A stretch of DNA of 64,000 nucleotides from contig NZ_JACJSD010000010.1 in the NCBI RefSeq assembly GCF_014697615.1, positions 1-64,000 of the forward strand, given 5' to 3'. Of the stretch, positions 1 through 64,000 are shown piece after piece (within the stretch, counting starts at the first letter, position 1; every line of letters begins with the position of its first letter). The position numbers and the translations under genes were made by a program. Source of the DNA: Nostoc sp. FACHB-280 (GTDB lineage: Bacteria; Cyanobacteriota; Cyanobacteriia; Cyanobacteriales; Nostocaceae). The notes beneath the pieces are model-generated. The model saw nothing but the letters and a program-made list of their open reading frames with translations. It was not told where the DNA came from and ran no database searches.

Positions 1-422
1 GCGCTTCCATCTCCACCTTTTTTTTTAAGCAAACGTCGCAGACGATCTGGACTCAGTTGTACATTCCTGTTTTGAGCCAACTTTGCTGATAACTGCACAC
101 TGTTATAGGTACGGGGTTCTACCTCTAAACATTGCTCTAAGTATGCTAAGTCTTCCTCCTGCCATTTACACTTTGCGCCCCTTCCTTGAGCCTCCCATAA
201 TCCTCCCAATCCCAAGGTTTCCCAACGCCGCAGTGTTGCTCTTACAGTATGTTCATGACATTCAAAAATTTTGGCAATTGCTGGCACATTCCACCCTTGG
301 GCATTTAATCGAATCATGTGAGCGCGATCTCGTGTTCTCTGTGGAACTGTTGTCGCTTCTCGTAACTGAGCCAGCGTCCTATCTTCTAACTCTGTTAATG
401 CGACTCTTAATGCAGCAGGCAT
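1..422 (-). CDS. IS630-type transposase, N-terminal part (runs off left edge)
   Basis: The reverse strand reads open from an ATG at 422 to the window edge, about 140 codons. The product starts MPAALRVALTELEDRTLAQL and has a helix-turn-helix around residues 45-70 (AQGWNVPAIAKIFECHEHTV), then an RRWETLGLGGLWE segment. This is typical of the DNA-binding half of IS630/Tc1-mariner-type transposases. The DDE catalytic half would lie to the left, outside the window, so I cannot tell whether the element is intact. IS630 elements insert at TA; a TA lies at 482-483, next to where the neighbouring reading frame becomes convincing. Confidence 0.8.
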   Translation of the reverse strand, partial: MPAALRVALTELEDRTLAQLREATTVPQRTRDRAHMIRLNAQGWNVPAIAKIFECHEHTVRATLRRWETLGLGGLWEAQGRGAKCKWQEEDLAYLEQCLEVEPRTYNSVQLSAKLAQNRNVQLSPDRLRRLLKKKGGDGS

Positions 423-482
423 CTGGTACTACCTGTTTTTTGAACTGACTCTATCTTATATTTAATTGCAACCACCTACTTT

Positions 483-881
483 AGCTCACGCCGCTACGGG
501 CCATTTTATCCAGTTGATGGGCCCATCCCACTACATCGCTATCGCAAACACAAGAAAACTAAAACCGAAGAACGGGCAGACAGGATTGCGGATTTAGCAA
601 AGAAACTGGGTTTGCCAAGGACAGCATTGGACAAAAATGCTGATCTTCAATTTTTGGTGGACAAGTATAAAGAACTTGAGCCGACTGTCACACCTTTTAA
701 CGACCCAGACCCATTCCAAGAATTTACATATCCCAGCATAATATTCGCTAAATTGGCGATTTCAGATTATCTAGCGCAGCCGTTGGCCAAATTATCTCCT
801 GAACAAATGGCATTTATTAATGCACTGCTAACTGAAACCCTCAACAAAAAAGTGATTATTGACCTTTCATTGTTCGGGTAG
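483..881 (+). pseudogene. Hypothetical gene fragment cut by the insertion element
   Basis: An open frame runs from just after the stop at 441-443 to a TAG at 879-881. From about 483 the translation looks like real protein (SRRYGPFYPVDGPIPLHRYR, then a lysine-rich stretch, and further on LAKKLGLPRTALDKNADLQF), but no ATG starts it. The first usable start is a TTG at 612, in the middle of the conserved-looking part. The simplest reading is that the 5' end was removed or displaced by the IS630-type element immediately upstream. I do not recognise the family. A shorter product from the TTG is possible but unsupported. Confidence 0.5.
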
Positions 882-990
882 ACAAAACAAAACGTTTTTC
901 AAGCTTACCGTTATCACGCTTCAAGTAATACCAAGAAACAGTAACAGGAAACTTTAAACCAAATAGATAAACCTGTTGTCCTTTTTTACG
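859..990 (-). pseudogene. Remnant of a DDE transposase (C-terminal part)
   Basis: The reverse strand encodes a short stretch (KKGQQVYLFGLKFPVTVSWY, then YYLKRDNGKLEKRFVLSTRT) before a stop at 856-858. The pattern of hydrophobic strand, PV, Lys-Arg-x-x-Gly, then a beta strand ending in Ser-Thr resembles the strand region before the last acidic residue of IS4/IS701-type transposases. Residues upstream in the same frame do not look like transposase, so only a broken piece remains. Its left end overlaps the end of the fragment on the other strand. The family call is by eye. Confidence 0.45.
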
Positions 991-1027
991 GGTATCTATG
1001 TTTGGTGCAAGATGTGAGTATGCACTC

Positions 1028-1282
1028 TTAATACAAATAAGGATTCGTCTTCGCTTGATAGTCCATACAGTTGATCGCTTCTTCTGTATTGGCGACAGAA
1101 GGATGTACAGTACATTTGAGGCGATAGTCATCGGTAAAAAACTGGCACCCAGGACAGGGTATTTGGTGCATTTGTTTGGCTGTAGCGACACTATCTCGTG
1201 CTGTACTCCACAAACTCCACGCCACAAGAATCATTAAACCCCATGCCACAACAAAACAAATAGGTACTAAAAATTTTTGCAT
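1028..1282 (-). CDS. Small conserved cyanobacterial membrane protein
   Basis: The product is about 84 residues from the ATG at 1282; a GTG at 1315 would add eleven residues. One membrane helix lies near the N terminus (LVPICFVVAWGLMILVAW). A soluble tail follows with a paired-cysteine motif (CPGCQFF), KCTVHP, and an EEAINCMDY ending. The spaced cysteines suggest a small metal-binding or disulfide domain on one side of the membrane. From memory, short proteins of this pattern recur in cyanobacteria with no assigned function. The gene stands alone, downstream of a large unrelated minus-strand group and next to transposon debris. Confidence 0.65.
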   Translation of the reverse strand: MQKFLVPICFVVAWGLMILVAWSLWSTARDSVATAKQMHQIPCPGCQFFTDDYRLKCTVHPSVANTEEAINCMDYQAKTNPYLY

Positions 1283-1448
1283 CCCGTGAATGAGAAATAT
1301 AATCGCTTCCAACACGGCTAGTCCTGAATAAAAATTAACGCTTAAAAGTTATGTTATCGCAGTGCTTAGGGTCTAGTGCTAAGTCATAAGTAATATTTAG
1401 CCTTATTTCAAGCACTGTGAGTTAGCACATTTTAGAATAAAATTTGAC

Positions 1449-2237
1449 TCAAAAACCAAACGCCAGAAATCCGCCATCAACAGCAATACATTGTCCTGTA
1501 ATGTAAGATGCGGCGGGCATACAGAGAAAAGCTGTAATACTTGCGACTTCTTCGGGTTGACCTACACGCTGCATTGGGGTACGAGAAAGAACTGCATTTA
1601 AAGTTTCAGGGTTTTCCAATAGAGGTTCGGTGAGAGGAGTTTGAATAAACCAGGGTGCGATCGCATTAACACGAATGTGATCACTTGCCCATTCTACAGC
1701 CAGCGATCGCGTTAACTGCACAAGTGCGGCTTTAGTCATGCCATAAGGTGCGCCAGTGCGAACTGAAATTAATCCAGCCACAGAACTGATGTTGACAATA
1801 CTGCTGTTTTCACTTGTTTTGAGTAAGGGATAAAACAGTCGAGAAAGTTCAAATATAGAAGTGAGATTAATTTGAAATATCGTCGCAACTTCTTCTGGTG
1901 TATAGTCAGTGGCTGGTTTGCGAATATTTGTGCCGACGTTATTTACCAAAATGTCAAGTGTTCCAAAGGTCTTAGTAACGTACTCCTGCATTATTTGACG
2001 ACCTTCAGAAGTTGCCACATCGGCTGCAACTCCATAAACTTTTCCCAGAGAATGCCAATTATTAATCTGTTGCTCAATTGTTTTAGCATTACGAGCCACA
2101 ATTATTACTTCTGCACCTAAAGCCAAAAACTCTTGAGCAATTGCTGAACCAATTCCTTTTGTGGCTCCGGTAATTAAAGCTTTACGTCCAGCTAACGTCC
2201 AGCGTTCACGAACTGACTGGTGAATCAAGTTTTCCAC
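1449..2237 (-). CDS. SDR-family oxidoreductase
   Basis: A 262-residue classical short-chain dehydrogenase/reductase. The Rossmann motif TGATKGIG lies near residues 24-31, NNVG near 98, a catalytic serine in NISSVAG near 150 and the YGMTK motif (Tyr-x3-Lys) near 164-168. The C terminus is the usual GQCIAVDGG loop. The arginine-poor coenzyme loop does not settle NADH against NADPH. The overall pattern resembles tropinone-reductase-like and 3-oxoacyl-ACP-reductase-like enzymes, but the substrate cannot be read. It lies just downstream of a crotonase gene on the same strand with a gap of about 80 bases, so the two may act on the same alicyclic or beta-dicarbonyl compound. Confidence 0.88.
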
Positions 2238-2319
2238 TGTAGTATTCCTTATTGTCTTGAGATGTTTCTAGACAGATGAATTATGACTATTGAATCCACC
2301 TGTCAAGTATTGAAATTAT

Positions 2320-3081
2320 TTATGTATTGCGAAGATCGGTTGCGGTAATGCCTTCTAGTGCCAAACCATAGCCAATGCCTTCATTAACCAAGCGTTTCAA
2401 CCTTTGAGTCAAGGCAACACGGGTGTATCTTAGATTTAATGTGGGTTGTTTGGCGAGTTTTCTGGCGATTTCCCACGCCCGTTTCATCAGCTTGTCTTGG
2501 GGTAATATTTCATTGACAACATTCAGTTCATAAGCTTGTTTTGCTGTCAGTGTTTCTTGAGTCAGTAAAAAGTAGCGTCCGCGAGAAAGACCGAGTACCA
2601 AAGGCCAGAGGATATGCACGCCGTCACCGGGTACAATACCTGCATTTAAATGCGGCATATCTTGAAATACAGCGTTTTCAGATGCCAGAATAATGTCAGT
2701 TGTCAGAATATATTCACTGTGGAGTAATGCTGCACCATTAACGGCGGAGATCACTGGGACTTCGATATCCAAGAGGTTTTGTAGTACTTTTTTACCTTCC
2801 CAATAAGTTTTATCCCACTCACGAGGATTAGTGACATCTCCTAAACTGGCAAAATCGATTTCAGCCATCCAAGCATCGCCAGTACCTGTGAGAATAACAA
2901 CACGATTATCTCTATCTCGGCTGATGTCGTAGAAAGCATCAGGAAATTCTCGGTGAGTTTTGCCAGTGAAAATTAGCGAACCGCCGTTAGTGTGCATTCT
3001 TACTTCGAGAATGCCATTTTCATCCCGGTAGAAATGCAAGTTCTCGTATTTAGTGAAGTACTCAGGTTGATTCAAAGTCAT
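2320..3081 (-). CDS. Crotonase-family protein resembling 6-oxocamphor hydrolase
   Basis: A 253-residue member of the enoyl-CoA hydratase/isomerase (crotonase) superfamily. VVILTGTGDAWMAEIDF near residues 61-77 and VPVISAVNG near 108-116 are the usual core strands. Instead of the CoA-hydratase glutamates, the central region reads LLHSEYILTTDI, with His121 and Asp129, followed by FQDMPHLNAGIVPGDG. As I recall the family, this His/Asp arrangement is characteristic of 6-oxocamphor hydrolase, which cleaves cyclic beta-diketones. An enzyme hydrolysing a C-C bond is therefore a better guess than a fatty-acid hydratase. It probably pairs with the SDR downstream. Confidence 0.75.
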   Translation of the reverse strand: MTLNQPEYFTKYENLHFYRDENGILEVRMHTNGGSLIFTGKTHREFPDAFYDISRDRDNRVVILTGTGDAWMAEIDFASLGDVTNPREWDKTYWEGKKVLQNLLDIEVPVISAVNGAALLHSEYILTTDIILASENAVFQDMPHLNAGIVPGDGVHILWPLVLGLSRGRYFLLTQETLTAKQAYELNVVNEILPQDKLMKRAWEIARKLAKQPTLNLRYTRVALTQRLKRLVNEGIGYGLALEGITATDLRNT

Positions 3082-3237
3082 AATCTGTTTGGTGTTGGCA
3101 TAGCTGTAAATATCCGCAGTTCAATCTATGCTTTTGACACCAGGAATTATTTGATTGAAATCAAGTCTGAGATAATTCTTTATGGTGTGTAATTTTTAGA
3201 GTTAGTTGGAAGCAATTTTTTCGGATTCCGCACTTTT

Positions 3238-4287
3238 CTAAACTCCAGCATGACCTAATGCTAAACCGACAACCAACATTCCCAGCACGAGGAATGGTTG
3301 GGCGCTGGCTTGATATTTCACATCATTGGCTAAGGGGTCGCGCAAAAAGTACATATCCTGGAAAGTGATTTGGGGAATGATTAACAATACCAAGATAGCC
3401 GCGTATAAATTCTCATGGATACTGACGAGATAAGCAGCCATAAAGCCTTGGAATAAGTCAATCATCAAGACACAAATCCAGGCGGCGGTAGTAACACCAA
3501 ACATTACTGGTAGTGATTTTAACCCTAATTGGCGATCGCCTTCGACACTTTTGAAGTCGTTGACAATGGCAATCCCCAATCCTGCCAAGCTGTAAATTAA
3601 GGTGAGAATCAAAACTTTCCAATTCAGTTCACCAAACAAAGCATGACCAGCCCACCAAGGTAAAGCAATATAACTTGCACCTAAAGCATAGTTACCCAGC
3701 CAGCCATTTTGCTTCAGTTTCAAGGGAGGGGCAGAGTAAATGTAAGAAACAAATGAACCGAAAATTGCTAAGACCGCAACGGTCGGAAATTCATGACCAG
3801 CCCAGATATCCAGCACGTATGCCAAACCAATCCCCGATACTAACAATACTAAAATCTGGGTAACAACTTGGGGTACAGAAATTGCGCCGGAAGGGATAGG
3901 ACGGTAAGGTTCATTAATGGCATCAATTTCGCGGTCATAAAAATCATTCATTGTCTGGGTGTAACCCGCCAGCAGCGGCCCCGACAATAACATACAAGCC
4001 GCGGCTTTCAAGACATTTTCTAGAGTCCAGGTATAGTTACCAGAGGAAGCCGCACCGCAAACCACGCCCCAAATTAAAGGAATCCAGGTAATTGGCTTCA
4101 TCAATTGCAGGCGAATTTTCCAAATGGAAGTTTCGCCTGGGGCTGCGCCTTTCATTCCTAGTAGCTGACGAGTTTTGGCGGTACGTTCGTTTGTGGCTAC
4201 TGTTCCTGCTTCACTAGAATTCTCTATTACTGAGTCTACTGCCTCAGCCGGGTTGGAATTGGGGGGTACGGGAGTTGATTCAGTCAT
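3238..4287 (-). CDS. chlG: Chlorophyll synthase
   Basis: A 349-residue UbiA-type prenyltransferase that attaches the geranylgeranyl or phytyl tail to chlorophyllide in the thylakoid or inner membrane. The first aspartate-rich motif is NDFYDREIDAINEPYRPIPS, the second is NDFKSVEGDRQLGLKSLPV, and about eight or nine hydrophobic helices surround them. I chose the ATG at 4287 because it gives the usual short acidic N-terminal tail (MTESTPVPPNSNP). An upstream start in the same frame would read through repeat-rich sequence. The next gene upstream on this strand is the Get3d-type ATPase, separated by about 160 bases of repeats. Confidence 0.95.
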   Translation of the reverse strand: MTESTPVPPNSNPAEAVDSVIENSSEAGTVATNERTAKTRQLLGMKGAAPGETSIWKIRLQLMKPITWIPLIWGVVCGAASSGNYTWTLENVLKAAACMLLSGPLLAGYTQTMNDFYDREIDAINEPYRPIPSGAISVPQVVTQILVLLVSGIGLAYVLDIWAGHEFPTVAVLAIFGSFVSYIYSAPPLKLKQNGWLGNYALGASYIALPWWAGHALFGELNWKVLILTLIYSLAGLGIAIVNDFKSVEGDRQLGLKSLPVMFGVTTAAWICVLMIDLFQGFMAAYLVSIHENLYAAILVLLIIPQITFQDMYFLRDPLANDVKYQASAQPFLVLGMLVVGLALGHAGV

Positions 4288-4299
4288 AAGATTATGTAT

Positions 4300-4446
4300 T
4301 GGAAAGTATGAAGTATGAAGTATGAAATTTGATAGCGATAACATCAACAGATAATAAAACTCAGACACCGAAAGGCTTTTAAACCTGTCACCTGTCACTT
4401 GTCACCTGCCACCTGCTATCCACTTCAGACTTCATACTTCATCCCG
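4300..4446. repeat. Short tandem repeats between chlG and the Get3d gene
   Basis: Two kinds of short repeat are visible: GAAGTATGAAGTATGAA units near 4308-4326 and CACCTGTCACTTGTCACCTG units near 4387-4420, with TTCATACTTCATCC at the edge. They resemble the short tandemly repeated sequences spread through Nostocales intergenic DNA and recur elsewhere in this window. No gene is present. Confidence 0.6.
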
Positions 4447-4448
4447 GT

Positions 4449-5549
4449 TTAAAAAGAAATAATCAAATAATTATTTTGGAATTTTGCTCCAGTTACAGGT
4501 CTACCAGTCAAGGCTGGTGGTAAGAAGATGTTCCGCCGTTGGTCGCCGGCTTCTACTGTGACTTCTGGCCCTACCTGGGTAAGTTTTACCTGTTTTTTAT
4601 CAAATCCAGGCAAAAATAAGCGTACTTGACGGTTATGGACATCGATTTCGATGGGTTTGGGTACTTTGCTGGTTTGTTCTGCAAAGTTGGGTAAACCATC
4701 TATTAGGGGTTGCCAGTTACCTTGGGTCACATCCGGCACAACATTTACAGATAGCGGTGCAAAATCCGCCGTTAAATCTGCTGTTGTCTGGTCAGCAATT
4801 TGGATAACTCCACCTACCGTCAGACCAACTTGTTGTGCGCTTCCCCACAAATAACGAGCAACTGCCACTTCTATGGGGTCATTGGTTGTTACCAAAAAGG
4901 CTGCAACTCTTTTGGGGTCAGCCAAAGCCGCTTTACCCTTGTCTAAGAAATCGTTGACTTGGTTGGTGGGTTGAGCAAAGTTATCTGCTGTCCAATTGAC
5001 GTTGAAAAAACTGGTAATCAGTGGTTGTATTAATGGCGATTCAGAAATTGTCTTGCCTAAATCGGAGTTGACAAACAACTGTCGAAATCGCCGCACATAC
5101 CAACTGAGAGATTCTGGCAAACCCAACAGCCGCAAAGTAAAAGAATCACCCGTGCCATCGTAAATAATTGCATCATATTTGCCACTGGCATCATATTCAC
5201 GGATAGCATTTAAGGCGAGGGCGCTGTCCATTCCTGGTAGTGCCACCAGTTCTTGACCGTAAACCTCTTTAAAAATGGGTGTACGGAGGTATTGTGCCTC
5301 TAGTTTTTTGGCTTCTTCCCAATTGCGTTCTAAAAGTACAGATGCAGACAACTGTACTACTTGCAAATTAGGAGCGATGTCTTGAGGGTCAGCTGAGAGT
5401 GTTGTTTCTAACAGGATAGGTAAAACTGGTTCTGCCAGTCCTGCTAAAAGTACACGCTTACCTTGACTTGCCAATAGTTTAGCTGCGGCGATCGCTACTT
5501 TGCTACGTGCGATGCCGCCTTTGCCCAAAAATGTCAATATTAGGGACAT
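4449..5549 (-). CDS. Get3d-type ATPase with C-terminal alpha-crystallin-like domain
   Basis: A 366-residue ArsA/Get3-like P-loop ATPase. The N terminus MSLILTFLGKGGIARSK carries the signature-lysine GKGG, but the usual second P-loop lysine position reads Ala-Arg rather than Gly-Lys. The last 70 residues (starting PKPIEIDVHNRQVRLFLPGF) form a small beta-rich domain of the Hsp20/alpha-crystallin kind. This combination matches the Get3d subgroup of phototrophs, whose client and partners are unsettled. It is not the tail-anchored insertion factor of eukaryotes by simple transfer of name. The ATG at 5549 was preferred over 5603 because families start at the P-loop strand. PetP is 87 bases upstream. 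Confidence 0.85.
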   Translation of the reverse strand: MSLILTFLGKGGIARSKVAIAAAKLLASQGKRVLLAGLAEPVLPILLETTLSADPQDIAPNLQVVQLSASVLLERNWEEAKKLEAQYLRTPIFKEVYGQELVALPGMDSALALNAIREYDASGKYDAIIYDGTGDSFTLRLLGLPESLSWYVRRFRQLFVNSDLGKTISESPLIQPLITSFFNVNWTADNFAQPTNQVNDFLDKGKAALADPKRVAAFLVTTNDPIEVAVARYLWGSAQQVGLTVGGVIQIADQTTADLTADFAPLSVNVVPDVTQGNWQPLIDGLPNFAEQTSKVPKPIEIDVHNRQVRLFLPGFDKKQVKLTQVGPEVTVEAGDQRRNIFLPPALTGRPVTGAKFQNNYLIISF

Positions 5550-5636
5550 TTCGTGATTTCCAATTACCGCCTGTTGTTTCCACTCCAACTTAGCATTAGG
5601 CAAATACTCTTAGCTTCCGCCTTGAGTTTGTCCTAG

Positions 5637-5828
5637 CTACACAGGTTTAATTTCGTCTTCAAAAAACCAAGTGGCGCTATTATCTTCAAACTTCACTACT
5701 ATGCCAACGCCGCTACCATCAGTCATTTTGTAGCCTTCGATAACGCCGACTTTACCAAGTTTTTGAGCAACTGAGTTGGGTACGCGATCGCGTAGACGAT
5801 ACACCTTAACCTTTTGTCCGATTTCCAT
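5637..5828 (-). CDS. petP: Cytochrome b6f complex subunit PetP
   Basis: A 63-residue protein starting MEIGQKVKVYRLRDRVP and ending in the WFFEDEIKPV pattern, which is an SH3-like small beta barrel (DUF2862). PetP is a peripheral cytoplasmic-side subunit of the cyanobacterial cytochrome b6f complex that affects linear electron transport. Length and sequence fit the family closely. It lies upstream of the Get3d gene on the same strand and could be the first gene of that transcript; the 5' flank up to the divergent Uma2 gene (116 bases) would hold both promoters. Confidence 0.9.
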   Translation of the reverse strand: MEIGQKVKVYRLRDRVPNSVAQKLGKVGVIEGYKMTDGSGVGIVVKFEDNSATWFFEDEIKPV

Positions 5829-5944
5829 GCTGCCTGATTACAATGCAATAAACCAAGTCTCAGTTTAGCGGAATCTGGGACTTATCTGTAACTTCGTTCC
5901 ACTCCAAATTAAAATTAAATCAACACGCAATCAGGTATCAAACC

Positions 5945-6736
5945 ATGTTTGTCACAGCACAACAGCTAGAACAACAAATGCCCGATGCAACTCGGTTGTT
6001 AAGTGATGAGCCGGAAATGGAAACTTCGTTGCATTATGCACAGCTATTACTGTTAGTTACTTGTTTAGAATGGATGTGGCGTGACCAAAATGACTATTTT
6101 ATTGGTGCAAACCTGACAATATACTTTAGTCGTCAGCAATTACGAAATCGAGATTTTCGTGGCCCAGACTTTTTTTTAGTGAAGGATACGGAAAAGCGCC
6201 CCCGCAATTCTTGGGTAGTTTGGGAAGAAGATGGTCGTTATCCTGATTTGATTATTGAATTACTCTCGGAAAGCACAGCTAACATTGATCGGAATTTAAA
6301 GAAAAGTCTCTATGAAAACCGATTTCACACACCTGAGTATTTTTGGTTTTCACCCGAAAGTTTAGAATTTGCTGGTTTTGAGTTGATTGGCAATAAATAT
6401 CAACAAATCGAGCCTGATGGGCGTGGTTGGTGTTGGAGTGAGGTACTTGGCCTGTATTTAGGTGTAGAAAATGCTAAACTTCGTTACTTTACTCCTGAAG
6501 GGGACTTAGTGCCAACACCAGAAGAGGCGGCGCTAAATCTTCAACAGCAAGCAATTGCAGCATATCAACAGGCAATTGAGGCACAGCAACAAGCATCTGA
6601 GGCACAGCAACAAGCATCTGAGGTACAGCAACAGTTATCTGATACTGAATTAAGATTGCAACAAGAACAGGAGCGATCGCAACGCTTGGCACAATATTTG
6701 CGTTCTCTGGGTGTTGACCCAGACACTATGCCTTGA
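5945..6736 (+). CDS. Uma2-family protein with coiled-coil tail
   Basis: A 263-residue protein of the Uma2 (DUF820) restriction-endonuclease-like fold, a family greatly expanded in cyanobacteria and often called putative endonuclease without a known role. RGPDFFLVKD and DLIIELLSES supply the core acidic strand residues, and a lysine lies further on in NLKKSLYEN. The last third is a glutamine/alanine-rich coiled coil built on a repeated AQQQASE unit, encoded by a 21-base DNA repeat near 6578-6625. The end LRSLGVDPDTMP is the standard family tail. The next Uma2 gene follows after 10 bases. Confidence 0.85.
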   Translation: MFVTAQQLEQQMPDATRLLSDEPEMETSLHYAQLLLLVTCLEWMWRDQNDYFIGANLTIYFSRQQLRNRDFRGPDFFLVKDTEKRPRNSWVVWEEDGRYPDLIIELLSESTANIDRNLKKSLYENRFHTPEYFWFSPESLEFAGFELIGNKYQQIEPDGRGWCWSEVLGLYLGVENAKLRYFTPEGDLVPTPEEAALNLQQQAIAAYQQAIEAQQQASEAQQQASEVQQQLSDTELRLQQEQERSQRLAQYLRSLGVDPDTMP

Positions 6737-6746
6737 GGTACCAGCA

Positions 6747-7406
6747 ATGTATCAAACTGACCCGCCCCATCCGCCACAAGAAACCATGCCTACAATGTAT
6801 GATTTACCCAGTGAATTAATCGGGGAATCAGGGTTGCCAGACGAATTTCATTGTATGCAAGCAGATTTATTAACTGAGACTTGTCAATCTGCTAACTATT
6901 CATCAGCAGAAATTTTACTGGCAAGTGACTTAAACCTTTACTATGACCCCCGCCATCCATTGTGGTACAAACGTCCTGATTGGTACATGGTTGTAGGAGT
7001 ACCGACAGCAGAACAACAGCAAGAATTACGTTTAAGCTACGTCATTTGGCAAGAGGGTGTTGCACCATATTTAGTAGTTGAATTACTTTCCCCAGGTACA
7101 GAACAAGAAGATTTAGGACAAACACTGCGAGAAGCCAACAAACCCCCGACTAAATGGGAAGTGTATGAGCGAATTTTGCGGGTTCCCTATTATGTCGTCT
7201 ATGACCGCTACGAAAACAATTTGCGGGTTTTTCAGCTTAATGGTGCTGGTTATGAAGCTATATCTTTGCAAGAGCCAAAATTTTGGTTGAAAGAGTTAGG
7301 CTTAGGCTTAGGTCTTTGGCAAGGTACTTATCAACAGACAACGAGTTTATGGTTACGCTGGTATAACACCGTAGGTTGGATACCAACGCTGAAAGAACAA
7401 GCCTAA
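6747..7406 (+). CDS. Uma2-family protein, truncated by an in-frame stop
   Basis: A 219-residue Uma2 (DUF820) protein starting MYQTDPPHPPQETMPTMYDL. The core strand VVELLSPGTEQED and the preceding SYVIWQEG match its neighbour. The ATG at 6747 starts 10 bases after the upstream Uma2 gene, so the two are probably co-transcribed. The frame ends at TAA 7404-7406 just where these proteins usually enter a coiled-coil tail, and the tail is still encoded in frame after the stop. The fold domain itself looks complete, so the short form could still be functional. Confidence 0.8.
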   Translation: MYQTDPPHPPQETMPTMYDLPSELIGESGLPDEFHCMQADLLTETCQSANYSSAEILLASDLNLYYDPRHPLWYKRPDWYMVVGVPTAEQQQELRLSYVIWQEGVAPYLVVELLSPGTEQEDLGQTLREANKPPTKWEVYERILRVPYYVVYDRYENNLRVFQLNGAGYEAISLQEPKFWLKELGLGLGLWQGTYQQTTSLWLRWYNTVGWIPTLKEQA

Positions 7407-7481
7407 CAAGAACGTCAACGGGCTGATAAACTGGCAGAGTATTTAAGATCCCAAGGAATTGACCCAGATAGTATTACTTAA
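7407..7481 (+). pseudogene. Orphaned tail of the preceding Uma2 gene
   Basis: Directly after the TAA, the same frame continues QERQRADKLAEYLRSQGIDP and then DSIT before a second TAA at 7479-7481. This is the usual coiled-coil and LRSxGIDPD ending of Uma2 proteins and parallels the LRSLGVDPD end of the upstream gene. A single base change (for example CAA or GAA to TAA) explains the break. A sequencing error at 7404 would give the same picture. Confidence 0.75.
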
Positions 7482-7758
7482 AGCCTCATCCGCTTTAAAA
7501 TCTAAATTTTAGAATTACATTAAGATAGGTATATTTTTGTAAGCTAAATATAGTGCCTGATTCATTGTATGAATAAATTCCCCTACCAATACTTAATCAT
7601 CTGTTAGAAATTTAACTTAATAAATTCTTTAATTGGATGATTTGTCTGTAGTTATCCAAATTCAAATATTATCAAAGACTATACATTAGGGGAACTTTCA
7701 TCTAAAGTTAGGTTCATGGAAGCCAATTAAGTCTGGGTAGTGAGTGAGGTAGCAGAAA

Positions 7759-8619
7759 TTGGTGCAGATCATCCGCAAAAGTCTACGCAAAGCAGGAAAA
7801 CTGAGGCGTATACTACCTATATCTGAACAATCTTGGGCAAAGTTTGATTTACTGAGAACTTTAGTCAGACGAGATTTAGAAGCGAAGTATAAAGGTTCGG
7901 TCTTAGGAAATTTGTGGCCTTTGGTAAATCAGCTATCACAGCTATTAATTTATACTTATGTATTTTCAATTGTATTAAAGGTCAAGCTGCATACTTTAAA
8001 AGGCTTACCAGACAATAATTTTACCTTTGGGTTATGGCTATTTGCGGGTTTATTGCCTTGGATAGCTTTTACAGGTGGACTGACGCAGTCTGCTAGTTCT
8101 GTAATATCACAGCCAAATTTAGTGAAGAAGGTGGTGTTTCCTTTAGCTTTATTGCCTTTAGTACCAATTTTATCAACGTTTATTGAAAGCTCCCTTGGCG
8201 TGATGGCCTTGATTTTTTTTGTGACTTTGACTTCTGGGACTTTACATCCTACGTTGGCACTGTTACCCTTGGTCTGGCTAACACAGTTGATGCTAACAGC
8301 AGGCTTGGGTTACTTGAGTGCGGGATTAACAGTTTTTTTGCGCGATATTCCTCAAACATTAGGGGTAATTTTAAATCTTTGGTTGTATGCGACACCAATT
8401 GTTTATCCAGCAACCTCTATTCCTGAACAATGGCGGGGTTGGGTGTTTTGGCTAAATCCCATAGCGGCGATCGCAGAAGTCTATCGTGATTTAATTTTAG
8501 TTGGGGAGGTGCGACATGGGGCAGAATGGTTTGTATCAAGTGCGATCGCATCTGTGATATTGTGTTGTAGCTTTTTATTTTATAAGCGATTGCGCCCAGC
8601 TTTTGCTGATGTACTATAG
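7759..8619 (+). CDS. Polysaccharide ABC exporter, permease subunit (Wzm type)
   Basis: A 286-residue ABC-2-type membrane protein. The cytoplasmic N terminus contains RDLEAKYKGSVLGNLWPLVN, the family's amphipathic signature ahead of the first helix. Six hydrophobic helices follow, with the conserved YATPIVYP segment and LNPIAAIAEVYRDLIL near the C terminus. Such permeases export O-antigen-like or capsular glycans pre-assembled on a lipid carrier. The start is TTG at 7759 or GTG at 7762; neither has a clear ribosome-binding site. The ATPase gene follows after about 90 bases. Confidence 0.9.
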   Translation: MVQIIRKSLRKAGKLRRILPISEQSWAKFDLLRTLVRRDLEAKYKGSVLGNLWPLVNQLSQLLIYTYVFSIVLKVKLHTLKGLPDNNFTFGLWLFAGLLPWIAFTGGLTQSASSVISQPNLVKKVVFPLALLPLVPILSTFIESSLGVMALIFFVTLTSGTLHPTLALLPLVWLTQLMLTAGLGYLSAGLTVFLRDIPQTLGVILNLWLYATPIVYPATSIPEQWRGWVFWLNPIAAIAEVYRDLILVGEVRHGAEWFVSSAIASVILCCSFLFYKRLRPAFADVL

Positions 8620-8707
8620 CACGTTTTCACGTCTAAACATTTAATAGCTGGTATTCACGTAAAATCTACCTTTAATTAGGATGTGCTATTCGTAAGTGTG
8701 CAGTGAT

Positions 8708-9979
8708 ATGGGTGAAGAAATAGCAATTTCACTAAAGAATATATCGAAATGCTATAAACGGTATGCTCGTCCGGTAGATCGACTCAAGGAAATTTTGCTA
8801 CCTAGCAAAAGCTATGCTCAAGAGTTTTGGGCATTACAGGACATTAATATAGAAGTTCCTAAAGGTGAAACTTTGGGAATTATTGGTCAAAATGGCTCTG
8901 GGAAAAGTACATTACTACAAATTATTGCTGGGACATTAACACCCACAACAGGAGAAGTATTTGTAAATGGAAGAATTTCAGCTTTACTTGAACTTGGTAG
9001 TGGTTTTAATCCAGAGTTTACTGGAAGACAAAATGTCTTCTTTAATGGCCAAATTTTAGGTTTAAATAAAGAGCAAATAGAAGCTAAATTTGACGATATT
9101 GCTGCTTTTGCAGATATAGGAGATTTTATCGATCAGCCTGTTAAAACTTACTCAAGTGGGATGTTTGTCAGGTTAGCATTTGCTGTTGCAGTTAATGTAG
9201 AGCCAGATATTTTAATTGTTGATGAGGCTTTAGCTGTTGGAGATATTAAGTTTCAATTTAACTGCTTTCTTAAGTTCAAAGAATTTCAAGAAAAAGGTAT
9301 AACAATTTTATTTGTTTCTCATGATAGTAACTCTATTAAAAGATATTGTAACTATGCGTTTATTATGAATAATGGGCGCATTATTTATCAAAATAACCCA
9401 AACGATGTCGTTAATTACTATACAAACTTTTTGTTTGCTAGTGAAACAGTAAAAGCTAATGAAGAGTTCACAACAAAGGAAGAGTCAAATCTAAATCATC
9501 AAACCTCATTTATGGTTGGTGGTAATTTAGAATATCGCTACGGAGATGGTCGTGGTGAAATAAGTAAATTGTCGATTGAGAATAGTGAAGGAGTTTGTAC
9601 ACAAACTTTTATAACTTGTGAAAAAATCAAAGTGCAACTAGAAATTATTACAAAAGAATTCATAGAATTTCCAGTATTTGCTATGACATTAAAAGATAGT
9701 AGAGGTGAAGATATATACGTAACTAATACATATACCCAGAATTTAAATGTGCCAAATCTACCAGCTAACAGTCTAGTTAAAGTGAGTTTTGAACAGTCTA
9801 TTAATGTTTGTCCAGGTGATTACTTCATATCATTGGGTTTTGTATCTCTAGCGCAAGGGAATATTACTCCCATCGACCGTCGGTATGATGCTGTCCAAAT
9901 TAAAGTTTTATCATTGAATAATGACCATAGCAGTGGCATAGTTAATTTACAAAGTAAAATTGATTTTAAAATTCAATAA
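8708..9979 (+). CDS. Polysaccharide ABC exporter, ATPase with carbohydrate-binding tail (Wzt type)
   Basis: A 423-residue ATPase from the ATG at 8708. The nucleotide-binding domain has Walker A GQNGSGKST, the degenerate signature YSSGM usual in this subfamily, Walker B ILIVDEALAVGD and a switch histidine in FVSHDS. From about residue 255 there is a separate beta-sandwich of about 165 residues ending DRRYDAVQIKVL, which matches the Wzt C-terminal carbohydrate-binding domain. In the E. coli O8/O9a systems that domain recognises the modified end of the finished chain before export. Its presence implies export of a chain with a defined terminus, not merely any lipid-linked glycan. Confidence 0.9.
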   Translation: MGEEIAISLKNISKCYKRYARPVDRLKEILLPSKSYAQEFWALQDINIEVPKGETLGIIGQNGSGKSTLLQIIAGTLTPTTGEVFVNGRISALLELGSGFNPEFTGRQNVFFNGQILGLNKEQIEAKFDDIAAFADIGDFIDQPVKTYSSGMFVRLAFAVAVNVEPDILIVDEALAVGDIKFQFNCFLKFKEFQEKGITILFVSHDSNSIKRYCNYAFIMNNGRIIYQNNPNDVVNYYTNFLFASETVKANEEFTTKEESNLNHQTSFMVGGNLEYRYGDGRGEISKLSIENSEGVCTQTFITCEKIKVQLEIITKEFIEFPVFAMTLKDSRGEDIYVTNTYTQNLNVPNLPANSLVKVSFEQSINVCPGDYFISLGFVSLAQGNITPIDRRYDAVQIKVLSLNNDHSSGIVNLQSKIDFKIQ

Positions 9980-10060
9980 TCGAGTTACTTAACTAAATAT
10001 TTAAGTGAGACTTTTAGAAAAAAGTACAATATAATTTTTATTTGAAAATTTATTATTTTT

Positions 10061-13000
10061 ATGAAGTATCCACAAGATTTTGAGTTGATTGAACAATTTA
10101 ATGTATGGTTGCCCAAAGCAAGTAATACAAATTTTAACTACTCAGATGGTTCAAATGAAGAAAAATATATAGAGGATTGCATAACTAAAGCCTCGGATCT
10201 TAGCTCTCATTCTGCGGAATTAACCAGAGCTATGTGTAATTGGTCTTCTGAGTACCATTTCAGCCCAAAACGTAGCAATTTATTGCGTCCTCTTAAGTTG
10301 AATAAATCTAGTGCTGTACTAGAACTAGGATCTGGTTGTGGAGCAATAACTCGTTATTTAGCAGAAAATGTTGGGCGGGTAGTTGCCGTAGAAGGCAGTA
10401 TGACAAGAGCTAAAATTACATCTTCCCGTTGTAGAGACTTAGGGAATGTTGAAACTATATGTAGTGAATTTCATAAGATAGAATTTGACAAAAAGTTCGA
10501 TATAGTAACACTAATTGGTGTTTTAGAGTATAGTGGAGTATACATTAAGCATAGTCATCCTTATCAATATGCCTTAGAAATAGCCAAGCAATTTCTCAAA
10601 GAAGATGGGGTACTAATTGTAGCCATAGAAAACAAACTTGGTCTTAAATATTTTGCAGGATGCTCAGAAGATCATACAAGTGTGCCATTTGATGGAATAG
10701 AAGGTTACAGCAGTGGTAGTATGCTGAAAACCTTTGGCAAGCTAGAGTTGCAATCTTTGTTAAACACATCTGGTTTTGCCTATACTGAGTTTTTCTATCC
10801 ATTTCCTGATTACAAATTACCTGATGTAATAATGAGAATTGACAATAAAGATACTAATTCTTTATTGCTGAAAAAGCCTTTCTTATATAATTGGTTAAAT
10901 TATAATAATAACCGAGATTACAATAATAATAAAATAGAATTATTTAATGAATTTTTAGTTGCTAAACAGTTAGAAATTAATGGGTTACTATCACAAATGA
11001 GTAACTCATTTCTCATATTAGCAAGTAATCACGAAAAAAATCTAAATCAACACTTTGACGCAGAAAAAATTACGTGGAAATATAATGTTCTAAGACGTAA
11101 AGAGTTCATGACTGAAGTAAATCTAGTCAAGGACATAAAAAATAACTCTCTGTTATTACAGCGTCAACCCATATATCCTGAGTTATCAGAAAGCTCCCAA
11201 CATATCTATACAAATATCAAGCATACTGCTCAAGAAGTTTCTAGCTTTATAGATGGCGAAACTTTGATCGAGAAAATTATATTAGCTATCCGCTATAGCT
11301 CCACCAATAATTCAAATGCTTTCACCACTGCTATTCAAATATGGTATAAATTTTTAGTTAAAGAAGCATTGAGCCTATTAGGTAGCGAAGATGAAATACC
11401 TGGAAGTTATGTAGATTGTACACCTTGGAATCTGATTATTACTGTTGATGGAGATATACACTATATAGACAGAGAATGGAATTTCTTAGAAAAACTTCCC
11501 CTTAAATATATATTATTTAGAGGTACTCTCTACACTTATCATAACCTTTATAAATGGTTAGAAAGTAGCTTAGATAGCACAAATAAATGTGATAGTTTTG
11601 AAAAATTTTTAAGGTACTGTTTAGGATTAATTCAAGTAAATCTAACTCATGAAGAAATTACTTACTTTTGGCAATTAGAGTATGAACTAACTCAGAAAGT
11701 AAACCTAAATTCTGATATGAGTTTTGATAAGTTCTTTACTACCTTTAATTTAATTAATAGTTCTGAGCTTATAACTACGAAGATTAACCGTTTAGAAGCT
11801 CAATTACAGCAAACTCAAGTAGAATTAGAGCGATCGCAGTCTCAATTGCAACATACAAAGTCTCAACTGCAAGATAAACAGTATGAATTAGAGCGATCGC
11901 AAATCATGATTGCAGCAATGGAAAGTAGTACATTTTGGCGAATACGAACAGTATGGTTTAATTTTAGACGTGCTATTGGTTTCGTCAATCCCAATGTTTC
12001 TTTCCGCCAAAGCTTATTATCAAGAGCAAAATATCTGTTGGCTATTTTTCGAGCTAAGGGATTCAGCTACGTATTTTATAAAATACTCAAAAAAATATTC
12101 TTAAAGTTTAATTATGCACTAAACTCTGTTTTAGCGTTACCAGGTGTTCCTCATGCTAACGACAGTGATTATCAGAGGTGGTTGAACATAAACTACCCCA
12201 CTCAAGATGCTTTAAAAAAGATATCTGCACAGGTAGATTTATTAGCTTACAAGCCTGTCATTAGTATTGTAATGCCTGTTTTTAATACGCCTGCAAAGTT
12301 TTTGCGGGAAGCTATTGATTCAGTTTTAAATCAGGCTTATCCATATTGGGAGTTATGTATTGCTGATGATGCTTCCACAGATAATCAAATCAGACAAATG
12401 CTTGAAGATTACTCATCAAAAGACTCTCGGATAAAAGTTGTCTTTAGAAATGAAAACGGTCATATTTCGCGTTGTTCTAACTCAGCGTTAGAGCTTGCTA
12501 CTGGTGAATTCATCAGTTTGCTTGATCATGATGATATTCTAACTCCTGATGCCCTATATGAAGTTGCTCTGTTGCTCAATCAGCATCCAGATGCAGATAT
12601 GATTTATTCTGATGAAGATAAAATGGCTGAAAATGGGAAACTTCAAGATCCATTTTTTAAACCAGATTGGTGTCCTGACTCATTTTTATCTCGAATGTAT
12701 ACCTGTCATCTAGCCACTTATAGACGGGAATTAGTAGAAAAAATTGGTGGTTTTAGAATAGGTTATGAAGGCAGCCAAGATTATGATTTGGTTTTGAGGT
12801 TAACAGAAAAAACAACGCGAATCTTTCACATACCCAAAATCCTATACCACTGGAGAATTCATCCTCAATCTGCTGCAAGCAAAGCTGATCAAAAGCCTTA
12901 CGCTGTGATAGCAGCAGAAAAAGCATTAGCAGATGCACTTGTTAGACGAGGTGAAGATGGGAGAGTTACAGAAGCTAAAAGCCTTGCAGGACATCACATA

Positions 13001-13852
13001 ATCCGATACACAATTAAAGACTATAAACTTGTCAGTATTATTATCCCCACAAGAGATTTGGGTAATACTTTAGACAAGTGTCTAACATCTATTTTTGAAA
13101 AAACAACTTACCCAAATTACGAAATTATTCTTATAGACAATGGTAGCCAGGAAGAAAATACGTTTAGGATTTTTTCTAAATGGCAACAAAAAGAACCCAA
13201 CAGATTCCAATGCCATCGTCTAGATATCCCTTTTAACTACTCCAGGATTAATAATTATGCTGTAAATCAAGCCAAGGGAGATTACTTACTGTTTTTGAAC
13301 AATGACATCGAAGTAATTACACCTGACTGGATAGATGCAATGGTTGAACAAGCTCAAAGACCATCTATAGGAGCTGTTGGAGCCTTACTTTTATATCCTG
13401 ATAATACCATTCAACATGCTGGCGTAGTTATGGGTATTGGTGGAGTGGCTGGCCATAGTCATAAAAATTATTTAAGTGATTCACCCGGCTATTTTGATCA
13501 AATCGCAACTGTAAATAACTATTCAGCTGTGACAGCAGCTTGTTTAATGTGCAGACGAGAAGTTTTTGAAGCAGTAGAAGGTTTTGAAGAAAAACTTGCA
13601 GTTGCTTTTAATGATGTTGACCTATGTTTAAAAATTGTTGAAAAAGGTTACAGAAACATCTATTTGCCACACGTTATGCTATATCACTATGAATCTAAAA
13701 GCCGAGGTTACGAAGATACACCCGAAAAGCAAGCAAGGTTTCTCAAAGAAACAGAGTATATGCAAAATAAGTGGAAAAAGTTTATTGACTACGATCCCTG
13801 TTATAGTATTAACTTGACATCTAACAACGAAGATTACAGCATAAATATTTGA
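10061..13852 (+). CDS. Methyltransferase / kinase-like / coiled-coil / double GT2 fusion protein
   Basis: A 1263-residue multidomain protein. Residues 83-200 hold a class I SAM methyltransferase (VLELGSGCGAITRYL; IVTLIGVLEYSG). Residues about 340-500 look like an aminoglycoside-phosphotransferase-type kinase fold: DCTPWNLIIT (452-461) and YIDREW (468-473) match the catalytic Asp-x4-Asn and metal-binding Asp motifs. Residues 575-615 are a glutamine-rich coiled coil. A first GT2 domain spans about 732-935 (VISIVMPVFNTP, DHDD at 822) and a second about 988-1235 (VSIIIPTRDLG, LNNDIEV at 1079). The first half resembles WbdD, which caps and measures O9a polymannose. The kinase call is by motif only. 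Confidence 0.75.
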   Translation: MKYPQDFELIEQFNVWLPKASNTNFNYSDGSNEEKYIEDCITKASDLSSHSAELTRAMCNWSSEYHFSPKRSNLLRPLKLNKSSAVLELGSGCGAITRYLAENVGRVVAVEGSMTRAKITSSRCRDLGNVETICSEFHKIEFDKKFDIVTLIGVLEYSGVYIKHSHPYQYALEIAKQFLKEDGVLIVAIENKLGLKYFAGCSEDHTSVPFDGIEGYSSGSMLKTFGKLELQSLLNTSGFAYTEFFYPFPDYKLPDVIMRIDNKDTNSLLLKKPFLYNWLNYNNNRDYNNNKIELFNEFLVAKQLEINGLLSQMSNSFLILASNHEKNLNQHFDAEKITWKYNVLRRKEFMTEVNLVKDIKNNSLLLQRQPIYPELSESSQHIYTNIKHTAQEVSSFIDGETLIEKIILAIRYSSTNNSNAFTTAIQIWYKFLVKEALSLLGSEDEIPGSYVDCTPWNLIITVDGDIHYIDREWNFLEKLPLKYILFRGTLYTYHNLYKWLESSLDSTNKCDSFEKFLRYCLGLIQVNLTHEEITYFWQLEYELTQKVNLNSDMSFDKFFTTFNLINSSELITTKINRLEAQLQQTQVELERSQSQLQHTKSQLQDKQYELERSQIMIAAMESSTFWRIRTVWFNFRRAIGFVNPNVSFRQSLLSRAKYLLAIFRAKGFSYVFYKILKKIFLKFNYALNSVLALPGVPHANDSDYQRWLNINYPTQDALKKISAQVDLLAYKPVISIVMPVFNTPAKFLREAIDSVLNQAYPYWELCIADDASTDNQIRQMLEDYSSKDSRIKVVFRNENGHISRCSNSALELATGEFISLLDHDDILTPDALYEVALLLNQHPDADMIYSDEDKMAENGKLQDPFFKPDWCPDSFLSRMYTCHLATYRRELVEKIGGFRIGYEGSQDYDLVLRLTEKTTRIFHIPKILYHWRIHPQSAASKADQKPYAVIAAEKALADALVRRGEDGRVTEAKSLAGHHIIRYTIKDYKLVSIIIPTRDLGNTLDKCLTSIFEKTTYPNYEIILIDNGSQEENTFRIFSKWQQKEPNRFQCHRLDIPFNYSRINNYAVNQAKGDYLLFLNNDIEVITPDWIDAMVEQAQRPSIGAVGALLLYPDNTIQHAGVVMGIGGVAGHSHKNYLSDSPGYFDQIATVNNYSAVTAACLMCRREVFEAVEGFEEKLAVAFNDVDLCLKIVEKGYRNIYLPHVMLYHYESKSRGYEDTPEKQARFLKETEYMQNKWKKFIDYDPCYSINLTSNNEDYSINI

Positions 13853-13928
13853 TCCATTTGTAATTAAATAAAGCTAGTTTAATATGCTAAACATTAAATT
13901 TATATAAATAAAATTAGACTAGAAAAAA

Positions 13929-15596
13929 ATGAAATTTTTGAAATCTATTTGGACTCTATGTTTAATATTAGCCTTATTTAAGTTATGGCTGACCAGCCAT
14001 CTGCCTATTATAGCTTCCTATGGGGGGCATGATAACTTGAGATATATACAGCAGGCTTGGGAGATATTTAATTTCAAGCCTCCTTTTCATTACGATCAAT
14101 ACGTTCTCATGAGGCAGCCAGGATATCCATTCTTGATTCGCTTAAGCCATATATTAGGCTTTTCATTAAGATTTTCCCAAGAATTGTTGTATATATCATC
14201 TGGGTTTTTCTTGGCTTGGTCTTTTTATCGTTACTATAAAAATAAGTTAATTGTATTTATTTTTCTCACATTACACATTTTACTTCCAGCATCATTTTTT
14301 TTGAATAGAGAAACTCTACAAGAATCATTATATTTACCTCTGACAATCTTTATTATATCTTGTCTTATTCACTTACTAAATCAGCCATTTACATCTAAAA
14401 ATTTTATATTCTGGTCTGGTTGTTTAGGGTTAGGTCTCGCTTGGTTTTATAATACAAGACCTGAAGGTATATTAATAATTCCAAGTGTTGGTGTCATGTG
14501 TATCCCTTTATTCATTAAGGCACTGCGCTTTGAATTTAATAAGCGAAATGTTTTTAGGTATTTACAAATTTCCCTATTATCTATTTGTCTTCCAGTTATT
14601 TTTATCACTTCATCTATTTGTTTAACTAATTATTTTAAATTTGGACTATTTGCTGTTGATGACTTGACATCACCAGGTATCAAAGCTGCTTATGCTCAAC
14701 TTACTAGCGTTAAGCATGAAAAGTGGAGACGTTTCGTACCTGTGCCAGAAGAAACTAGACTTAAAATTTATGATGCGAGTCCAAGTTTCAAAAAGCTATC
14801 GGTGTATTTAGAGCAACAAGGAAAGGTATGGATGGTACCGGGTTGTAGAACATTAAACATCTGTGATGATTACCCTGGAGGATGGTTCTTGTGGGCATTT
14901 CGTGACGCTGTTGCTTATGCTGGTCAATATAAATCTGCTCCGGAAACTGAGCTTTTTTATAAGCAAATGGCATTTGAAATTAAGTCTGCTTGTTTGTCAG
15001 AAAAACTTTCATGTAGCAATAATTATTTAGCATTACCAACTCTTAGCATAGAAGGACGTGATGAATATATCAAACCTTTTTTAAAAAGTTTTAGCAAAAT
15101 AACTCAAAAATTAGTCAATGAAATTTTAATACTGAATCTAACAAATGGAGAAGAAAATTTAGCTCATAGGAAAAAGTTTTATGAAAAAGTCACTAGGGAA
15201 CCATTTGATTTTATAAAATATCGTAACACTGCATTTAATCAGTTAAAAGATAAATTTATTTACTGGATAGCTGAAGTATATAAGTTTTGTTTTCCTGTAA
15301 TATTAGTAACATCACTAATTAGTTTATTATTAGCTCACACTAATGGTATAACTTCTAAAAAAGTGTCCTTGAGAATTCCATTAATTATAGTTATAACTAT
15401 GCTACTAACTATGATAATGCGAATAACACTTATTGCTTATATTGACACAACAAGTTTCCCAGGAGGTTTCCGATATGTTTGGAATATTGTTCCTTTACTA
15501 TTGATGAATATAGCTATTGGTATGTCGTATTTTTATGAAATATTTTCTATCAAAAAAATATTAATAAAGTTCAATCAAATTAGATTTTTATTCTGA
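13929..15596 (+). CDS. Polytopic membrane protein, possible GT-C-type glycosyltransferase
   Basis: A 555-residue membrane protein with about ten hydrophobic helices and a large central extracytoplasmic region with six or more cysteines (including GCRTLNICDD and ACLSEKLSC). After the first helix the loop reads SYGGHDNLRYIQQAW; an Asp in this position is typical of GT-C enzymes, which use polyprenyl-phosphate sugars. That would suit a polysaccharide locus, and a polyprenyl-phosphate-sugar-synthase-like gene lies two genes downstream. I do not recognise the family by sequence, so the function is inferred from topology and neighbours. The gene is strongly AT-rich. Confidence 0.55.
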   Translation: MKFLKSIWTLCLILALFKLWLTSHLPIIASYGGHDNLRYIQQAWEIFNFKPPFHYDQYVLMRQPGYPFLIRLSHILGFSLRFSQELLYISSGFFLAWSFYRYYKNKLIVFIFLTLHILLPASFFLNRETLQESLYLPLTIFIISCLIHLLNQPFTSKNFIFWSGCLGLGLAWFYNTRPEGILIIPSVGVMCIPLFIKALRFEFNKRNVFRYLQISLLSICLPVIFITSSICLTNYFKFGLFAVDDLTSPGIKAAYAQLTSVKHEKWRRFVPVPEETRLKIYDASPSFKKLSVYLEQQGKVWMVPGCRTLNICDDYPGGWFLWAFRDAVAYAGQYKSAPETELFYKQMAFEIKSACLSEKLSCSNNYLALPTLSIEGRDEYIKPFLKSFSKITQKLVNEILILNLTNGEENLAHRKKFYEKVTREPFDFIKYRNTAFNQLKDKFIYWIAEVYKFCFPVILVTSLISLLLAHTNGITSKKVSLRIPLIIVITMLLTMIMRITLIAYIDTTSFPGGFRYVWNIVPLLLMNIAIGMSYFYEIFSIKKILIKFNQIRFLF

Positions 15597-15642
15597 TAAA
15601 ATCTGAGAAATAGCATCATTAATCAAGGAAAATTATGAATTT

Positions 15643-16329
15643 ATGACTTCAAAAAATAGCAAGAAAATAGCTTCAAGATCGTCATTAGCGGACAAAATAG
15701 CAAAAATTATAGTTAAACCTTTTCATTCTTTTATTATTGCCAATAGAAGAGTCGAAATATTAAGCTGCCAAATTGCTAAGTTTTTGCCCGATAATCAAGG
15801 ATTAACTGGACTAGATGTTGGGTGTGGAAGTGGAGAAGTTGCCAAACTAATACAGACAAAGAAACATAATTTACATTTGACCGGAGTTGATGTACTTGTA
15901 AGAAAAGACGCAATGATAAATGTCATAGAATTTGATGGTAAGGTTTTGCCTTTTGCAGATAAAAGTTTTGATTTCACAATGTTAATTGATGTTTTACATC
16001 ACACAGATAATCCTGCAATCTTATTAGAAGAGTGTGTTAGAGTATCCCGGAAATTTATTATCATCAAAGACCACAAGTGCGAATCATGGTACGACAGAAT
16101 ACGTTTAAACCTCATGGACTGGATAGGTAATAGAGCATACGGTGTTTATCTGCCATACAATTTTTTATCTAACAGAAAATGGCATGATTTGTATTCTGAT
16201 GCTCAACTTTCCTCAGAATTGACAGTCTCTAAACTTAATCTCTATCCCCAACCTTTATCTTTTGTCTTTGATAGTACTTTACACTTTGTCAGCAAGCTAG
16301 AAGTTCCTGATGTAAGTAGGGAAACATAA
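15643..16329 (+). CDS. Class I SAM-dependent methyltransferase
   Basis: A 228-residue protein with SAM motif I LDVGCGSGEVAKLI (residues about 50-63), an acidic motif II region (LTGVDVLVRKDAM) and FDFTMLIDVLHHTDNP as the post-II strand typical of Methyltransf_11 proteins. A basic, amphipathic N terminus (residues 1-40) may hold it to the membrane. A site AAGGA upstream at 15626 supports expression. It follows the membrane protein by 46 bases in the polysaccharide cluster, so methylation of a sugar or lipid-linked intermediate is likely, but the acceptor cannot be told. Confidence 0.8.
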   Translation: MTSKNSKKIASRSSLADKIAKIIVKPFHSFIIANRRVEILSCQIAKFLPDNQGLTGLDVGCGSGEVAKLIQTKKHNLHLTGVDVLVRKDAMINVIEFDGKVLPFADKSFDFTMLIDVLHHTDNPAILLEECVRVSRKFIIIKDHKCESWYDRIRLNLMDWIGNRAYGVYLPYNFLSNRKWHDLYSDAQLSSELTVSKLNLYPQPLSFVFDSTLHFVSKLEVPDVSRET

Positions 16330-16476
16330 CTCAATTTGATTGTTTATGATTGCCGCTTTTCTTTCACCAGAATTACCAATTATCAAGCTGAATATTCTGG
16401 TTTCATTCAATTAGTTTATGCTTTGAAAGCAACATTAATTGATTTTTTAATTAAACCAAGATATTTATGTTAACAA

Positions 16477-17655
16477 ATGGAAACAATTACTATAATTGAA
16501 TCTGCCGATGCCGATATACCTTCTCTTGAGCTTTCCATTGTTATGCCTTGTTTAAATGAAGCAGAAACACTGGAAATTTGTATCAAAAAGGCGCAGTGGT
16601 ACTTAACCCAACACAAAATTTCAGGTGAAATTATTGTTGCTGATAATGGTAGTACAGATGGGTCTCAAGAAATTGCTACTCAAATGGGAGTTCGCCTTGT
16701 TTCTGTTAAAGAGAAAGGCTACGGTAGTGCTATTCGAGGCGGTATTGCTGCGGCCAGGGGGTTGTACATAATTATGGGCGATGCTGATGATAGTTACGAT
16801 TTTAGTAAGCTCACTCCATTTATCGAAAAGCTTCGAGTTGGCTATGACCTAGTGATGGGAAATCGCTTTAAAGGTGGTATAAAGCCAGGTGCAATGCCAT
16901 TTTTACACAAATATTTGGGAAATCCTGTCCTAACATGGATAGGAAAAATATTTTTCCACAGCCCTTGTAGTGATTTTCATTGCGGGCTTCGAGGTTTTAG
17001 GAAAGCTGCAATTGAAAAACTCAATTTAAGGACAACAGGAATGGAATTTGCTAGTGAAATGGTTGTTAAAGCCAGCCTTCACAAAATGCGAATTGCTGAA
17101 GTCCCAACAACTTTATCCCCTGATGGTCGTTCCCGTCCTCCTCATTTACGAACTTGGCAAGATGGTTGGCGGCATCTAAGATTTTTGTTGCTGTATAGTC
17201 CACGTTGGCTTTTTCTGTATCCTGGTTTAGTATTGATGCTTTTGGGTTTGATGTTCGGACTGTGGCTTTTACCGGGAACAAAAGGAATTTTTGATATACA
17301 TTCCCTACTATTTGCGGCGATCGCGATTCTTGTTGGCTTTCAGGCTTTTACCTTCGCTATATTTACCAAAGTCTTCGCTATTAGCGAGGGGCTACTTCCT
17401 GAAGACTCACGATTTAATAAAGTATTTCGCTATATCAACTTAGAGTTAGGATTGTTAATTGGTATCATACTCTTTTTGATAGGAATAGGTGGCTCTATCT
17501 ATGCCTTTAGTATCTGGAAAGCAAATTTCTTTGGGCCGCTAAAACCATCTGAAACGATGCGAATAGTCATTCCATCAGTTACTTCTATCGCTCTTGGTGT
17601 CCAAATAATTTTTTCGAGCTTCTTTTTGAGCGTATTAGGTTTAAAACGAGGATGA
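16477..17655 (+). CDS. GT2 glycosyltransferase, polyprenyl-phosphate sugar synthase type
   Basis: A 392-residue protein with a cytosolic DPM1/GtrB-like GT2 domain: LSIVMPCLNEAETLE near residue 20, ADNGSTDGS near 57 and the catalytic-site MGDADDSYDF near 105. About four hydrophobic helices follow from residue 240 (FLYPGLVLMLLGLMFGLWLL onward). This layout fits enzymes that load glucose or mannose onto polyprenyl phosphate and may flip it or hold it at the membrane. It would provide a donor for the GT-C-like protein encoded upstream. It is 134 bases before rfbC. Confidence 0.85.
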   Translation: METITIIESADADIPSLELSIVMPCLNEAETLEICIKKAQWYLTQHKISGEIIVADNGSTDGSQEIATQMGVRLVSVKEKGYGSAIRGGIAAARGLYIIMGDADDSYDFSKLTPFIEKLRVGYDLVMGNRFKGGIKPGAMPFLHKYLGNPVLTWIGKIFFHSPCSDFHCGLRGFRKAAIEKLNLRTTGMEFASEMVVKASLHKMRIAEVPTTLSPDGRSRPPHLRTWQDGWRHLRFLLLYSPRWLFLYPGLVLMLLGLMFGLWLLPGTKGIFDIHSLLFAAIAILVGFQAFTFAIFTKVFAISEGLLPEDSRFNKVFRYINLELGLLIGIILFLIGIGGSIYAFSIWKANFFGPLKPSETMRIVIPSVTSIALGVQIIFSSFFLSVLGLKRG

Positions 17656-17789
17656 AGTATTACTATTAGACGATTAAAGTGTAATTTTTTATTTAAAACT
17701 AAATTTTTAAATTCTTTTGTGGTAACTTCATTTGATAACAATGCTATGCCAGAAAAACTAACATAGTGTAATTTTATAAGGTCTTAAAA

Positions 17790-18344
17790 TTGATAGAATT
17801 AGCCTGCTTACCCACAAATATCCCTGATGTTTTACTTATCGAACCGCAAGTATTTGCTGACGCACGCGGCTTTTTTTTGGAATCGTATAACCAACAAAAA
17901 TTTACTGATAAACTTGGTCATCCTGTTAACTTTGTGCAGGATAACCATTCTTTTTCTAAAAAAAATGTTTTACGCGGTCTGCATTATCAAATCATTCAAC
18001 CCCAAGGTAAATTAGTGCGGGCTGTGGTTGGTAGTATTTTTGATGTAGCTGTAGATGTTCGCAAAAGTTCACCTACTTTCGGACAATGGGTAGGTTATGA
18101 ACTCAGCGCCGAGAATAAACGCCAATTGTGGATACCACCAGGCTTTGCTCATGGTTTTTTGGTACTTTCGGAAGTGGCGGAGGTGCTTTACAAAACTACA
18201 GATTACTATGCACCCCAAGGCGATCGCACTATCCTATGGAATGATCCAGATTTAGCTATAGATTGGCCTATCCAAGAACCACCAATATTATCAGCTAAAG
18301 ATAGCAACGGTCTGGCATTTAAAAATGCAGAAGTCTATGAATGA
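17790..18344 (+). CDS. rfbC: dTDP-4-dehydrorhamnose 3,5-epimerase
   Basis: A 184-residue RmlC-type cupin: DARGFFLESYNQQKF, VQDNHSFSKKNVLRGLHYQ with the catalytic histidine, DVAVDVRKSSPTFGQWVG, and the IPPGFAHGFLVLSE motif. It makes dTDP-4-keto-L-rhamnose in dTDP-L-rhamnose synthesis. The start is a TTG at 17790 with ATAAGG nine bases upstream. The 3' end overlaps rfbD, and rfbA follows, so the three are one transcript. The 4,6-dehydratase gene rfbB is not in the window and must be elsewhere. Confidence 0.95.
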   Translation: MIELACLPTNIPDVLLIEPQVFADARGFFLESYNQQKFTDKLGHPVNFVQDNHSFSKKNVLRGLHYQIIQPQGKLVRAVVGSIFDVAVDVRKSSPTFGQWVGYELSAENKRQLWIPPGFAHGFLVLSEVAEVLYKTTDYYAPQGDRTILWNDPDLAIDWPIQEPPILSAKDSNGLAFKNAEVYE

Positions 18345-19221
18345 TTCAATCTTATTGCTGGGTAGTAACGGTCAAGTCGGTCAAGAATTACAAAAAATCT
18401 TGACCCCGCAACATAAAATCATCGCCTATGCACGTCCTGAAATAGACCTGACTCAACCTGATAGTCTGCGCCAAATCATCAGAGATATCCAACCAAAAAT
18501 CATTATTAACGCTGCGGCTTACACTGCTGTAGATAAGGCCGAAGCTGAACCGGAACTAGCTACAGCAGTAAATGCAACCGCACCCGAAATTATCGCCCAA
18601 GAAAGTGAAAAACTTGGAGCGTTTTTAATTCATATTTCCACAGATTATGTGTTTGATGGTCAACAAAGTCAGCCATACAAAGAAACTGATGCAACTAACC
18701 CATTAAATACTTACGGGAAAACTAAACTTGCAGGAGAAATAGCTATTACCCAAACAACTCCCCATCACATTATTCTCCGCACAGCTTGGGTTTATGGCAG
18801 TTTTGGTAAAAGTAACTTTGTCAAAACAATGCTGCGGCTGGGTAAAGAACGACCAGAAATCAAGGTAGTCACAGACCAAATTGGTAGTCCTACCTGGGCG
18901 CGAGATATCGCTGAAGTCATCGCCCAAATTATCCCACAATTAACACCAGAAATTACCGGCACTTACCACTACACTAACAGTGGCGTAATTAGCTGGTACG
19001 ATTTTGCTGTGGCGATTTTAGAAGAAGCTCAACAATTAGGCCTTCCTCTCACAGTGCAGAATATTGTCCCCATTACCACCGCCGAATACCCCACATTAGC
19101 CCGTCGCCCTGCTTATGCTGTGCTGGCTTGTGGGAAAATATCACAAGTTTTAGGAACTCACCCAGCTTATTGGCGACACAGCCTGAGACTCATGCTCAAA
19201 GAATGGCTCTCTAAATCTTGA
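18337..19221 (+). CDS. rfbD: dTDP-4-dehydrorhamnose reductase
   Basis: An RmlD-type extended SDR of 294 residues from the ATG at 18337 (an in-frame ATG at 18325 is possible). LLLGSNGQVGQEL is the NADPH-binding motif, INAAAYTAVDKAE the substrate-proximal loop, STDYVFDG the catalytic serine/threonine strand and TYGKTKLAGE the Tyr-x3-Lys pair. It completes dTDP-L-rhamnose. The start lies inside the last codons of rfbC, indicating translational coupling. Confidence 0.95.
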   Translation: MNDSILLLGSNGQVGQELQKILTPQHKIIAYARPEIDLTQPDSLRQIIRDIQPKIIINAAAYTAVDKAEAEPELATAVNATAPEIIAQESEKLGAFLIHISTDYVFDGQQSQPYKETDATNPLNTYGKTKLAGEIAITQTTPHHIILRTAWVYGSFGKSNFVKTMLRLGKERPEIKVVTDQIGSPTWARDIAEVIAQIIPQLTPEITGTYHYTNSGVISWYDFAVAILEEAQQLGLPLTVQNIVPITTAEYPTLARRPAYAVLACGKISQVLGTHPAYWRHSLRLMLKEWLSKS

Positions 19222-19226
19222 TCATT

Positions 19227-20303
19227 ATGAAAGCACTAATTCTCTCTGGTGGTAAAGGCACACGTCTACGCCCACTCACTTATACAGGCGCAAAACAACT
19301 TGTTCCCGTTGCCAATAAACCAATTCTATGGTATGGAATTGAAGAAATGGTGGCGGCCGGGATTACAGATATTGGAATTATTATCAGCCCAGAAACGGGG
19401 AAAGAAGTACAAAGCAAAACCGGAGATGGCAAACTTTTTGGAGCGAAGATTACTTACATTTTACAAGACCAGCCAGCCGGGTTAGCTCATGCAGTGGCGA
19501 TCGCTCGTCCCTTTTTAGCAGATTCACCCTTTATTATGTATCTGGGTGATAACTTGATTCAGCAAGGTGATTTAAGTTATTTTCTGGAAAAATTTATTCA
19601 ACAACAACCGGATGCGTTAATTCTTTTACGTGAAGTTGTTAATCCTAGTGCTTTTGGTGTAGCTAAGGTTGATGATACAGGCAGAGTCTTAGAATTAATT
19701 GAAAAGCCGAAAATTCCCCCATCAAATCTAGCCCTAGTAGGCGTTTATTTCTTTTCTCCCATTATTCATCAGGCAATTTCTCTAATTCAGCCTTCCCAAC
19801 GAGGCGAGTTAGAAATTACTGATGCTATTCAATGTTTAATCAATCAGCAAAAACAAGTTTTAGCTTGTAATTTAGACGGCTGGTGGCTAGATACTGGGAA
19901 AAAAGATGATTTATTAGAAGCTAACCGTTTAATTCTAGATACTTATTTAACGACATCTAATCTAGGTGAAGTGGATGAGAAAAGCCAAATTATCGGGCGA
20001 ATCCAAATAGGTGCTAATTCTCGAATTATTAATTCTACAATTCGTGGGCCAGTGATTATTGGCAGTAATTGTTATTTAGAAAATTGCTTTATTGGCCCTT
20101 ATACTAGCATTGCTAATAACACCACCCTCATCGATACCGACTTAGAACATAGTGTAATTTTAGAAGGTGCTAAAATTGCTGGAATTGACCAGAGGATTAT
20201 TGATAGCGTTATTGGTCAACGAGCAGAATTAACAATTGCTCCTCGCCGTCCTAAAGCTTTGCGCTTTTTGATTGGTGATGATTGTCACATAGAACTGACA
20301 TGA
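19227..20303 (+). CDS. rfbA: Glucose-1-phosphate thymidylyltransferase, long form
   Basis: A 358-residue sugar nucleotidyltransferase starting MKALILSGGKGTRLRPLTYT, with KQLVPVANKPILWYGIE as the base- and phosphate-binding region. Unlike the 290-residue RmlA, it carries a C-terminal left-handed beta-helix (hexad repeats such as IQIGANSRIINSTI and PVIIGSNCYLENCF), as in the StrD/GraD-like long form of thymidylyltransferases. It produces dTDP-glucose, the first step to dTDP-rhamnose. The ATG at 19227 is preferred to a TTG at 19218. Its TGA overlaps the next ATG. Confidence 0.88.
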   Translation: MKALILSGGKGTRLRPLTYTGAKQLVPVANKPILWYGIEEMVAAGITDIGIIISPETGKEVQSKTGDGKLFGAKITYILQDQPAGLAHAVAIARPFLADSPFIMYLGDNLIQQGDLSYFLEKFIQQQPDALILLREVVNPSAFGVAKVDDTGRVLELIEKPKIPPSNLALVGVYFFSPIIHQAISLIQPSQRGELEITDAIQCLINQQKQVLACNLDGWWLDTGKKDDLLEANRLILDTYLTTSNLGEVDEKSQIIGRIQIGANSRIINSTIRGPVIIGSNCYLENCFIGPYTSIANNTTLIDTDLEHSVILEGAKIAGIDQRIIDSVIGQRAELTIAPRRPKALRFLIGDDCHIELT

Positions 20304-21151
20304 TTTACTTTTTAACAGTTAACTATTACTCGACTAATCTGTTAACTAAATTAATTAATTCGTTACCCTCCAGTAATCACAGTAATTATAAGCTCATTAT
20401 TGTCAATAATTCCCCTGATGATACTGAGATTAATAGTCTCAAAAATCAATGTGTGCAGATTATCCATGCTGAAACTAATATTGGTTTTGGTCAGGCTTGT
20501 AACTTGGGTATAAAATATATTTATCAAGAAAATAAGCAAGCAATTATTTGGATAATTAACCCTGATGCTTATTTAGCAGAAAATTCTTTAGCAACAGCCA
20601 AGATATTTTTTGATTCTCATTCTGAACTATCAATTATTGGTTCTATAATTTATACACCTACAGGTGAAGTCTGGTTTGGCGGTGGTAATTTTATTCCTGC
20701 TACTGGTGCTATTCTCAGCCAAGACCTGTTAACAAATACAGAGCAAGATTACATTACTTGTGATTGGGTTTCGGGCTGTAGTTTAATTATTAACTTAGGT
20801 AATTTCTCAGAAATACCTTTATTTGACCCAGCATACTTTCTTTATTATGAAGACTTTGATTTTTGTAGACGCTATGCCCAACAAGGTTATTTGGTAGCAG
20901 TCACAAAAAAAATTAGTGTAATTCATCAGCCTTCTTCTATTACTAATCGCAATATTTTCCTGAAAATTAAATACAGCACATACAGCTATTTATTAACATT
21001 AGAGAAATATACAAATAAAGCAGTACAAATCGTTAGATTAATTCGACTAATTTTGTATGCTTTACTCGTATTACCGATTAAACCACAAGTAGCACTAGGA
21101 AAAATCAATGGTGTGTTAATCTATGTGAGGCGATATCCGCATCAGAATTAG
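20300..21151 (+). CDS. GT2 glycosyltransferase, rhamnosyltransferase-like
   Basis: A 283-residue GT2 protein (MIYFLTVNYYSTNLLTKLIN; IVNNSPDD; NIGFGQACNLGIK; IWIINPDAYLAE; LYYEDFDFCRR). The NPDA donor-site motif and the EDFDFCRR acceptor/base motif are those of the WcaA/rhamnosyltransferase-like GT2 group. The start ATG forms an ATGA overlap with the rfbA stop, so it is tightly coupled to dTDP-rhamnose synthesis, which supports rhamnose as the donor. That specificity is inference from position. Confidence 0.85.
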   Translation: MIYFLTVNYYSTNLLTKLINSLPSSNHSNYKLIIVNNSPDDTEINSLKNQCVQIIHAETNIGFGQACNLGIKYIYQENKQAIIWIINPDAYLAENSLATAKIFFDSHSELSIIGSIIYTPTGEVWFGGGNFIPATGAILSQDLLTNTEQDYITCDWVSGCSLIINLGNFSEIPLFDPAYFLYYEDFDFCRRYAQQGYLVAVTKKISVIHQPSSITNRNIFLKIKYSTYSYLLTLEKYTNKAVQIVRLIRLILYALLVLPIKPQVALGKINGVLIYVRRYPHQN

Positions 21152-21190
21152 TGTGATTGTTAATAGCTTGTCCTGTGCAGCAATATTTGA

Positions 21191-22285
21191 ATGAATAAAA
21201 TAGAGAATGACTCATCCCATCAGCTAATTATTAACTTATCGATACTTTTAGCTCAACCAACAGGCATCAGTAACTATGCCCAAAACCTTTTTCCTTATTT
21301 AAAATCTCTAAATCCAACCTTATTAACTGCGTACAATTACCGTGAATTTAGTTGTTATTCTATACCAAATAATCTCACTCCGGCTGATGGGACAAGAGGA
21401 CATTTTCGTCGTTTAATATGGACTCAATTTCAGCTACAAAAGATTTATTACAAGCTGCGATCGCAACTTTTATTTTCGCCTCTACCGGAAGCACCTCTAT
21501 ATAGTAACTGTCGTTTTGTCGTGATGTCTCACGATTTAATACCGTTGCGCTTTCCTAAACGCTTTTCACCACTAACGCCATATCATCGTTACTATGTTCC
21601 CCAAGTCCTAAAACAAGCACAGCATATTATTTGTAATTCTCAAGCTACAGCGGATGATATTGTTAGTTTTTACAAAATTCCAGCTAGTAAAATTACTCCT
21701 ATTTCCTTAGCGCACGATCGCACCCATTTTCGCCATCTAAATCTACAAACTCGCAATTACTTTCTCTACATTGGTAGGCAAGACCCTTATAAAAATTTAC
21801 ACCGCCTGATTAGTGCTTTTGCCGCACTCCCAAATCATCAAGATTATGAACTATGGTTAGTAGGCCCCACCGATGAACGTTACACCCCAATTTTACAATT
21901 ACAAGTTGAGGAATTAGATATCACTCATCAAGTCAAGTTTCTCAACTATGTAGATTATCAAGAATTACCAAAAATTATTAATGGTGCGATCGCACTGGTG
22001 TTTCCTAGTCTGTGGGAAGGCTTTGGTTTCCCTGTTCTAGAAGCGATGGCTTGCGGTACACCAGTCATCACCTCGAACCTTTCTTCTTTACCCGAAGTAG
22101 CTGGGGATGCAGCAATTTTGATTAATCCATACAACATTTCAGAAATTACTGAGGCGATGCAATCGATTGCGACAAATTCAGAATTGCGATCGCAACTTTC
22201 TCAACAAGGTATGGCTAGAGCAAATTTATTTAGTTGGGAAAAAACTGGAAAAGCTACTGCTGAAGTTTTAGCACGCTATATGTAA
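21191..22285 (+). CDS. GT4 glycosyltransferase
   Basis: A 364-residue GT-B retaining glycosyltransferase. The N-terminal half has the acceptor domain (SHDLIPLRFPKRFSPLTPYH) and HIICNSQATADDI at the hinge. The C-terminal half has YIGRQDPYKNLHRLISAFA and the nucleotide-sugar motif LWEGFGFPVLEAMACGTPVI with its E-x7-E pair. The sequence is like mannosyl- and rhamnosyl-transferases of exopolysaccharide loci. It closes the plus-strand polysaccharide cluster, and the convergent cysC gene ends 20 bases away. Confidence 0.9.
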   Translation: MNKIENDSSHQLIINLSILLAQPTGISNYAQNLFPYLKSLNPTLLTAYNYREFSCYSIPNNLTPADGTRGHFRRLIWTQFQLQKIYYKLRSQLLFSPLPEAPLYSNCRFVVMSHDLIPLRFPKRFSPLTPYHRYYVPQVLKQAQHIICNSQATADDIVSFYKIPASKITPISLAHDRTHFRHLNLQTRNYFLYIGRQDPYKNLHRLISAFAALPNHQDYELWLVGPTDERYTPILQLQVEELDITHQVKFLNYVDYQELPKIINGAIALVFPSLWEGFGFPVLEAMACGTPVITSNLSSLPEVAGDAAILINPYNISEITEAMQSIATNSELRSQLSQQGMARANLFSWEKTGKATAEVLARYM

Positions 22286-22304
22286 ATAGCATTCAAACTT
22301 ATTA

Positions 22305-22856
22305 TTATGCACTACTAACTGAAGTGGCTAGAATATATTCTGTAATTTCTAAATATTTGATAACTTTATTAATACTTTCATTAATCTTTTCTTGCTGAGT
22401 ATTACAAACAATTTCTGAATTTAAAGGTTCTTCATAGGGGCTATCAATTCCTGTAAAATCTGAGATTTTTCCGGCTCTTGCTAAAGCATACAATCCTTTA
22501 ACATCCCTTTGTTCACAAACCTCTAAAGATGCTTGGACATAAACCTCAATAAAGTTATCATTCATCTGTCGGACTTGATCGCGGCTATTCCTGAAAGGAC
22601 TAATTGCTGCAACAATAGCAACAACTTGATTACGACTCAACAAACTGGCAACAAATCCAATGCGACAAACATTTATATCTCGGTCTTGTTTACTAAACCC
22701 TAAACCCTGTGATAGATGAGTCCTTACTACATCCCCATCTAGGATTTCGACACGATAACCTCTTGCTTTTAACTCCAATGCTACACCTTGTGAAATTGTG
22801 GTTTTGCCAGCACCAGAAAGACCTGTAAACCACAAAGTGAATCCTAAATTTTCCAT
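22305..22856 (-). CDS. cysC: Adenylylsulfate kinase (APS kinase)
   Basis: A 183-residue kinase that phosphorylates APS to PAPS for sulfate reduction or sulfation. Walker A is FTGLSGAGKTT, then LDGDVVRTHLSQGLGFSKQD, RDINVCRIGFVA and VAAISPFRNSRDQVR, with the lid-region GLYALARAGKISDFTGIDSP. All these are standard CysC motifs. The ATG at 22856 was preferred over the longer frame, whose first 32 residues look non-conserved. Placement beside a polysaccharide locus could point to sulfated glycans, but no sulfotransferase is visible here. Confidence 0.92.
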   Translation of the reverse strand: MENLGFTLWFTGLSGAGKTTISQGVALELKARGYRVEILDGDVVRTHLSQGLGFSKQDRDINVCRIGFVASLLSRNQVVAIVAAISPFRNSRDQVRQMNDNFIEVYVQASLEVCEQRDVKGLYALARAGKISDFTGIDSPYEEPLNSEIVCNTQQEKINESINKVIKYLEITEYILATSVSSA

Positions 22857-22920
22857 TATTATGCTTGAATAAAGATCCAAATTGCAGCAATTACTAAGGA
22901 AAAATCTGAAGTCGGAAATT

Positions 22921-23133
22921 TTATTCTTGAACAACTTCCACCAATTCCTCAATCATCACATCAAAAGTCCTGGCTAACTTTTGAATGGCGGTAAAATCTA
23001 CAGTTGCTAATCCTGGCGATCGCGCGTAAGTTCTGAGAGTGCTGTAAACTACACCAGAACGGTCTGAGACTTCTTTCAGTGTCCAGCCTTTCTCCGCAGC
23101 AAACTCTCGAATCTTGAGGCGAATCATTCCCAT
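22921..23133 (-). CDS. XRE-type helix-turn-helix protein
   Basis: A 70-residue single-domain Cro/C1-type DNA-binding protein. LKEVSDRSGVVYSTLRTYAR carries the two helices and the recognition helix, and the ending IQKLARTFDVMIEELVEVVQ is the usual last helix. There is no second domain, so it is a minimal regulator, possibly an antitoxin or housekeeping repressor. It lies 64 bases upstream of cysC on the same strand. Confidence 0.85.
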   Translation of the reverse strand: MGMIRLKIREFAAEKGWTLKEVSDRSGVVYSTLRTYARSPGLATVDFTAIQKLARTFDVMIEELVEVVQE

Positions 23134-23291
23134 AAGTCACTTGACAACTGACTGATATAAATCTTTTAATAATTATACTCTATAAAAAGACCGCCTTCCG
23201 GCCTGCAAAACTGAAAGGCGATCGCATTGTTTACAAAAAGCATACCGTAAACACCGATAGGGTTCATTCTACCGAAGTTACAGATATTTTC

Positions 23292-23777
23292 ATGGTATCA
23301 TCACTCAAGCCCAGGACACTTGTCATCCGTGCATCAAAAATTGTTCATAAATCGTTATGTATTAATTCACTAGCAAGATTTGTAACTGAAGAAGCAATTT
23401 GTTTGATGTTTCGCATTGGCTTTGGTGATATACATACAATCGAATGCTGGCGGTATGTAGTTTACATCCATGCAAAGGGTGTGAGTAGGTTTGTGAGTTA
23501 TGCGGATTTTCCGCCGATTTTGGGCGTAGAATCACCTAAGCCTGCTGAGTTTGTGAAATGGCGCAGGCGGTGGCGTAAACAAAATGACTATGCTTACAGA
23601 AAGCAAGCGCCTGAATGGTGGACAGAATTTTTTATCAATGAGTTTTGGCAAGCTATTTCTGAACATAACTTGCAATGTTGGGGTGAGTTAATTGCTTTAA
23701 TTAAATTTGCCTTTACAGAAGAAACTTTGCAAGAACTCAGAAAGAGTTATCGCTTAGAAAAATCTTTATTAAGCTGA
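23292..23777 (+). CDS. Hypothetical protein
   Basis: A 161-residue soluble-looking protein with no domain I recognise. The N-terminal part is basic (SLKPRTLVIRASKIVHKSLC). The middle contains aromatic, Trp-rich segments (ECWRYVVYIHAKGVSRFVSY; VKWRRRWRKQNDYAYRKQAP; EWWTEFFINEFW). Codon use and an ATG start look normal, and homologues in other Nostocales would be expected. It is flanked upstream by an AT-rich gap and downstream by a strong palindrome. Confidence 0.6.
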   Translation: MVSSLKPRTLVIRASKIVHKSLCINSLARFVTEEAICLMFRIGFGDIHTIECWRYVVYIHAKGVSRFVSYADFPPILGVESPKPAEFVKWRRRWRKQNDYAYRKQAPEWWTEFFINEFWQAISEHNLQCWGELIALIKFAFTEETLQELRKSYRLEKSLLS

Positions 23778-23781
23778 TACT

Positions 23782-23831
23782 GTCATTTGTCATGAGTTAT
23801 TTGTATTTACAAATGACTCATGACAAATGAC
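23782..23831. terminator. Long palindrome between convergent genes
   Basis: GTCATTTGTCATGAGTTATT and its near-exact reverse complement are separated by about two bases, giving 24-bp arms with one mismatch. It lies 4 bases after the stop of the plus-strand hypothetical and 12 bases before the end of the minus-strand S1 gene, so it can end both transcripts. Its units (ATGACAAATGAC) belong to the short-repeat family also seen at 24.8, 41.9 and 53.9 kb. Confidence 0.7.
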
Positions 23832-23843
23832 TCTTTGAGATAG

Positions 23844-24746
23844 CTATTCAGCAGTTTTATTTGCTGCACGATGAGCGCGTGCTTCGGCTGAAGTCATAAC
23901 TTCATCGAGATTTTCTAGGATTTCGCCAGGGAAATTTTCTAAAATTCTTGTAGAAATCGCAACTCTACCTTTGCCTTCATCCAAGTCAATAATCACAGCT
24001 TTAATTGTTTGACCGACTTGAAAAACTTTTTCGAGAGATTCAATGAACTTTTGGCTGACTTGCTTAATATGTAGCAAGGCACTCGTCCCATTTAAATCAA
24101 CAAAAACTCCAAATGGTTTAATGCCAGTTACTTTACCTTCAACTAGCTGACCAATTTCTAACAAACTGAAATTACTCGAACGAGTTGCTAAACGTTGAGA
24201 AAGAATAAGTTTTTTATTGTTGCGGTCTACTTCCAAAAAGCCAGCCGTTAAAGTTTTACCTTTAAGTGCTTCTAAGTTATCACGTTCGGCTAAATGCGAT
24301 CGCGGAATAAACCCGCGCAAAGATTGAAAATCAACGGTGACACCACCTTTATTCACACCTGTTACCCGGACTTCTACTGTCTGGGAATTTTCTTGCATTT
24401 GCGCGACTTTTTCCCAGATATGTTGAATTTCTAACTGTCGGCGAGAAAGAGTTACTTGACCTTCGGCATCTTGTTCTCGGATAATCAAAAACTCTAATTC
24501 TTCATGTAAAGGCAGTACCTCCGATAAATCGGTAACAGCTCTCAAAGAAGCCTCATCGCGGGGAATATAAGCCGACGACTTGCCACCAATATCAACATAA
24601 GCACCATCGGGGTCAAGCTGGAACACTTTACCGTGAACCACCTGGCCTTTTTGAAACTGGTAGTCGTGTTTTTCTAGTGCTTGAGCAAAATCGTCCATTG
24701 TAAACGACGAATTGGCTTTTTGAGAAAGTTTCGATTCGGAATTCAT
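23844..24746 (-). CDS. S1-domain RNA-binding protein (ribosomal protein S1 paralogue)
   Basis: A 300-residue protein with three S1 motifs: residues about 33-103 (GQVVHGKVFQLDPDGAYVDI), 120-185 (VEVRVTGVNKGGVTVDFQSL) and 200-270 (GQLVEGKVTGIKPFGVFVDL). Cyanobacteria carry two S1-like proteins (often rps1a and rps1b); the short three-domain build suits either. Such proteins bind mRNA leaders and help 30S initiation in organisms where Shine-Dalgarno sites are weak, which fits many starts in this window. I cannot say which paralogue it is. Confidence 0.88.
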   Translation of the reverse strand: MNSESKLSQKANSSFTMDDFAQALEKHDYQFQKGQVVHGKVFQLDPDGAYVDIGGKSSAYIPRDEASLRAVTDLSEVLPLHEELEFLIIREQDAEGQVTLSRRQLEIQHIWEKVAQMQENSQTVEVRVTGVNKGGVTVDFQSLRGFIPRSHLAERDNLEALKGKTLTAGFLEVDRNNKKLILSQRLATRSSNFSLLEIGQLVEGKVTGIKPFGVFVDLNGTSALLHIKQVSQKFIESLEKVFQVGQTIKAVIIDLDEGKGRVAISTRILENFPGEILENLDEVMTSAEARAHRAANKTAE

Positions 24747-24798
24747 GACTAATGAAAATTAATTGTTATTTAGCTATGACCACTGAATTTTGAGGTGG

Positions 24799-24848
24799 GT
24801 CATTTGTCCTTGGTGATTACCAATGAACAATGACCAAGGACAAATGAC
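24799..24848. repeat. Inverted repeat downstream of a dienelactone hydrolase gene
   Basis: GTCATTTGTCCTTGGT is repeated in inverted orientation as ACCAAGGACAAATGAC, with perfect 16-bp arms around an 18-base loop. It lies 2 bases beyond the stop of the minus-strand hydrolase gene and upstream of the S1 gene. It could be a terminator, but its sequence is one of the dispersed GACAAATGAC repeats. Confidence 0.65.
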
Positions 24849-24850
24849 GT

Positions 24851-25594
24851 TCAGTTCAATTGACTAAACAATTGTTGTACCTCAATCCAAGCATCAGCAG
24901 CAGCTGTTGGATTATAACTGGCACGACGATCGCAAAAAAATCCGTGGTCAGCTCCATCGTAGCGGAAGACACGATGAGGAATTTTGTATTTTTCTAACTC
25001 TGCTTCAATTTCTTGGGTTTGTTCTTTGGGAATGCTGGGATCTTCCATCCCAAAAAAGGCGTAGAGTGTGCCGGGAATTTCTGGAGTCCGCGTTAAAGTA
25101 GCCGCGCCGCCTCCCGGTGTGCTGTTAGTAATCCTCGCACCGTAAAAAGATGCCGTAGCTTTGATATCCGGGAGAGTAGCCGCTAGGTAAGCTACATGAC
25201 CGCCAAAACAAAAACCAATAGAACCAATAGCGTTTTGTTTGACTTGCGGCAGAGTTTTAAGATAATCAATGGCTGATTGAATATCGTTGAGTAATTGTGA
25301 TGCTGTGGCTTGCTCCCAAGCGTATTTTCTGCCAACTTCAATATCTTGTGGAGTGTAACCCGTTTCAAAACCGGGAGCGAACCGATCAAACAGTGCAGGT
25401 GCGATCGCAACATACCCTAACTTGGCAATTCGCTCAGTCACATCTCGAATATGGCTATTAACACCAAAAATTTCTTGTAAAACTACAATTCCAGGATAAG
25501 TACCGGGTTCTTGTGGTTGCGCCAAGTAAGCCGAAATTTGCAGATTATTTGGTGAAAGCTTCACCCATGAAGTGCTGATTGCTAGTTCTGACAT
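24851..25594 (-). CDS. Dienelactone hydrolase family protein
   Basis: A 247-residue alpha/beta hydrolase. The nucleophile is cysteine in GSIGFCFGGH, as in dienelactone hydrolases; the acid and base lie in a FGMEDP segment and DGADHGFFCD. The upstream strand YPGIVVLQEIFGVNSHIRDV is the family's oxyanion-hole region. It is a cytosolic esterase of unknown natural substrate; many cyanobacteria have one. Neighbours give no pathway. Length is standard. Confidence 0.88.
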   Translation of the reverse strand: MSELAISTSWVKLSPNNLQISAYLAQPQEPGTYPGIVVLQEIFGVNSHIRDVTERIAKLGYVAIAPALFDRFAPGFETGYTPQDIEVGRKYAWEQATASQLLNDIQSAIDYLKTLPQVKQNAIGSIGFCFGGHVAYLAATLPDIKATASFYGARITNSTPGGGAATLTRTPEIPGTLYAFFGMEDPSIPKEQTQEIEAELEKYKIPHRVFRYDGADHGFFCDRRASYNPTAAADAWIEVQQLFSQLN

Positions 25595-25710
25595 AGTTAT
25601 TTCTCCGAATGCTCTACAGTTATTGGATTTAACTATGCCAGTATGTTTAAGCTATTGCCATCAATTAATCAACACTTCTGGTTATTTATAAAGTAAAAAT
25701 AAAATTTTCG

Positions 25711-25844
25711 TAGTGGCGTGGCAAGGCTAAAATAGGGCATAAAAATAACTCTTGTGGTGTGGGCATCCTGCCCGCACCGGACGGGCTAGAAGCCCATCCC
25801 ACAAGAAATTTATCATGCAACATTTAAGGCTTGCCGCGCCACTA
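25711..25844. mobile_element. MITE-like nested palindrome
   Basis: The outer arms TAGTGGCGTGGCAAGGCTAA (25711-25730) and its near complement ending GCCGCGCCACTA (to 25843) enclose an inner pair: CTTGTGGTGTGGGC near 25752 and GCCCATCCCACAAG near 25791-25804. Both ends carry TA, as for IS630-type target duplication. It is about 134 bases and has no open frame. It sits alone between the hydrolase and a minus-strand small gene and looks like a non-autonomous element folded as RNA or DNA. Confidence 0.6.
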
Positions 25845-25903
25845 GCAATTTCCTCTCAGAAAACAAGACCCTGATGAGCGAATTTCAGTTCATCGCTAAA
25901 TAA

Positions 25904-26104
25904 TTAAGCGTCTTCTGGTAGCACCCATTTTGGCGGTTCTGTCATCTTTTTACGTAGACGTTCTTCCGCGATCGCCAGCATTTCGTCTAAAGAAGTCTCT
26001 TGGATAAATTGTGAGGCTGCTTCTCTAAACTCGATATTGGGGCATTTATCCCCTAAAATACAACCATTGACGCAGGCTTGGGCGCAGTTAATTTTAGGTT
26101 CCAC
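25904..26104 (-). CDS. Small cysteine-rich conserved protein
   Basis: A 66-residue protein from the GTG at 26104, which has AGGA seven bases upstream; a longer frame from 26191 would add unsupported residues. The start reads MEPKINCAQACVNGCILGDK, then CPNIEFREAASQFIQETSLD, ending MTEPPKWVLPED. Four cysteines in C-x3-C-x3-C-x5-C spacing could bind a metal or an iron-sulfur cluster. I have a sense of similar short proteins in cyanobacteria, but no function is known to me. Confidence 0.65.
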   Translation of the reverse strand: MEPKINCAQACVNGCILGDKCPNIEFREAASQFIQETSLDEMLAIAEERLRKKMTEPPKWVLPEDA

Positions 26105-26199
26105 AGTCGATTCCTCTCGAATTAGGGCTTTCCTACCCACAAAATAAATTTTACCTGTTGACTTCAAAAGTATTGAGTGCTGAGTTACCAAACTTGGAA

Positions 26200-26400
26200 A
26201 TAGAGGCTAGAGGTTAGAGGCTGGGGGCTAGACCCGAATTTCTCACGTATGGGTAGCGAGTGTGGGGGGTGTGGGGAGTGTGGGAAGTGTGGGGGGAAAG
26301 ATTTCTTCACCATCTTCCCAAACCTCCCACCCTTTCCACACCCCTGGATTTCTCTCTTGTGAGAAATCCAGGTAGAGGTTAAGGCTGACAGGTTGAGGTA
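26200..26400. repeat. Purine/pyrimidine-biased low-complexity region
   Basis: A run of TAGAGGTTAGAGGCTGG units near 26205-26230 is followed by a G-rich GTGTGGGGGGTGTGGGGAGT stretch (26260-26295) and a C-rich counterpart (26310-26345) that pairs imperfectly with it. TTTCTCACG and GTGAGAAATCC flank the pair. No gene is present. It resembles decayed repeat DNA common between genes of large cyanobacterial genomes. Confidence 0.5.
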
Positions 26401-26407
26401 GAAAAAT

Positions 26408-26454
26408 AAAAGGTAAAAGGGTGAACTTTGATTTTGGTCATCCTTTTACCTTTT
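26408..26454 (-). terminator. Rho-independent-like terminator of a small membrane protein gene
   Basis: AAAAGGTAAAAGGGTGA pairs with TCATCCTTTTACCTTTT across a 14-base loop, with one bulge on each side. It lies 16 bases beyond the minus-strand stop at 26470 and has T-rich DNA on both flanks, so it could act in both directions. Confidence 0.6.
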
Positions 26455-26469
26455 TTATATACCTGATGC

Positions 26470-26673
26470 TTATTTTATGTTAGCCCTTGCGTCCCTCACT
26501 GCGGCAATAAAAAATAATCCTGTTAGTGGAATACTTAATCCTAAGATAATTGCAGTGGTTTCAAAGCCTAAATCTGGCTGTCCATAACTGAGTTCAAACA
26601 CCGAACCGACGGCGGCGATCGCTGTTATGCAAGACGCACCGAGAAATAAACCGCTTTTTGGAGTTAAATACAC
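26470..26673 (-). CDS. Small two-helix membrane protein
   Basis: A 67-residue protein, GTG start at 26673 preceded by AGGGG. Two hydrophobic helices (LFLGASCITAIAAVGSVFEL and ETTAIILGLSIPLTGLFFIA) flank a short loop with YGQPDLG. The C-terminal tail RDARANIK is basic, suggesting an N-in/C-in hairpin. It follows the deformylase gene by 10 bases and is probably co-transcribed, though no functional link is known. Confidence 0.7.
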   Translation of the reverse strand: MYLTPKSGLFLGASCITAIAAVGSVFELSYGQPDLGFETTAIILGLSIPLTGLFFIAAVRDARANIK

Positions 26674-26683
26674 TACTAGTCCC

Positions 26684-27247
26684 CTATGCTACTGGTTTCA
26701 CGGCTTGATACGAGAAGCCATTTTTAGATAACTCCTGTGCCAAAGTCAAGGAATTTTCTACACGGTCAACAAAGACTACACCGTTGAGGTGATCCATCTC
26801 GTGTTGAATGCAGCGTCCCAGTAAGTCACCAGCTTTTAATGTCTTGGGACGGCCATATTCATCTTTGTAAGCAATTTCCACGACTTCAGGACGCTTCACA
26901 TCCATGTAAACATTCGGAATACTCAAACAGCCTTCTTGAGCAACGCAGATGTCTTTGCTGACTTGTTTAATTACTGGATTAATTAATACCAGTGGCGGAT
27001 TTGCGGGGTTATCTGGTTCGCAATCAATCACAATCAGTTGTTTATTAATGCCTACCTGGGGTGCAGCCAAACCAATGCCATCACTGCTGTACATAGTTTG
27101 CAACATTTCGCGTACCAGTTGGCGCAGTTCGTCATCAATTTTGGTAATACGTTTGGCTGGTTGACGCAACGCGCGATCGCCCAGATAGTGCAGCTTCAGT
27201 GGCGGATTTTTTAACTTTTTTTTCTCAACAGCAATTTCAGAGGGCAT
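26684..27247 (-). CDS. def: Peptide deformylase
   Basis: A 187-residue metalloenzyme removing the formyl group from nascent N-terminal methionine. The three hallmark motifs are intact: GIGLAAPQVG near residues 57-66, EGCLSIP near 104-110 and QHEMDHLNGVVFVDR near 146-160, supplying Cys and two His metal ligands and the catalytic Glu. The N-terminal part KKKLKNPPLKLHYLGDRALR is basic and a little longer than the E. coli enzyme, as in other cyanobacterial copies. Confidence 0.95.
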   Translation of the reverse strand: MPSEIAVEKKKLKNPPLKLHYLGDRALRQPAKRITKIDDELRQLVREMLQTMYSSDGIGLAAPQVGINKQLIVIDCEPDNPANPPLVLINPVIKQVSKDICVAQEGCLSIPNVYMDVKRPEVVEIAYKDEYGRPKTLKAGDLLGRCIQHEMDHLNGVVFVDRVENSLTLAQELSKNGFSYQAVKPVA

Positions 27248-27387
27248 GATTATTTCAATGGCTCAATTGTGCAAATTCCAACTAACTTAATTCTATCAAT
27301 CTGAGTTAGATAGGCGATTGTACTACAAGGTGAGACATCACTTGAGATTTTGGATTGGTTAATTAAAAGTCTCAAATATCTTTCTTG

Positions 27388-27738
27388 CTACATCTCATCA
27401 TCACCAAGCAATTGTGACAAATCTTGCAATTGCTCTTGGGCAGCACGTAGAACTCGATGAATCTGCACGATACCCTGGTTATCTTGGTCGTTTTCTGTAA
27501 TTACTGTAAATAGAATTCGGTATTGTTTTTTATACACTAATTGGCGCACAGGTAGATTCAGGTACTGGCTTTCGATCGCAAGCGAGCAACGATTCGGAAA
27601 ATTTTCCAAAGTTAGCATAATTTCGTAGCAACCTCTAACCCACCGATGAGCTTGATCAACTGAGTAATCTTTCATCCACAAAAAAATGTTTTCAACATCT
27701 GCTTTGGCGGTGGGTGAGATTTCAATCCGGTATGTCAT
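27388..27738 (-). CDS. ParE/RelE-type toxin
   Basis: A 116-residue protein starting MTYRIEISPTAKADVENIFL, with the compact ParE-like beta sheet and the LPVRQLVYKKQYRILFTVI segment holding the conserved Arg and Tyr. The tail VQIHRVLRAAQEQL is the usual C-terminal helix. It is encoded by the ATG at 27738, overlapping the upstream antitoxin gene by 17 bases, the typical order of antitoxin then toxin. Whether it targets gyrase (ParE) or ribosomes (RelE) cannot be read from sequence. Confidence 0.85.
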   Translation of the reverse strand: MTYRIEISPTAKADVENIFLWMKDYSVDQAHRWVRGCYEIMLTLENFPNRCSLAIESQYLNLPVRQLVYKKQYRILFTVITENDQDNQGIVQIHRVLRAAQEQLQDLSQLLGDDEM

Positions 27739-28012
27739 ACTTTTGGCGCAATTGCTGAAATGCTTCGTCCAAAGGAATACCTCGCCCCTGCTCAAATTCA
27801 TCTATACTTTTGCGAATTCCGGCTAGAGATTCTAAAAGTTCTATGCGTTCTAGCAGGCGTTGATAGCTTTCAGCATCTTGAACAACGACTGCGGCTTTAC
27901 CATTCACCGTCAAAACTATAGGTGCTTGGGTGTCTTTCAGGGTATTTAAAAAGGTTTTGGCGCTTCGTTGAAAGTCTGATAAAGGATGAATGTTGCGGAG
28001 GTTAAAAGACAT
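27722..28012 (-). CDS. Phd/YefM-type antitoxin
   Basis: A 96-residue antitoxin. The N-terminal half MSFNLRNIHPLSDFQRSAKT with APIVLTVNGKAAVVVQDAES is the DNA-binding Phd/YefM fold, and the rest (ELLESLAGIRKSIDEFEQGR, then AFQQLRQKYDI) is the toxin-binding tail. Such proteins repress their own promoter together with the toxin. The start is 131 bases from the divergent HNH module, so the promoter lies between them. Confidence 0.88.
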   Translation of the reverse strand: MSFNLRNIHPLSDFQRSAKTFLNTLKDTQAPIVLTVNGKAAVVVQDAESYQRLLERIELLESLAGIRKSIDEFEQGRGIPLDEAFQQLRQKYDIPD

Positions 28013-28143
28013 AGCTACTGCTGAGTAGACGAATAATTTTATGATAATTATTTGAAAATTCTTTGTCTAGTTGTGGATCAATGTATCAGTAACGAGAGTT
28101 GATTGCTAAGATAGGATTACATTGTTTTCTCAATATTTTTTAT

Positions 28144-28488
28144 ATGTCCAAACCAGTACAATACATAACCAATGAGCAGGGGGAACGAGTTGGGGTTTTA
28201 TTGGACTGGAATACTTATTCTCGGCTTGCTAATCCATTAGGGTTGGATGATGAGTGTTTGGTTGGTTTGAGTGTGGATGAGTTAAAAGCACTAGCAAGTT
28301 GTAAATTGGCTGTAATCGAGCAAACACGTTTGGATGATTTAGTAGCGAGAAATGCAGCATCATTGCTCTGCACCGATGAGGTTGCTGAGTTAGATGATTT
28401 GTTGATGAAAGCAGATCAATTAACAATTCTTAAAACTCGCGCTAGGTATACGCTGAACTGCTTGGAAAAGAGTAAAACAGCAGCGTGA
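28144..28488 (+). CDS. Small protein upstream of an HNH gene, antitoxin-like
   Basis: A 114-residue protein from the ATG at 28144. MSKPVQYITNEQGERVGVLL followed by DWNTYSRLANP resembles the first strand-helix of Phd/prevent-host-death antitoxins. The middle LVGLSVDELKALASCKLAVI and a leucine-rich acidic helix fit a partner-binding tail. It overlaps the HNH gene by four bases (GTGA), so the two are translated together. Antitoxin-like function is a guess from layout and the N-terminal match. Confidence 0.7.
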   Translation: MSKPVQYITNEQGERVGVLLDWNTYSRLANPLGLDDECLVGLSVDELKALASCKLAVIEQTRLDDLVARNAASLLCTDEVAELDDLLMKADQLTILKTRARYTLNCLEKSKTAA

Positions 28489-28913
28489 GTGTTTATATTC
28501 GGGTTGAGTTGCAGCGACAAATCCGCGAGTGCTTTGGCGAGTGCTGTGCCTATTGTCGAACAGCAGAGTTTCTAACGGCAATGACTTTTGAATTTGAGCA
28601 TATTCGCCCTCTTTCGGTTGGTGGGGAGACGGTATTTAAGAATCTTTGTTTTGCCTGTCCATCTTGTAATCGCTATAAAGCCGATCGCCAGTCTGCTATC
28701 GATCCGCAAAGTGGCGAAACAGTTGCGTTATTTCATCCCCAAGAGCAAGTTTGGCAGGAACATTTTGCTTGGGATGAGAGTAGGACACAAATGAATGGAC
28801 TGACAGCAATTGGTCGAGCCACAATTGAAGCATTACAGATGAATCGAAAAGCCTTGGTTCGGGCAAGGGCAATGTGGGTTAAATTGGGTGAACATCCACC
28901 AGAGTTGGATTGA
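28485..28913 (+). CDS. HNH endonuclease family protein
   Basis: A 142-residue protein starting at GTG 28485. CAYCRTAEF and CPSCNRYKADR give the zinc-binding cysteines, and FEHIRPLSVGGE with the later Asn-rich NLCFACP forms the HNH beta-beta-alpha-metal core. The C-terminal helix region (RATIEALQMNRKALVRARAM) is common in the cyanobacterial group. Coupling to the upstream small gene suggests a toxin/antitoxin-like or defence pair rather than a free-standing nuclease. Confidence 0.85.
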   Translation: MSVYIRVELQRQIRECFGECCAYCRTAEFLTAMTFEFEHIRPLSVGGETVFKNLCFACPSCNRYKADRQSAIDPQSGETVALFHPQEQVWQEHFAWDESRTQMNGLTAIGRATIEALQMNRKALVRARAMWVKLGEHPPELD

Positions 28914-29073
28914 CTAGGGCGATCGCTTTTCTTCTAAATAAAGAACCCTTTGACAATTTAATAATCGCTTTGGCAAAATGCTTCATAAATCTCGGAGTAT
29001 AAATTATCTTGAACTTTTATCTAAAGAAAGTTGTACATTGCCATCAAGAGCAACTCACAACTAACAGCTAGAT

Positions 29074-30585
29074 ATGAACTTCCGTGACGAGTTTAAATTG
29101 TTGCTACGCGCCCGTTATCCGTTAATTTACATTCCCACCTACGAAGAAGAACGGGTAGAAGCAGCCATTCGGGAAGAAGCCGCCAATCAAGGTAATCGCC
29201 CTGTTTATACTTGGGATTTTGTTGATGGCTATCAAGGAAACCCCAATGATGCCGGTTTTGGACGACGCAACCCCCTACAAGCTTTGGAATTTTTAGAGAA
29301 ATTACCAGCTTCAGCACCAGCCGTCATCATTTTACGAGACTACCATCGTTTTTTAGATGATGTGGCGATCGCCCGCAAACTCCGCAATTTTGCCCGACTT
29401 TTAAAATCGCAACCCAAAAATATTGTTTTATTATCGCCGCGCATCGCCATTCCCGACGATTTAACCGAAATTTTAACGGTTGTGGAATTTCCTTTACCCG
29501 CCGCGCCGGAAATTAAAACCGAGATAGAACGGTTACTGCAAACGACTGGTAACTCGCTATCTGGCAAGGTTTTAGATGACTTGGTGCGTTCTTGTCAAGG
29601 GCTGTCTATGGAACGCATTCGGCGAGTTTTAGCCAGAGCGATCGCAACTCACGGCGAATTACAGCCAGAAGATGTAGATTTAGTCTTAGAAGAAAAGCGC
29701 CAAACCATCCGCCAAACCCAAATCCTAGATTTTTACCCCGCCACTGAGCAAATTTCTGATATTGGCGGATTGGATAACCTCAAAGATTGGCTATTAAGGC
29801 GTGGCGGTTCATTTACCGAACGGGCGCGTCAGTATGGCTTACCCCATCCCCGTGGTTTGTTGTTGGTGGGGATTCAAGGAACGGGAAAATCTTTAACAGC
29901 CAAAGCGATCGCCCATCACTGGCACTTACCTTTGTTACGCTTAGACGTAGGGCGGTTATTTGGCGGTTTAGTCGGGGAATCAGAGTTACGTACACGCCAA
30001 ATGATTCAGGTAGCCGAAGCCCTTGCCCCCTGTATATTGTGGATTGATGAAATAGATAAAGCTTTTTCGGGGCTGGGTAGCAAAGGTGACGCAGGTACAA
30101 CTAGCAGGGTATTTGGCACTTTTATCACCTGGTTAGCTGAGAAAACCTCACCTGTATTTGTGGTGGCGACTGCCAACGACATTCAAGCCTTACCGCCAGA
30201 AATGTTGCGAAAAGGGCGATTTGATGAAATCTTTTTTGTTGGTTTACCGTCTCAAGAAGAAAGAAAAGCAATTTTTAACGTTCATTTATCCAGATTGCGC
30301 CCCCATAACTTGAAAAGCTATGACATTGACAGATTAGCTTATGAAACACCCGATTTTTCTGGGGCGGAAATTGAGCAAACTCTCATTGAAGCTATGCACA
30401 TTGGATTTAGCCAAAACCGTGATTTTAATACCGACGATATTTTAGAAGCCGCCAGCCAAATCATCCCCTTGGCGCGAACGGCTGTAGAACAAATTCAAAA
30501 ACTCCAAGAATGGGCGGCGGCTGGGAGAGCGCGTTTAGCCTCAAAACACAGCCCCCTAAGTGATGCCTTCGGCAAGTTACGCTAA
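29074..30585 (+). CDS. ycf46: AAA ATPase, Ycf46-like
   Basis: A 503-residue AAA protein. The N-terminal part (FRDEFKLLLRARYPLIYIPT) is the Ycf46 extension, followed near residue 265 by Walker A GIQGTGKSLTAKA, Walker B ILWIDEIDKAF, an arginine finger in RKGRFDE and the sensor-2 segment FSGAEIEQTLIEA. The product matches the plastid/cyanobacterial Ycf46 group, which has been linked to regulation of CO2 use in Synechocystis. No partner is next to it. The gene is preceded by a moderately long leader but no clear promoter. Confidence 0.9.
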   Translation: MNFRDEFKLLLRARYPLIYIPTYEEERVEAAIREEAANQGNRPVYTWDFVDGYQGNPNDAGFGRRNPLQALEFLEKLPASAPAVIILRDYHRFLDDVAIARKLRNFARLLKSQPKNIVLLSPRIAIPDDLTEILTVVEFPLPAAPEIKTEIERLLQTTGNSLSGKVLDDLVRSCQGLSMERIRRVLARAIATHGELQPEDVDLVLEEKRQTIRQTQILDFYPATEQISDIGGLDNLKDWLLRRGGSFTERARQYGLPHPRGLLLVGIQGTGKSLTAKAIAHHWHLPLLRLDVGRLFGGLVGESELRTRQMIQVAEALAPCILWIDEIDKAFSGLGSKGDAGTTSRVFGTFITWLAEKTSPVFVVATANDIQALPPEMLRKGRFDEIFFVGLPSQEERKAIFNVHLSRLRPHNLKSYDIDRLAYETPDFSGAEIEQTLIEAMHIGFSQNRDFNTDDILEAASQIIPLARTAVEQIQKLQEWAAAGRARLASKHSPLSDAFGKLR

Positions 30586-30662
30586 AGCATTTAATAGAGA
30601 ATAGGAGTAAAAAGGGAACAGGAAACATATACCCCTATTGCGTTCCATGTTCCCTTTCATAC

Positions 30663-30721
30663 TTCACACTTGACTATTGACCATTCACCGTTGACCATTG
30701 ACTATTGACTATTGACTATTA
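30663..30721. repeat. TTGACTA heptamer repeats
   Basis: CTTGACTATTGACCATTCAC and then repeated TTGACCATTGACTATTGACTA units run almost to the next start codon. They belong to the heptamer repeat class typical of Nostocales. A TTG start at 30712 would lie inside the repeat, which is why the ATG at 30730 was chosen for the downstream gene. Confidence 0.7.
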
Positions 30722-30729
30722 ATGTAACT

Positions 30730-31200
30730 ATGCTTTCTGGTCTACTCAAGTTAATACTAGGTTTTATCTTAGCGATCGCCGTTTTATTAGGTACAGGTAT
30801 GACAGTGGCGCTGTATTTCATCAATCAAACTGCCATACCGCCCAATAAACCGATTTTTGCCAATGATAATCCTTCTTTGAAAAACCAAGCCACCAAAGAA
30901 CCTAAAGACGATTCTGTCATCACACCTGAGCCTGAAACTACTCCAACCTCCACACCAACCCCAACAAAATCTCCTGAAAAATTACCCCCTGGCGCTTATC
31001 AAGGACGTGTTACCTGGTCTGATGGTTTGAGTTTACGTGCCGAACCAAATCAGTCAGCCGAAAAAGTTGGTGGAGTGACTTTTAATCAAAAAATTATCGT
31101 TTTAGAAGAAAACCCCGATAAAACTTGGGTGAAGATTCGCACAGAAGGTAGTGACCAGGAAGGTTGGGTCAAAATTGGCAACATTGAACGTACTAACTAA
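30730..31200 (+). CDS. Membrane-anchored bacterial SH3-domain protein
   Basis: A 156-residue protein with one N-terminal membrane anchor (LLKLILGFILAIAVLLGTGM), a proline/threonine-rich spacer (TPEPETTPTSTPTPTKSPEK) and a C-terminal SH3b domain (VTWSDGLSLRAEPNQSAEKV; WVKIRTEGSDQEGWV). Such proteins bind peptidoglycan or other cell-wall ligands outside the membrane. Together with the next gene this hints at a small cell-envelope group. Confidence 0.82.
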   Translation: MLSGLLKLILGFILAIAVLLGTGMTVALYFINQTAIPPNKPIFANDNPSLKNQATKEPKDDSVITPEPETTPTSTPTPTKSPEKLPPGAYQGRVTWSDGLSLRAEPNQSAEKVGGVTFNQKIIVLEENPDKTWVKIRTEGSDQEGWVKIGNIERTN

Positions 31201-31538
31201 AGTTAGAAATGATTCCCATCTGAACTCACTAATTCTTACTACCTATTTACTGCTCTCTAATCTTTATACTTTTTTAGTAAAAGCCACAGTTATTACTTAT
31301 AGAAAGTGGTATATTTTTATATATCTTTGTTACCGTAATTAGCAGTCAAAAAACTTTATAGATTCCTGTCAACCCAATTAATTTTTAACATCAAAATTTT
31401 CCACTCTTGCCGAAAAGCAGTTTGCTCCTTGTGATGTAAACAAATAGCCAAACCCATCACTTTAGGACAAAAGTCAAGCGAAATACTTTTTTCTTGTACT
31501 CAGGGAATTGTCATCAGCCGAAAACTTGGGAAAACATC
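31201..31538. other. Intergenic stretch without recognisable content
   Basis: AT-rich DNA of about 340 bases between the SH3 gene and the peptidoglycan-binding gene. I see no tRNA, no strong hairpin and no convincing open frame. It may contain the promoter for the downstream gene; a T-rich run lies at about 31486-31493. Confidence 0.5.
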
Positions 31539-33050
31539 ATGGAAGCCATTGGTTATCTTCATGTCGCCTCAGCCTACGAAGCCTCAGAAAACATAGAGAT
31601 TGTACCGATAAAATTAGAATTTAAATTTTGGCAGTGGCCTAAACTGTCTAGCCCTGTGGCAATGAGGCTTTTATCTGTAGCACTGACTATCGGAATTTTA
31701 AACCTAGCTGACCAAACTTTCGCCCTTCAGCAAGTGGGTAGCAGTGGTACAGTAGTTACCAATATTCAGCAGTGCTTAAAAAATTTAGGTTATTTTAATG
31801 GCCCTGTAACTGGCAGATTTGCGAATTTAACTCGACAAGCAGTGAGTAGCTTTCAAAAAGCGCGAGGGCTGGCTGTTGATGGAATTGTGGGTGCTAAGAC
31901 TCAGCAAGCTTTACAACAATCATGCCAAAGTGGAACTCCCAATGAAAGTAGCAATGGACAATTGCGCTTTGGTAGTAGAGGTACAGCCGTTGCTCAGTTA
32001 CAACAAAACCTCCGCGATTTAGGCTATTTCAACGGCCCTAAAACTGGCTATTTTGGCTCACAAACTCAACAAGCACTCATCCGGTTTCAACAAGCTTCCC
32101 GAATTCCGGCTAACGGAGTTTTTGATAGTAGAACAGCCCAAGCACTACAAGGTAATTTAAGTGTCGGTGGCGAATATCCGACTCTGGCGGAAGGTAGCCG
32201 CGGCCCAGCAGTCACAAAACTACAACAACGTTTGCGAGATTTAGGCTACTTTAAGACAAATCCCACTGGCAATTTTAGAAGCATCACCAAAAATGCTGTT
32301 ATTGCCTTTCAACGCAAGGCAGGTTTACCCACCACTGGGGTTGCAAATGCTCAAACTTGGGATGCACTATATAATCCTCCGGTTTCTAGCAACCCCAATA
32401 CTTCCAGTCAGCAAGTGAAGGATGTACAAAAATTACTGAGAGATTTAGGCTACTATTATGGCGATTCGACTGGGACTGTTGGGACGTTAACAAGAAATGC
32501 TGTTGTGGAGTTCCAACGAGACAATAAACTCACAGCCGATGGTATTATTGATGCCCAACTTGTAAAAGCGGTGCGCCAAGTCTGGACAGCGAGATATTCT
32601 AATCAACCAACTAGGGTAGTTCTCTCAATGGGTGCAAAGGGAGAAAATGTCAAAGCAGTCCAAACACGTTTATCGGAATTAGGATATTTTAATCGCTCAT
32701 TAGATGGGATGTTTGGCGAATATACTAAAGCGGCTGTAGTGGCATTTCAAAAGGAATATCGCTTAAATCCCACTGGCAAAGTAGATGCACAAACTTGGCA
32801 AGCATTAGGTTTTGATAATTCTGTGGCGCTAAATCGTCCGGTGAGTAGTCGTTATTATGTGGCAGCAGTACCAATGAAAAATAGCGATACTCTCGACAAA
32901 GTGCGTCGCTTTGTTCCCAATGCTTTTCCAGATGTGTCTATGTCAGGAAATTATGTGAATGCTGGGGCATTTAGCGATCGCTCTGTTGCCGAAAATCTCA
33001 CAAAAATGTTACGTTCCAAAGGCTTAAACGCCAAAGTGCAATTTCTTTAA
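31539..33050 (+). CDS. Protein with five peptidoglycan-binding repeats
   Basis: A 503-residue exported protein. The signal or anchor is PVAMRLLSVALTIGILNLAD around residues 45-65. Five PG_binding_1 repeats follow, recognisable by LRDLGYFNG and FQ..xL..G.hD..T..AL patterns (about residues 78, 156, 240, 315 and 390). The last 60 residues (YYVAAVPMKNSDTL; NAGAFSDRSVAENLTKMLRS) resemble a SPOR domain. There is no hydrolase domain, so it is a wall-anchoring protein. The ATG at 31539 is preferred because the upstream frame start lacks a good site. Confidence 0.85.
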   Translation: MEAIGYLHVASAYEASENIEIVPIKLEFKFWQWPKLSSPVAMRLLSVALTIGILNLADQTFALQQVGSSGTVVTNIQQCLKNLGYFNGPVTGRFANLTRQAVSSFQKARGLAVDGIVGAKTQQALQQSCQSGTPNESSNGQLRFGSRGTAVAQLQQNLRDLGYFNGPKTGYFGSQTQQALIRFQQASRIPANGVFDSRTAQALQGNLSVGGEYPTLAEGSRGPAVTKLQQRLRDLGYFKTNPTGNFRSITKNAVIAFQRKAGLPTTGVANAQTWDALYNPPVSSNPNTSSQQVKDVQKLLRDLGYYYGDSTGTVGTLTRNAVVEFQRDNKLTADGIIDAQLVKAVRQVWTARYSNQPTRVVLSMGAKGENVKAVQTRLSELGYFNRSLDGMFGEYTKAAVVAFQKEYRLNPTGKVDAQTWQALGFDNSVALNRPVSSRYYVAAVPMKNSDTLDKVRRFVPNAFPDVSMSGNYVNAGAFSDRSVAENLTKMLRSKGLNAKVQFL

Positions 33051-33098
33051 GATTGCTAGTCTAGTATCTAGACTGTCAGATCCAATACCAGCACAATA

Positions 33099-33299
33099 AT
33101 GCCAGACTCAGCATTTGTGATCTTTATTATCTTCGGGGTTGTCTGGATAGTTATGGGCGCAGTTGCGGTCATTGCGCTGTTCAAGTCGGAAGGACAAAAA
33201 CTGCGTTTTGATAAATGGGGACTGCTCGTAACTATTCCGATTATCGTCCCGATTGTGATTGTTTTGTTATATCAAGTAATCAGACCATTAATATTTTAA
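33099..33299 (+). CDS. Small two-helix membrane protein
   Basis: A 66-residue protein with two long hydrophobic stretches (FVIFIIFGVVWIVMGAVAVI and LLVTIPIIVPIVIVLLYQVI) and a short polar loop with KSEGQKLRFDKWG. No family recognised; small proteins like this occur throughout cyanobacteria. Its stop codon lies inside a terminator hairpin. Confidence 0.7.
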   Translation: MPDSAFVIFIIFGVVWIVMGAVAVIALFKSEGQKLRFDKWGLLVTIPIIVPIVIVLLYQVIRPLIF

Positions 33300-33330
33300 A
33301 GGCGTTGCAATGCAACGCCTCTAAAATATT
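33290..33330. terminator. Bidirectional terminator between convergent genes
   Basis: A near-perfect palindrome: GGCGTTGCA (33301-33309) and TGCAACGCC (33311-33319) form the GC-rich core and AATATTTTA with TAAAATATT extend it on both sides. It overlaps the stop of the plus-strand small gene and lies 17 bases beyond the end of the RNase J gene, so it can end both. Confidence 0.85.
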
Positions 33331-33346
33331 ATTTACTCAGCAGTCC

Positions 33347-35122
33347 TTAAGAAGCCACTTGCGCTGCCGTCCGCGTCCGTCTTCTTCTGCCATCGGCAAC
33401 TTTCACAGGTGTTTCTGGTTCATCGGGAATTTGCATCAACAAAGTCACTGTTGGTTGACATTGCAATTCTCGCCGAATTGAACGTGCTAATTCTCGTTCT
33501 AACGTTCCTTGCAATCCACCCCAGTCTACATCCGCTTGCTCACCGCCCAAAGCCGCAAATTCTGACCAGCGCACGCCGAGGATTTCTTCAATGCGTTGCT
33601 GTACCCATTTTTGAATCAGCGATCGCTCTATACTGGTAACAACACCCCGCAGATGGATTTCTGGTTTAGCCATCAGTTTACCAGACCAATCAATTGCAGT
33701 CGCAATTGTGATAATTCCTTCTTCTGCCATCCGTTGCCGTTCTTGCAGCACCTTGGCACTCACCATACCAGAACTCGAAGTATCTACCAATTCAATCCCA
33801 GACTGCACTTGAGATCCAACACGGATAGAATTTTCTGTTAGTTCTATAACATCTCCATTCTGGATAATCACCATGTTTTCGGCGGGGATACCCATACTTT
33901 GGGCAGTTTCGGAGTGTTTCACTAACATCCGATGTTCGCCGTGAACCGGGACAAAGAACTTGGGACGAGTTAAGGCAATCATCAGTTTTTGGTCTTCTTG
34001 ACAGCCGTGACCAGAAACGTGGATTCCTTTATCTCTGCCATAGACAACCTTCGCACCTTGCAACATCAACTTATCAATGGTGTTGACAACTGCGATCGTA
34101 TTGCCAGGAATGGGGTTAGCGGAGAAGACGACAGTATCCCCTTCGCGGATTTTGATATGGGGATGTTCTTTATTGGCAATACGGGTCATCGCTGCCATTG
34201 TCTCACCTTGAGAACCGGTGGTGAGAATCAACACGTTTTCATCTGGCAGGCTGCGAACCATGTGTAGTGGTTGCAGTAAGTTATCTTCACATTTGACATA
34301 ACCCAAGTTCCGGGCATGGGCAATCAAATTCAACATCGAACGCCCCACCACCGTGACTACGCGGTTATGTTTCTGCGCCAGTTGCAAAATCATGTTGATG
34401 CGATGCACGGAAGAGGCGAAGGTGGTAACGAACAATCGCCCAGTGGCTTGACTGAATACCCGATCCAAGTTGGGATAAACAGAACGTTCCGAAGGTGTAA
34501 AGCCCGGTACTTCTGAGTTGGTGGAATCACTCAACAAGCACAGCACGCCTTTTTCACCATGTTCTGCCAAGCGTTGCAAGTCAAATTTTTCGCCATCAAC
34601 TGGGGTATGGTCAAATTTAAAATCCCCTGTGTGAATTACGACACCCAGGGGAGTATGAACAGCAACCGTGAAACTATCCGCGATGGAATGGGTGTTGCGG
34701 ATGTACTCAACAAAAAAATGTTTACCAATTCGCACGACATCACGGGGCATTACTGAACGCAACTCTGTGCGATCGCGTACACCTGCTTCTTCTAGTTTAC
34801 CTTCCAGCATGGCCATTGCCAGTCTTGGCCCGTAAATCACCGGGATTTCAAACTGCTTCAGGTGAAAAGCAATACCACCAATATGGTCTTCATGACCGTG
34901 GGTGACGATCATCCCTTTGATTTTGTCGCGGTTTTCTCTGAGATATGTCGTATCAGGCAGGACAATATTTACACCGTGCATTGCTTCCGTGGGGAAAGCT
35001 AAACCTGCATCTAATAAAACAATTTCATCGTCGTATTCAAAAATACAGGTATTTTTGCCAATTTCATGTAAACCGCCCAAAGGAATAATTTTTAGGGCGG
35101 AGTCAGCTTCGTTTCTAGCCAT
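33347..35122 (-). CDS. rnj: Ribonuclease J
   Basis: A 591-residue metallo-beta-lactamase/beta-CASP nuclease that degrades and matures RNA (5'-to-3' exonuclease and endonuclease). The zinc-site motif THGHEDHIGG is near residue 72, SDSTNSEVPGFT near 200, and HVSGHGCQED near 370 belongs to the beta-CASP/metal-site region. The C-terminal part LIQKWVQQRIEEILG is a typical domain for self-association. The ATG at 35122 has AAGGAG eight bases upstream. It lies downstream of dapA, a common order in cyanobacteria. Confidence 0.95.
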   Translation of the reverse strand: MARNEADSALKIIPLGGLHEIGKNTCIFEYDDEIVLLDAGLAFPTEAMHGVNIVLPDTTYLRENRDKIKGMIVTHGHEDHIGGIAFHLKQFEIPVIYGPRLAMAMLEGKLEEAGVRDRTELRSVMPRDVVRIGKHFFVEYIRNTHSIADSFTVAVHTPLGVVIHTGDFKFDHTPVDGEKFDLQRLAEHGEKGVLCLLSDSTNSEVPGFTPSERSVYPNLDRVFSQATGRLFVTTFASSVHRINMILQLAQKHNRVVTVVGRSMLNLIAHARNLGYVKCEDNLLQPLHMVRSLPDENVLILTTGSQGETMAAMTRIANKEHPHIKIREGDTVVFSANPIPGNTIAVVNTIDKLMLQGAKVVYGRDKGIHVSGHGCQEDQKLMIALTRPKFFVPVHGEHRMLVKHSETAQSMGIPAENMVIIQNGDVIELTENSIRVGSQVQSGIELVDTSSSGMVSAKVLQERQRMAEEGIITIATAIDWSGKLMAKPEIHLRGVVTSIERSLIQKWVQQRIEEILGVRWSEFAALGGEQADVDWGGLQGTLERELARSIRRELQCQPTVTLLMQIPDEPETPVKVADGRRRRTRTAAQVAS

Positions 35123-35365
35123 TTTCTCCTTAGTTAGATTGTGGTTTAGTGTTAATAAATTGAAGGTTAGCAAGCTTGTATTAAAGACAACACTGGCTCT
35201 CTCTGGGAAAGCAGTCAAATTTCGTTTAGATTTTCAACTTTTGGTGCAATAAAATCGAAATCGTCAATATCTAGAGCAGTGGTAGCACTGTTTGGGAAAG
35301 TGCATCCTGAAAATCTGCCCATTATTCATATATAGATTTGCGGCAAATTGCCAATCATATACTGC

Positions 35366-36250
35366 CTAAATTAAATTCAGTTTCTGAAGCACCGCCTCCA
35401 GTTTTTGGCTTATTTCTGAGTCAGCATCACATAGGGGCGGACGAGTTGAACCAACCTCCCAACCTTGAAGTTTGAGTGCTTGTTTAATGGGAATGGGGTT
35501 TGTAGTGATAAATAAAGCTTTAAATAACGGGAAGAGTTGGAGATGAATGTCTCTAGCTTCTGCAATTTTTCCCGCACTAAAAGCTTGAATCATCTGCTGT
35601 AGTTGGTTTCCTACCAGATGAGAAGCCACACTGACTACTCCTGTTGCCCCCAGTGCTAACAAGGGCAAGGTAAGGGAATCATCTCCAGCGTAAATCTGAA
35701 ATTCTTGTGATGTCAAGCGACGGATTTCACTTGCCTGGTCTAAATTACCACTGGCTTCTTTTATTCCAACAATATTATCAATTTCTGCTAATTTGGCAAC
35801 GGTTTCGGCACTGAGATTTTGACCGGTACGACCAGGAACGTTATATAACAACACGGGAGTGTCAGGGCAAGATTGGGCAATTGCCTGAAAATGTTGATAT
35901 AGACCAGCTTGGGGCGGTTTATTGTAATAAGGTACAACTTGTAATGTACCGTTTACTCCTATTTTAGCCGCCTTTTGGGTAGCTGCGATCGCTTCTTTGG
36001 TGGAATTGGAACCACATCCTGCTATAACTTTGGCTTTGCCAGATACAGCCTGCAATATTTCCAAAAATAGCTGGTATTCCTCCTCCCAAGTTAGGGTTGG
36101 GGATTCTCCTGTTGTACCGCATACCACCAACGTATCTGTCCCGTTGTTAGCTAGATGCGCTGCTAGTTCTGCCGCTACACCATAGTTGACACTACCGTCT
36201 GGTTTAAACGGTGTGATCATAGCGGTTAAAACTCTACCAAAATCTCCCAC
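35366..36250 (-). CDS. dapA: 4-hydroxy-tetrahydrodipicolinate synthase
   Basis: A 294-residue class I aldolase of lysine and diaminopimelate synthesis. [40 protein letters not shown] with the catalytic tyrosine and [11 protein letters not shown] with the Schiff-base lysine near residue 165 are all intact. It condenses pyruvate with aspartate semialdehyde from the enzyme encoded upstream. The order asd-dapA-rnj on one strand suggests a shared transcript. Confidence 0.95.
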
Positions 36251-36390
36251 CCTCGTTTTTCTCCTGATTACCTGCTTGGTTTTTGTTATCTTGGTGGTTT
36301 TCTATAATGTAATAGCTTATTCGCCAATTACTTTCAAGAGTGATGCACTCATTTGTTTGTTGTCATACTTGTTGGACTGATGACACAAAA

Positions 36391-37434
36391 CTACTGAGAA
36401 ACATAAGCTGCTGCTGATCTGAGCAGATTTTTTTCCACTAATAATTCTGCAATTTGTACGGCGTTTAAAGCTGCGCCTTTGCGAATTTGATCGCCACAAA
36501 GCCACAGTTCTAAGCCGCAGGGATGAGATATATCCTGACGAATTCTCCCCACTAACACTTCATCCCGACCAGTTGCTTCTATGGGCATGGGGAAATGATT
36601 TGCTCGCCAATCTTCTACTAGTTTTACCCCTGGCGCATTACTTAAGATTTCTCTGGCGGTATCTGGGCTAAATGGAGTGTCAAATTCTAGGTTAATGGCT
36701 TCGGAATGGGCGCGAAGTACGGGAACCCGTACACAAGTTGCACTAATCCTAATTTCTTGGGTGCCGAAAATCTTCCGCGTTTCATTCACCATTTTCATTT
36801 CTTCTTCACAGTACCCAAAATCATTAATGGGGGTGTTGTGAGGAAATAAGTTAAATGCTAAAGGATAGGGCAGAACTTCCGCAACTGGTTCCTGTCCTTG
36901 GAGAATAGCAGCCGCTTGCGTCTTCACTTCTGCCATTGCTTTGGCACCAGCACCACTGGCTGATTGATAGGTGGCAGCAATAATCCGTTTTATTGGTTGA
37001 ATTTGATGCAATGGCCAAATTGCCACTGCCATCAAAATTGTCGTGCAGTTGGGATTGGCGATAATGCCTTGATGGGCGGCTGCGGCTTGGGGATTCACTT
37101 CCGGCACAACTAAAGGCACTTCGGGGTTCATCCGAAAAGCACTGGAGTTATCAATGACGACTGCGCCTTTTGCAACTGCTACAGGAGCCCATTTTTTGGA
37201 TGTGGAACCGCCAGCACTGGCTAATACCAAATCTACATTTTCTAAAGCGCGATCGCTAACCGGTTCTACTAATAAATCTTCTCCTTTAAATTTAAGCGAT
37301 CGCCCCACGCTGCGTTCAGATGCCAGTAATTTTAATTCTGCCAGTGGAAAATTTCGGCTTTCTAATAATTCCAGCAACTCTGTACCGACAGCACCAGTCG
37401 CACCCAAAATAGCTACACGATATGTTTTAGACAA
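36391..37434 (-). CDS. asd: Aspartate-semialdehyde dehydrogenase
   Basis: A 347-residue enzyme of aspartate-family amino acid synthesis. The start YRVAILGATGAVGTELLELL is the NADP-binding loop; NPNCTTI carries the catalytic cysteine near residue 129, and RVPVLRAHSEAINLEF the substrate arginine and catalytic histidine. It is upstream of dapA by 140 bases. Sequence and length are standard for the bacterial/plant form. Confidence 0.95.
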   Translation of the reverse strand: MSKTYRVAILGATGAVGTELLELLESRNFPLAELKLLASERSVGRSLKFKGEDLLVEPVSDRALENVDLVLASAGGSTSKKWAPVAVAKGAVVIDNSSAFRMNPEVPLVVPEVNPQAAAAHQGIIANPNCTTILMAVAIWPLHQIQPIKRIIAATYQSASGAGAKAMAEVKTQAAAILQGQEPVAEVLPYPLAFNLFPHNTPINDFGYCEEEMKMVNETRKIFGTQEIRISATCVRVPVLRAHSEAINLEFDTPFSPDTAREILSNAPGVKLVEDWRANHFPMPIEATGRDEVLVGRIRQDISHPCGLELWLCGDQIRKGAALNAVQIAELLVEKNLLRSAAAYVSQ

Positions 37435-38055
37435 ATGAACTTCCTCCCTTCATTTAAGAGGTGAATGAGTAATGTTTTGAAACTGAAATTTATGGCAGTA
37501 GCAATAGCAGATTTTGAATAATTCTTTGTTTTATTTCAGCTTTTTAATCACGGTAGGTTAATTTTTGGGTTATATATCTTAATAAATATATGAAAAATTT
37601 ACAATATTTTATAACTGCCCAGTAAATTTTCTACCAACTAAAAAAGTATATATTATTCTACAACAAATTACGGCGCAGGAAAAAACGTCTAGCAAATCAA
37701 GATCACCTATGAGGATTCTTGATGTGTAAGTTAACAAATGTTGTGCCTTCACCATGACTAGGTTTGAGGCAAATCATCAATGTACTATGATCCAAGTGGC
37801 ATTCAGCCAAGCAAGTCAACTACCAAGCTAAATGATGAAACTGGGACTTGTTGGGTAAACAGCCCTAACAAGTTTACTGTGAGAGGGTGTATGGATAAAT
37901 TTATTGTGGTAAAGTGTCAAGTCCTTTGCCATTGGCAGTAAACTGGATATCTACTGAAGGCACTTGCCATTCCTACCTACAGATATCAAAGCGCATAGGC
38001 GTTAAATTGTGGCTTATGTGTTCTTGGAGTTAAAAATACCAAATAGAGACGAAGC
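37435..38055. other. Long gap between asd and tig with one strong hairpin
   Basis: About 620 bases of AT-rich DNA between two divergent genes. The most notable element is ACTTGTTGGG (37846-37855) pairing with CCCTAACAAGT (37863-37873) around a seven-base loop. No open frame of note and no tRNA were seen. The hairpin is about 180 bases ahead of tig and could belong to a leader or a small RNA; there is no T-run directly after it. Confidence 0.5.
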
Positions 38056-39480
38056 ATGAAAGTTACCCAGGAGAAACTTCCCGCCAGCCAAATAGGGCTA
38101 GAAATAGAGATTACACCAGAAATTACTCAGCAAACCTACGAACAAGTTATTAAAAACTTATCCAGTACTGTCAATATTCCTGGGTTTCGTAAAGGTAAAG
38201 TGCCTCGGCAAATATTGCTTCAGCGCCTGGGGGTAAGTCGTGTTAAGGCCGCCGCTTTAGAAGAATTGATTCAAGACGGCATCCAACAAGCGGTCAAACA
38301 AGAAGACATTCAAGCAATTGGTCAGCCGCAATTGCGCTCTTCATTTGAAGACCTGATCAATAATTATGAACCGGGCAAACCACTCACGTTCTCGGCGGCT
38401 GTGGATGTGGAACCGGAAATAACCCTGAACCAGTACACCGGCTTGCAAGCCCAAGCGGAAGAAATCAAATATGACCCCGCCCAGGTAGATAACGTCTTGG
38501 AAAAAGAACGCCAACAAATGGCAACACTAATTCCAGTCGAAGGTAGAACTGCTCAAATTGGTGATGTGGCTGTTGTCGATTTTCAAGGGGTGATAGCCAA
38601 AGCAGAAGGTGATGACCCTGATGCTGAACCAACACCAATTCCGGGCGGCGATGCGACTGATTTTCAAGTCGAGTTACAAGAAGATAAATTTATCCCTGGT
38701 TTTGTCACAGGAATAGTAGGGATGAATCCTGGGGAAACCAAGGAAATTTCAGCCCAGTTTCCAGATCCTTATGTCAACCAAGAGTTAGCAGGTAAACCTG
38801 CACTTTTTACAGTCACCCTTAAGGAACTGAAGGAAAAAGAACTGCCAGAATTAGACGATGATTTTGCTCAAGAAGTCAGCGATTTTGAAACCTTAGAAGA
38901 ACTGCGGAAATCTTTAGAAGATCGGTATCAAAAAGAAGCTGAAGACAAAACCAAAACCAACAAGCAAGAAGCATTGCTGGCAGAACTACTAAAGCACGTA
39001 GACGTTGACTTGCCAGGAACCTTAATTGAGCAAGAAGTCGATGCAATGCTTACCCAAACTGCTATGCGCTTGGCGCAGCAGGGGTTGGATGTGAGAAAGC
39101 TGTTTACTCAAGATATTATTCCGCAATTGCGGGAGAGATCTCGCCCAGAGGCAATTGAACGTATAAAACGTTCTTTAGCTCTGCGAGAAATCGGCAAACG
39201 CGAATCTTTGGTAGTTACCCCAGAAGAACTCCAAGCCAGAGTAACAGAACTGTTAGAGCAGTATGCTGATGAAGATATTGACGAAGAAAAACTCAGTTCA
39301 ATGGTGGAAAATGAACTACTGAGTGACAAAATTCTCAATTGGCTCTTAGACAATTCATCAGTTGAATTAGTCCCAGAAGGTACTTTAAGCGCCCAAGAAG
39401 AACCAGCAGATGAAGCAACTGCACCTGAGACTGAGGCAAGCAGCAGCGAAGCTACGGCAGAATCAGCAGTAGAAGGATAG
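38056..39480 (+). CDS. tig: Trigger factor
   Basis: A 474-residue ribosome-bound chaperone. The N-terminal signature reads NIPGFRKGKVPRQILLQRLG (ribosome-binding loop). The FKBP-type peptidyl-prolyl isomerase domain lies about residues 165-250 (VAVVDFQGVIAKAEGDDPDA; MNPGETKEISAQFPDPY), and the C-terminal arms are acidic. It is first in the classical tig-clpP-clpX order. The last 25 residues (PADEATAPETEASSSEATAE) are a low-complexity acidic tail. Confidence 0.96.
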   Translation: MKVTQEKLPASQIGLEIEITPEITQQTYEQVIKNLSSTVNIPGFRKGKVPRQILLQRLGVSRVKAAALEELIQDGIQQAVKQEDIQAIGQPQLRSSFEDLINNYEPGKPLTFSAAVDVEPEITLNQYTGLQAQAEEIKYDPAQVDNVLEKERQQMATLIPVEGRTAQIGDVAVVDFQGVIAKAEGDDPDAEPTPIPGGDATDFQVELQEDKFIPGFVTGIVGMNPGETKEISAQFPDPYVNQELAGKPALFTVTLKELKEKELPELDDDFAQEVSDFETLEELRKSLEDRYQKEAEDKTKTNKQEALLAELLKHVDVDLPGTLIEQEVDAMLTQTAMRLAQQGLDVRKLFTQDIIPQLRERSRPEAIERIKRSLALREIGKRESLVVTPEELQARVTELLEQYADEDIDEEKLSSMVENELLSDKILNWLLDNSSVELVPEGTLSAQEEPADEATAPETEASSSEATAESAVEG

Positions 39481-39847
39481 GGGTGTAAGGGTGCAGGGGT
39501 GCAGGGTGAAAATTACTCAGCACTCAGCACTCCCCTTCGGCTATCTCTACTGTTGGGCGATCGCAATCTCGTTTTGGGTAGATTAGGCTAGGGTAGTAAG
39601 TATCTGCTTTGAGTGTGAAAAATTATTACTCAGCACTCAGTCATTAACCTTTAAGGGAGGCTTAATATTGTCGGTATTTTAGACAAAATTCTTTACCTGT
39701 AAAGACCTGAGCTTGATAGTGTGTTACACGAGAAAAATCTGGATGAGGCATAATGGTTAACACATAGCTCAAATCAAAATCTCATCCGTGAAAAAAGCAG
39801 CGATCGCTGCCTTAAGCTAAGTCCTATTAATTCTCAGATATTCTCCT
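39481..39847. other. Gap between tig and clpP with repeat DNA
   Basis: GGGTGTAAGGGTGCAGGGGT and TCAGCACTCAGCACTCC units (repeat class also seen near 52.1, 57.5 and 60.4 kb) occupy the first 150 bases. A further copy of ACTCAGCACTCAG is near 39630. The last 150 bases are AT-rich and presumably carry the clpP promoter. No gene is seen. Confidence 0.55.
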
Positions 39848-40546
39848 ATGCTTTTATCGCAGTCAGGAAATTACCCCATCATCAGTTCCAGCCACCTAGC
39901 TATTAACTCCCATTTGAATGGCCCTAACAGCATTGTGCCAACTGTGGTAGAGCAGTCAGGGATGGGAGAAAGAGCATTTGATATCTACTCCCGTTTATTA
40001 CGAGAGCGGATTATTTTTTTAGGAACAGCCATCGATGATACCGTTGCTAATTCCATCGTGGCGCAGTTACTGTTCTTAGATTCCGAAGACTCAGAAAAAG
40101 ACATTCAGCTGTACATAAATTCTCCTGGCGGTTCCGTCTACGCAGGAATGGCAATTTATGATACAATCCAACAAATCCGCCCTGATGTTGTTACGATCTG
40201 TTTTGGATTAGCTGCGAGCATGGGGGCATTTTTGTTAGCTGCTGGAACCGCAGGTAAGCGTATGTCTTTACCTGACTCTCGAATTATGATCCATCAACCC
40301 CTAGGTGGCGCTCAAGGTCAAGCCATTGATATAGAAATTCAAGCCAGAGAAATTCTTTATATCAAGGCACAGTTGAATCAGTTATTGGCTCATCATACTG
40401 GTCAACCTCTAGAGAGAATCGAAGCAGATACAGACCGCGACTTTTTCATGTCGGCAGAAGAAGCTAAAAATTACGGTTTGATTGATCAGGTTATCTCCCG
40501 ACAAAATCTTCCCACAGCTGGGGAAAACGTCACCATTCTGAAATAA
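39848..40546 (+). CDS. clpP: ATP-dependent Clp protease, proteolytic subunit
   Basis: A 232-residue serine protease. [20 protein letters not shown] is the conserved start of the mature fold; [14 protein letters not shown] holds the catalytic serine near residue 129, [14 protein letters not shown] the histidine near 154, and YGLIDQVI follows the aspartate region. The N-terminal 38 residues before this are longer than in E. coli and may be removed or reflect a later start. It precedes clpX by nine bases. Confidence 0.95.
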
Positions 40547-40555
40547 GAGGCTGGT

Positions 40556-41896
40556 ATGTCTAAGTACGACTCCCATTTAAAATGTTCGTTTTGTGGCAAG
40601 TCTCAAGAGCAGGTGCGTAAGTTGATCGCAGGGCCGGGAGTTTACATCTGCGACGAGTGCGTTGACTTGTGTAATGAAATACTAGATGAGGAGTTACTGG
40701 ACACCAATGGTGTAGCGCCACAACCAGCACCAAAGTCTGAAGTACCTCAAAAACGTCGTAACCGTTCTGCTAATCTCTCATTTAATCAGATACCCAAACC
40801 TAGAGAGATTAAAAAGTATCTTGATGAGCATGTCATTGGCCAAGACGAAGCCAAAAAAGTTTTGTCAGTCGCAGTTTACAACCACTACAAGCGGCTGGCA
40901 ATCTTGCAGTCTAAAGGCAGTGGCAAAAACGGAGCAGATGACGCAGTAGAGCTACAGAAGTCTAACATTTTGTTAATTGGCCCAACTGGTTGCGGCAAAA
41001 CTCTGTTAGCACAAACTCTAGCTAAGATTTTAGATGTACCTTTTGCCGTGGCGGATGCTACTACGTTAACAGAAGCAGGCTATGTCGGTGAAGATGTGGA
41101 AAACATCTTGCTGCGCCTGTTGCAAGTAGCAGACTTGGATGTAGAAGAGGCTCAACGCGGAATTATCTACATCGATGAAATTGATAAAATTGCCCGCAAG
41201 AGTGAAAATCCCTCAATTACACGGGATGTGTCTGGTGAAGGCGTACAGCAAGCATTACTGAAAATGCTAGAAGGTACGATCGCCAACGTACCACCCCAAG
41301 GCGGACGAAAACATCCGTATCAAGACTGCATCCAAATCGATACCAGTAATATTCTGTTTATCTGTGGTGGTGCATTTGTGGGCTTAGAAAAGGTTGTCGA
41401 GCAAAGAGCCGGCAAAAAATCAATTGGCTTTGTGCAACCGGGAGAAGGACAATCAAAAGAAAAACGCACCGCCGATGTTCTCAGGAACTTAGAACCAGAT
41501 GATTTGGTGAAATTTGGGATGATTCCCGAATTTATCGGACGGATACCAATGGTAGCAGTAGTAGACCCATTGGATGAAGAAGCGTTGATGGCAATTCTCA
41601 CCCAACCGCGCAGTGCTTTGGTGAAACAATACCAAAAACTGCTGAAGATGGATAACGTCCAATTAGATTTTAAACAAGATGCCTTGCGAGCGATCGCTCA
41701 AGAAGCCTACCGCCGCAAAACGGGTGCAAGAGCATTGCGGGGTATTGTAGAAGAACTCATGCTAGATGTGATGTACGAGTTACCATCTCGTAAAGACGTG
41801 ACTCGCTGCACAGTAACGCGAGAAATGGTTGAGAAACGCTCTACCGCCGAACTGATAGTACATCCATCCTCACTACCAAAACCAGAATCAGCATAA
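40556..41896 (+). CDS. clpX: ATP-dependent Clp protease, ATP-binding subunit ClpX
   Basis: A 446-residue AAA+ unfoldase. The zinc-binding domain has [20 protein letters not shown] and [11 protein letters not shown]. Walker A is [11 protein letters not shown], Walker [12 protein letters not shown], sensor 1 near ILFICGGAF, the pore loop AGYVGEDVE and the substrate-pore RKH-like segment lies near TRDVSGEG. The ClpP-binding IGF-type loop is [11 protein letters not shown], as in cyanobacterial ClpX. It is tightly linked to clpP. Confidence 0.96.
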
Positions 41897-41986
41897 TAGT
41901 CATCAGTCATTAGTCATTAGTCATTAGTAAAAGCAAAATGACTAATGGCTAAAAACAAAAGACAAATGACAAAGGACAAATGACTC
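41897..41986. repeat. Heptamer repeats after clpX
   Basis: Units of GTCATTAGTCATTAGTCATT are followed by their reverse-complement class (AATGACTAATGG) and AAAGACAAATGACAAAGGAC, directly before the next ATG. The two halves can pair, so the repeat may also end clpX transcription. Confidence 0.65.
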
Positions 41987-42895
41987 ATGCCTTACATTGC
42001 TGTTCGTGGTGTTGAACATTACTACGAGTGGGTGAAACAATCATCTGCTGCTGTGAACAAACCCGTGATGGTTTTCATTCACGGTTGGGCTGGTTCAGCT
42101 AGGTATTGGAAAAGCACTGCGGCAGCTTTATCAGACCAATTTGATTGTTTACTCTATGATATGCGCGGGTTTGGGCGTTCTGGTGGGAAACCAACTCTAG
42201 TCCCAGCTAGTGAGTCTGTTGCTACTTCCCAGTCCAGTCAAGAAACATCAGCCGCAATTCAAGAGTTAACTTATGAGTTGGAAGAATACGCTGATGATTT
42301 AGCAGTGCTTTTAGATGAGTTGCATCTTGAGCGTGTTTATATCAATGCTCATTCAATGGGTGCGTCTGTGGCGACTTTGTTTTTTAACCGCTATCCCCAA
42401 AAAGTAGAGCGAGGAATTTTAACTTGTAGTGGGATTTTTGAATATGATGAAAAAGCTTTTACAGCCTTTCATAAATTTGGCGGTTATGTAGTTAAATTTC
42501 GCCCCAAATGGTTAGGTAAAATTCCATTTGTTGACCGGATGTTTATGGCGAGATTTTTACATCGTTCCATACCAAAAGCTGAACGTCAGGCTTTTCTACA
42601 AGATTTTATAGATGCAGATTATGATGCTGCTTTAGGCACAATTTTTACTTCTGTTAGTAAAGCACAATCGGAATTGATGCCGCAAGAATTTGCTAAATTA
42701 ACAGTGCCAACGCTGCTAATTGCGGGTGAGTATGACCAGATTATTCCCGCCGCAATGGGAAAACAAGCCGCAGCCATGAATGACCAAGTTGAGTTTGTGT
42801 TGATTCCTGATACAGCACATTTCCCCATGTTGGAAGATGCGCCGACTTACTTACGACGGGTGCGAGAGTTTTTGCAAGTTCCTTCTATTGTATAA
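41987..42895 (+). CDS. Alpha/beta hydrolase
   Basis: A 302-residue alpha/beta-hydrolase-fold protein. HGWAGSARYW forms the oxyanion loop, YDMRGFGRSGG is the conserved turn, and NAHSMGASVA carries the nucleophile serine near residue 124. The acid is in AGEYDQIIP and the base histidine in DTAHFPMLEDAP. A glutamine/serine-rich insert near residue 85 is slightly unusual. The substrate is unknown. A Uma2 gene follows 17 bases later. Confidence 0.88.
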   Translation: MPYIAVRGVEHYYEWVKQSSAAVNKPVMVFIHGWAGSARYWKSTAAALSDQFDCLLYDMRGFGRSGGKPTLVPASESVATSQSSQETSAAIQELTYELEEYADDLAVLLDELHLERVYINAHSMGASVATLFFNRYPQKVERGILTCSGIFEYDEKAFTAFHKFGGYVVKFRPKWLGKIPFVDRMFMARFLHRSIPKAERQAFLQDFIDADYDAALGTIFTSVSKAQSELMPQEFAKLTVPTLLIAGEYDQIIPAAMGKQAAAMNDQVEFVLIPDTAHFPMLEDAPTYLRRVREFLQVPSIV

Positions 42896-42912
42896 ATGTA
42901 GAGGTTGTAACT

Positions 42913-43536
42913 ATGGCTCAAGCCTTACCTAGAGTAGTAACATTTGCGGAATTTGCTGCGTGGCGACCCGAAGGGGGACGTTACGAATTGCATAATGGAG
43001 TGATTGTGGAAATGGCACAACCTGTTGGAGGTCATGAAGGAGTTGTGGGTTTTTTAGTTGAAGAGGTTGTGCCAGAATACAAACGGCTAAAATTACCGTA
43101 CTTCTTACCAAAAACCGCGCTAGTTAAACCACCCGAAAACGAATCAGGTTACTCCCCTGATATTTTGTTATTAAATCGGAAAAATCTGGTTCACGAACCA
43201 CTGTGGAAAAAAGAATCAACGGTGATGGACGGTGCATCCATACCCTTGATTATTGAGATTGTCAGCAGTAACTGGCGTGACGATTATCATAAAAAGTTTG
43301 CAGACTATGAAATCATTGGTGTACCTGAGTACTGGATTGTAGATTATGCAGCGTTAGGGGGACGAGAATTTATCGGTAATCCTAAAGAACCTACGATTTT
43401 TATCTGTGAATTGGTCGATGGAGAATACGTAAAAAGAATGTTCCGTGCCAATGATGTGATTGTCTCGCCTTCTTTCTCCAAACTTAACTTTACTGCACAA
43501 CAAGTTTTTGATGCGGCTCTGACAGAGGAAGAATAA
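42913..43536 (+). CDS. Uma2-family protein
   Basis: A 207-residue Uma2 (DUF820) protein without the coiled-coil tail of the 6-kb pair. RYELHNGVIVEMAQPVGGHE, GYSPDILLLNRK, and IPLIIEIVSSNWRDDYHKKF followed by DYEIIGVPEYWIVDYAALGG are the complete set of family motifs, including the acidic and lysine residues of the nuclease-like core. No partner gene reveals a role. Confidence 0.88.
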   Translation: MAQALPRVVTFAEFAAWRPEGGRYELHNGVIVEMAQPVGGHEGVVGFLVEEVVPEYKRLKLPYFLPKTALVKPPENESGYSPDILLLNRKNLVHEPLWKKESTVMDGASIPLIIEIVSSNWRDDYHKKFADYEIIGVPEYWIVDYAALGGREFIGNPKEPTIFICELVDGEYVKRMFRANDVIVSPSFSKLNFTAQQVFDAALTEEE

Positions 43537-43565
43537 TTATTAATAATTTTAAATCTGTTAGAAAA

Positions 43566-43907
43566 TTAAACGTTCCAAAATTCTTGTGCTATTGCTTCAA
43601 TTGTTCTGTCTAAACCTGGTAGATAATTCTCAATCACACTCCAAATAATATCTAAGTCTACACTCAAGTATTCATGAGTTAATCGATTTCTAAAACCAGC
43701 TATATTACTCCATTCAATTTCAGGGTAGGCGTTTTTCCAATCACTGGGTAATTTCTGTACTAATTCGCACATTACCTGAAGATTTCTTAAAACAGCATCT
43801 TGCGTTTTAATATCTTGAAAAAATACTTCTTTACCATCAACAGTATATTGCTGAATTCTGCCGATACAATCTCGAATGTGAATGAGATAAATCCGAATAT
43901 CCTTCAC
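43566..43907 (-). CDS. hepT: HepT-type toxin (HEPN domain)
   Basis: A 113-residue HEPN-fold protein (DUF86). The active-site signature R-x4-H-x-Y is present as RNRLTHEY near residues 72-79, and the helical shell (RDCIGRIQQYTVDGKEVFFQ; VMCELVQKLPSDWKN) is typical. HepT proteins act as RNases and are silenced by AMP additions to the Tyr by the partner MntA. The overlap of four bases with the MntA gene (order antitoxin then toxin) fits the module. Confidence 0.9.
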   Translation of the reverse strand: MKDIRIYLIHIRDCIGRIQQYTVDGKEVFFQDIKTQDAVLRNLQVMCELVQKLPSDWKNAYPEIEWSNIAGFRNRLTHEYLSVDLDIIWSVIENYLPGLDRTIEAIAQEFWNV

Positions 43908-44215
43908 AAGAATATAGCCTCATGCAAAACTTTATCTCGAATTAAGTAATGCAAAGATTGAGTTGTGACAACATCAACTTTACGATTTAATAGAACTTCT
44001 AAATCTTGGATTAATCCGCCAGGAAACCAAGCTGATATTTTATCTAAATCGTAATCAATTAAAAAATCAATATCACTTTCTTCTGTTTCTTCTTTTCTGG
44101 CCACGCTACCAAAAACTCGTAGGTTATAGGCTCCATGTTTAGAAGCGATGTGGAGAATTTCTTCTCGCTTTTCTTGGAGTAATTGCTTTAAACCAGTTTT
44201 CAGGTTTTCTTTCAT
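43904..44215 (-). CDS. mntA: MntA-type nucleotidyltransferase antitoxin
   Basis: A 103-residue minimal nucleotidyltransferase. The GSVARKEETEESDIDFLIDY segment carries the GSx10DxD motif, with a third acid later in VDVVTTQ. The protein adds AMP to the HepT tyrosine in characterised homologues. The ATG at 44215 is preferred to an upstream TTG, which would add four residues. It is one of at least two toxin-antitoxin pairs in the window. Confidence 0.9.
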   Translation of the reverse strand: MKENLKTGLKQLLQEKREEILHIASKHGAYNLRVFGSVARKEETEESDIDFLIDYDLDKISAWFPGGLIQDLEVLLNRKVDVVTTQSLHYLIRDKVLHEAIFL

Positions 44216-44279
44216 AAACTTATGCAAAGATTTTTTGAAAGACTTACAATCGCCATAGTTTTACTTTATCAAAATAGTA

Positions 44280-44954
44280 CTAACCATCTACCTCAAAAGG
44301 TTCACCATAGGTTTCGCTGAAACAAACTTTGTTGGTAGGAAAGCGTCCGCTGTATGGTTTGAAGGGTTCAGTTGCGTAGCCAAGAGCTAGTAAACAGCAT
44401 ATATCTACTTCATCTGGGATTTGAAATGCTTGTTTCACTTGAGTGCTAACAAACCCTTCCATTGGGCAGCTATCTACACCAAAGCTTTTTGCCACAATCA
44501 TCATGTATGCTACTGCCAACATAGTGTGGCGGTTTGTCCAGGCTTCCATTGTGTCAAAACTGGGGTGATTCTGGAAAAATTCGGGAATGCTAGAACGCAG
44601 ATAACTGGCATAACTGGGAGTCATAATGCCTTGACCATCTCCAAGATGGATGACAGAAGTGATATTTGTCATTTGTGCTGCACGTCTGTCACCACAACAA
44701 ATTAAAACCACTGGTGCTTCGGCTATTTGGCGTTGGTTAAATGCACAAGCTTGCAGTGTTTCTTTGTTTTGTTGGCTTTTAACGACAATAAATCGCCAAG
44801 GTTGGAGGTTAAAGCCGGATGGTGCTTGGGCTGCTAATTCTAGTATTTCTTGTAAAATGACTTCGGGAATGCGATCACTCTTAAAGGCTCTAGCGGCTCG
44901 ACGTTGCTTGATTGCTTCTATCAGGCCAATATAAGGGTGCATTTCTACAAACAT
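44280..44954 (-). CDS. Nitroreductase family protein
   Basis: A 224-residue flavin-dependent oxidoreductase. KQRRAARAFKSDRIPEVILQ carries the FMN-binding arginines at the N terminus, APSGFNLQPWRFIVVKS the core flavin-binding strand-helix, and MEGFVSTQVKQAFQIPDEVD the C-terminal arm. The best-fitting role is NAD(P)H-linked reduction of quinones or nitro compounds; the substrate is not shown. An ATG at 44942 is also possible. Confidence 0.85.
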   Translation of the reverse strand: MFVEMHPYIGLIEAIKQRRAARAFKSDRIPEVILQEILELAAQAPSGFNLQPWRFIVVKSQQNKETLQACAFNQRQIAEAPVVLICCGDRRAAQMTNITSVIHLGDGQGIMTPSYASYLRSSIPEFFQNHPSFDTMEAWTNRHTMLAVAYMMIVAKSFGVDSCPMEGFVSTQVKQAFQIPDEVDICCLLALGYATEPFKPYSGRFPTNKVCFSETYGEPFEVDG

Positions 44955-45055
44955 AATCCTTGGATATTTGTTAGGTGTGTCTGCCTATCCCATTGTCCCC
45001 TTATCTTCTAGCATCCCTCTTCTATCTGTGGGTTTACTCAAACTACCAATTTATT

Positions 45056-45844
45056 TCAATGCCTCAATCCATGCTCTTTCAGAATTCCATCTATCCAAGC
45101 TAAATTCTCTGCTGACATTGGAGGTAATGGTTGTTGAGTATAGTCAATTACCAAATCATAGTTACCTTCTGCATATAGCTGATTAATTAATGTTTGTAAA
45201 TCTAGTAATGGTTCTGTATCACCTTCACGTAGAGGTAAGAGAAAAGTAGGTATAGGATTTGGTAAATTAAAGGGGTATAAATCAGCTTTTGGACGCGTTG
45301 TCGCACGACTGACCAAAATTCTATAGTCAGTTTGTAAATTATTTTGGAGTGGCTGAATTGATTTACCATCCCGCAGTAAATCAATTTCTACCAAATTAGT
45401 GTAACTGCCTAAAACCTGTAATCTTTTTTTTATATAGGCATTTCTGCCTTCCCCTGAACGTTTGTTTTTTGGCGATAAGATTTCAATTGTGGTGACAACT
45501 TCTTGTGTTGTTATATCTCGCACTTCTAAGTAAGTTTCTTTGACAGTTTCTGGCATAGCGACATCAACTGTCACAGCTTCAACAGAGGGTGATTTTATAG
45601 TTAAGGTAGTCGGTTCTGCTGATGATTTTTGTGTTGTACTCTGCACTGAGACATCAGCAATTCCAACTAACAGTGAATCTTCATCAATTGTCTGATAGAC
45701 TCGCTTTTCTATAGCAACTTTATATTTAGGACGCAGTTGAGGATTCAATATTCGGAAAATTGCCGCAATTAATAGATTGTGAACTTCCGACCAAAATAGT
45801 GGGTTCTCTAAATACGGGTTCATCCCTGGAAATGGTGAAGCCAT
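45056..45844 (-). CDS. DUF4058 family protein
   Basis: A 262-residue protein beginning MASPFPGMNPYLENPLFWSE, the hallmark of the DUF4058 family, which is abundant in cyanobacteria. KYKVAIEKRVYQTI, then EVVTTIEILSPKNKRSGEGR with a conserved E-x-L-S-P-x-N-K, resembles the acid/lysine pair of restriction-endonuclease-like folds. The ATG at 45844 has GGAGG at the proper distance. The function of the family is unknown. Confidence 0.85.
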   Translation of the reverse strand: MASPFPGMNPYLENPLFWSEVHNLLIAAIFRILNPQLRPKYKVAIEKRVYQTIDEDSLLVGIADVSVQSTTQKSSAEPTTLTIKSPSVEAVTVDVAMPETVKETYLEVRDITTQEVVTTIEILSPKNKRSGEGRNAYIKKRLQVLGSYTNLVEIDLLRDGKSIQPLQNNLQTDYRILVSRATTRPKADLYPFNLPNPIPTFLLPLREGDTEPLLDLQTLINQLYAEGNYDLVIDYTQQPLPPMSAENLAWIDGILKEHGLRH

Positions 45845-45920
45845 TGGCACACCTCCAAATAGTTACTATTTTAATTCTTCATCAACTAATTGGTCTGAGC
45901 TATTGTGCCAAGGTTGCTGA

Positions 45921-46904
45921 TTAACTCAAACCTAGTTCTCGTTTGAGTAAGTTAATTGAATTCAACCCAATATAATTTTCTACTTTAATTAATTTTGGTG
46001 GTCGAATAATATCTTCAGCCGCCGCTTGTACTGCTAATTGTACTGATCGAAAACTGGCAACATCACTAATAATAACTTCCGCCCGCTTGACAATTGCCTG
46101 AAGTTTATAAGCATCTTTTGGTTGTGCAGTCATCACTAGTAGTTCATCACCGCGTAAACCGTGCAGAATAACTTCAGCCGCACGGGCAATACCAGTACTC
46201 AGGCTGACGATGCCGATACAATTATCTTTGGGCAAATTTTTAACTAGATTCAGTTCTTTACTGTAGTCGTAGATATCTAAAGGAATGACTCGCACAGCTT
46301 TTGGTGCGGCAATTTGTTCAACCTCACCAATAAAATAGCGACTGGTAACAACTGTAGCCGAGTTAGTTTTATCCAACACAGCTGCTAATTCTTCCATTCT
46401 GATGAGTTGGATGGGAATTTTGAGTGATTGCTCTAATTCATATACCATCAATTCCCCAGCGCCGATATCTTGAGAAGGAACTGCAACCAGTACTTGGGCG
46501 CTACAACGCAAACGCCAATCCATTTCTGCCAAAAATAGCTCACGGGCTTGACTGAGAGAACAGCCTTGGGCAAGGAGTTGGTCAAGGGCTTGCTGTACGA
46601 CTTTGTATGCTTCGGGGTGTTGTTGGAGAATTGGTGATTGTAATCTACTACCGCCCTCGTGTCCTTGAGCGCGGACATAAATTCCTGAACCTGCCAGACT
46701 TTCTACTAAGCCTTCGTCTTCTAGCTGTCGATAAACTTTACTAATAGTGTTGCGGTGTAACCCAGTTTGCATTGCTAATGCCCTGGTGCTGGGCAATTTG
46801 TACGCTGGGGGATATTGGCGAGATGCGATCGCAAACCGGATTTGATTAAATAATTGGGTAGAGGCAGGGATTTCACTGTCTGGCTGAATACGGAATTGAA
46901 TCAT
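45921..46904 (-). CDS. GntR-family transcriptional regulator
   Basis: A 327-residue protein from the ATG at 46904, with AGGAG eight bases upstream. The winged helix-turn-helix covers residues about 10-75 (LPSTRALAMQTGLHRNTISK, then VYRQLEDEGLVESLAGSGIY). The C-terminal 200 residues are not the aminotransferase domain of MocR-type regulators; they form an alpha/beta domain with several hydrophobic strands (SATVVTSRYFIGEVEQIA) that might be a periplasmic-binding-like ligand domain. Target genes are not evident. Confidence 0.8.
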   Translation of the reverse strand: MIQFRIQPDSEIPASTQLFNQIRFAIASRQYPPAYKLPSTRALAMQTGLHRNTISKVYRQLEDEGLVESLAGSGIYVRAQGHEGGSRLQSPILQQHPEAYKVVQQALDQLLAQGCSLSQARELFLAEMDWRLRCSAQVLVAVPSQDIGAGELMVYELEQSLKIPIQLIRMEELAAVLDKTNSATVVTSRYFIGEVEQIAAPKAVRVIPLDIYDYSKELNLVKNLPKDNCIGIVSLSTGIARAAEVILHGLRGDELLVMTAQPKDAYKLQAIVKRAEVIISDVASFRSVQLAVQAAAEDIIRPPKLIKVENYIGLNSINLLKRELGLS

Positions 46905-47042
46905 CACCAAAACTCCTGAATCAAGTAACAATCAGCAATTAGCTAATCATGCTACTTGTAGTATTTTTTATTTGTAACACTTAAGAGGTAATATCCGATA
47001 CAGGTCAAGTATAAAGCCATCTCATCTGGATTGGCGCAATTT

Positions 47043-48665
47043 CTACATATCTAAACCAACGACAGTTACTTCCGGTGGGTGTTCCAGGGTAAATTGATAA
47101 TATATCTCCCGTCTCTCTTGAGGTAAAACGGTTAATTCCCATTCTAAAATTCCCATCTCTCCCAGAGGAATTTGTGGTTGAATGCGAGTGAGGCGAATTT
47201 TAATTTGCTCGTTGCGGCTTACAGGTAATTGTTCGGTAATTTTTAAGTTAGTTTCTTGATTGAGTAAGTTAGTAATTAATAACCGATAAGCGTAAGTAGT
47301 GCGGCGTTGATTGACAATGATTCTTTTATCAACTTGTCGCTCAACTAAGTTACGTTCAATTTTTAAATTTTCATCAATGCCTAAGTTCAAGCTAAATTCT
47401 TGTCCTGGTGCAATATTTTCTAATTGAGTTGTACCGACAAAAATACTATCTCGAAAAATGTTGGCTTTTCCTGGTAATAAAGTTGCGCCATCAGTACTGT
47501 TTTTGACATTAGCTTGTAAATAAGCAAAGCTGACTAAACGCGGCATGGCGACATAGTGAAAAACACAAGGATAATCATCATTAAAAATTGTATTTTTATG
47601 GGGCGCACCGTCACTAGGGATGTTGCTACCACCATTGAGTTTAAAAGTCACGACACTGCCTTCTTTAGCTACTGTCGCTTTGACATTTTCTGCGGTTATG
47701 AAAGCATCCTCCTCTAAATCCTCTTCTTCTGGGGAAAACATCGCTTCAGTCCCAGCAGGTGCAGCCGCTATGGTAGGTAATGATGGCCGAGGTAAGACTC
47801 GTTGCAATGAGCGTGAACGGAGGGTGTCAATGTACCAAGGTTCTAGTTTTGGTGGTAGAGTGCCTAACCCCGGTTTCGCGGTGGAGAGGGTGAGTGCTAC
47901 ATCTTGCCAATCTTCGCCAGTATTTTGGGTAACTTCCGCCAGATAGCTTAAATGTACCGACTGACTGGCACTATCAACCCGTAAGTCATAAAGGGGAGTC
48001 CAGGCAGCCCGATTGACAATGTAGGACACTTCTAGCTCAAATTCGCCAGCACCAGCAACTTCAACACCAACCACCAAGTTAAAACTTTCTTTGGGATGGG
48101 GTGTTTGAATGTTGTGTAATGTGGCGCGGAGTGCTTGCAGTTGCTTATCTAGTTCCTGCTGTTGACTGTGACAATCACCAGATGCGATCGCATATTCACT
48201 ATACTGGCTGCCCAAAAAATTCAAAAAATCTAAGGTTTCGCTGAGACTGAGATTTTTGCGGGACAAACTTTGAGCAAATGGTTCCTCGGTTTTTTCCCGC
48301 AAACCCTCAATAAATTGAGCCTGCAAAGCTAAGGCATCAATTTGCGCCTGGAGATTGCGTTTTTCAGATTCTATTTGTTGAATTTGGCGGTTTAACTGAG
48401 CTGCTCGTTCGGCAACAGGTTCTGTAGTGTAAATGCGATCGCTACTCACTCCCAACAAGCTCACTCCTACAGTACCTGCACCGCTCACCCGCACAGAATC
48501 AGTTTCAAGAGTGACTGGCAGTGAATTAATCACCAATTCCCTTTCTACCCCTACCAAAGCAACTACACCTCGGCGTGTCACTAAGGCTTGATTACTGTAA
48601 ACCGTCACGGCTACTACCTGGGTTGGGACTGTCTTTCTCAAAGAAGGAGTTTCCAGGTTTGTCAC
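47043..48665 (-). CDS. DUF4139 (mucoidy-inhibitor MuiA-like) protein
   Basis: A 540-residue soluble protein. Residues about 80-200 form a coiled coil (AAQLNRQIQQIESEKRNLQA), flanked by the N-terminal beta region ATVTVYSNQALVTRRG-like sequence and the C-terminal beta-rich DUF4139 domain (TPLYDLRVDSASQSVHLSYL; WQDVALTLSTAKPG). The homologue MuiA in Rhizobium was named for a mucoidy effect on exopolysaccharide, but the molecular function is unknown. It shows no signal sequence. Confidence 0.8.
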   Translation of the reverse strand: MTNLETPSLRKTVPTQVVAVTVYSNQALVTRRGVVALVGVERELVINSLPVTLETDSVRVSGAGTVGVSLLGVSSDRIYTTEPVAERAAQLNRQIQQIESEKRNLQAQIDALALQAQFIEGLREKTEEPFAQSLSRKNLSLSETLDFLNFLGSQYSEYAIASGDCHSQQQELDKQLQALRATLHNIQTPHPKESFNLVVGVEVAGAGEFELEVSYIVNRAAWTPLYDLRVDSASQSVHLSYLAEVTQNTGEDWQDVALTLSTAKPGLGTLPPKLEPWYIDTLRSRSLQRVLPRPSLPTIAAAPAGTEAMFSPEEEDLEEDAFITAENVKATVAKEGSVVTFKLNGGSNIPSDGAPHKNTIFNDDYPCVFHYVAMPRLVSFAYLQANVKNSTDGATLLPGKANIFRDSIFVGTTQLENIAPGQEFSLNLGIDENLKIERNLVERQVDKRIIVNQRRTTYAYRLLITNLLNQETNLKITEQLPVSRNEQIKIRLTRIQPQIPLGEMGILEWELTVLPQERREIYYQFTLEHPPEVTVVGLDM

Positions 48666-48844
48666 TGCCAGCTTTCCCCCATATCAAATGACTCTGCTGG
48701 TTAACTTTTTAATGGTTCAGGTACTTTCCGTCAAGCAAGTGGACGATATAGCAGTGGAAGTATGGGTTAGGAGATTTAAAAAGTACAAATGCCAAGGAAG
48801 AGTAATAATTTTACCTCCTGCCTGGTTGGTGAGCGACTTGCCTT

Positions 48845-48993
48845 GAGCGTTCGCGCAGCGTCTCCGTCAGGAGAAGCCGAAAGGAGTCGAATCACTGGTT
48901 AGTGAGCGAAGTCGAACCACTGGTTGGTGAGCGAAGTCGAACCACTGGTTGGTGAGCGAAGTCGAACCACTGGTTAGTGAGCGAAGTCGAACC
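48845..48993. repeat. Dispersed 32-bp repeat plus four 25-bp tandem repeats
   Basis: A GAGCGTTCGCGCAGCGTCTC copy (48845-48876, ending CCGTCAGGAGAAG) is followed by four tandem copies of a 25-bp unit, ACTGGTTAGTGAGCGAAGTC plus GAACC, at 48894-48993. Copies 1 and 4 read TTAGTG while 2 and 3 read TTGGTG. The 32-bp sequence recurs at 57522-57553 with one difference. The repeats lie between the DUF4139 and LysR genes within a gap of about 350 bases that otherwise holds nothing I recognise. Confidence 0.85.
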
Positions 48994-49016
48994 ACTGCCT
49001 TCTGCTATATCAAAAC

Positions 49017-49946
49017 TTAATCAACCGTGCTGTAAACAGGAGCTTCAGTTTGTTCAACAAATGTTTTTGCCGCATCCAGCAAATACTCATAATAAGTCCG
49101 AGCGACAATTGACAACTGTTTCCCTGCCGGATAAACCATGTACCAAGCTCGTTTGATGGGGAAGTGCTGCACATCCAAAATACTAAACTCCGAAGCATCT
49201 GAGAGTAAAGTATGACGGGATAAAACAGAGATGCCTAAACCACCTGCGATCGCTTGTTTAATTGCTTCATTACTCCCCAATTCCAGCTTGACATTTACCT
49301 TTACCCCATGTTCTTCTAACAAAGCCTGCACAGCGCGGCGAGTTCCTGAACCGGGTTCACGCATAATAAAAGGCTCATCGTTTAACTCGTGAATTGGAAT
49401 ATTTTTCTCTTTTGCTAGACGATGATTTACTGGTGCAAACACCACCAGAGGATTGTCTAAAAATGGCTCACAATTCACATCCAAATGTTCTGGAACCTGA
49501 CTCATAATGTACAAGTCGTCCAGATTATTCATCATCCGGTCAATAATTTTTTCGTGATTTGTGACTTGCAGGGAAATATCAATTCCTGGGTAACGCTGAC
49601 AAAATGGCCCCAACAAACGCGGAATAAAATACTTGGCTGTGGTAATGACTGCTAAACGTAATTGCCCTTGCTTTAGCCCTTTTAAATCCGCCACTTTCAT
49701 CTCAAACTGAGCAATAGTCTCAAAAATCTGTCGGCAAGTGGCAAACAGTTCTCTACCCGCCTCTGTCAAATACAAACGTTTCCCCACCTGCTCAAACAAA
49801 GGCAAACCTACAGATTTTGTCAATTGCTTAATTTGCATAGAGACTGTAGGTTGAGTCAGAAATAATTCTTCCGCAGCACGAGTAAAGCTACCATGCCGAG
49901 CCGCCGCTTCAAATACCTTCAACTGGTGTAGCGTCGCTTGGTTCAA
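49017..49946 (-). CDS. LysR-type regulator of inorganic-carbon genes (CmpR/CcmR-like)
   Basis: A 309-residue LysR protein. The helix-turn-helix near residues 18-40 reads SFTRAAEELFLTQPTVSMQI; the effector domain follows with LRLAVITTAKYFIPRLLGPF and SNEAIKQAIAGGLGISVLSR. Among cyanobacterial LysR proteins the sequence looks like the RbcR/CmpR/CcmR group, which senses 2-phosphoglycolate, RuBP or NADP+. In Anabaena a CmpR gene sits beside the ccm cluster. Position next to ccmO supports the call, but telling CmpR from CcmR needs a tree. Confidence 0.82.
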   Translation of the reverse strand: MNQATLHQLKVFEAAARHGSFTRAAEELFLTQPTVSMQIKQLTKSVGLPLFEQVGKRLYLTEAGRELFATCRQIFETIAQFEMKVADLKGLKQGQLRLAVITTAKYFIPRLLGPFCQRYPGIDISLQVTNHEKIIDRMMNNLDDLYIMSQVPEHLDVNCEPFLDNPLVVFAPVNHRLAKEKNIPIHELNDEPFIMREPGSGTRRAVQALLEEHGVKVNVKLELGSNEAIKQAIAGGLGISVLSRHTLLSDASEFSILDVQHFPIKRAWYMVYPAGKQLSIVARTYYEYLLDAAKTFVEQTEAPVYSTVD

Positions 49947-50219
49947 GGGTGATTCTCCTCTAATAGCGATCTATAGATATAAAACTAGTATCACTAAACA
50001 CCTACCAATCAAGCAGTGTTGCTCATACAAAGTTATGAGTTTTAGTATAGATAAAAATCTATTTTCGCTATTAAAAGAAAGATATTTGATTTATAGTCCG
50101 TAAAAGTTATGATCAAAACAACAAGCGAAGCGTAAGATGCCTTCCAGCCAAGATGAATGCTGAATACTGAATTCTGAGGAGAATTTTCCCACTATTCGTC
50201 ACTCATGATTCAAAATTCA

Positions 50220-51017
50220 TCATTCATCCTTCCATAATTCTTCGGTAACTTTTGCAGGCAACTTAGCCAAATCTGGCAACTGAAGTACCTCTAACTCCGC
50301 AACTTGCTCTTTAATATTCACAGGCATCTTAATTGGTTGCCGTTCTTCGATCCAACAACTTGCTACTGGTAAAGTTTGTTCCAACTCATCCAAAGGCCTC
50401 GGAATCACCATCACTGCGTTCAATTCCCCAATCCGTTCTGCCTCGTACATTCCTGCTTCCACTGCTACTGCGACATTAGCCACAGAGCCACGAATAATAG
50501 CTGTACACAAACCAGCACCAATTTTTTCATAGGCTGCTAACTGCACATCAGCCGATTTAAGCATGGCATCGCAAGCTCCTACCATCGCCGGAAACCCGCG
50601 CGTTTCCACTAATCCAATCGCTAAGTTACTCAAACGGCTGTAACTACCTTCCTCCATATATTTACTTAATCTATTTGTAATGGGCAACACTACATCTAGA
50701 TTAGGAAAAGGGCGAGGAATTACCAAACTAGAAACTAGTTGACCAAACTGTTCAGCAGTCTGTACACCTGATTCTACTGCTAGGCGGACATCAGCAATAC
50801 CACCCCGTACAATTGCTGTACAGTGACCACTGCCAATTTTTTCATATCCCACTAGGTGAACCCCAGCAGATTTTAACATCATATCAGCAGTGCCAACTAT
50901 AGCTGGAAAGCTGAGGGTAGATACCAAACCCAAGGCAGTGTCCTTGAGGTTATCTCTATCTCGTCGACGTGATGCTGCCCGAACAGTACTAAGGGACTGT
51001 TGATTATATGTGTCCAT
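50220..51017 (-). CDS. ccmO: Carboxysome shell protein CcmO
   Basis: A 265-residue protein with two bacterial-microcompartment domains: residues about 28-115 ([40 protein letters not shown]) and 130-215 (AIGLVETRGFPAMVGACDAM; VQLAAYEKIGAGLCTAIIRG). Tandem-BMC proteins form pseudohexamers with larger pores. CcmO is needed for shell formation in S. elongatus. It follows ccmN by 138 bases on the same strand, so it may have its own promoter. Confidence 0.95.
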   Translation of the reverse strand: MDTYNQQSLSTVRAASRRRDRDNLKDTALGLVSTLSFPAIVGTADMMLKSAGVHLVGYEKIGSGHCTAIVRGGIADVRLAVESGVQTAEQFGQLVSSLVIPRPFPNLDVVLPITNRLSKYMEEGSYSRLSNLAIGLVETRGFPAMVGACDAMLKSADVQLAAYEKIGAGLCTAIIRGSVANVAVAVEAGMYEAERIGELNAVMVIPRPLDELEQTLPVASCWIEERQPIKMPVNIKEQVAELEVLQLPDLAKLPAKVTEELWKDE

Positions 51018-51155
51018 GTGAATTCTCCAGGATACTCACAGTCTATGCTAAAGGTAAGCAAAAGGCTGAAGAATCAAGAATAAAAGATGAAAGCGGTTTT
51101 TTCATCCTTCATAATTAATACTTCATCACTTTAGGGGACAACTTACAATTAACAC

Positions 51156-51902
51156 TTATTCAGGCGGTTCGTCAGACTTAGGATTATTCAAGGATTGCCT
51201 ATGGGGAAACAATGTTGTTAACAGCCTGTGGATACTTCCTTGCCCATAAATTTGAGTGCCAAAAATATCAGAAGATTCAGAATTTTCCGCGCTCACTTCT
51301 GATGAACTAGCAGCAGTTTCATCATTCTGGTTCGGAGGTGCTTGGGCAGAGGGTGTGGGCGAAGGTTGAGGAATCGAAATCGACTGGTGCGTTAACTCCA
51401 AGAAAGCAGAAGCGGAGAGATTAGTAGAGGAGATAGACATCGGTTTTGCCTCAGTTTCTCCTAAATTAATGCCTGCTGGTGGTTGCTGTTGAGTATCAGG
51501 AACAGCAGCATCATTGATCGGTGGTGCTGGTGCTTCGGCAAGACTAATCTGACGACTAGTATCTCCTAACACTGAGCTTGGTGATATAACTGTTCCTGGT
51601 GCGACAGAACAGTTAAAAACTGTTGTGGCTGCACCAATACAAGCATTTGTACCAATTTTGCCTGTTCCCACCATCAAAAAACCGGCTCCCAGGTTAGCCC
51701 CTGCTTCTATTTCCAGGGTTCCTTCATTGACTTGGAGAATTGACCCCATACCAATACAAACACCAGGGCCAATAATGATTTTGCCGTTGGTAGCCGCTTG
51801 GAGTATGACACCAGGTGCTAACACTGCACTGGGATGAATGATCACCTCGCCACTAATATAAGGGTCAAAGTTATTGTGGAGGCGCAGTGGCGGCACAGAC
51901 AT
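51156..51902 (-). CDS. ccmN: Carboxysome assembly protein CcmN
   Basis: A 248-residue protein. The first 130 residues form a left-handed beta-helix with hexad repeats (EVIIHPSAVLAPGVILQAAT; KIIIGPGVCIGMGSIL). A long serine/proline-rich linker follows, and the end (GTQIYGQGSIHRLLTTLFPH, residues about 215-234) is the short amphipathic encapsulation peptide that binds the shell protein CcmK2. CcmN links CcmM/Rubisco condensates with the shell. Length and layout are typical. Confidence 0.93.
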   Translation of the reverse strand: MSVPPLRLHNNFDPYISGEVIIHPSAVLAPGVILQAATNGKIIIGPGVCIGMGSILQVNEGTLEIEAGANLGAGFLMVGTGKIGTNACIGAATTVFNCSVAPGTVISPSSVLGDTSRQISLAEAPAPPINDAAVPDTQQQPPAGINLGETEAKPMSISSTNLSASAFLELTHQSISIPQPSPTPSAQAPPNQNDETAASSSEVSAENSESSDIFGTQIYGQGSIHRLLTTLFPHRQSLNNPKSDEPPE

Positions 51903-51938
51903 GGAAAATTAAACCTCGGAAGATAGAAGTGCTGAGGA

Positions 51939-51979
51939 GCCAGTGCGTTGCGGAGGTTCCCTCCGTTGTAGCAACTGGC
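51939..51979. repeat. Intergenic palindromic repeat downstream of ccmM
   Basis: GCCAGTGCGTTGCGGAGG and CTCCGTTGTAGCAACTGGC form an imperfect inverted repeat around TTCC. This type of repeat (GCCAGT..CGGAGG..CTCCG) is widely scattered in Nostocales genomes. It is located in the 238-base gap between ccmM and ccmN. Confidence 0.6.
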
Positions 51980-52082
51980 GTTGCTGAGTTCTGAGTGCTG
52001 AGTATAAATACAACATCTTCAGTTTAGAAATGAAGATGACTCGTTGACTAAACTGACTTGCCTTTTACTCAGCGAGAAGTTG

Positions 52083-52103
52083 GAGCGGCGGAAGCCGCCG
52101 CTC
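52083..52103. other. GC-rich hairpin between ccmM and ccmN
   Basis: GAGCGGCGG and CCGCCGCTC form perfect nine-bp arms around a three-base loop, about 40 bases after the ccmM stop and 180 bases before the ccmN start. There is no following T-run on the transcribed strand. It could protect the 3' end of the upstream message or partly limit read-through into ccmN-ccmO. Confidence 0.55.
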
Positions 52104-52140
52104 TGAACTTCGGTGACTCAGCACTTTCAACTCAGCACTA

Positions 52141-53814
52141 CTACGGACGTTGAATAATTGTTTCTAACACACGACGTTTAGCTTTGGGGTCAATGCCAAT
52201 CAAGCGCAGGTATTCACCTTCATATTCAGACAGGTATGCTTCTAAAGCTGCGATCGCATCTCTTTCCGATCTAGCCTCAATTTGCCCACAGCTAGACCAA
52301 GAACCAGTCCGAAAACGTCTTTGGTCTACGTGTTCCGCACTAATTTTGTAACCGCCAGCCAGCAATTGCCGTAACTGGTCTACAACTTCTGCACTCAAAC
52401 GGTTGCTGCCTACAGGCGCTGTGGCTGTTGCAGTAGCCGAGCCATAACTGCTGGTAGCAGCGTAAGATTTTTGACCATTAGAGGGCGCAACTGGGCCATT
52501 CGGTCTTTGAATAATACTTTCTAATATCCGGCGTTTAGCTTTCGGGTCAATACCAATCAAGCGGACATACTCGCCTTGATGATTGCCAATACATTCTTCT
52601 AGAGCCGCTACAACTTGGTCGGTTGAAGTAGCTTCTATCGGCTTACAACTAGCCCAAGAGCCAGTCCGAAAACGACGCTCATCTACGTGTTCCGTACCAA
52701 TTTTGTACCCACCAGCCAACAGTTTGCGGATTTGGTCTACAGTTTCCGCACTAATGGAACCAATTCCAGCACTGCTACCATTACCATTACCGTTGTAGCC
52801 AGCACTACCTGTACTTGCCGGAGCTTTAAAGCTAGTAGTTGTTGGTTGGACTGAACCATCTGGGCGTTGAATAATTGTTTCTAACACCCGACGCTTACCT
52901 TTGGGGTCAATCCCAAATAAACGCACGTACTCACCACTATGGTCGGCCAAACAGCCTTCTAATGCTGATAAGGCTTCATTCAATGATCTGGGTTCAATTG
53001 GCTGGCAGCTAGTCCAACAACCTGTACGGAACCGTCTTTGGTCTACATGTTCTGTACCAATTTTGTAACCTTGCTCCAGTAGATAGCGTACTTGATCGAC
53101 TGTTTCTGCACCCAAGCTATTGCTTGCCACTTCACTACTCCTTTCCAACTCTAAGACAGTTAAACCATTACTACTTGTATAAGATTTAGCTAATTCATCC
53201 CGGATGGGTGCAATACATTTGTTATCAGCAGCACAAAGATAACCAGCACGCAGTGCCTGATTAATTCCCACAACATGATGAGCAAATTGCTGGTCTTGGT
53301 TCTGCACATCTGGCAGACGGTCAGCTTGCTGCTGGCTGGTAATTATCGCTCCCGACGGTACATATTTACCTGGGGGAATTTCTACATCTTGTATTAAAGC
53401 GTGCATCATCACGATGCAACCTGCGCCCACTCTGGCATTAAATACTGTGGAGCGAAAGCCAATAAAGCAACTATCCCCTACATAAGCTGGGCCATGAATC
53501 AGAGCCATGTGGGTAATGGAGGCATTCTTACCAATCCACACCGAGTATTCATTGCCATCATCACCAATGACTCGGCCTTGCTCCAACCCATGAATCACTA
53601 CACCATCTTGGATATTGGTATTTTCACCGATGTAAAAAGGTGTACCTTCATCCGCCCTAATCGAAGTCCCTGGAGCGACGATTACATTTGCACCTATCTG
53701 CACATCTCCAATCACGTTGGAGAAGGAGTGGACAAATGAGGTTTTGTGGATTTCTGGCTCAGCTAAACTTCTTGACCACGGGGTTGGGGGTGCCGCCGTG
53801 CTGCTGACTGCCAT
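52141..53814 (-). CDS. ccmM: Carboxysome scaffold CcmM, gamma-carbonic anhydrase with three RbcS-like repeats
   Basis: A 557-residue protein. Residues 20-205 form the gamma-carbonic-anhydrase beta-helix; His75, His102 and His107 sit where zinc ligands are expected, and Cys194/Cys200 form the pair known to make the essential disulfide in active CcmM. Three SSUL (RbcS-like) modules follow at about 237-320, 358-440 and 478-557, each with an EHVD.RRFRTG.W.SC..I core, which condense Rubisco. Module 1 has two cysteines (GCWTSC), suggesting redox control as in S. elongatus. Linkers are glycine/serine/alanine-rich. The active-site residues suggest a working anhydrase. Confidence 0.97.
53128..53143 (-). 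promoter_or_regulatory. Internal ribosome-binding site and GTG start within ccmM
   Basis: On the coding strand AAGGAG (53143-53138) stands seven bases before an in-frame GTG (53130-53128, Val229). It lies just between the carbonic-anhydrase domain and the first SSUL module. Translation from it would yield a protein of about 329 residues with three SSUL modules, the counterpart of the short form CcmM35 of S. elongatus, which is also made from an internal start. Confidence 0.75.
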
Positions 53815-53821
53815 TGCGAGA

Positions 53822-53925
53822 TTCCTCCTGAATTAAGCTTTTGTCTTTTAGTCTTTGGTCATTTGTCCTTTGTCTTTTGTTCTGTGTCTCAAACCAATGA
53901 CTAATGACTAATGACTAATGACTAT
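53822..53925. repeat. Short repeats between ccmM and ccmL
   Basis: TTTGTCTTTTAGTCTTTGGT, GTCATTTGTCCTTTGTC and several ATGACTA heptamers fill the 107-base gap between ccmM and ccmL. They are of the same class as those at 23.8, 24.8 and 41.9 kb. The gap could hold a mRNA processing or secondary promoter site but none is evident. Confidence 0.65.
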
Positions 53926-54224
53926 CTATATTGGTCTTTTTTACTGTAAATAAGGCGATCTTGAACATGAATAGTATCAATTATCGCCACCACTGCTGCA
54001 TCCAAAGGGCGTTGTTCGTTGCCAAGAATTTGACGAGCGGCACTGCCACGACTGACTAGCACCCACTCATCTACTCCTGCTCCTACGGTATCCGCTGCTA
54101 CCTCGTATTTTGGTAAGGTATTTCCTTCTTCATCCACTAATTGCAACATCAGTAGTTTGACACCTCTAAGACTTGGATCTTTTTGAGTGCTAACTACTGT
54201 GCCACGTACTTTGGCAATTTGCAT
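53922..54224 (-). CDS. ccmL: Carboxysome vertex protein CcmL
   Basis: A 100-residue EutN/CcmL-family protein that forms the pentamers capping carboxysome vertices. MQIAKVRGTVVSTQKDPSLR and the ending VDEWVLVSRGSAARQILGNE are conserved. The start is six bases after the ccmK1 stop, indicating coupling. The last nine codons overlap repeat-type DNA slightly. Confidence 0.96.
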   Translation of the reverse strand: MQIAKVRGTVVSTQKDPSLRGVKLLMLQLVDEEGNTLPKYEVAADTVGAGVDEWVLVSRGSAARQILGNEQRPLDAAVVAIIDTIHVQDRLIYSKKDQYR

Positions 54225-54230
54225 TATATG

Positions 54231-54578
54231 TTATGGTCTTCTACCGCCGAAAGGCCGAATTGCGTTAACATTTTCCCGGAATTGTTCTACGTCTTCTGTA
54301 TAACGAATTGGCAGGACGTATTCTAAGTTTTCATGGGGACGAGCAATGATGTGTGTCGATAGCACTTGTCCGCCATTAACTCGCTTCACTGATTCCACAC
54401 CTGCTGCAACTGAGGCTTGCACTTCCGAAACATCACCCCGCACAATTACTGTTACCCGACCACTACCGATTTTTTCGTAACCTACCAAAGTTACACGGGC
54501 AGCTTTCACCATCGCGTCAGCAGCTTCTACTACTGCTGGAAAGCCAAGGGTTTCTACCATTCCCACTGCAATTGACAT
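54231..54578 (-). CDS. ccmK1: Carboxysome shell protein CcmK1
   Basis: A 115-residue single-domain BMC protein forming hexamers of the shell. [20 protein letters not shown] and [20 protein letters not shown] are the core; the tail [20 protein letters not shown] is longer than in CcmK2, which is the reason for the K1 call. Nearly identical to the gene upstream over 100 residues, so it arose by duplication. Paralogue names follow the usual order and were not tested by a tree. Confidence 0.9.
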
Positions 54579-54666
54579 TAGTTTTAATCCCTATTTACAT
54601 TTTCTCAAACAAACAAAAGCGTAGCTCAAGCAAGCAACCCCGTTAGTCACTTTGTATTATCAACTG

Positions 54667-54975
54667 TTAAGTGCGAAACTGTTCCACTGCTTCTGTGTAA
54701 CGAATCGGCAAAACATATTCCAAGTTTTCGTGGGGACGAGCAATGATGTGAGTGGAAACCACTTCACCACCATTCACTCTTCTGGCCGCTTCAATTCCAG
54801 CTGCAACTGACGCTTGCACTTCCGAAACATCACCCCGCACAATTACGGTGACACGGGCGCTACCAATTTTTTCGTAACCGACCAAAGTCACACGGGCAGC
54901 TTTTACCATCGCATCAGCAGCTTCTACTACTGCTGGAAAGCCCTTTGTCTCAATCATTCCAACTGCAATTGGCAT
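54667..54975 (-). CDS. ccmK2: Carboxysome shell protein CcmK2
   Basis: A 102-residue BMC-domain protein ([40 protein letters not shown]) and first gene of the ccmKKLMNO cluster. The ATG at 54975 has AGGAG eight bases upstream. CcmK2 is the main shell tile, with a pore for bicarbonate and phosphorylated sugars and the docking site for CcmN. High expression is expected from the first position. Confidence 0.92.
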
Positions 54976-55629
54976 CGCAGAAACTCCTAAAAATTTAATC
55001 CAATCAGTACTGTGGTTTGAAAATTTTGACGGGGAAGCTCATCTTGAGCTAAAAGACACTTCCAAAATAAGCATAGGAAAGCTTGGCTCCCCTGGCAATA
55101 TAAATTAGTATAATAGTTTATAATAAAAAAGTTTTAAAAAACTTAATTCTTTGTCATACGGTGTTTCTGCTCTGTTTAAGTCCACTGATTCCAAGAGCAG
55201 GCGCTTATGCTTTATAATTTTTTTATTACATATCCAAATCGCTGTTCATAGCCAAGACTAATCGTCTCTGGTGAGGAAGGTAAAACTACTGCATCTTTTA
55301 CAGTTTCTATCTTTCCTCTGTTTTGTGGTATGTCAATAGGAATATCTAAAAAGCATATAACTTTTTTAAATATATCTGATAAATATCTCTGCTAAACATC
55401 AGAAATAGAAATTTACAAATGAGTATAGTTCAAATGAAAGGTGGAGAATTTGAATATGTAAATCGATTATGTTAGCTGACATCTAGGCATTAATTTTGCA
55501 ATCCTAAAAACTATTACACATTTTTTAGAAACCAAATTTAACATAGATTTTCATCCAAAAAACTAAGTCAAAGATGATGTTTCAAAAGGTAAAAAAATTC
55601 AGGCAGAGTTGTAAAGGTAAACAAATTAA
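54976..55629. promoter_or_regulatory. Divergent regulatory region between ccm and ndhF3 operons
   Basis: About 650 AT-rich bases separate the two divergent carbon operons. On the ccm side (minus strand) a TATACT -10-like sequence lies near 55110. TTA-N7-TAA, the pattern described for CmpR sites, occurs at 55134-55146, but this is weak in AT-rich DNA. A reverse-strand open stretch at 55215-55391 without a start codon was not called. Regulation by the LysR protein encoded nearby is an inference. Confidence 0.4.
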
Positions 55630-57486
55630 ATGAATCAGTTTCTATTTTCAACAAGTTGGTGTGTGCCTTTGTATAGCTTGATAGGCGCACTTTTAACTTT
55701 GCCCTGGGCGATGGGAATTATTAGGAAGACAGGCCCTAGACCAGCGGCTTATATCAACTTGTTGACTACTGTTTTGGGTTTTGCCCATAGCTTGTTTGTC
55801 TTTAAAGATGTTTGGGACAGAGAACCAGAGAATTTACTAGTTAGTTGGTTTCAAGCGGCGGATTTAAACTTATCCTTTGCATTAGAACTCTCGCCCGTGA
55901 GTGTTGGGGCAACAGTTTTAATCACAGGCTTGAGTTTGTTGGCACAAATTTACGCTTTGGGCTATCTAGAGAAGGATTGGTCTCTAGCACGTTTTTTTGG
56001 GCTACTGGGTTTTTTTGAAGCAGCATTAAGTGGTTTAGCCATTAGTGACTCTTTATTTCTCAGTTATGCTTTGCTAGAAGTTCTGACGCTATCTACATAC
56101 CTGCTGGTGGGTTTTTGGTATGCACAACCTTTGGTGGTGACAGCGGCGCGGGATGCTTTCTTAACAAAGCGGGTGGGAGACTTGTTGTTGCTAATGTCTG
56201 TGGTAACGCTTTCGAGTTGGGCTGGCAGTTTGAATTTTTCTGATTTGTATGAATGGACACAAACAGCAGAATTAAGCCCTGTAGCTGCCACATTACTAGG
56301 TTTAGGATTAATTGCTGGGCCTGCGGGTAAATGCGCTCAGTTTCCCTTGCATTTGTGGTTAGATGAAGCAATGGAAGGGCCAAACCCTGCTTCGGTAATG
56401 CGAAATTCGCTGGTGGTCGCGGGTGGTGCTTATGTACTGTACAAATTGCAACCCATTTTGGCTTTATCCCCAGTAGCCTTGAATGCGCTGATCATTATGG
56501 GTTCAGTGACGGCAGTAGGGGCGACTTTAGTATCACTGGCGCAAATTGATATTAAGCGATCGCTCTCCCATTCCACTAGTGCATACATGGGACTGGTGTT
56601 TTTGGCGGTAGGAATGCAGCAAGGAGGCGTGGCCTTGATGTTGCTGCTGACTCATGCGATCGCCAAAGCATTATTATTTATGAGTTCTGGTTCGGTGATT
56701 TATACCACCAGTACCCAAGATTTAACCGAGATGGGCGGTTTATGGTCGCGGATGCCAGCTACCACTACCGCCTTTGTCGTGGGTGCGGCTGGTATGATTA
56801 CACTATTACCACTGGGCAGCTTTTGGGCAATGTTGTCGTGGGCTGATGGTTTGGTGGCTATTAGCCCTTGGGTAATTGCCGTTTTAGTCATCGTGAATGG
56901 TTTAACAGCCTTAAACTTAACGCGAGTATTTCGCTTAATCTTTTGGGGTCAACCACAGCAAAAAACTCGCCGTACGCCCGAAGTCGGCTGGCAGATGGCA
57001 TTGCCAATGGTAACGCTGACCATCATGACCTTACTACTGCCCCTGATGCTTCAGCAATGGTACTTGCTGCCCAGCCGAGAAAGTATCAACTGGTACGTAG
57101 TCTCTACCTTGCTGGTTTCGACTGTAGTTGGAGTAGGTATTGGCTCAACAATGTACCTACATAAAGCTTGGTCAAGATCCAGAATTTTGGTATGGCGATT
57201 CTTACAAGACTTGTTGGGTTACGATTTTTACATAGATCGAATCTATCGGGTGACAGTAGTAGGAGCAGTAGCCTTACTGTCTAAGATATCCGCTTGGAGC
57301 GATCGCTATCTTGTTGATGGCTTAGTAAACTTTGTGGGGATTTTCACTATTTTTGGTGGGCAAAGTTTAAGGTACAGCATTTCTGGCCAATCCCAAGGCT
57401 ATATGTTGACTATCCTTGTAGTTATCAGCATTTTGGGTTTCTTCATCAGTTGGTCTTTAGGATTGCTGAACAACTTGCATTTTTAA
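55630..57486 (+). CDS. ndhF3: NDH-1 CO2-uptake subunit NdhF3
   Basis: A 618-residue membrane subunit related to the proton-pumping antiporter subunits. About sixteen helices; FLSYALLEVLTLSTYLLVGF, GPAGKCAQFPLHLWLDEAME and HSTSAYMGLVFLAVGMQQGG contain the conserved lysine and glutamate channel residues. NdhF3, with NdhD3 and CupA, forms NDH-1MS, the low-CO2-induced CO2 hydration complex in thylakoids. The order ndhF3-ndhD3-cupA identifies it as the inducible, high-affinity form rather than the ndhF4 type. Confidence 0.95.
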   Translation: MNQFLFSTSWCVPLYSLIGALLTLPWAMGIIRKTGPRPAAYINLLTTVLGFAHSLFVFKDVWDREPENLLVSWFQAADLNLSFALELSPVSVGATVLITGLSLLAQIYALGYLEKDWSLARFFGLLGFFEAALSGLAISDSLFLSYALLEVLTLSTYLLVGFWYAQPLVVTAARDAFLTKRVGDLLLLMSVVTLSSWAGSLNFSDLYEWTQTAELSPVAATLLGLGLIAGPAGKCAQFPLHLWLDEAMEGPNPASVMRNSLVVAGGAYVLYKLQPILALSPVALNALIIMGSVTAVGATLVSLAQIDIKRSLSHSTSAYMGLVFLAVGMQQGGVALMLLLTHAIAKALLFMSSGSVIYTTSTQDLTEMGGLWSRMPATTTAFVVGAAGMITLLPLGSFWAMLSWADGLVAISPWVIAVLVIVNGLTALNLTRVFRLIFWGQPQQKTRRTPEVGWQMALPMVTLTIMTLLLPLMLQQWYLLPSRESINWYVVSTLLVSTVVGVGIGSTMYLHKAWSRSRILVWRFLQDLLGYDFYIDRIYRVTVVGAVALLSKISAWSDRYLVDGLVNFVGIFTIFGGQSLRYSISGQSQGYMLTILVVISILGFFISWSLGLLNNLHF

Positions 57487-57644
57487 AAGTGCTGAGTGCT
57501 GGACACTGAGCGACTTGTACCGAGCGTTCGCACAGCGTCTCCGTCAGGAGAAGTCGAGGTAAGTCGAAGTGTGAGTGCTGAGTAAACAATACCTACTCCC
57601 TACTCCCAATTCCCTACTCCCCATTCCCTAATTCTCTCGAAACT
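57487..57644. repeat. Repeat DNA between ndhF3 and ndhD3
   Basis: GTGCTGAGTGCTGGACACTG and a copy of the 32-bp GAGCGTTCGCACAGCGTCTC repeat (57522-57553) lie between the two operon genes, followed by TACTCCCTACTCCCAATTCC units before the next ATG. A gap of 158 bases of repeats inside an otherwise compact operon is unusual. Confidence 0.75.
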
Positions 57645-59159
57645 ATGCTGAGTGCATTAATTTTGCTGCCATTGTTAGGCGCAACTATCATTGGTTTTTG
57701 GCCTGCTGTTCTTGATGGCAAACTTGCCCGTAGTATGGCGTTTGTCTGTGCTGGTATTACCTTTTTGTGGTCAGTTTTTCTCGCCATTCAATTTAACCCA
57801 GGAGAAATTAGTCAACAGTTTAGTGAGTTTATTCCTTGGGTAGATGCCATCGGGTTAAGTTACAACCTGGGAATTGATGGTTTATCTTTGCCCCTACTGG
57901 TTTTAAATGGACTGTTGACTTGTATTGCTATCTCTAGCAGCGATATTTCCCAACCAAGACCCCGATTGTATTACTCGCTCATCTTACTGTTAAGCACAGG
58001 GGTAACAGGCGCTTTTTTGGCACAGGATTTACTATTGTTCTTCCTGTTTTATGAACTGGAACTGATTCCCCTGTATCTGCTAATTGCCATTTGGGGTGGT
58101 GCGAAAAGAGGTTACGCCGCGACTAAGTTTTTAATTTACACAGCCATATCTGGGATTTTGATTTTGGCAAGTTTCCTGGGTATGGTTTGGCTGAGTGGCG
58201 GTTCCAATTTTGCCTTAGCCAATTTGAATGCTGCTTCTTTACCACTAGCCACACAAATCTTATTGCTGGTAGGAATTTTGGTCGGCTTTGGGATTAAGAT
58301 ACCGTTGGTTCCCTTCCACACTTGGTTGCCTGATGCCCACGTTGAAGCTTCCACACCCATTTCTGTATTGTTAGCTGGGGTGCTGTTGAAGTTGGGAACT
58401 TACGGCTTATTGCGGTTTGGAATGAACTTGCTACCCGATGCTTGGAGTTATGTTGCACCTTGGTTAGCAACTTGGGCAGTAGTGAGTGTGCTTTATGGTG
58501 CATCTTGCGCGATCGCCCAAACTGACATGAAAAAAATGGTAGCCTATAGTTCAATTGGACACATGGGCTATGTATTATTAGCTGCCGCTGCTTCTACACC
58601 TCTGAGTGTCTTGGGTGCTGTAATGCAGATGATTAGCCACGGTTTGATTTCTGCCCTGCTGTTTTTGTTGGTTGGAGTTGTCTACAAAAAAGCAGGTAGC
58701 CGTGATTTAGAAGTGATTCGTGGCTTATTAAATCCTGAACGCGGAATGCCTGTGATTGGTAGCTTGATGGTTTTGGGAGTCATGGCCAGTGCAGGTATTC
58801 CAGGAATGGTAGGCTTTATTTCAGAATTTGTGATTTTCCGCGGTAGTTTTGCCATTTTCCCGGTGCAAACCCTACTATCTATGCTGGGGACTGGTTTGAC
58901 TGCGGTTTATTTCTTAATTTTGATGAATCGAGCCTTCTTTGGGCGCTTATCTGCACAGGTAGTTAATTTACCACAAGTTTATTGGAGCGATCGCCTGCCA
59001 TCTGTAGTGTTAGCTGTACTGATTGTAATTTTAGGTATTCAACCTACTTGGTTATCTCGCTGGACTGAACCAACCATCACCGCCATGATGAATGTAGATA
59101 AGGTAGTGGCAACAGTCTCTATAGAAAAGGCAAGCAAAAACAATTCAAGTCAAAAGTAA
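57645..59159 (+). CDS. ndhD3: NDH-1 CO2-uptake subunit NdhD3
   Basis: A 504-residue antiporter-like membrane subunit of the NDH-1MS complex. FFLFYELELIPLYLLIAIWG, IKIPLVPFHTWLPDAHVEAS, then DMKKMVAYSSIGHMGYVLLA, carry the conserved glutamate and lysine residues of the family. NdhD3 pairs with NdhF3 and CupA. The ATG at 57645 begins MLSALILLPLLGATIIGFW, the usual first helix. Confidence 0.95.
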   Translation: MLSALILLPLLGATIIGFWPAVLDGKLARSMAFVCAGITFLWSVFLAIQFNPGEISQQFSEFIPWVDAIGLSYNLGIDGLSLPLLVLNGLLTCIAISSSDISQPRPRLYYSLILLLSTGVTGAFLAQDLLLFFLFYELELIPLYLLIAIWGGAKRGYAATKFLIYTAISGILILASFLGMVWLSGGSNFALANLNAASLPLATQILLLVGILVGFGIKIPLVPFHTWLPDAHVEASTPISVLLAGVLLKLGTYGLLRFGMNLLPDAWSYVAPWLATWAVVSVLYGASCAIAQTDMKKMVAYSSIGHMGYVLLAAAASTPLSVLGAVMQMISHGLISALLFLLVGVVYKKAGSRDLEVIRGLLNPERGMPVIGSLMVLGVMASAGIPGMVGFISEFVIFRGSFAIFPVQTLLSMLGTGLTAVYFLILMNRAFFGRLSAQVVNLPQVYWSDRLPSVVLAVLIVILGIQPTWLSRWTEPTITAMMNVDKVVATVSIEKASKNNSSQK

Positions 59160-59165
59160 GAAGTA

Positions 59166-59187
59166 AAAAGTAAAAAATTTTACTTTT
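59166..59187 (+). other. Small hairpin between ndhD3 and cupA
   Basis: AAAAGTAAAA and TTTTACTTTT form a ten-base AT stem with a two-base loop, followed by GCCTTTTTATT. It stands six bases after the ndhD3 stop. The stem is weak, so partial read-through to cupA is likely rather than full termination. Confidence 0.4.
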
Positions 59188-59226
59188 GCCTTTTTATTGA
59201 CTCATTCCCAATTTGGAGAACTGGCA

Positions 59227-60357
59227 ATGGTAACTATTCAAAATAAACCTGGCTCACATCCTTTAGCTGAGTATGTAGAAAGATTGCAAACAGGCGGGGC
59301 ATTATTACCTGAGAGCAAGGAAAATGTTTTAGAAGTAGTTGGCATTCTGAAAAGCTATGGTGTGGTTTTAGATGCCTACTCTAACAATCTTATATATATT
59401 GCTGATCATCAATTTTTAGTATTTTTTCCTTTTTTTAAATACTTTAACGATGAATTTTCCTTGGCAAAATTACTGCGTCACTGGTGGCATGATCGCATCA
59501 ATTATGAATATGCCGAATATTGCATGAAAGCCATGATGTGGCACGGTGGTGGTGGTTTAGATGCTTATTTAGATACCAAAGAATTTCAAGAACGTGCCAA
59601 AGCAGTTATCACGGCCAAATTTAAAAATAATCCCTTTGTTTTAGGATTAAACCAATTATTCCCTGAGTTTTTAACGGAACAATTGCGAGTTTCGGCTTAC
59701 TACAGTGGTTTAGGTCAATTTTGGCGCGTCATGGCTGATATTTTCCTCAGTTTATCTGACCGCTATGACAACGGCGAAATTACATCAATTGCCCAAGTTG
59801 TAGACCACATTAAAGCAGGTTTAGTAGCCGATGCCCTCAAGCCAATTACATATTCTGTCAAAATTCAAGATAAAGTCTACGACCTTATCCCTAAAAGTGT
59901 TGGTTTAACATTTTTAGCAGATACAGCTGTGCCTTATGTTGAGGCCGTTTTCTTCCGGGGAACTCCATTTCACGGCACAGTTTCTTACAATGCCCAAGCT
60001 TATCAAATTCCCCCAGATCAAGGACGATTCCAGTATGGTGCATTGTACGCTGATCCTTTACCAATTGGCGGTGCTGGTATTCCTCCTACCTTACTGATGC
60101 AGGATATGCGCCATTATTTGCCAGAATATTTGCACGCTGTGTATCGTCGTCGTCTGCGTGGAGAAGATGATTTACGAGTACAAATCTGTATTAGTTTCCA
60201 AAAGTCAATGTTTTGCGTGACGACAGCCGCAATTTTAGGATTGATGCCTTACTCTGCGGACACTCAAGAACCATCTGAACAAAATGCCAACCGAGTTTAT
60301 CTAGAAAAGTGGATGGATAGATTTACAACCTCACGCTTAAATGATGTTAATAGTTAA
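59227..60357 (+). CDS. cupA: CO2-hydration protein CupA (ChpY)
   Basis: A 376-residue protein of the CO2 hydration family, which with NdhD3/NdhF3 converts CO2 to bicarbonate at the thylakoid NDH-1MS. AEYVERLQTGGALLPESKEN, RHWWHDRINYEYAEYCMKAM with conserved His, and YSGLGQFWRVMADIFLSLSD are typical. A GGAG site eight bases before the ATG at 59227 sets the start; a TTG at 59197 lies in the T-rich hairpin region. The third gene of the operon, cupS, is not next to it. Confidence 0.93.
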   Translation: MVTIQNKPGSHPLAEYVERLQTGGALLPESKENVLEVVGILKSYGVVLDAYSNNLIYIADHQFLVFFPFFKYFNDEFSLAKLLRHWWHDRINYEYAEYCMKAMMWHGGGGLDAYLDTKEFQERAKAVITAKFKNNPFVLGLNQLFPEFLTEQLRVSAYYSGLGQFWRVMADIFLSLSDRYDNGEITSIAQVVDHIKAGLVADALKPITYSVKIQDKVYDLIPKSVGLTFLADTAVPYVEAVFFRGTPFHGTVSYNAQAYQIPPDQGRFQYGALYADPLPIGGAGIPPTLLMQDMRHYLPEYLHAVYRRRLRGEDDLRVQICISFQKSMFCVTTAAILGLMPYSADTQEPSEQNANRVYLEKWMDRFTTSRLNDVNS

Positions 60358-60360
60358 AGT

Positions 60361-60430
60361 GTTGAGTGCTGGACACTGAGCGCAGTCGAAGTGTGAGTGC
60401 TGAGTGCTGAGTGATGAGTAATGAGTGATG
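60361..60430. repeat. GAGTGCTGAGTG repeats after cupA
   Basis: GTTGAGTGCTGGACACTGAG, then AGTGCTGAGTGCTGAGTGAT and GAGTAATGAGTGATGAGTAA units follow the cupA stop. The class is the same as that between tig and clpP and inside the ndhF3 operon. No terminator stem is clear. Confidence 0.65.
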
Positions 60431-60488
60431 AGTAAAAAATTTAATCCTACTGACTAGTCTCTAGCCTCTAATCCCTAGCCTCTTTTAC

Positions 60489-60797
60489 TCACCCCACACA
60501 TCTAGTAGTCTCAATTTCGATTGCGTCAGAAATAAAACAAACTCCGCCAAACTTATTCAGAGTTTGTCTGACATTTGACTCTACCAAGGGCAATTTTTCA
60601 GGTGGAAAAAAGGCAATGATATAAACATTGTCTAGCATTGTCATAGCTAAATCATTGGTGATGGTGCCTCTTGTACCTTTGCCGGCTACATCTTTGATAA
60701 CTGAATGTCCCCTTACGCCTGCCTTTTCTAAAGATTCTAAAATTTTACCGAGTTCAACATAATTGGCAAAGATTTCTATCCGTTTTACAGGCTGCAT
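60489..60797 (-). CDS. sbtB: PII-like regulator of SbtA, SbtB
   Basis: A 102-residue PII-fold protein (MQPVKRIEIFANYVELGKIL; KGTRGTITNDLAMTMLDNVY). SbtB binds cAMP, AMP, ADP and ATP and gates SbtA in the plasma membrane. The ATG at 60797 follows GGAGGTAAGATT and the sbtA stop by four bases, so the two are coupled. The chain ends EIETTRCVG; the C-terminal CGPxGC-type redox loop seen in the Synechocystis protein is not present. Confidence 0.92.
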   Translation of the reverse strand: MQPVKRIEIFANYVELGKILESLEKAGVRGHSVIKDVAGKGTRGTITNDLAMTMLDNVYIIAFFPPEKLPLVESNVRQTLNKFGGVCFISDAIEIETTRCVG

Positions 60798-60801
60798 AAT
60801 C

Positions 60802-61773
60802 TTACCTCCAAAATAGATTAATGCCGTATAAATAGAGCGGGATGCCGACAATGATATTAAAAGGAAAAGTCACAGCTAACGCCGTCGAAACATACAAACT
60901 TGGATTCGCTTCTGGGACGGTGAGGCGCATAGCTGCTGGTACAGCAATGTAGGATGCACTGGCACACAGCACAGAGAATAACAAGCTATCTCCTTGGGAC
61001 ATTCCGATCGCTTTCGCAATTAATAAAGCTATGCCAGCATTAAAAATTGGTACTAGTATCGCAAACAAAATCAGGAAAAACCCAGTTTTTTGCAAATCTT
61101 TTATTCTTCTGGCAGCTAAAAGTCCCATATCCAATAAAAAGAACGTCAGCACACCATAAAACATATCTTGGGTAAAGGGTTTTAAGGTTTGCCAACCATG
61201 TTCTCCGGTAAGAATACCCATGAACAAGCTACCAACTAACAAAAATACTGAACTGTTTAGAAAAGCTTCTTGTAATACTTCTGACCAATTAAATTCGCGA
61301 TCGCTTTCATCAACGGTAAAAACCTTAACTAATATTAACCCTACGACAATTGCTGGTGATTCCATTAATGCCAAGGCTGCAACCATAAAACCATCAAAAC
61401 TCATTCCTAGTTGCGTTAAAAAAGAACTGGCAGTAATAAAAGTTACAGCACTAATAGAGCCATAAGTAGCTGCGATCGCGGCTGAATTGTAAGTATCAAG
61501 TTTAATTCTCAGAATAAAAAATGTGTAAACAGGAACAATACAAGCCATTAACATCGCGGCTAAAAGCGTCAGGATAACTGATTGAGTAATTCCACTTTTA
61601 ACCAGTTCCACTCCACCTTTAAACCCAATGGCAAATAACAAATACAACGATAATAATTTCGGTATTGGTGCAGGAATTTCTAAATCTGTTTTAACTAATA
61701 CTGCCAAAATACCTAAAAAGAAAGCTAACACAGGTGGATTTAAGATGTTGGATACAATCAAGCTGACATCCAT
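60802..61773 (-). CDS. sbtA: Sodium-dependent bicarbonate transporter SbtA
   Basis: A 323-residue inner-membrane protein with about ten helices in two inverted repeats. Typical segments are FALGILAVLVKTDLEIPAPI-like sequence after the first helix, YGSISAVTFITASSFL in the first crossover, and VLCASASYIAVPAAMRL in the second, which hold the serine-rich sodium and bicarbonate sites. SbtA provides high-affinity uptake at low CO2. It is convergent with cupA and upstream of sbtB. The start at 61773 has a GGAGG somewhat far (13 bases). Confidence 0.93.
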   Translation of the reverse strand: MDVSLIVSNILNPPVLAFFLGILAVLVKTDLEIPAPIPKLLSLYLLFAIGFKGGVELVKSGITQSVILTLLAAMLMACIVPVYTFFILRIKLDTYNSAAIAATYGSISAVTFITASSFLTQLGMSFDGFMVAALALMESPAIVVGLILVKVFTVDESDREFNWSEVLQEAFLNSSVFLLVGSLFMGILTGEHGWQTLKPFTQDMFYGVLTFFLLDMGLLAARRIKDLQKTGFFLILFAILVPIFNAGIALLIAKAIGMSQGDSLLFSVLCASASYIAVPAAMRLTVPEANPSLYVSTALAVTFPFNIIVGIPLYLYGINLFWR

Positions 61774-62260
61774 AATTCCACCATGCCTCCAAAAATTAGC
61801 TGAATACTCATAAACAAGTTTAGGGTAATATCGTACACATCGAAAATTCTTGGGAATATATTCAGCAAGGTTACAGGTTACAGGTTAGTCAATAAGATTC
61901 AATTTTTTACTCAGCACTCAGCACTTTTTCTTGCATGTTTTACTGACAAACATTTCTATCGTCAGAAGGACGCGGGATGTGCGGAATTAGCGTAATTTTA
62001 TGCTGGTGTTGATTACTTGAGTTTTTTCAGGTAGTCCTAATGGAACTCTTAGGTAAACAATAGTTTTTATTTATCTCAATTTACCTATACATAAGGTTTT
62101 TTCTGAAATTTTAAATAATCATAACTTATTATTACACTGACAAATTTAGGGGTTAAAACTACGAAAGCTGATGTTGCCGCGATCGCCATTGCTTGACTTA
62201 GTTTATACACATTTTGGTTTCCTCCAGATATAATGCAAGCAAGTACTTGCATGAAAAGCC
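61774..62260. other. Gap between sbtA and efflux genes
   Basis: About 490 bases. CAAGGTTACAGGTTACAGGTTAG near 61863-61886 and TACTCAGCACTCAGCACTTT near 61909-61928 are repeat-class sequences. The sbtA promoter should lie near 61810-61860; CmpR-like motifs were not seen. The right end holds the palindrome described separately. No gene is supported in the remaining DNA. Confidence 0.5.
62229..62252 (+). promoter_or_regulatory. TATAAT box with overlapping palindrome before an efflux gene
   Basis: TATAAT at 62229-62234 is followed by the perfect 12-bp palindrome GCAAGTACTTGC (62239-62250). The palindrome would cover the transcription start, about nine bases before the efflux-adaptor ATG. No convincing -35 box was found at the usual distance. 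This arrangement suits repression by a TetR/MarR-type protein, for which no gene is seen here. Confidence 0.45.
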
Positions 62261-63826
62261 ATGTCCCAATCTGAGTTCCCTGATTCACAGTTTCCGCTTG
62301 AAATAGAACAGCCTGTTACTCCGGACTCTCATCAGGCTCAACCAACAGATTCTCCAGCCGAACCAAAACATATCTCCCCAGCGAAGAAAAAGCTGCTTTG
62401 GCCAATAATTTTAGGACTCCTGCTGCTATTTACGGGTTTGCGTGCAGGTTGGCAATGGTGGAAAACTAACCCAGCGAGTAATGCACCTGCTGGGGCAGCA
62501 GCTGGGCAACCGATGGGAGTTCCTGTGAAATTAGCCACTGTGGAGGATGCAAAAATTCAGGAAACGTCAGAATTAGTTGGGACTTTGGATGCACCACGTT
62601 CAGTCACACTCAAGCCAGAAATTGACGGACGCATCACACAAATTTTATTTCGAGAAGGCGATCGCGTTTCTCAAGGACAAGTCGTGATTCGCCTGCAAAG
62701 TGATGATGCAGCAGCGCAGTTACTCCAAGCCAAAGCCTCGCTTGAACAAGCCCAAGCACGTCTGGCAGAACTGAAAGCAGGTACACGCTCAGAAGAAATT
62801 GCCCAAGCCAGAGCGCAGCTATCACAAGCCCAAGCGCGTTTACGAGATGCTCAAACAGGTTCTAGTCCCGAAGAAATGGCTCAAGCCGAAGCCCAAATAG
62901 AAGCTGCTAAATCTGACTTAGCCCTAGCCAAATCCCGCGCCGAACGCTACGAAAACTTACAAAAACAAGGCGCGATTTCCGAAGATCAGATGGAAGGCTA
63001 TCTCAAAGAACAACGTAGCGCCGCCGCCGCCTTAGTAGTAGCCGAAAAACGCCTAGAGCAACTCAGCAAAGGTAGAACTTCCAATATCAATGAGTTGCAA
63101 GCAGCCGTTGAACAGCAAAGACAAAACTTAAGACAACTAGAAAACGGCCCCCGTCAAGAAGAAATAGCCCAAGCGCGATCGCAAGTTACCCAAGCCGCAG
63201 CTCAAGTCAAAGCCGCCGAAGTACAATTGCAATACACCAACGTCCGCGCTCCCTTTACTGGCCTTTTAGGCGATATCCCGGTAAGAGTCGGAGAATTTGT
63301 CAGCAAAGCCGATAGCCTCACCACCCTCACCAGAAATGACTCTTTAGAATTAAATATCTCTGTCCCTCTCACTCAGTCCAAGCAATTACGTGTCGGTTTA
63401 CCTGTGCAGATGCTTGATACTCAGGGGCAACCTACCGCTACAGGTAACATCAGTTTTATTTCGCCCAATGCCAATTCTACTTCGCAAACAGTTTTAGCCA
63501 AAGCCACCTTTAGAAATGGTGGTAGACAACTATTGAACCGTCAGTTAGTCCAAACAAAAATCATTTGGGCTGAACGTCCCGGAATTTTAATTCCTGTAAC
63601 AGCAGTATCCCGTCTTGGTGGAGAAGCATTTGTATTTGTGGCTCAAGCACCGGAAAATCCCAAACCCGGAGCGCCAGCTTTAGTAGCTTTGCAAAAACCA
63701 GTCAAATTAGGAGCCATTGAAGGCAGTAATTACCAAGTGCTAGAAGGACTCCAAGCCGGAGACAAGATTGTAGTTTCTGGCATCCTCAACTTAACCAACG
63801 GCGCACCCATAACCCCGACTCCCTAA
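62261..63826 (+). CDS. RND efflux periplasmic adaptor (HlyD/MFP family)
   Basis: A 521-residue membrane-fusion protein. The N-terminal anchor is LLWPIILGLLLLFTGLRAGW; the biotinyl-lipoyl half is VTLKPEIDGRITQILFREGD and the second half LQYTNVRAPFTGLLGDIPVR. Between them a long coiled-coil hairpin with many AQA..A..AEL units spans residues about 145-310. It delivers substrates from an RND pump to an outer-membrane channel. The pump gene starts after 77 bases. The substrate is unknown. Confidence 0.9.
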   Translation: MSQSEFPDSQFPLEIEQPVTPDSHQAQPTDSPAEPKHISPAKKKLLWPIILGLLLLFTGLRAGWQWWKTNPASNAPAGAAAGQPMGVPVKLATVEDAKIQETSELVGTLDAPRSVTLKPEIDGRITQILFREGDRVSQGQVVIRLQSDDAAAQLLQAKASLEQAQARLAELKAGTRSEEIAQARAQLSQAQARLRDAQTGSSPEEMAQAEAQIEAAKSDLALAKSRAERYENLQKQGAISEDQMEGYLKEQRSAAAALVVAEKRLEQLSKGRTSNINELQAAVEQQRQNLRQLENGPRQEEIAQARSQVTQAAAQVKAAEVQLQYTNVRAPFTGLLGDIPVRVGEFVSKADSLTTLTRNDSLELNISVPLTQSKQLRVGLPVQMLDTQGQPTATGNISFISPNANSTSQTVLAKATFRNGGRQLLNRQLVQTKIIWAERPGILIPVTAVSRLGGEAFVFVAQAPENPKPGAPALVALQKPVKLGAIEGSNYQVLEGLQAGDKIVVSGILNLTNGAPITPTP

Positions 63827-63903
63827 AAAAGTATGAATGATGAAGTCTGAAACTTCATACTTTATGCTTCATACTTCATACTTTACACTTCACACTTCTA
63901 ATT

Positions 63904-64000
63904 ATGTTTGTTGATTTCTTCATCAAGCGACCAGTCTTCGCTACGGTCTGTGCCATTATTATTCTGCTGGTGGGATTAATTAGTATTCCCACGCTACCCA
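63904..64000 (+). CDS. RND efflux pump, N-terminal end (runs off right edge)
   Basis: The reading begins MFVDFFIKRPVFATVCAIII and continues LLVGLISIPTLP to the window end, 32 codons. FFIKRPVFATV is the signature first-helix start of AcrB/HAE1-type RND permeases. The rest is outside. It follows the adaptor gene with a 77-base repeat-type gap (CTTCATACTTCATACTT). Confidence 0.92.
   Translation, partial: MFVDFFIKRPVFATVCAIIILLVGLISIPTLP

Follow-up and report, generated by a model that had tools for sequence, protein, structure and literature searches.

A probable O7 ORF6-type chain-terminating polymerase in Nostoc and the co-variation of exporter tail and terminator class among its relatives

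The locus and its orthologs

The window, by which we mean the whole stretch of 64,000 nucleotides from Nostoc sp. FACHB-280 analyzed here, holds three open and co-directional reading frames at 7759-13852; these and all further features described below lie on the + strand. The first, wzm (7759..8619), encodes the ABC-2 membrane subunit of a polysaccharide exporter with 286 amino acids (Pfam ABC2_membrane, E 3.3e-22). The second, wzt (8696..9979), encodes a 427-residue ATPase subunit (Pfam ABC_tran) with a C-terminal carbohydrate-binding tail. This tail, a proposed cap reader at residues 280-418 (9533..9949), matches Wzt_C (PF14524) with 93.4 bits against a cut-off of 30.4, confirming the tailed Wzt beside the fusion gene that a preliminary description of the DNA had reported. 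The best PDB match of the wzt product is 8dku (E 1.3e-79, residues 13-380), which we take to be the Wzt of Aquifex aeolicus.

The third gene (10061..13852) encodes a fusion protein of 1263 amino acids, which has full-length homologs of 1257 (L040) and 1241 residues (L043). Its chain begins with a SAM methyltransferase domain at about residues 27-250 (10139..10810; Pfam Methyltransf_11 at 87-187), followed by a putative APH-like kinase domain at about residues 308-505 (10982..11575) and a coiled coil of roughly 8 heptads at about residues 564-619 (11750..11917), the proposed ruler. Directly after the coil comes the motif MESS-x-FW-x-[ILM]-R...W (residues 620-645, 11918..11995), which is kept in relatives and may attach the protein to the membrane. 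Two GT2 domains complete the chain, the first at residues 735-896 (12263..12748) with DHDD at 822, the second at residues 990-1227 (13028..13741; about 990-1214 by Pfam) with NND at 1080. Coordinates and domain list agree with those of the preliminary description.

Further downstream lie rmlC, rmlD and rmlA (17790..20303), the genes for dTDP-L-rhamnose, which score above the cut-offs of the NCBIfam equivalogs TIGR01221, TIGR01214 and TIGR01208. A rhamnosyltransferase-like GT2 gene (20282..21151), a candidate for the adapter enzyme, matches TIGR01556 weakly, with 52 bits where the cut-off is 200. Since these genes follow the fusion gene, the exported glycan probably contains rhamnose. G+C content is 31-35% over 8-16 kb of the window and 42-44% over 1-6 kb. 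Low G+C is frequent in surface-glycan loci.

The order wzm-wzt-fusion recurs in two orthologous loci, L034 and L035, which excludes a chance arrangement. L034, from the same genus, shows 94% nucleotide identity across 6.5 kb; in the available part of this sister species other genes, and no rml genes, follow the fusion gene. The wzm ortholog of L035 is 76% identical, and the wzm copy of L034 is broken. Frame breaks in the L034 wzm and fusion genes are differences of one or two bases, and the five inspected all fall in or beside short single-base runs, so that read error is as likely as gene decay; the L034 assembly consists of one contig.

The methyltransferase and kinase domains

The closest described protein is Klebsiella pneumoniae O7 ORF6, in which the same fusion has already been published and assayed by Kelly et al. 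(2024; PMC11231755). In the parts of that article drawn on here, ORF6 forms an ATP-dependent and SAM-dependent cap at O3 of the terminal rhamnose, the exchange D441A abolishes kinase activity, and two GT2 modules add three rhamnoses. The likeness extends over the whole chain, in which a methyltransferase, an unannotated kinase segment (APH/AmiN-like in O7, putatively so here), a coil and two GT2 domains with DXDD and NXD motifs follow one another, and over the gene cluster with its wzm, wzt and rml genes. The window protein is a further example of this layout; the fusion design is not new.

At the residue level, the published SAM-site positions of O7 ORF6 (Y28, Y66, G91, G93, E112 and Y158; PMC11231755) correspond, by their numbers, to Y27, Y65, G90, G92, E111 and Y157 in the window protein, the offset being -1 throughout. 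Five of these six are invariant in an alignment of 70 proteins and E111 is kept in at least 90%. From DHDD to NND the window protein counts 258 residues, compared with 255 published for the DXDD-NXD spacing of ORF6.

The kinase had been called in the preliminary description from the motifs DCTPWN and YIDREW. Both are nearly invariant in the 70 aligned proteins: D452, N457 and D470, the presumed catalytic residues, are each kept in 69 of 70 and E472 in all 70, and a V-x-K/R pattern at residues 366-368 has K or R in 61 of the 70 rows. APH kinases show the same motif spacing, D-x4-N-x12-D. No Pfam family covers residues 330-510, either in the window protein or in the 70 proteins of the alignment, and neither sequence nor profile searches returned a kinase among the Pfam matches or the listed PDB matches of this segment. 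Compared with a profile of 25 cyanobacterial APH proteins, taken from the genome of the window and its relatives, the segment scored 23.9 (P 0.0055) with an HHalign probability of just 6.6%, while five controls scored 11.3-13.3. In this weak match D452, N457 and D470 stand in register with the HGD-x4-N...D motif of APH. The result lends weak support to an APH-like kinase and does not contradict the preliminary description.

The AlphaFold model of residues 1-560 built from the 70-row alignment is confident (pLDDT 93.2, pTM 0.93) and supersedes one from a 4-row alignment (pLDDT 53). When this region was submitted to Foldseek, nearly all of the best 50 of 1904 matches were methyltransferases, and in the profile search of the PDB (best 60 of 177 matches) the top-scoring stretches likewise fall in the methyltransferase.

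An alternative reading would be a kinase segment that is dead or structural beside a methyltransferase that forms a plain methyl cap. It would account for the weak profile match to known kinases and the missing Pfam kinase in 70 of 70 proteins, and methylated sugars do serve as caps in A. aeolicus (PMC9445017, in the part used here). The near-complete retention of the D/N/D triad and E472, and the loss of kinase activity in D441A of O7 ORF6 (PMC11231755), speak against it, and we regard it as very improbable.

The preliminary description had taken WbdD of Escherichia coli O9a as the model. A WbdD ortholog, with methyltransferase and eukaryotic-type kinase as in O9a and a polymerase fused on, would share the order of methyltransferase, kinase and coil, and WbdD (4azt) does appear at rank 44 among the 50 Foldseek matches listed. 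The superposition is poor, however (TM 0.28/0.35, rmsd 18.2). No WbdD chain occurs among the 35 phmmer matches of the full protein, and WbdD is likewise missing from the 60 of 177 profile matches listed. The motif spacing is APH-like, the O7 kinase is described as unlike that of WbdD in sequence and structure (PMC11231755, as far as drawn on here), and the polymerase of the window is not on a separate protein. We consider a WbdD ortholog very improbable; the kinase looks like the O7 ORF6 type, which replaces WbdD as the closest model.

The coiled coil and its length

The coil comprises about 56 residues (564-619), somewhat more than the 40 or so that the preliminary description had assigned to it, and ends just before the conserved MESS-x-FW motif at 620; a low-confidence model (pLDDT 53) places a helix at 567-619. 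Of 84 relatives, 21 show a loose version of the post-coil motif, although two or more of these matches look like chance.

Comparison of coil lengths suggests that the ruler changes by whole heptads among relatives. Between the fusion gene and its L034 ortholog, the single gap of a length that is a multiple of three is 21 bp, exactly one heptad, and lies in the coil (11838..11858, present here and missing from L034); the remaining five gaps are of one or two bases each. Measured from a conserved FD landmark immediately ahead of the coil, the anchor motif lies 65 (window), 58, 114, 100, 93, 72, 124 and 58 residues away in eight cyanobacterial proteins, and the distance leaves remainder 2 modulo 7 in seven of them; L043, which has the anchor motif and lacks the FD landmark, was excluded. 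This agreement gives no clean probability, because the landmark was picked after viewing the sequences and the eight proteins are related. The coils of relatives differ from that of the window by one, four, five and seven heptads.

The DNA of some relatives retains what may be traces of such changes. Tandem Repeats Finder at score 50 was applied to 73 of the 84 proteins, the 11 without kinase coverage being dropped (one of them, L117, also has a 21-bp array). Arrays with periods of 21n bp are present in the coil region of 20 of the 73 proteins (15,088 residues), as in L035 with 6.1 copies of 42 bp at 99%. In the catalytic part (36,489 residues) there are no tandem arrays, and beyond the coil region (19,032 residues) a single 21n-bp array was found. 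At score 40 the catalytic part yields a few short arrays as well, but their periods are not multiples of 21 bp. L054 and L055 appear to be the same gene from two assemblies, and the coil of the window itself contains no 21n-bp array.

Heptad-patterned protein sequence can by itself produce such periods. In 50 synonymous-codon shuffles a mean of 9.8 proteins, and at most 13, had 21n arrays compared with the observed 20, so about half of the array proteins are expected from the heptad pattern alone. The summed array score, by contrast, reached 2999, and no shuffle exceeded 1663; in 12 of the 20 proteins the observed score lay beyond every shuffle, which favours DNA duplications in these 12. No match was obtained when E. 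coli genomes were searched with the L098 gene to study coil length within a species. In the open-licence literature we found no report of chain terminators changing length in heptad steps. Together, the relatives amount to a naturally occurring series of different lengths of the proposed ruler.

Distribution and exporter genes

A clear ortholog (E <=1e-100) occurs in two of 99 other genomes and in one of 10 others of the genus; at E 1e-20 it is matched in seven of 387 further genomes sampled from the order, and at E 1e-10 in two of 385 others of a phylum sample. Searching plasmids with the window protein returned two distant matches. A scan of genome contigs with this single protein found no relative, whereas the alignment-based scan gave 166 in many phyla, and the best 80 of these were carried forward (L113 and L037 among the loci are one and the same contig).

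In 35 of these 80 loci a Wzt-like gene on the same strand precedes the relative's gene by no more than 2 kb; in 34 of them it is tailed, L076 being the exception; anywhere in the available locus DNA, there is one in 41 loci, tailed in 37. As several contigs stop near the gene, these counts are lower bounds. The available DNA of the other 39 loci, some with long flanks, contains no Wzt-like gene. Among 62 relatives with a complete reading frame and kinase coverage, GT2 domains in the same chain number none in 40, one in six, two in 15 and three in one. Of the O7 ORF6 orthologs, some have C-terminal GT modules and others stop after the coil (PMC11231755, which in the part considered here also mentions cyanobacterial orthologs). 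In L162 the catalytic part is joined to glycosyltransferases, no coil is seen, and 19 kb of DNA contain no Wzt match. Such loci indicate that the methyltransferase-kinase pair is not always tied to this exporter.

Wzt tails and terminator classes

The presence of a tail was considered as proof of a capping system and dropped, long Wzts being common: among 110 Wzt-like matches in 41 genomes, 91, counted by eye, have reading frames of more than 400 residues, long enough for a tail. For this reason tails were compared at matched NBD identity. Six loci with the same terminator are 75-97% identical to the window in the NBD and 51-93% in the tail, and a seventh, truncated one (L042) 72% and 52%. Where other genes lie downstream, in nineteen loci, NBD identity is 62-78% and tail identity 19-30%. 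The second Wzt of the genome itself (L184), 49% identical in the NBD and 18% in the tail, is not counted in these ranges.

All pairs of 40 Wzts, seven of the O7 type, 23 with a sulfotransferase and 10 others, were then evaluated at NBD identities of 66-80%. Tails are 48-61% identical in pairs within the O7 type (n=10) and 37-63% within the sulfotransferase type (n=228). Between classes, identity is 15-31% for O7-sulfotransferase (n=108), 17-30% for O7-other (n=65) and 18-32% for sulfotransferase-other pairs (n=118), and within the others, a mixed class, it is 19-31% (n=33). In the tail tree a starred branch (99) separates each of the O7 and sulfotransferase types from the rest, and some of the other rows carry long-branch warnings. 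The sulfotransferase type is also found on one side of a branch (98) in the NBD tree, where the O7 type takes two changes and the others three, the starred branches forcing just one each. Wzt tail and terminator class go together, and it is the kind of tail, rather than its presence, that matters. Tails may have been exchanged by recombination, an idea to which the trees lend partial support.

Across related genomes tail and fusion co-occur, as the preliminary description requires. Among 100 genomes, including that of the window, an orthologous fusion is found in just two others, G006 and G097, and the same two alone match the tail strongly (E 1e-97 and 4e-66; next best 3e-14). The relatives as a whole provide a natural experiment on whether a Wzt tail reads a cap, in which NBD and polymerase remain alike and tail and cap enzyme vary in concert.

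These observations bear on whether the chain is terminated at all. The methyltransferase and kinase could decorate internal sugars or a precursor without ending the chain, with the coil as a mere scaffold, as might be supposed from the 39 of 80 loci lacking a Wzt in the available DNA and from the apparently coil-less L162. Here, however, a tailed Wzt adjoins the gene, tails co-vary with the terminator at matched NBD identity, coils change in whole heptads, and terminator activity was assayed for O7 ORF6 (PMC11231755); internal decoration is unlikely.

Proposed mechanism and known systems

We assign a probability of roughly 0.8 to the reading that the 1263-residue protein is a chain-terminating polymerase of the O7 ORF6 type, which ends an ABC-exported glycan with a methyl-phosphate cap. 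Its two C-terminal GT2 domains would extend a lipid-linked, probably rhamnose-containing glycan at the membrane. The coil would rise from the membrane-anchor motif and set kinase and methyltransferase at a fixed distance; a chain end reaching these N-terminal domains would be phosphorylated and the phosphate then methylated, whereupon growth would stop. The Wzt tail would recognize the cap, and Wzm-Wzt would export the chain. The protein suggests that a cyanobacterium makes a capped glycan of controlled length. The fusion of capping, ruler and polymerizing parts beside a tailed Wzt, as first proposed for this DNA, was right in substance, although WbdD was the wrong model and the fusion had been published for O7.

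Several features set the window apart from O7. Its protein has 1263 residues, while the O7 construct is numbered up to 1414, and the carbohydrate-binding module of ORF6 seems absent, because the model has helices alone between kinase and coil (481-560); the need for this module is called unclear in the part of the O7 article considered (PMC11231755). No ribofuranosyltransferase family matches among the scanned neighbour genes, and the host is a cyanobacterium.

Other systems share single elements of the design. E. coli O9a has a tailed Wzt, and the cap added by WbbB of K. pneumoniae O12 is Kdo. WbdD of O9a likewise carries methyltransferase and kinase on a coil and forms a methyl phosphate cap, but its kinase is of the eukaryotic type and its polymerase WbdA is separate, unlike the GT2 pair in the window chain (PMC3482155). 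WbdD reaches about 20 nm from the polymerase (PMC5082667), compared with an estimated 8 nm or so for the coil of about 56 residues here. O12 WbbB combines terminator, coil and polymerase in a single polypeptide, with GT99, GT102 and GT103 as its families (PMC11231755). In the Wzm-Wzt of A. aeolicus the carbohydrate-binding domain of Wzt reads the glycan cap, which is a methylated sugar and not methyl phosphate (PMC9445017). Finally, heptad number varies by isolate in Helicobacter pylori FutA/FutB and acts there as a ruler for O-antigen glycosylation, a precedent for rulers of this kind, but these fucosyltransferases decorate the chain and are not terminators (PMC2583950). All of these papers are cited for the portions used here.

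Sulfotransferase relatives

In relatives, the gene after wzt often encodes a Sulfotransfer_3 protein (PF13469; L172, L173, L181, L182) or a methyltransferase, the latter with coil-like matches in L165, L171 and L180. The L172 protein combines a sulfotransferase with a heptad coil (4.5 copies of 84 bp) and the anchor motif of the window protein. L228 goes further, with sulfotransferase, coil (9.5 copies of 42 bp, 98%), anchor and two GT2 domains in the order of the window protein; its GT2 pair is 73% identical to that of the window, compared with 69% for the O7-type L040.

Sulfotransferases like that of L172 occur in 122 of the 291 genomes sampled from the order and were not found in the genome of the window (both at E 1e-25). 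A Wzt is present in 15 of 20 loci picked from these matches, tailed in 14 of them, and in 10 of the 20 the sulfotransferase chain itself includes the GT2 pair. Among 29 sulfotransferase proteins, 13 show the strict anchor pattern and 12 the GT2 pair. Eight have both, and in these eight relatives, judged by sequence, a sulfotransferase takes the place of methyltransferase and kinase on a similar coil, anchor and GT2 pair. Arrays with 21n-bp periods occur in 16 of the 29, partly outside the coil, as raw counts without shuffle control.

From these relatives one may tentatively picture modular terminators, in which one chassis of heptad coil, MESSKFWKLR-type anchor and GT2-GT2 would carry interchangeable cap enzymes, the Wzt tail would follow the cap enzyme, sulfate would be a new terminal cap, and chain length would be fixed in heptad steps as 21n-bp repeats are gained and lost. 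We rate this whole picture at somewhat below even odds. It is weakened by the wbsalmo cluster of Aeromonas salmonicida, where a sulfotransferase gene beside wzt is on record and, in the part of the report considered here, no sulfate was found in the glycan (PMC4483657). That cluster encodes a 438-residue Wzt, a protein of 216 residues with a sulfotransferase domain, and a large multi-domain WbbB; its sulfotransferase is small and separate, unlike the fused ones in our relatives (PMC4483657). We found no description of sulfotransferases as chain terminators in the open-licence PMC literature. The relatives point to such a role, with sulfate as the predicted cap, and their differing cap enzymes, matching tails and heptad-step rulers are the part worth experiments.

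The architecture varies further within this group. An extra GT2 domain lies between sulfotransferase and coil in L183 and others, and in L178 and L183 a separate methyltransferase gene is found between wzt and the sulfotransferase gene, so that the cap in these two loci could exceed sulfate.

Sulfotransferases in or near the terminator position

Apart from fusions with a methyltransferase and kinase, sulfotransferase proteins are found in or near the position of the terminator, the protein proposed to cap the glycan end. Six relatives carry such a protein beside a tailed Wzt (L172:6134-7522, L173:6247-7665, L181:6110-7207, L182:6087-7076, L183:2307-6302 and L228:5025-8339). Those of L172, L183 and L228 possess the coiled coil and anchor motif of the window type, and the GT2 pair is 65% (L183) and 73% (L228) identical to that of the window protein. 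All six are predicted to be sulfate-capping terminators.

Other domain arrangements

Matches confined to the methyltransferase part occur in short proteins of 301 and 313 residues encoded immediately after a tailed Wzt (L112:8956-9861 and L116:8959-9900) in the Gram-positive genera Paenibacillus and Blautia. L162 encodes a protein some 2226 residues long (4301-10981) that has the methyltransferase-kinase pair fused straight onto GT2 and GT4-like domains; inspection by eye revealed no coil, and 19 kb of this locus gave no Wzt match.

The full-length relative from another family, L035, contains a tandem repeat (9074-9329; 6.1 copies of a 42-bp unit, 99% identity) encoding a 14-residue coil repeat. 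In its protein (7349-11236) the second GT2 is not matched by the GT2 profile and, judged by eye, is devoid of the NND motif; this domain looks replaced or decayed. In the same-genus relative L034 (5874-11957), the fusion gene and wzm are split into several frames through differences of one or two bases; those inspected lie inside or next to short single-base runs. These breaks may reflect gene decay or read error.

Genomic surroundings

UbiA-family (chlorophyll-synthase-like) and ArsA-like genes (3238-5603) lie left of the glycan locus in the window. L034 and L035 have these genes beside the locus as well, and therefore the locus looks like the occupant of a fixed site. Further along the window, a protein hydrophobic by eye (13929-15596) has no match in Pfam or NCBIfam, and a GT2 (16477-17655) resembles polyprenyl-phosphate-sugar synthases. 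Both could possibly belong to a system that puts side-chain sugars on outside the membrane, of the kind described in PMC11127046.

The window ORF at 22305-22952, near the glycan locus, is by its motif a candidate adenylylsulfate kinase. An APS kinase gene also follows wzt in a further relative, L176.
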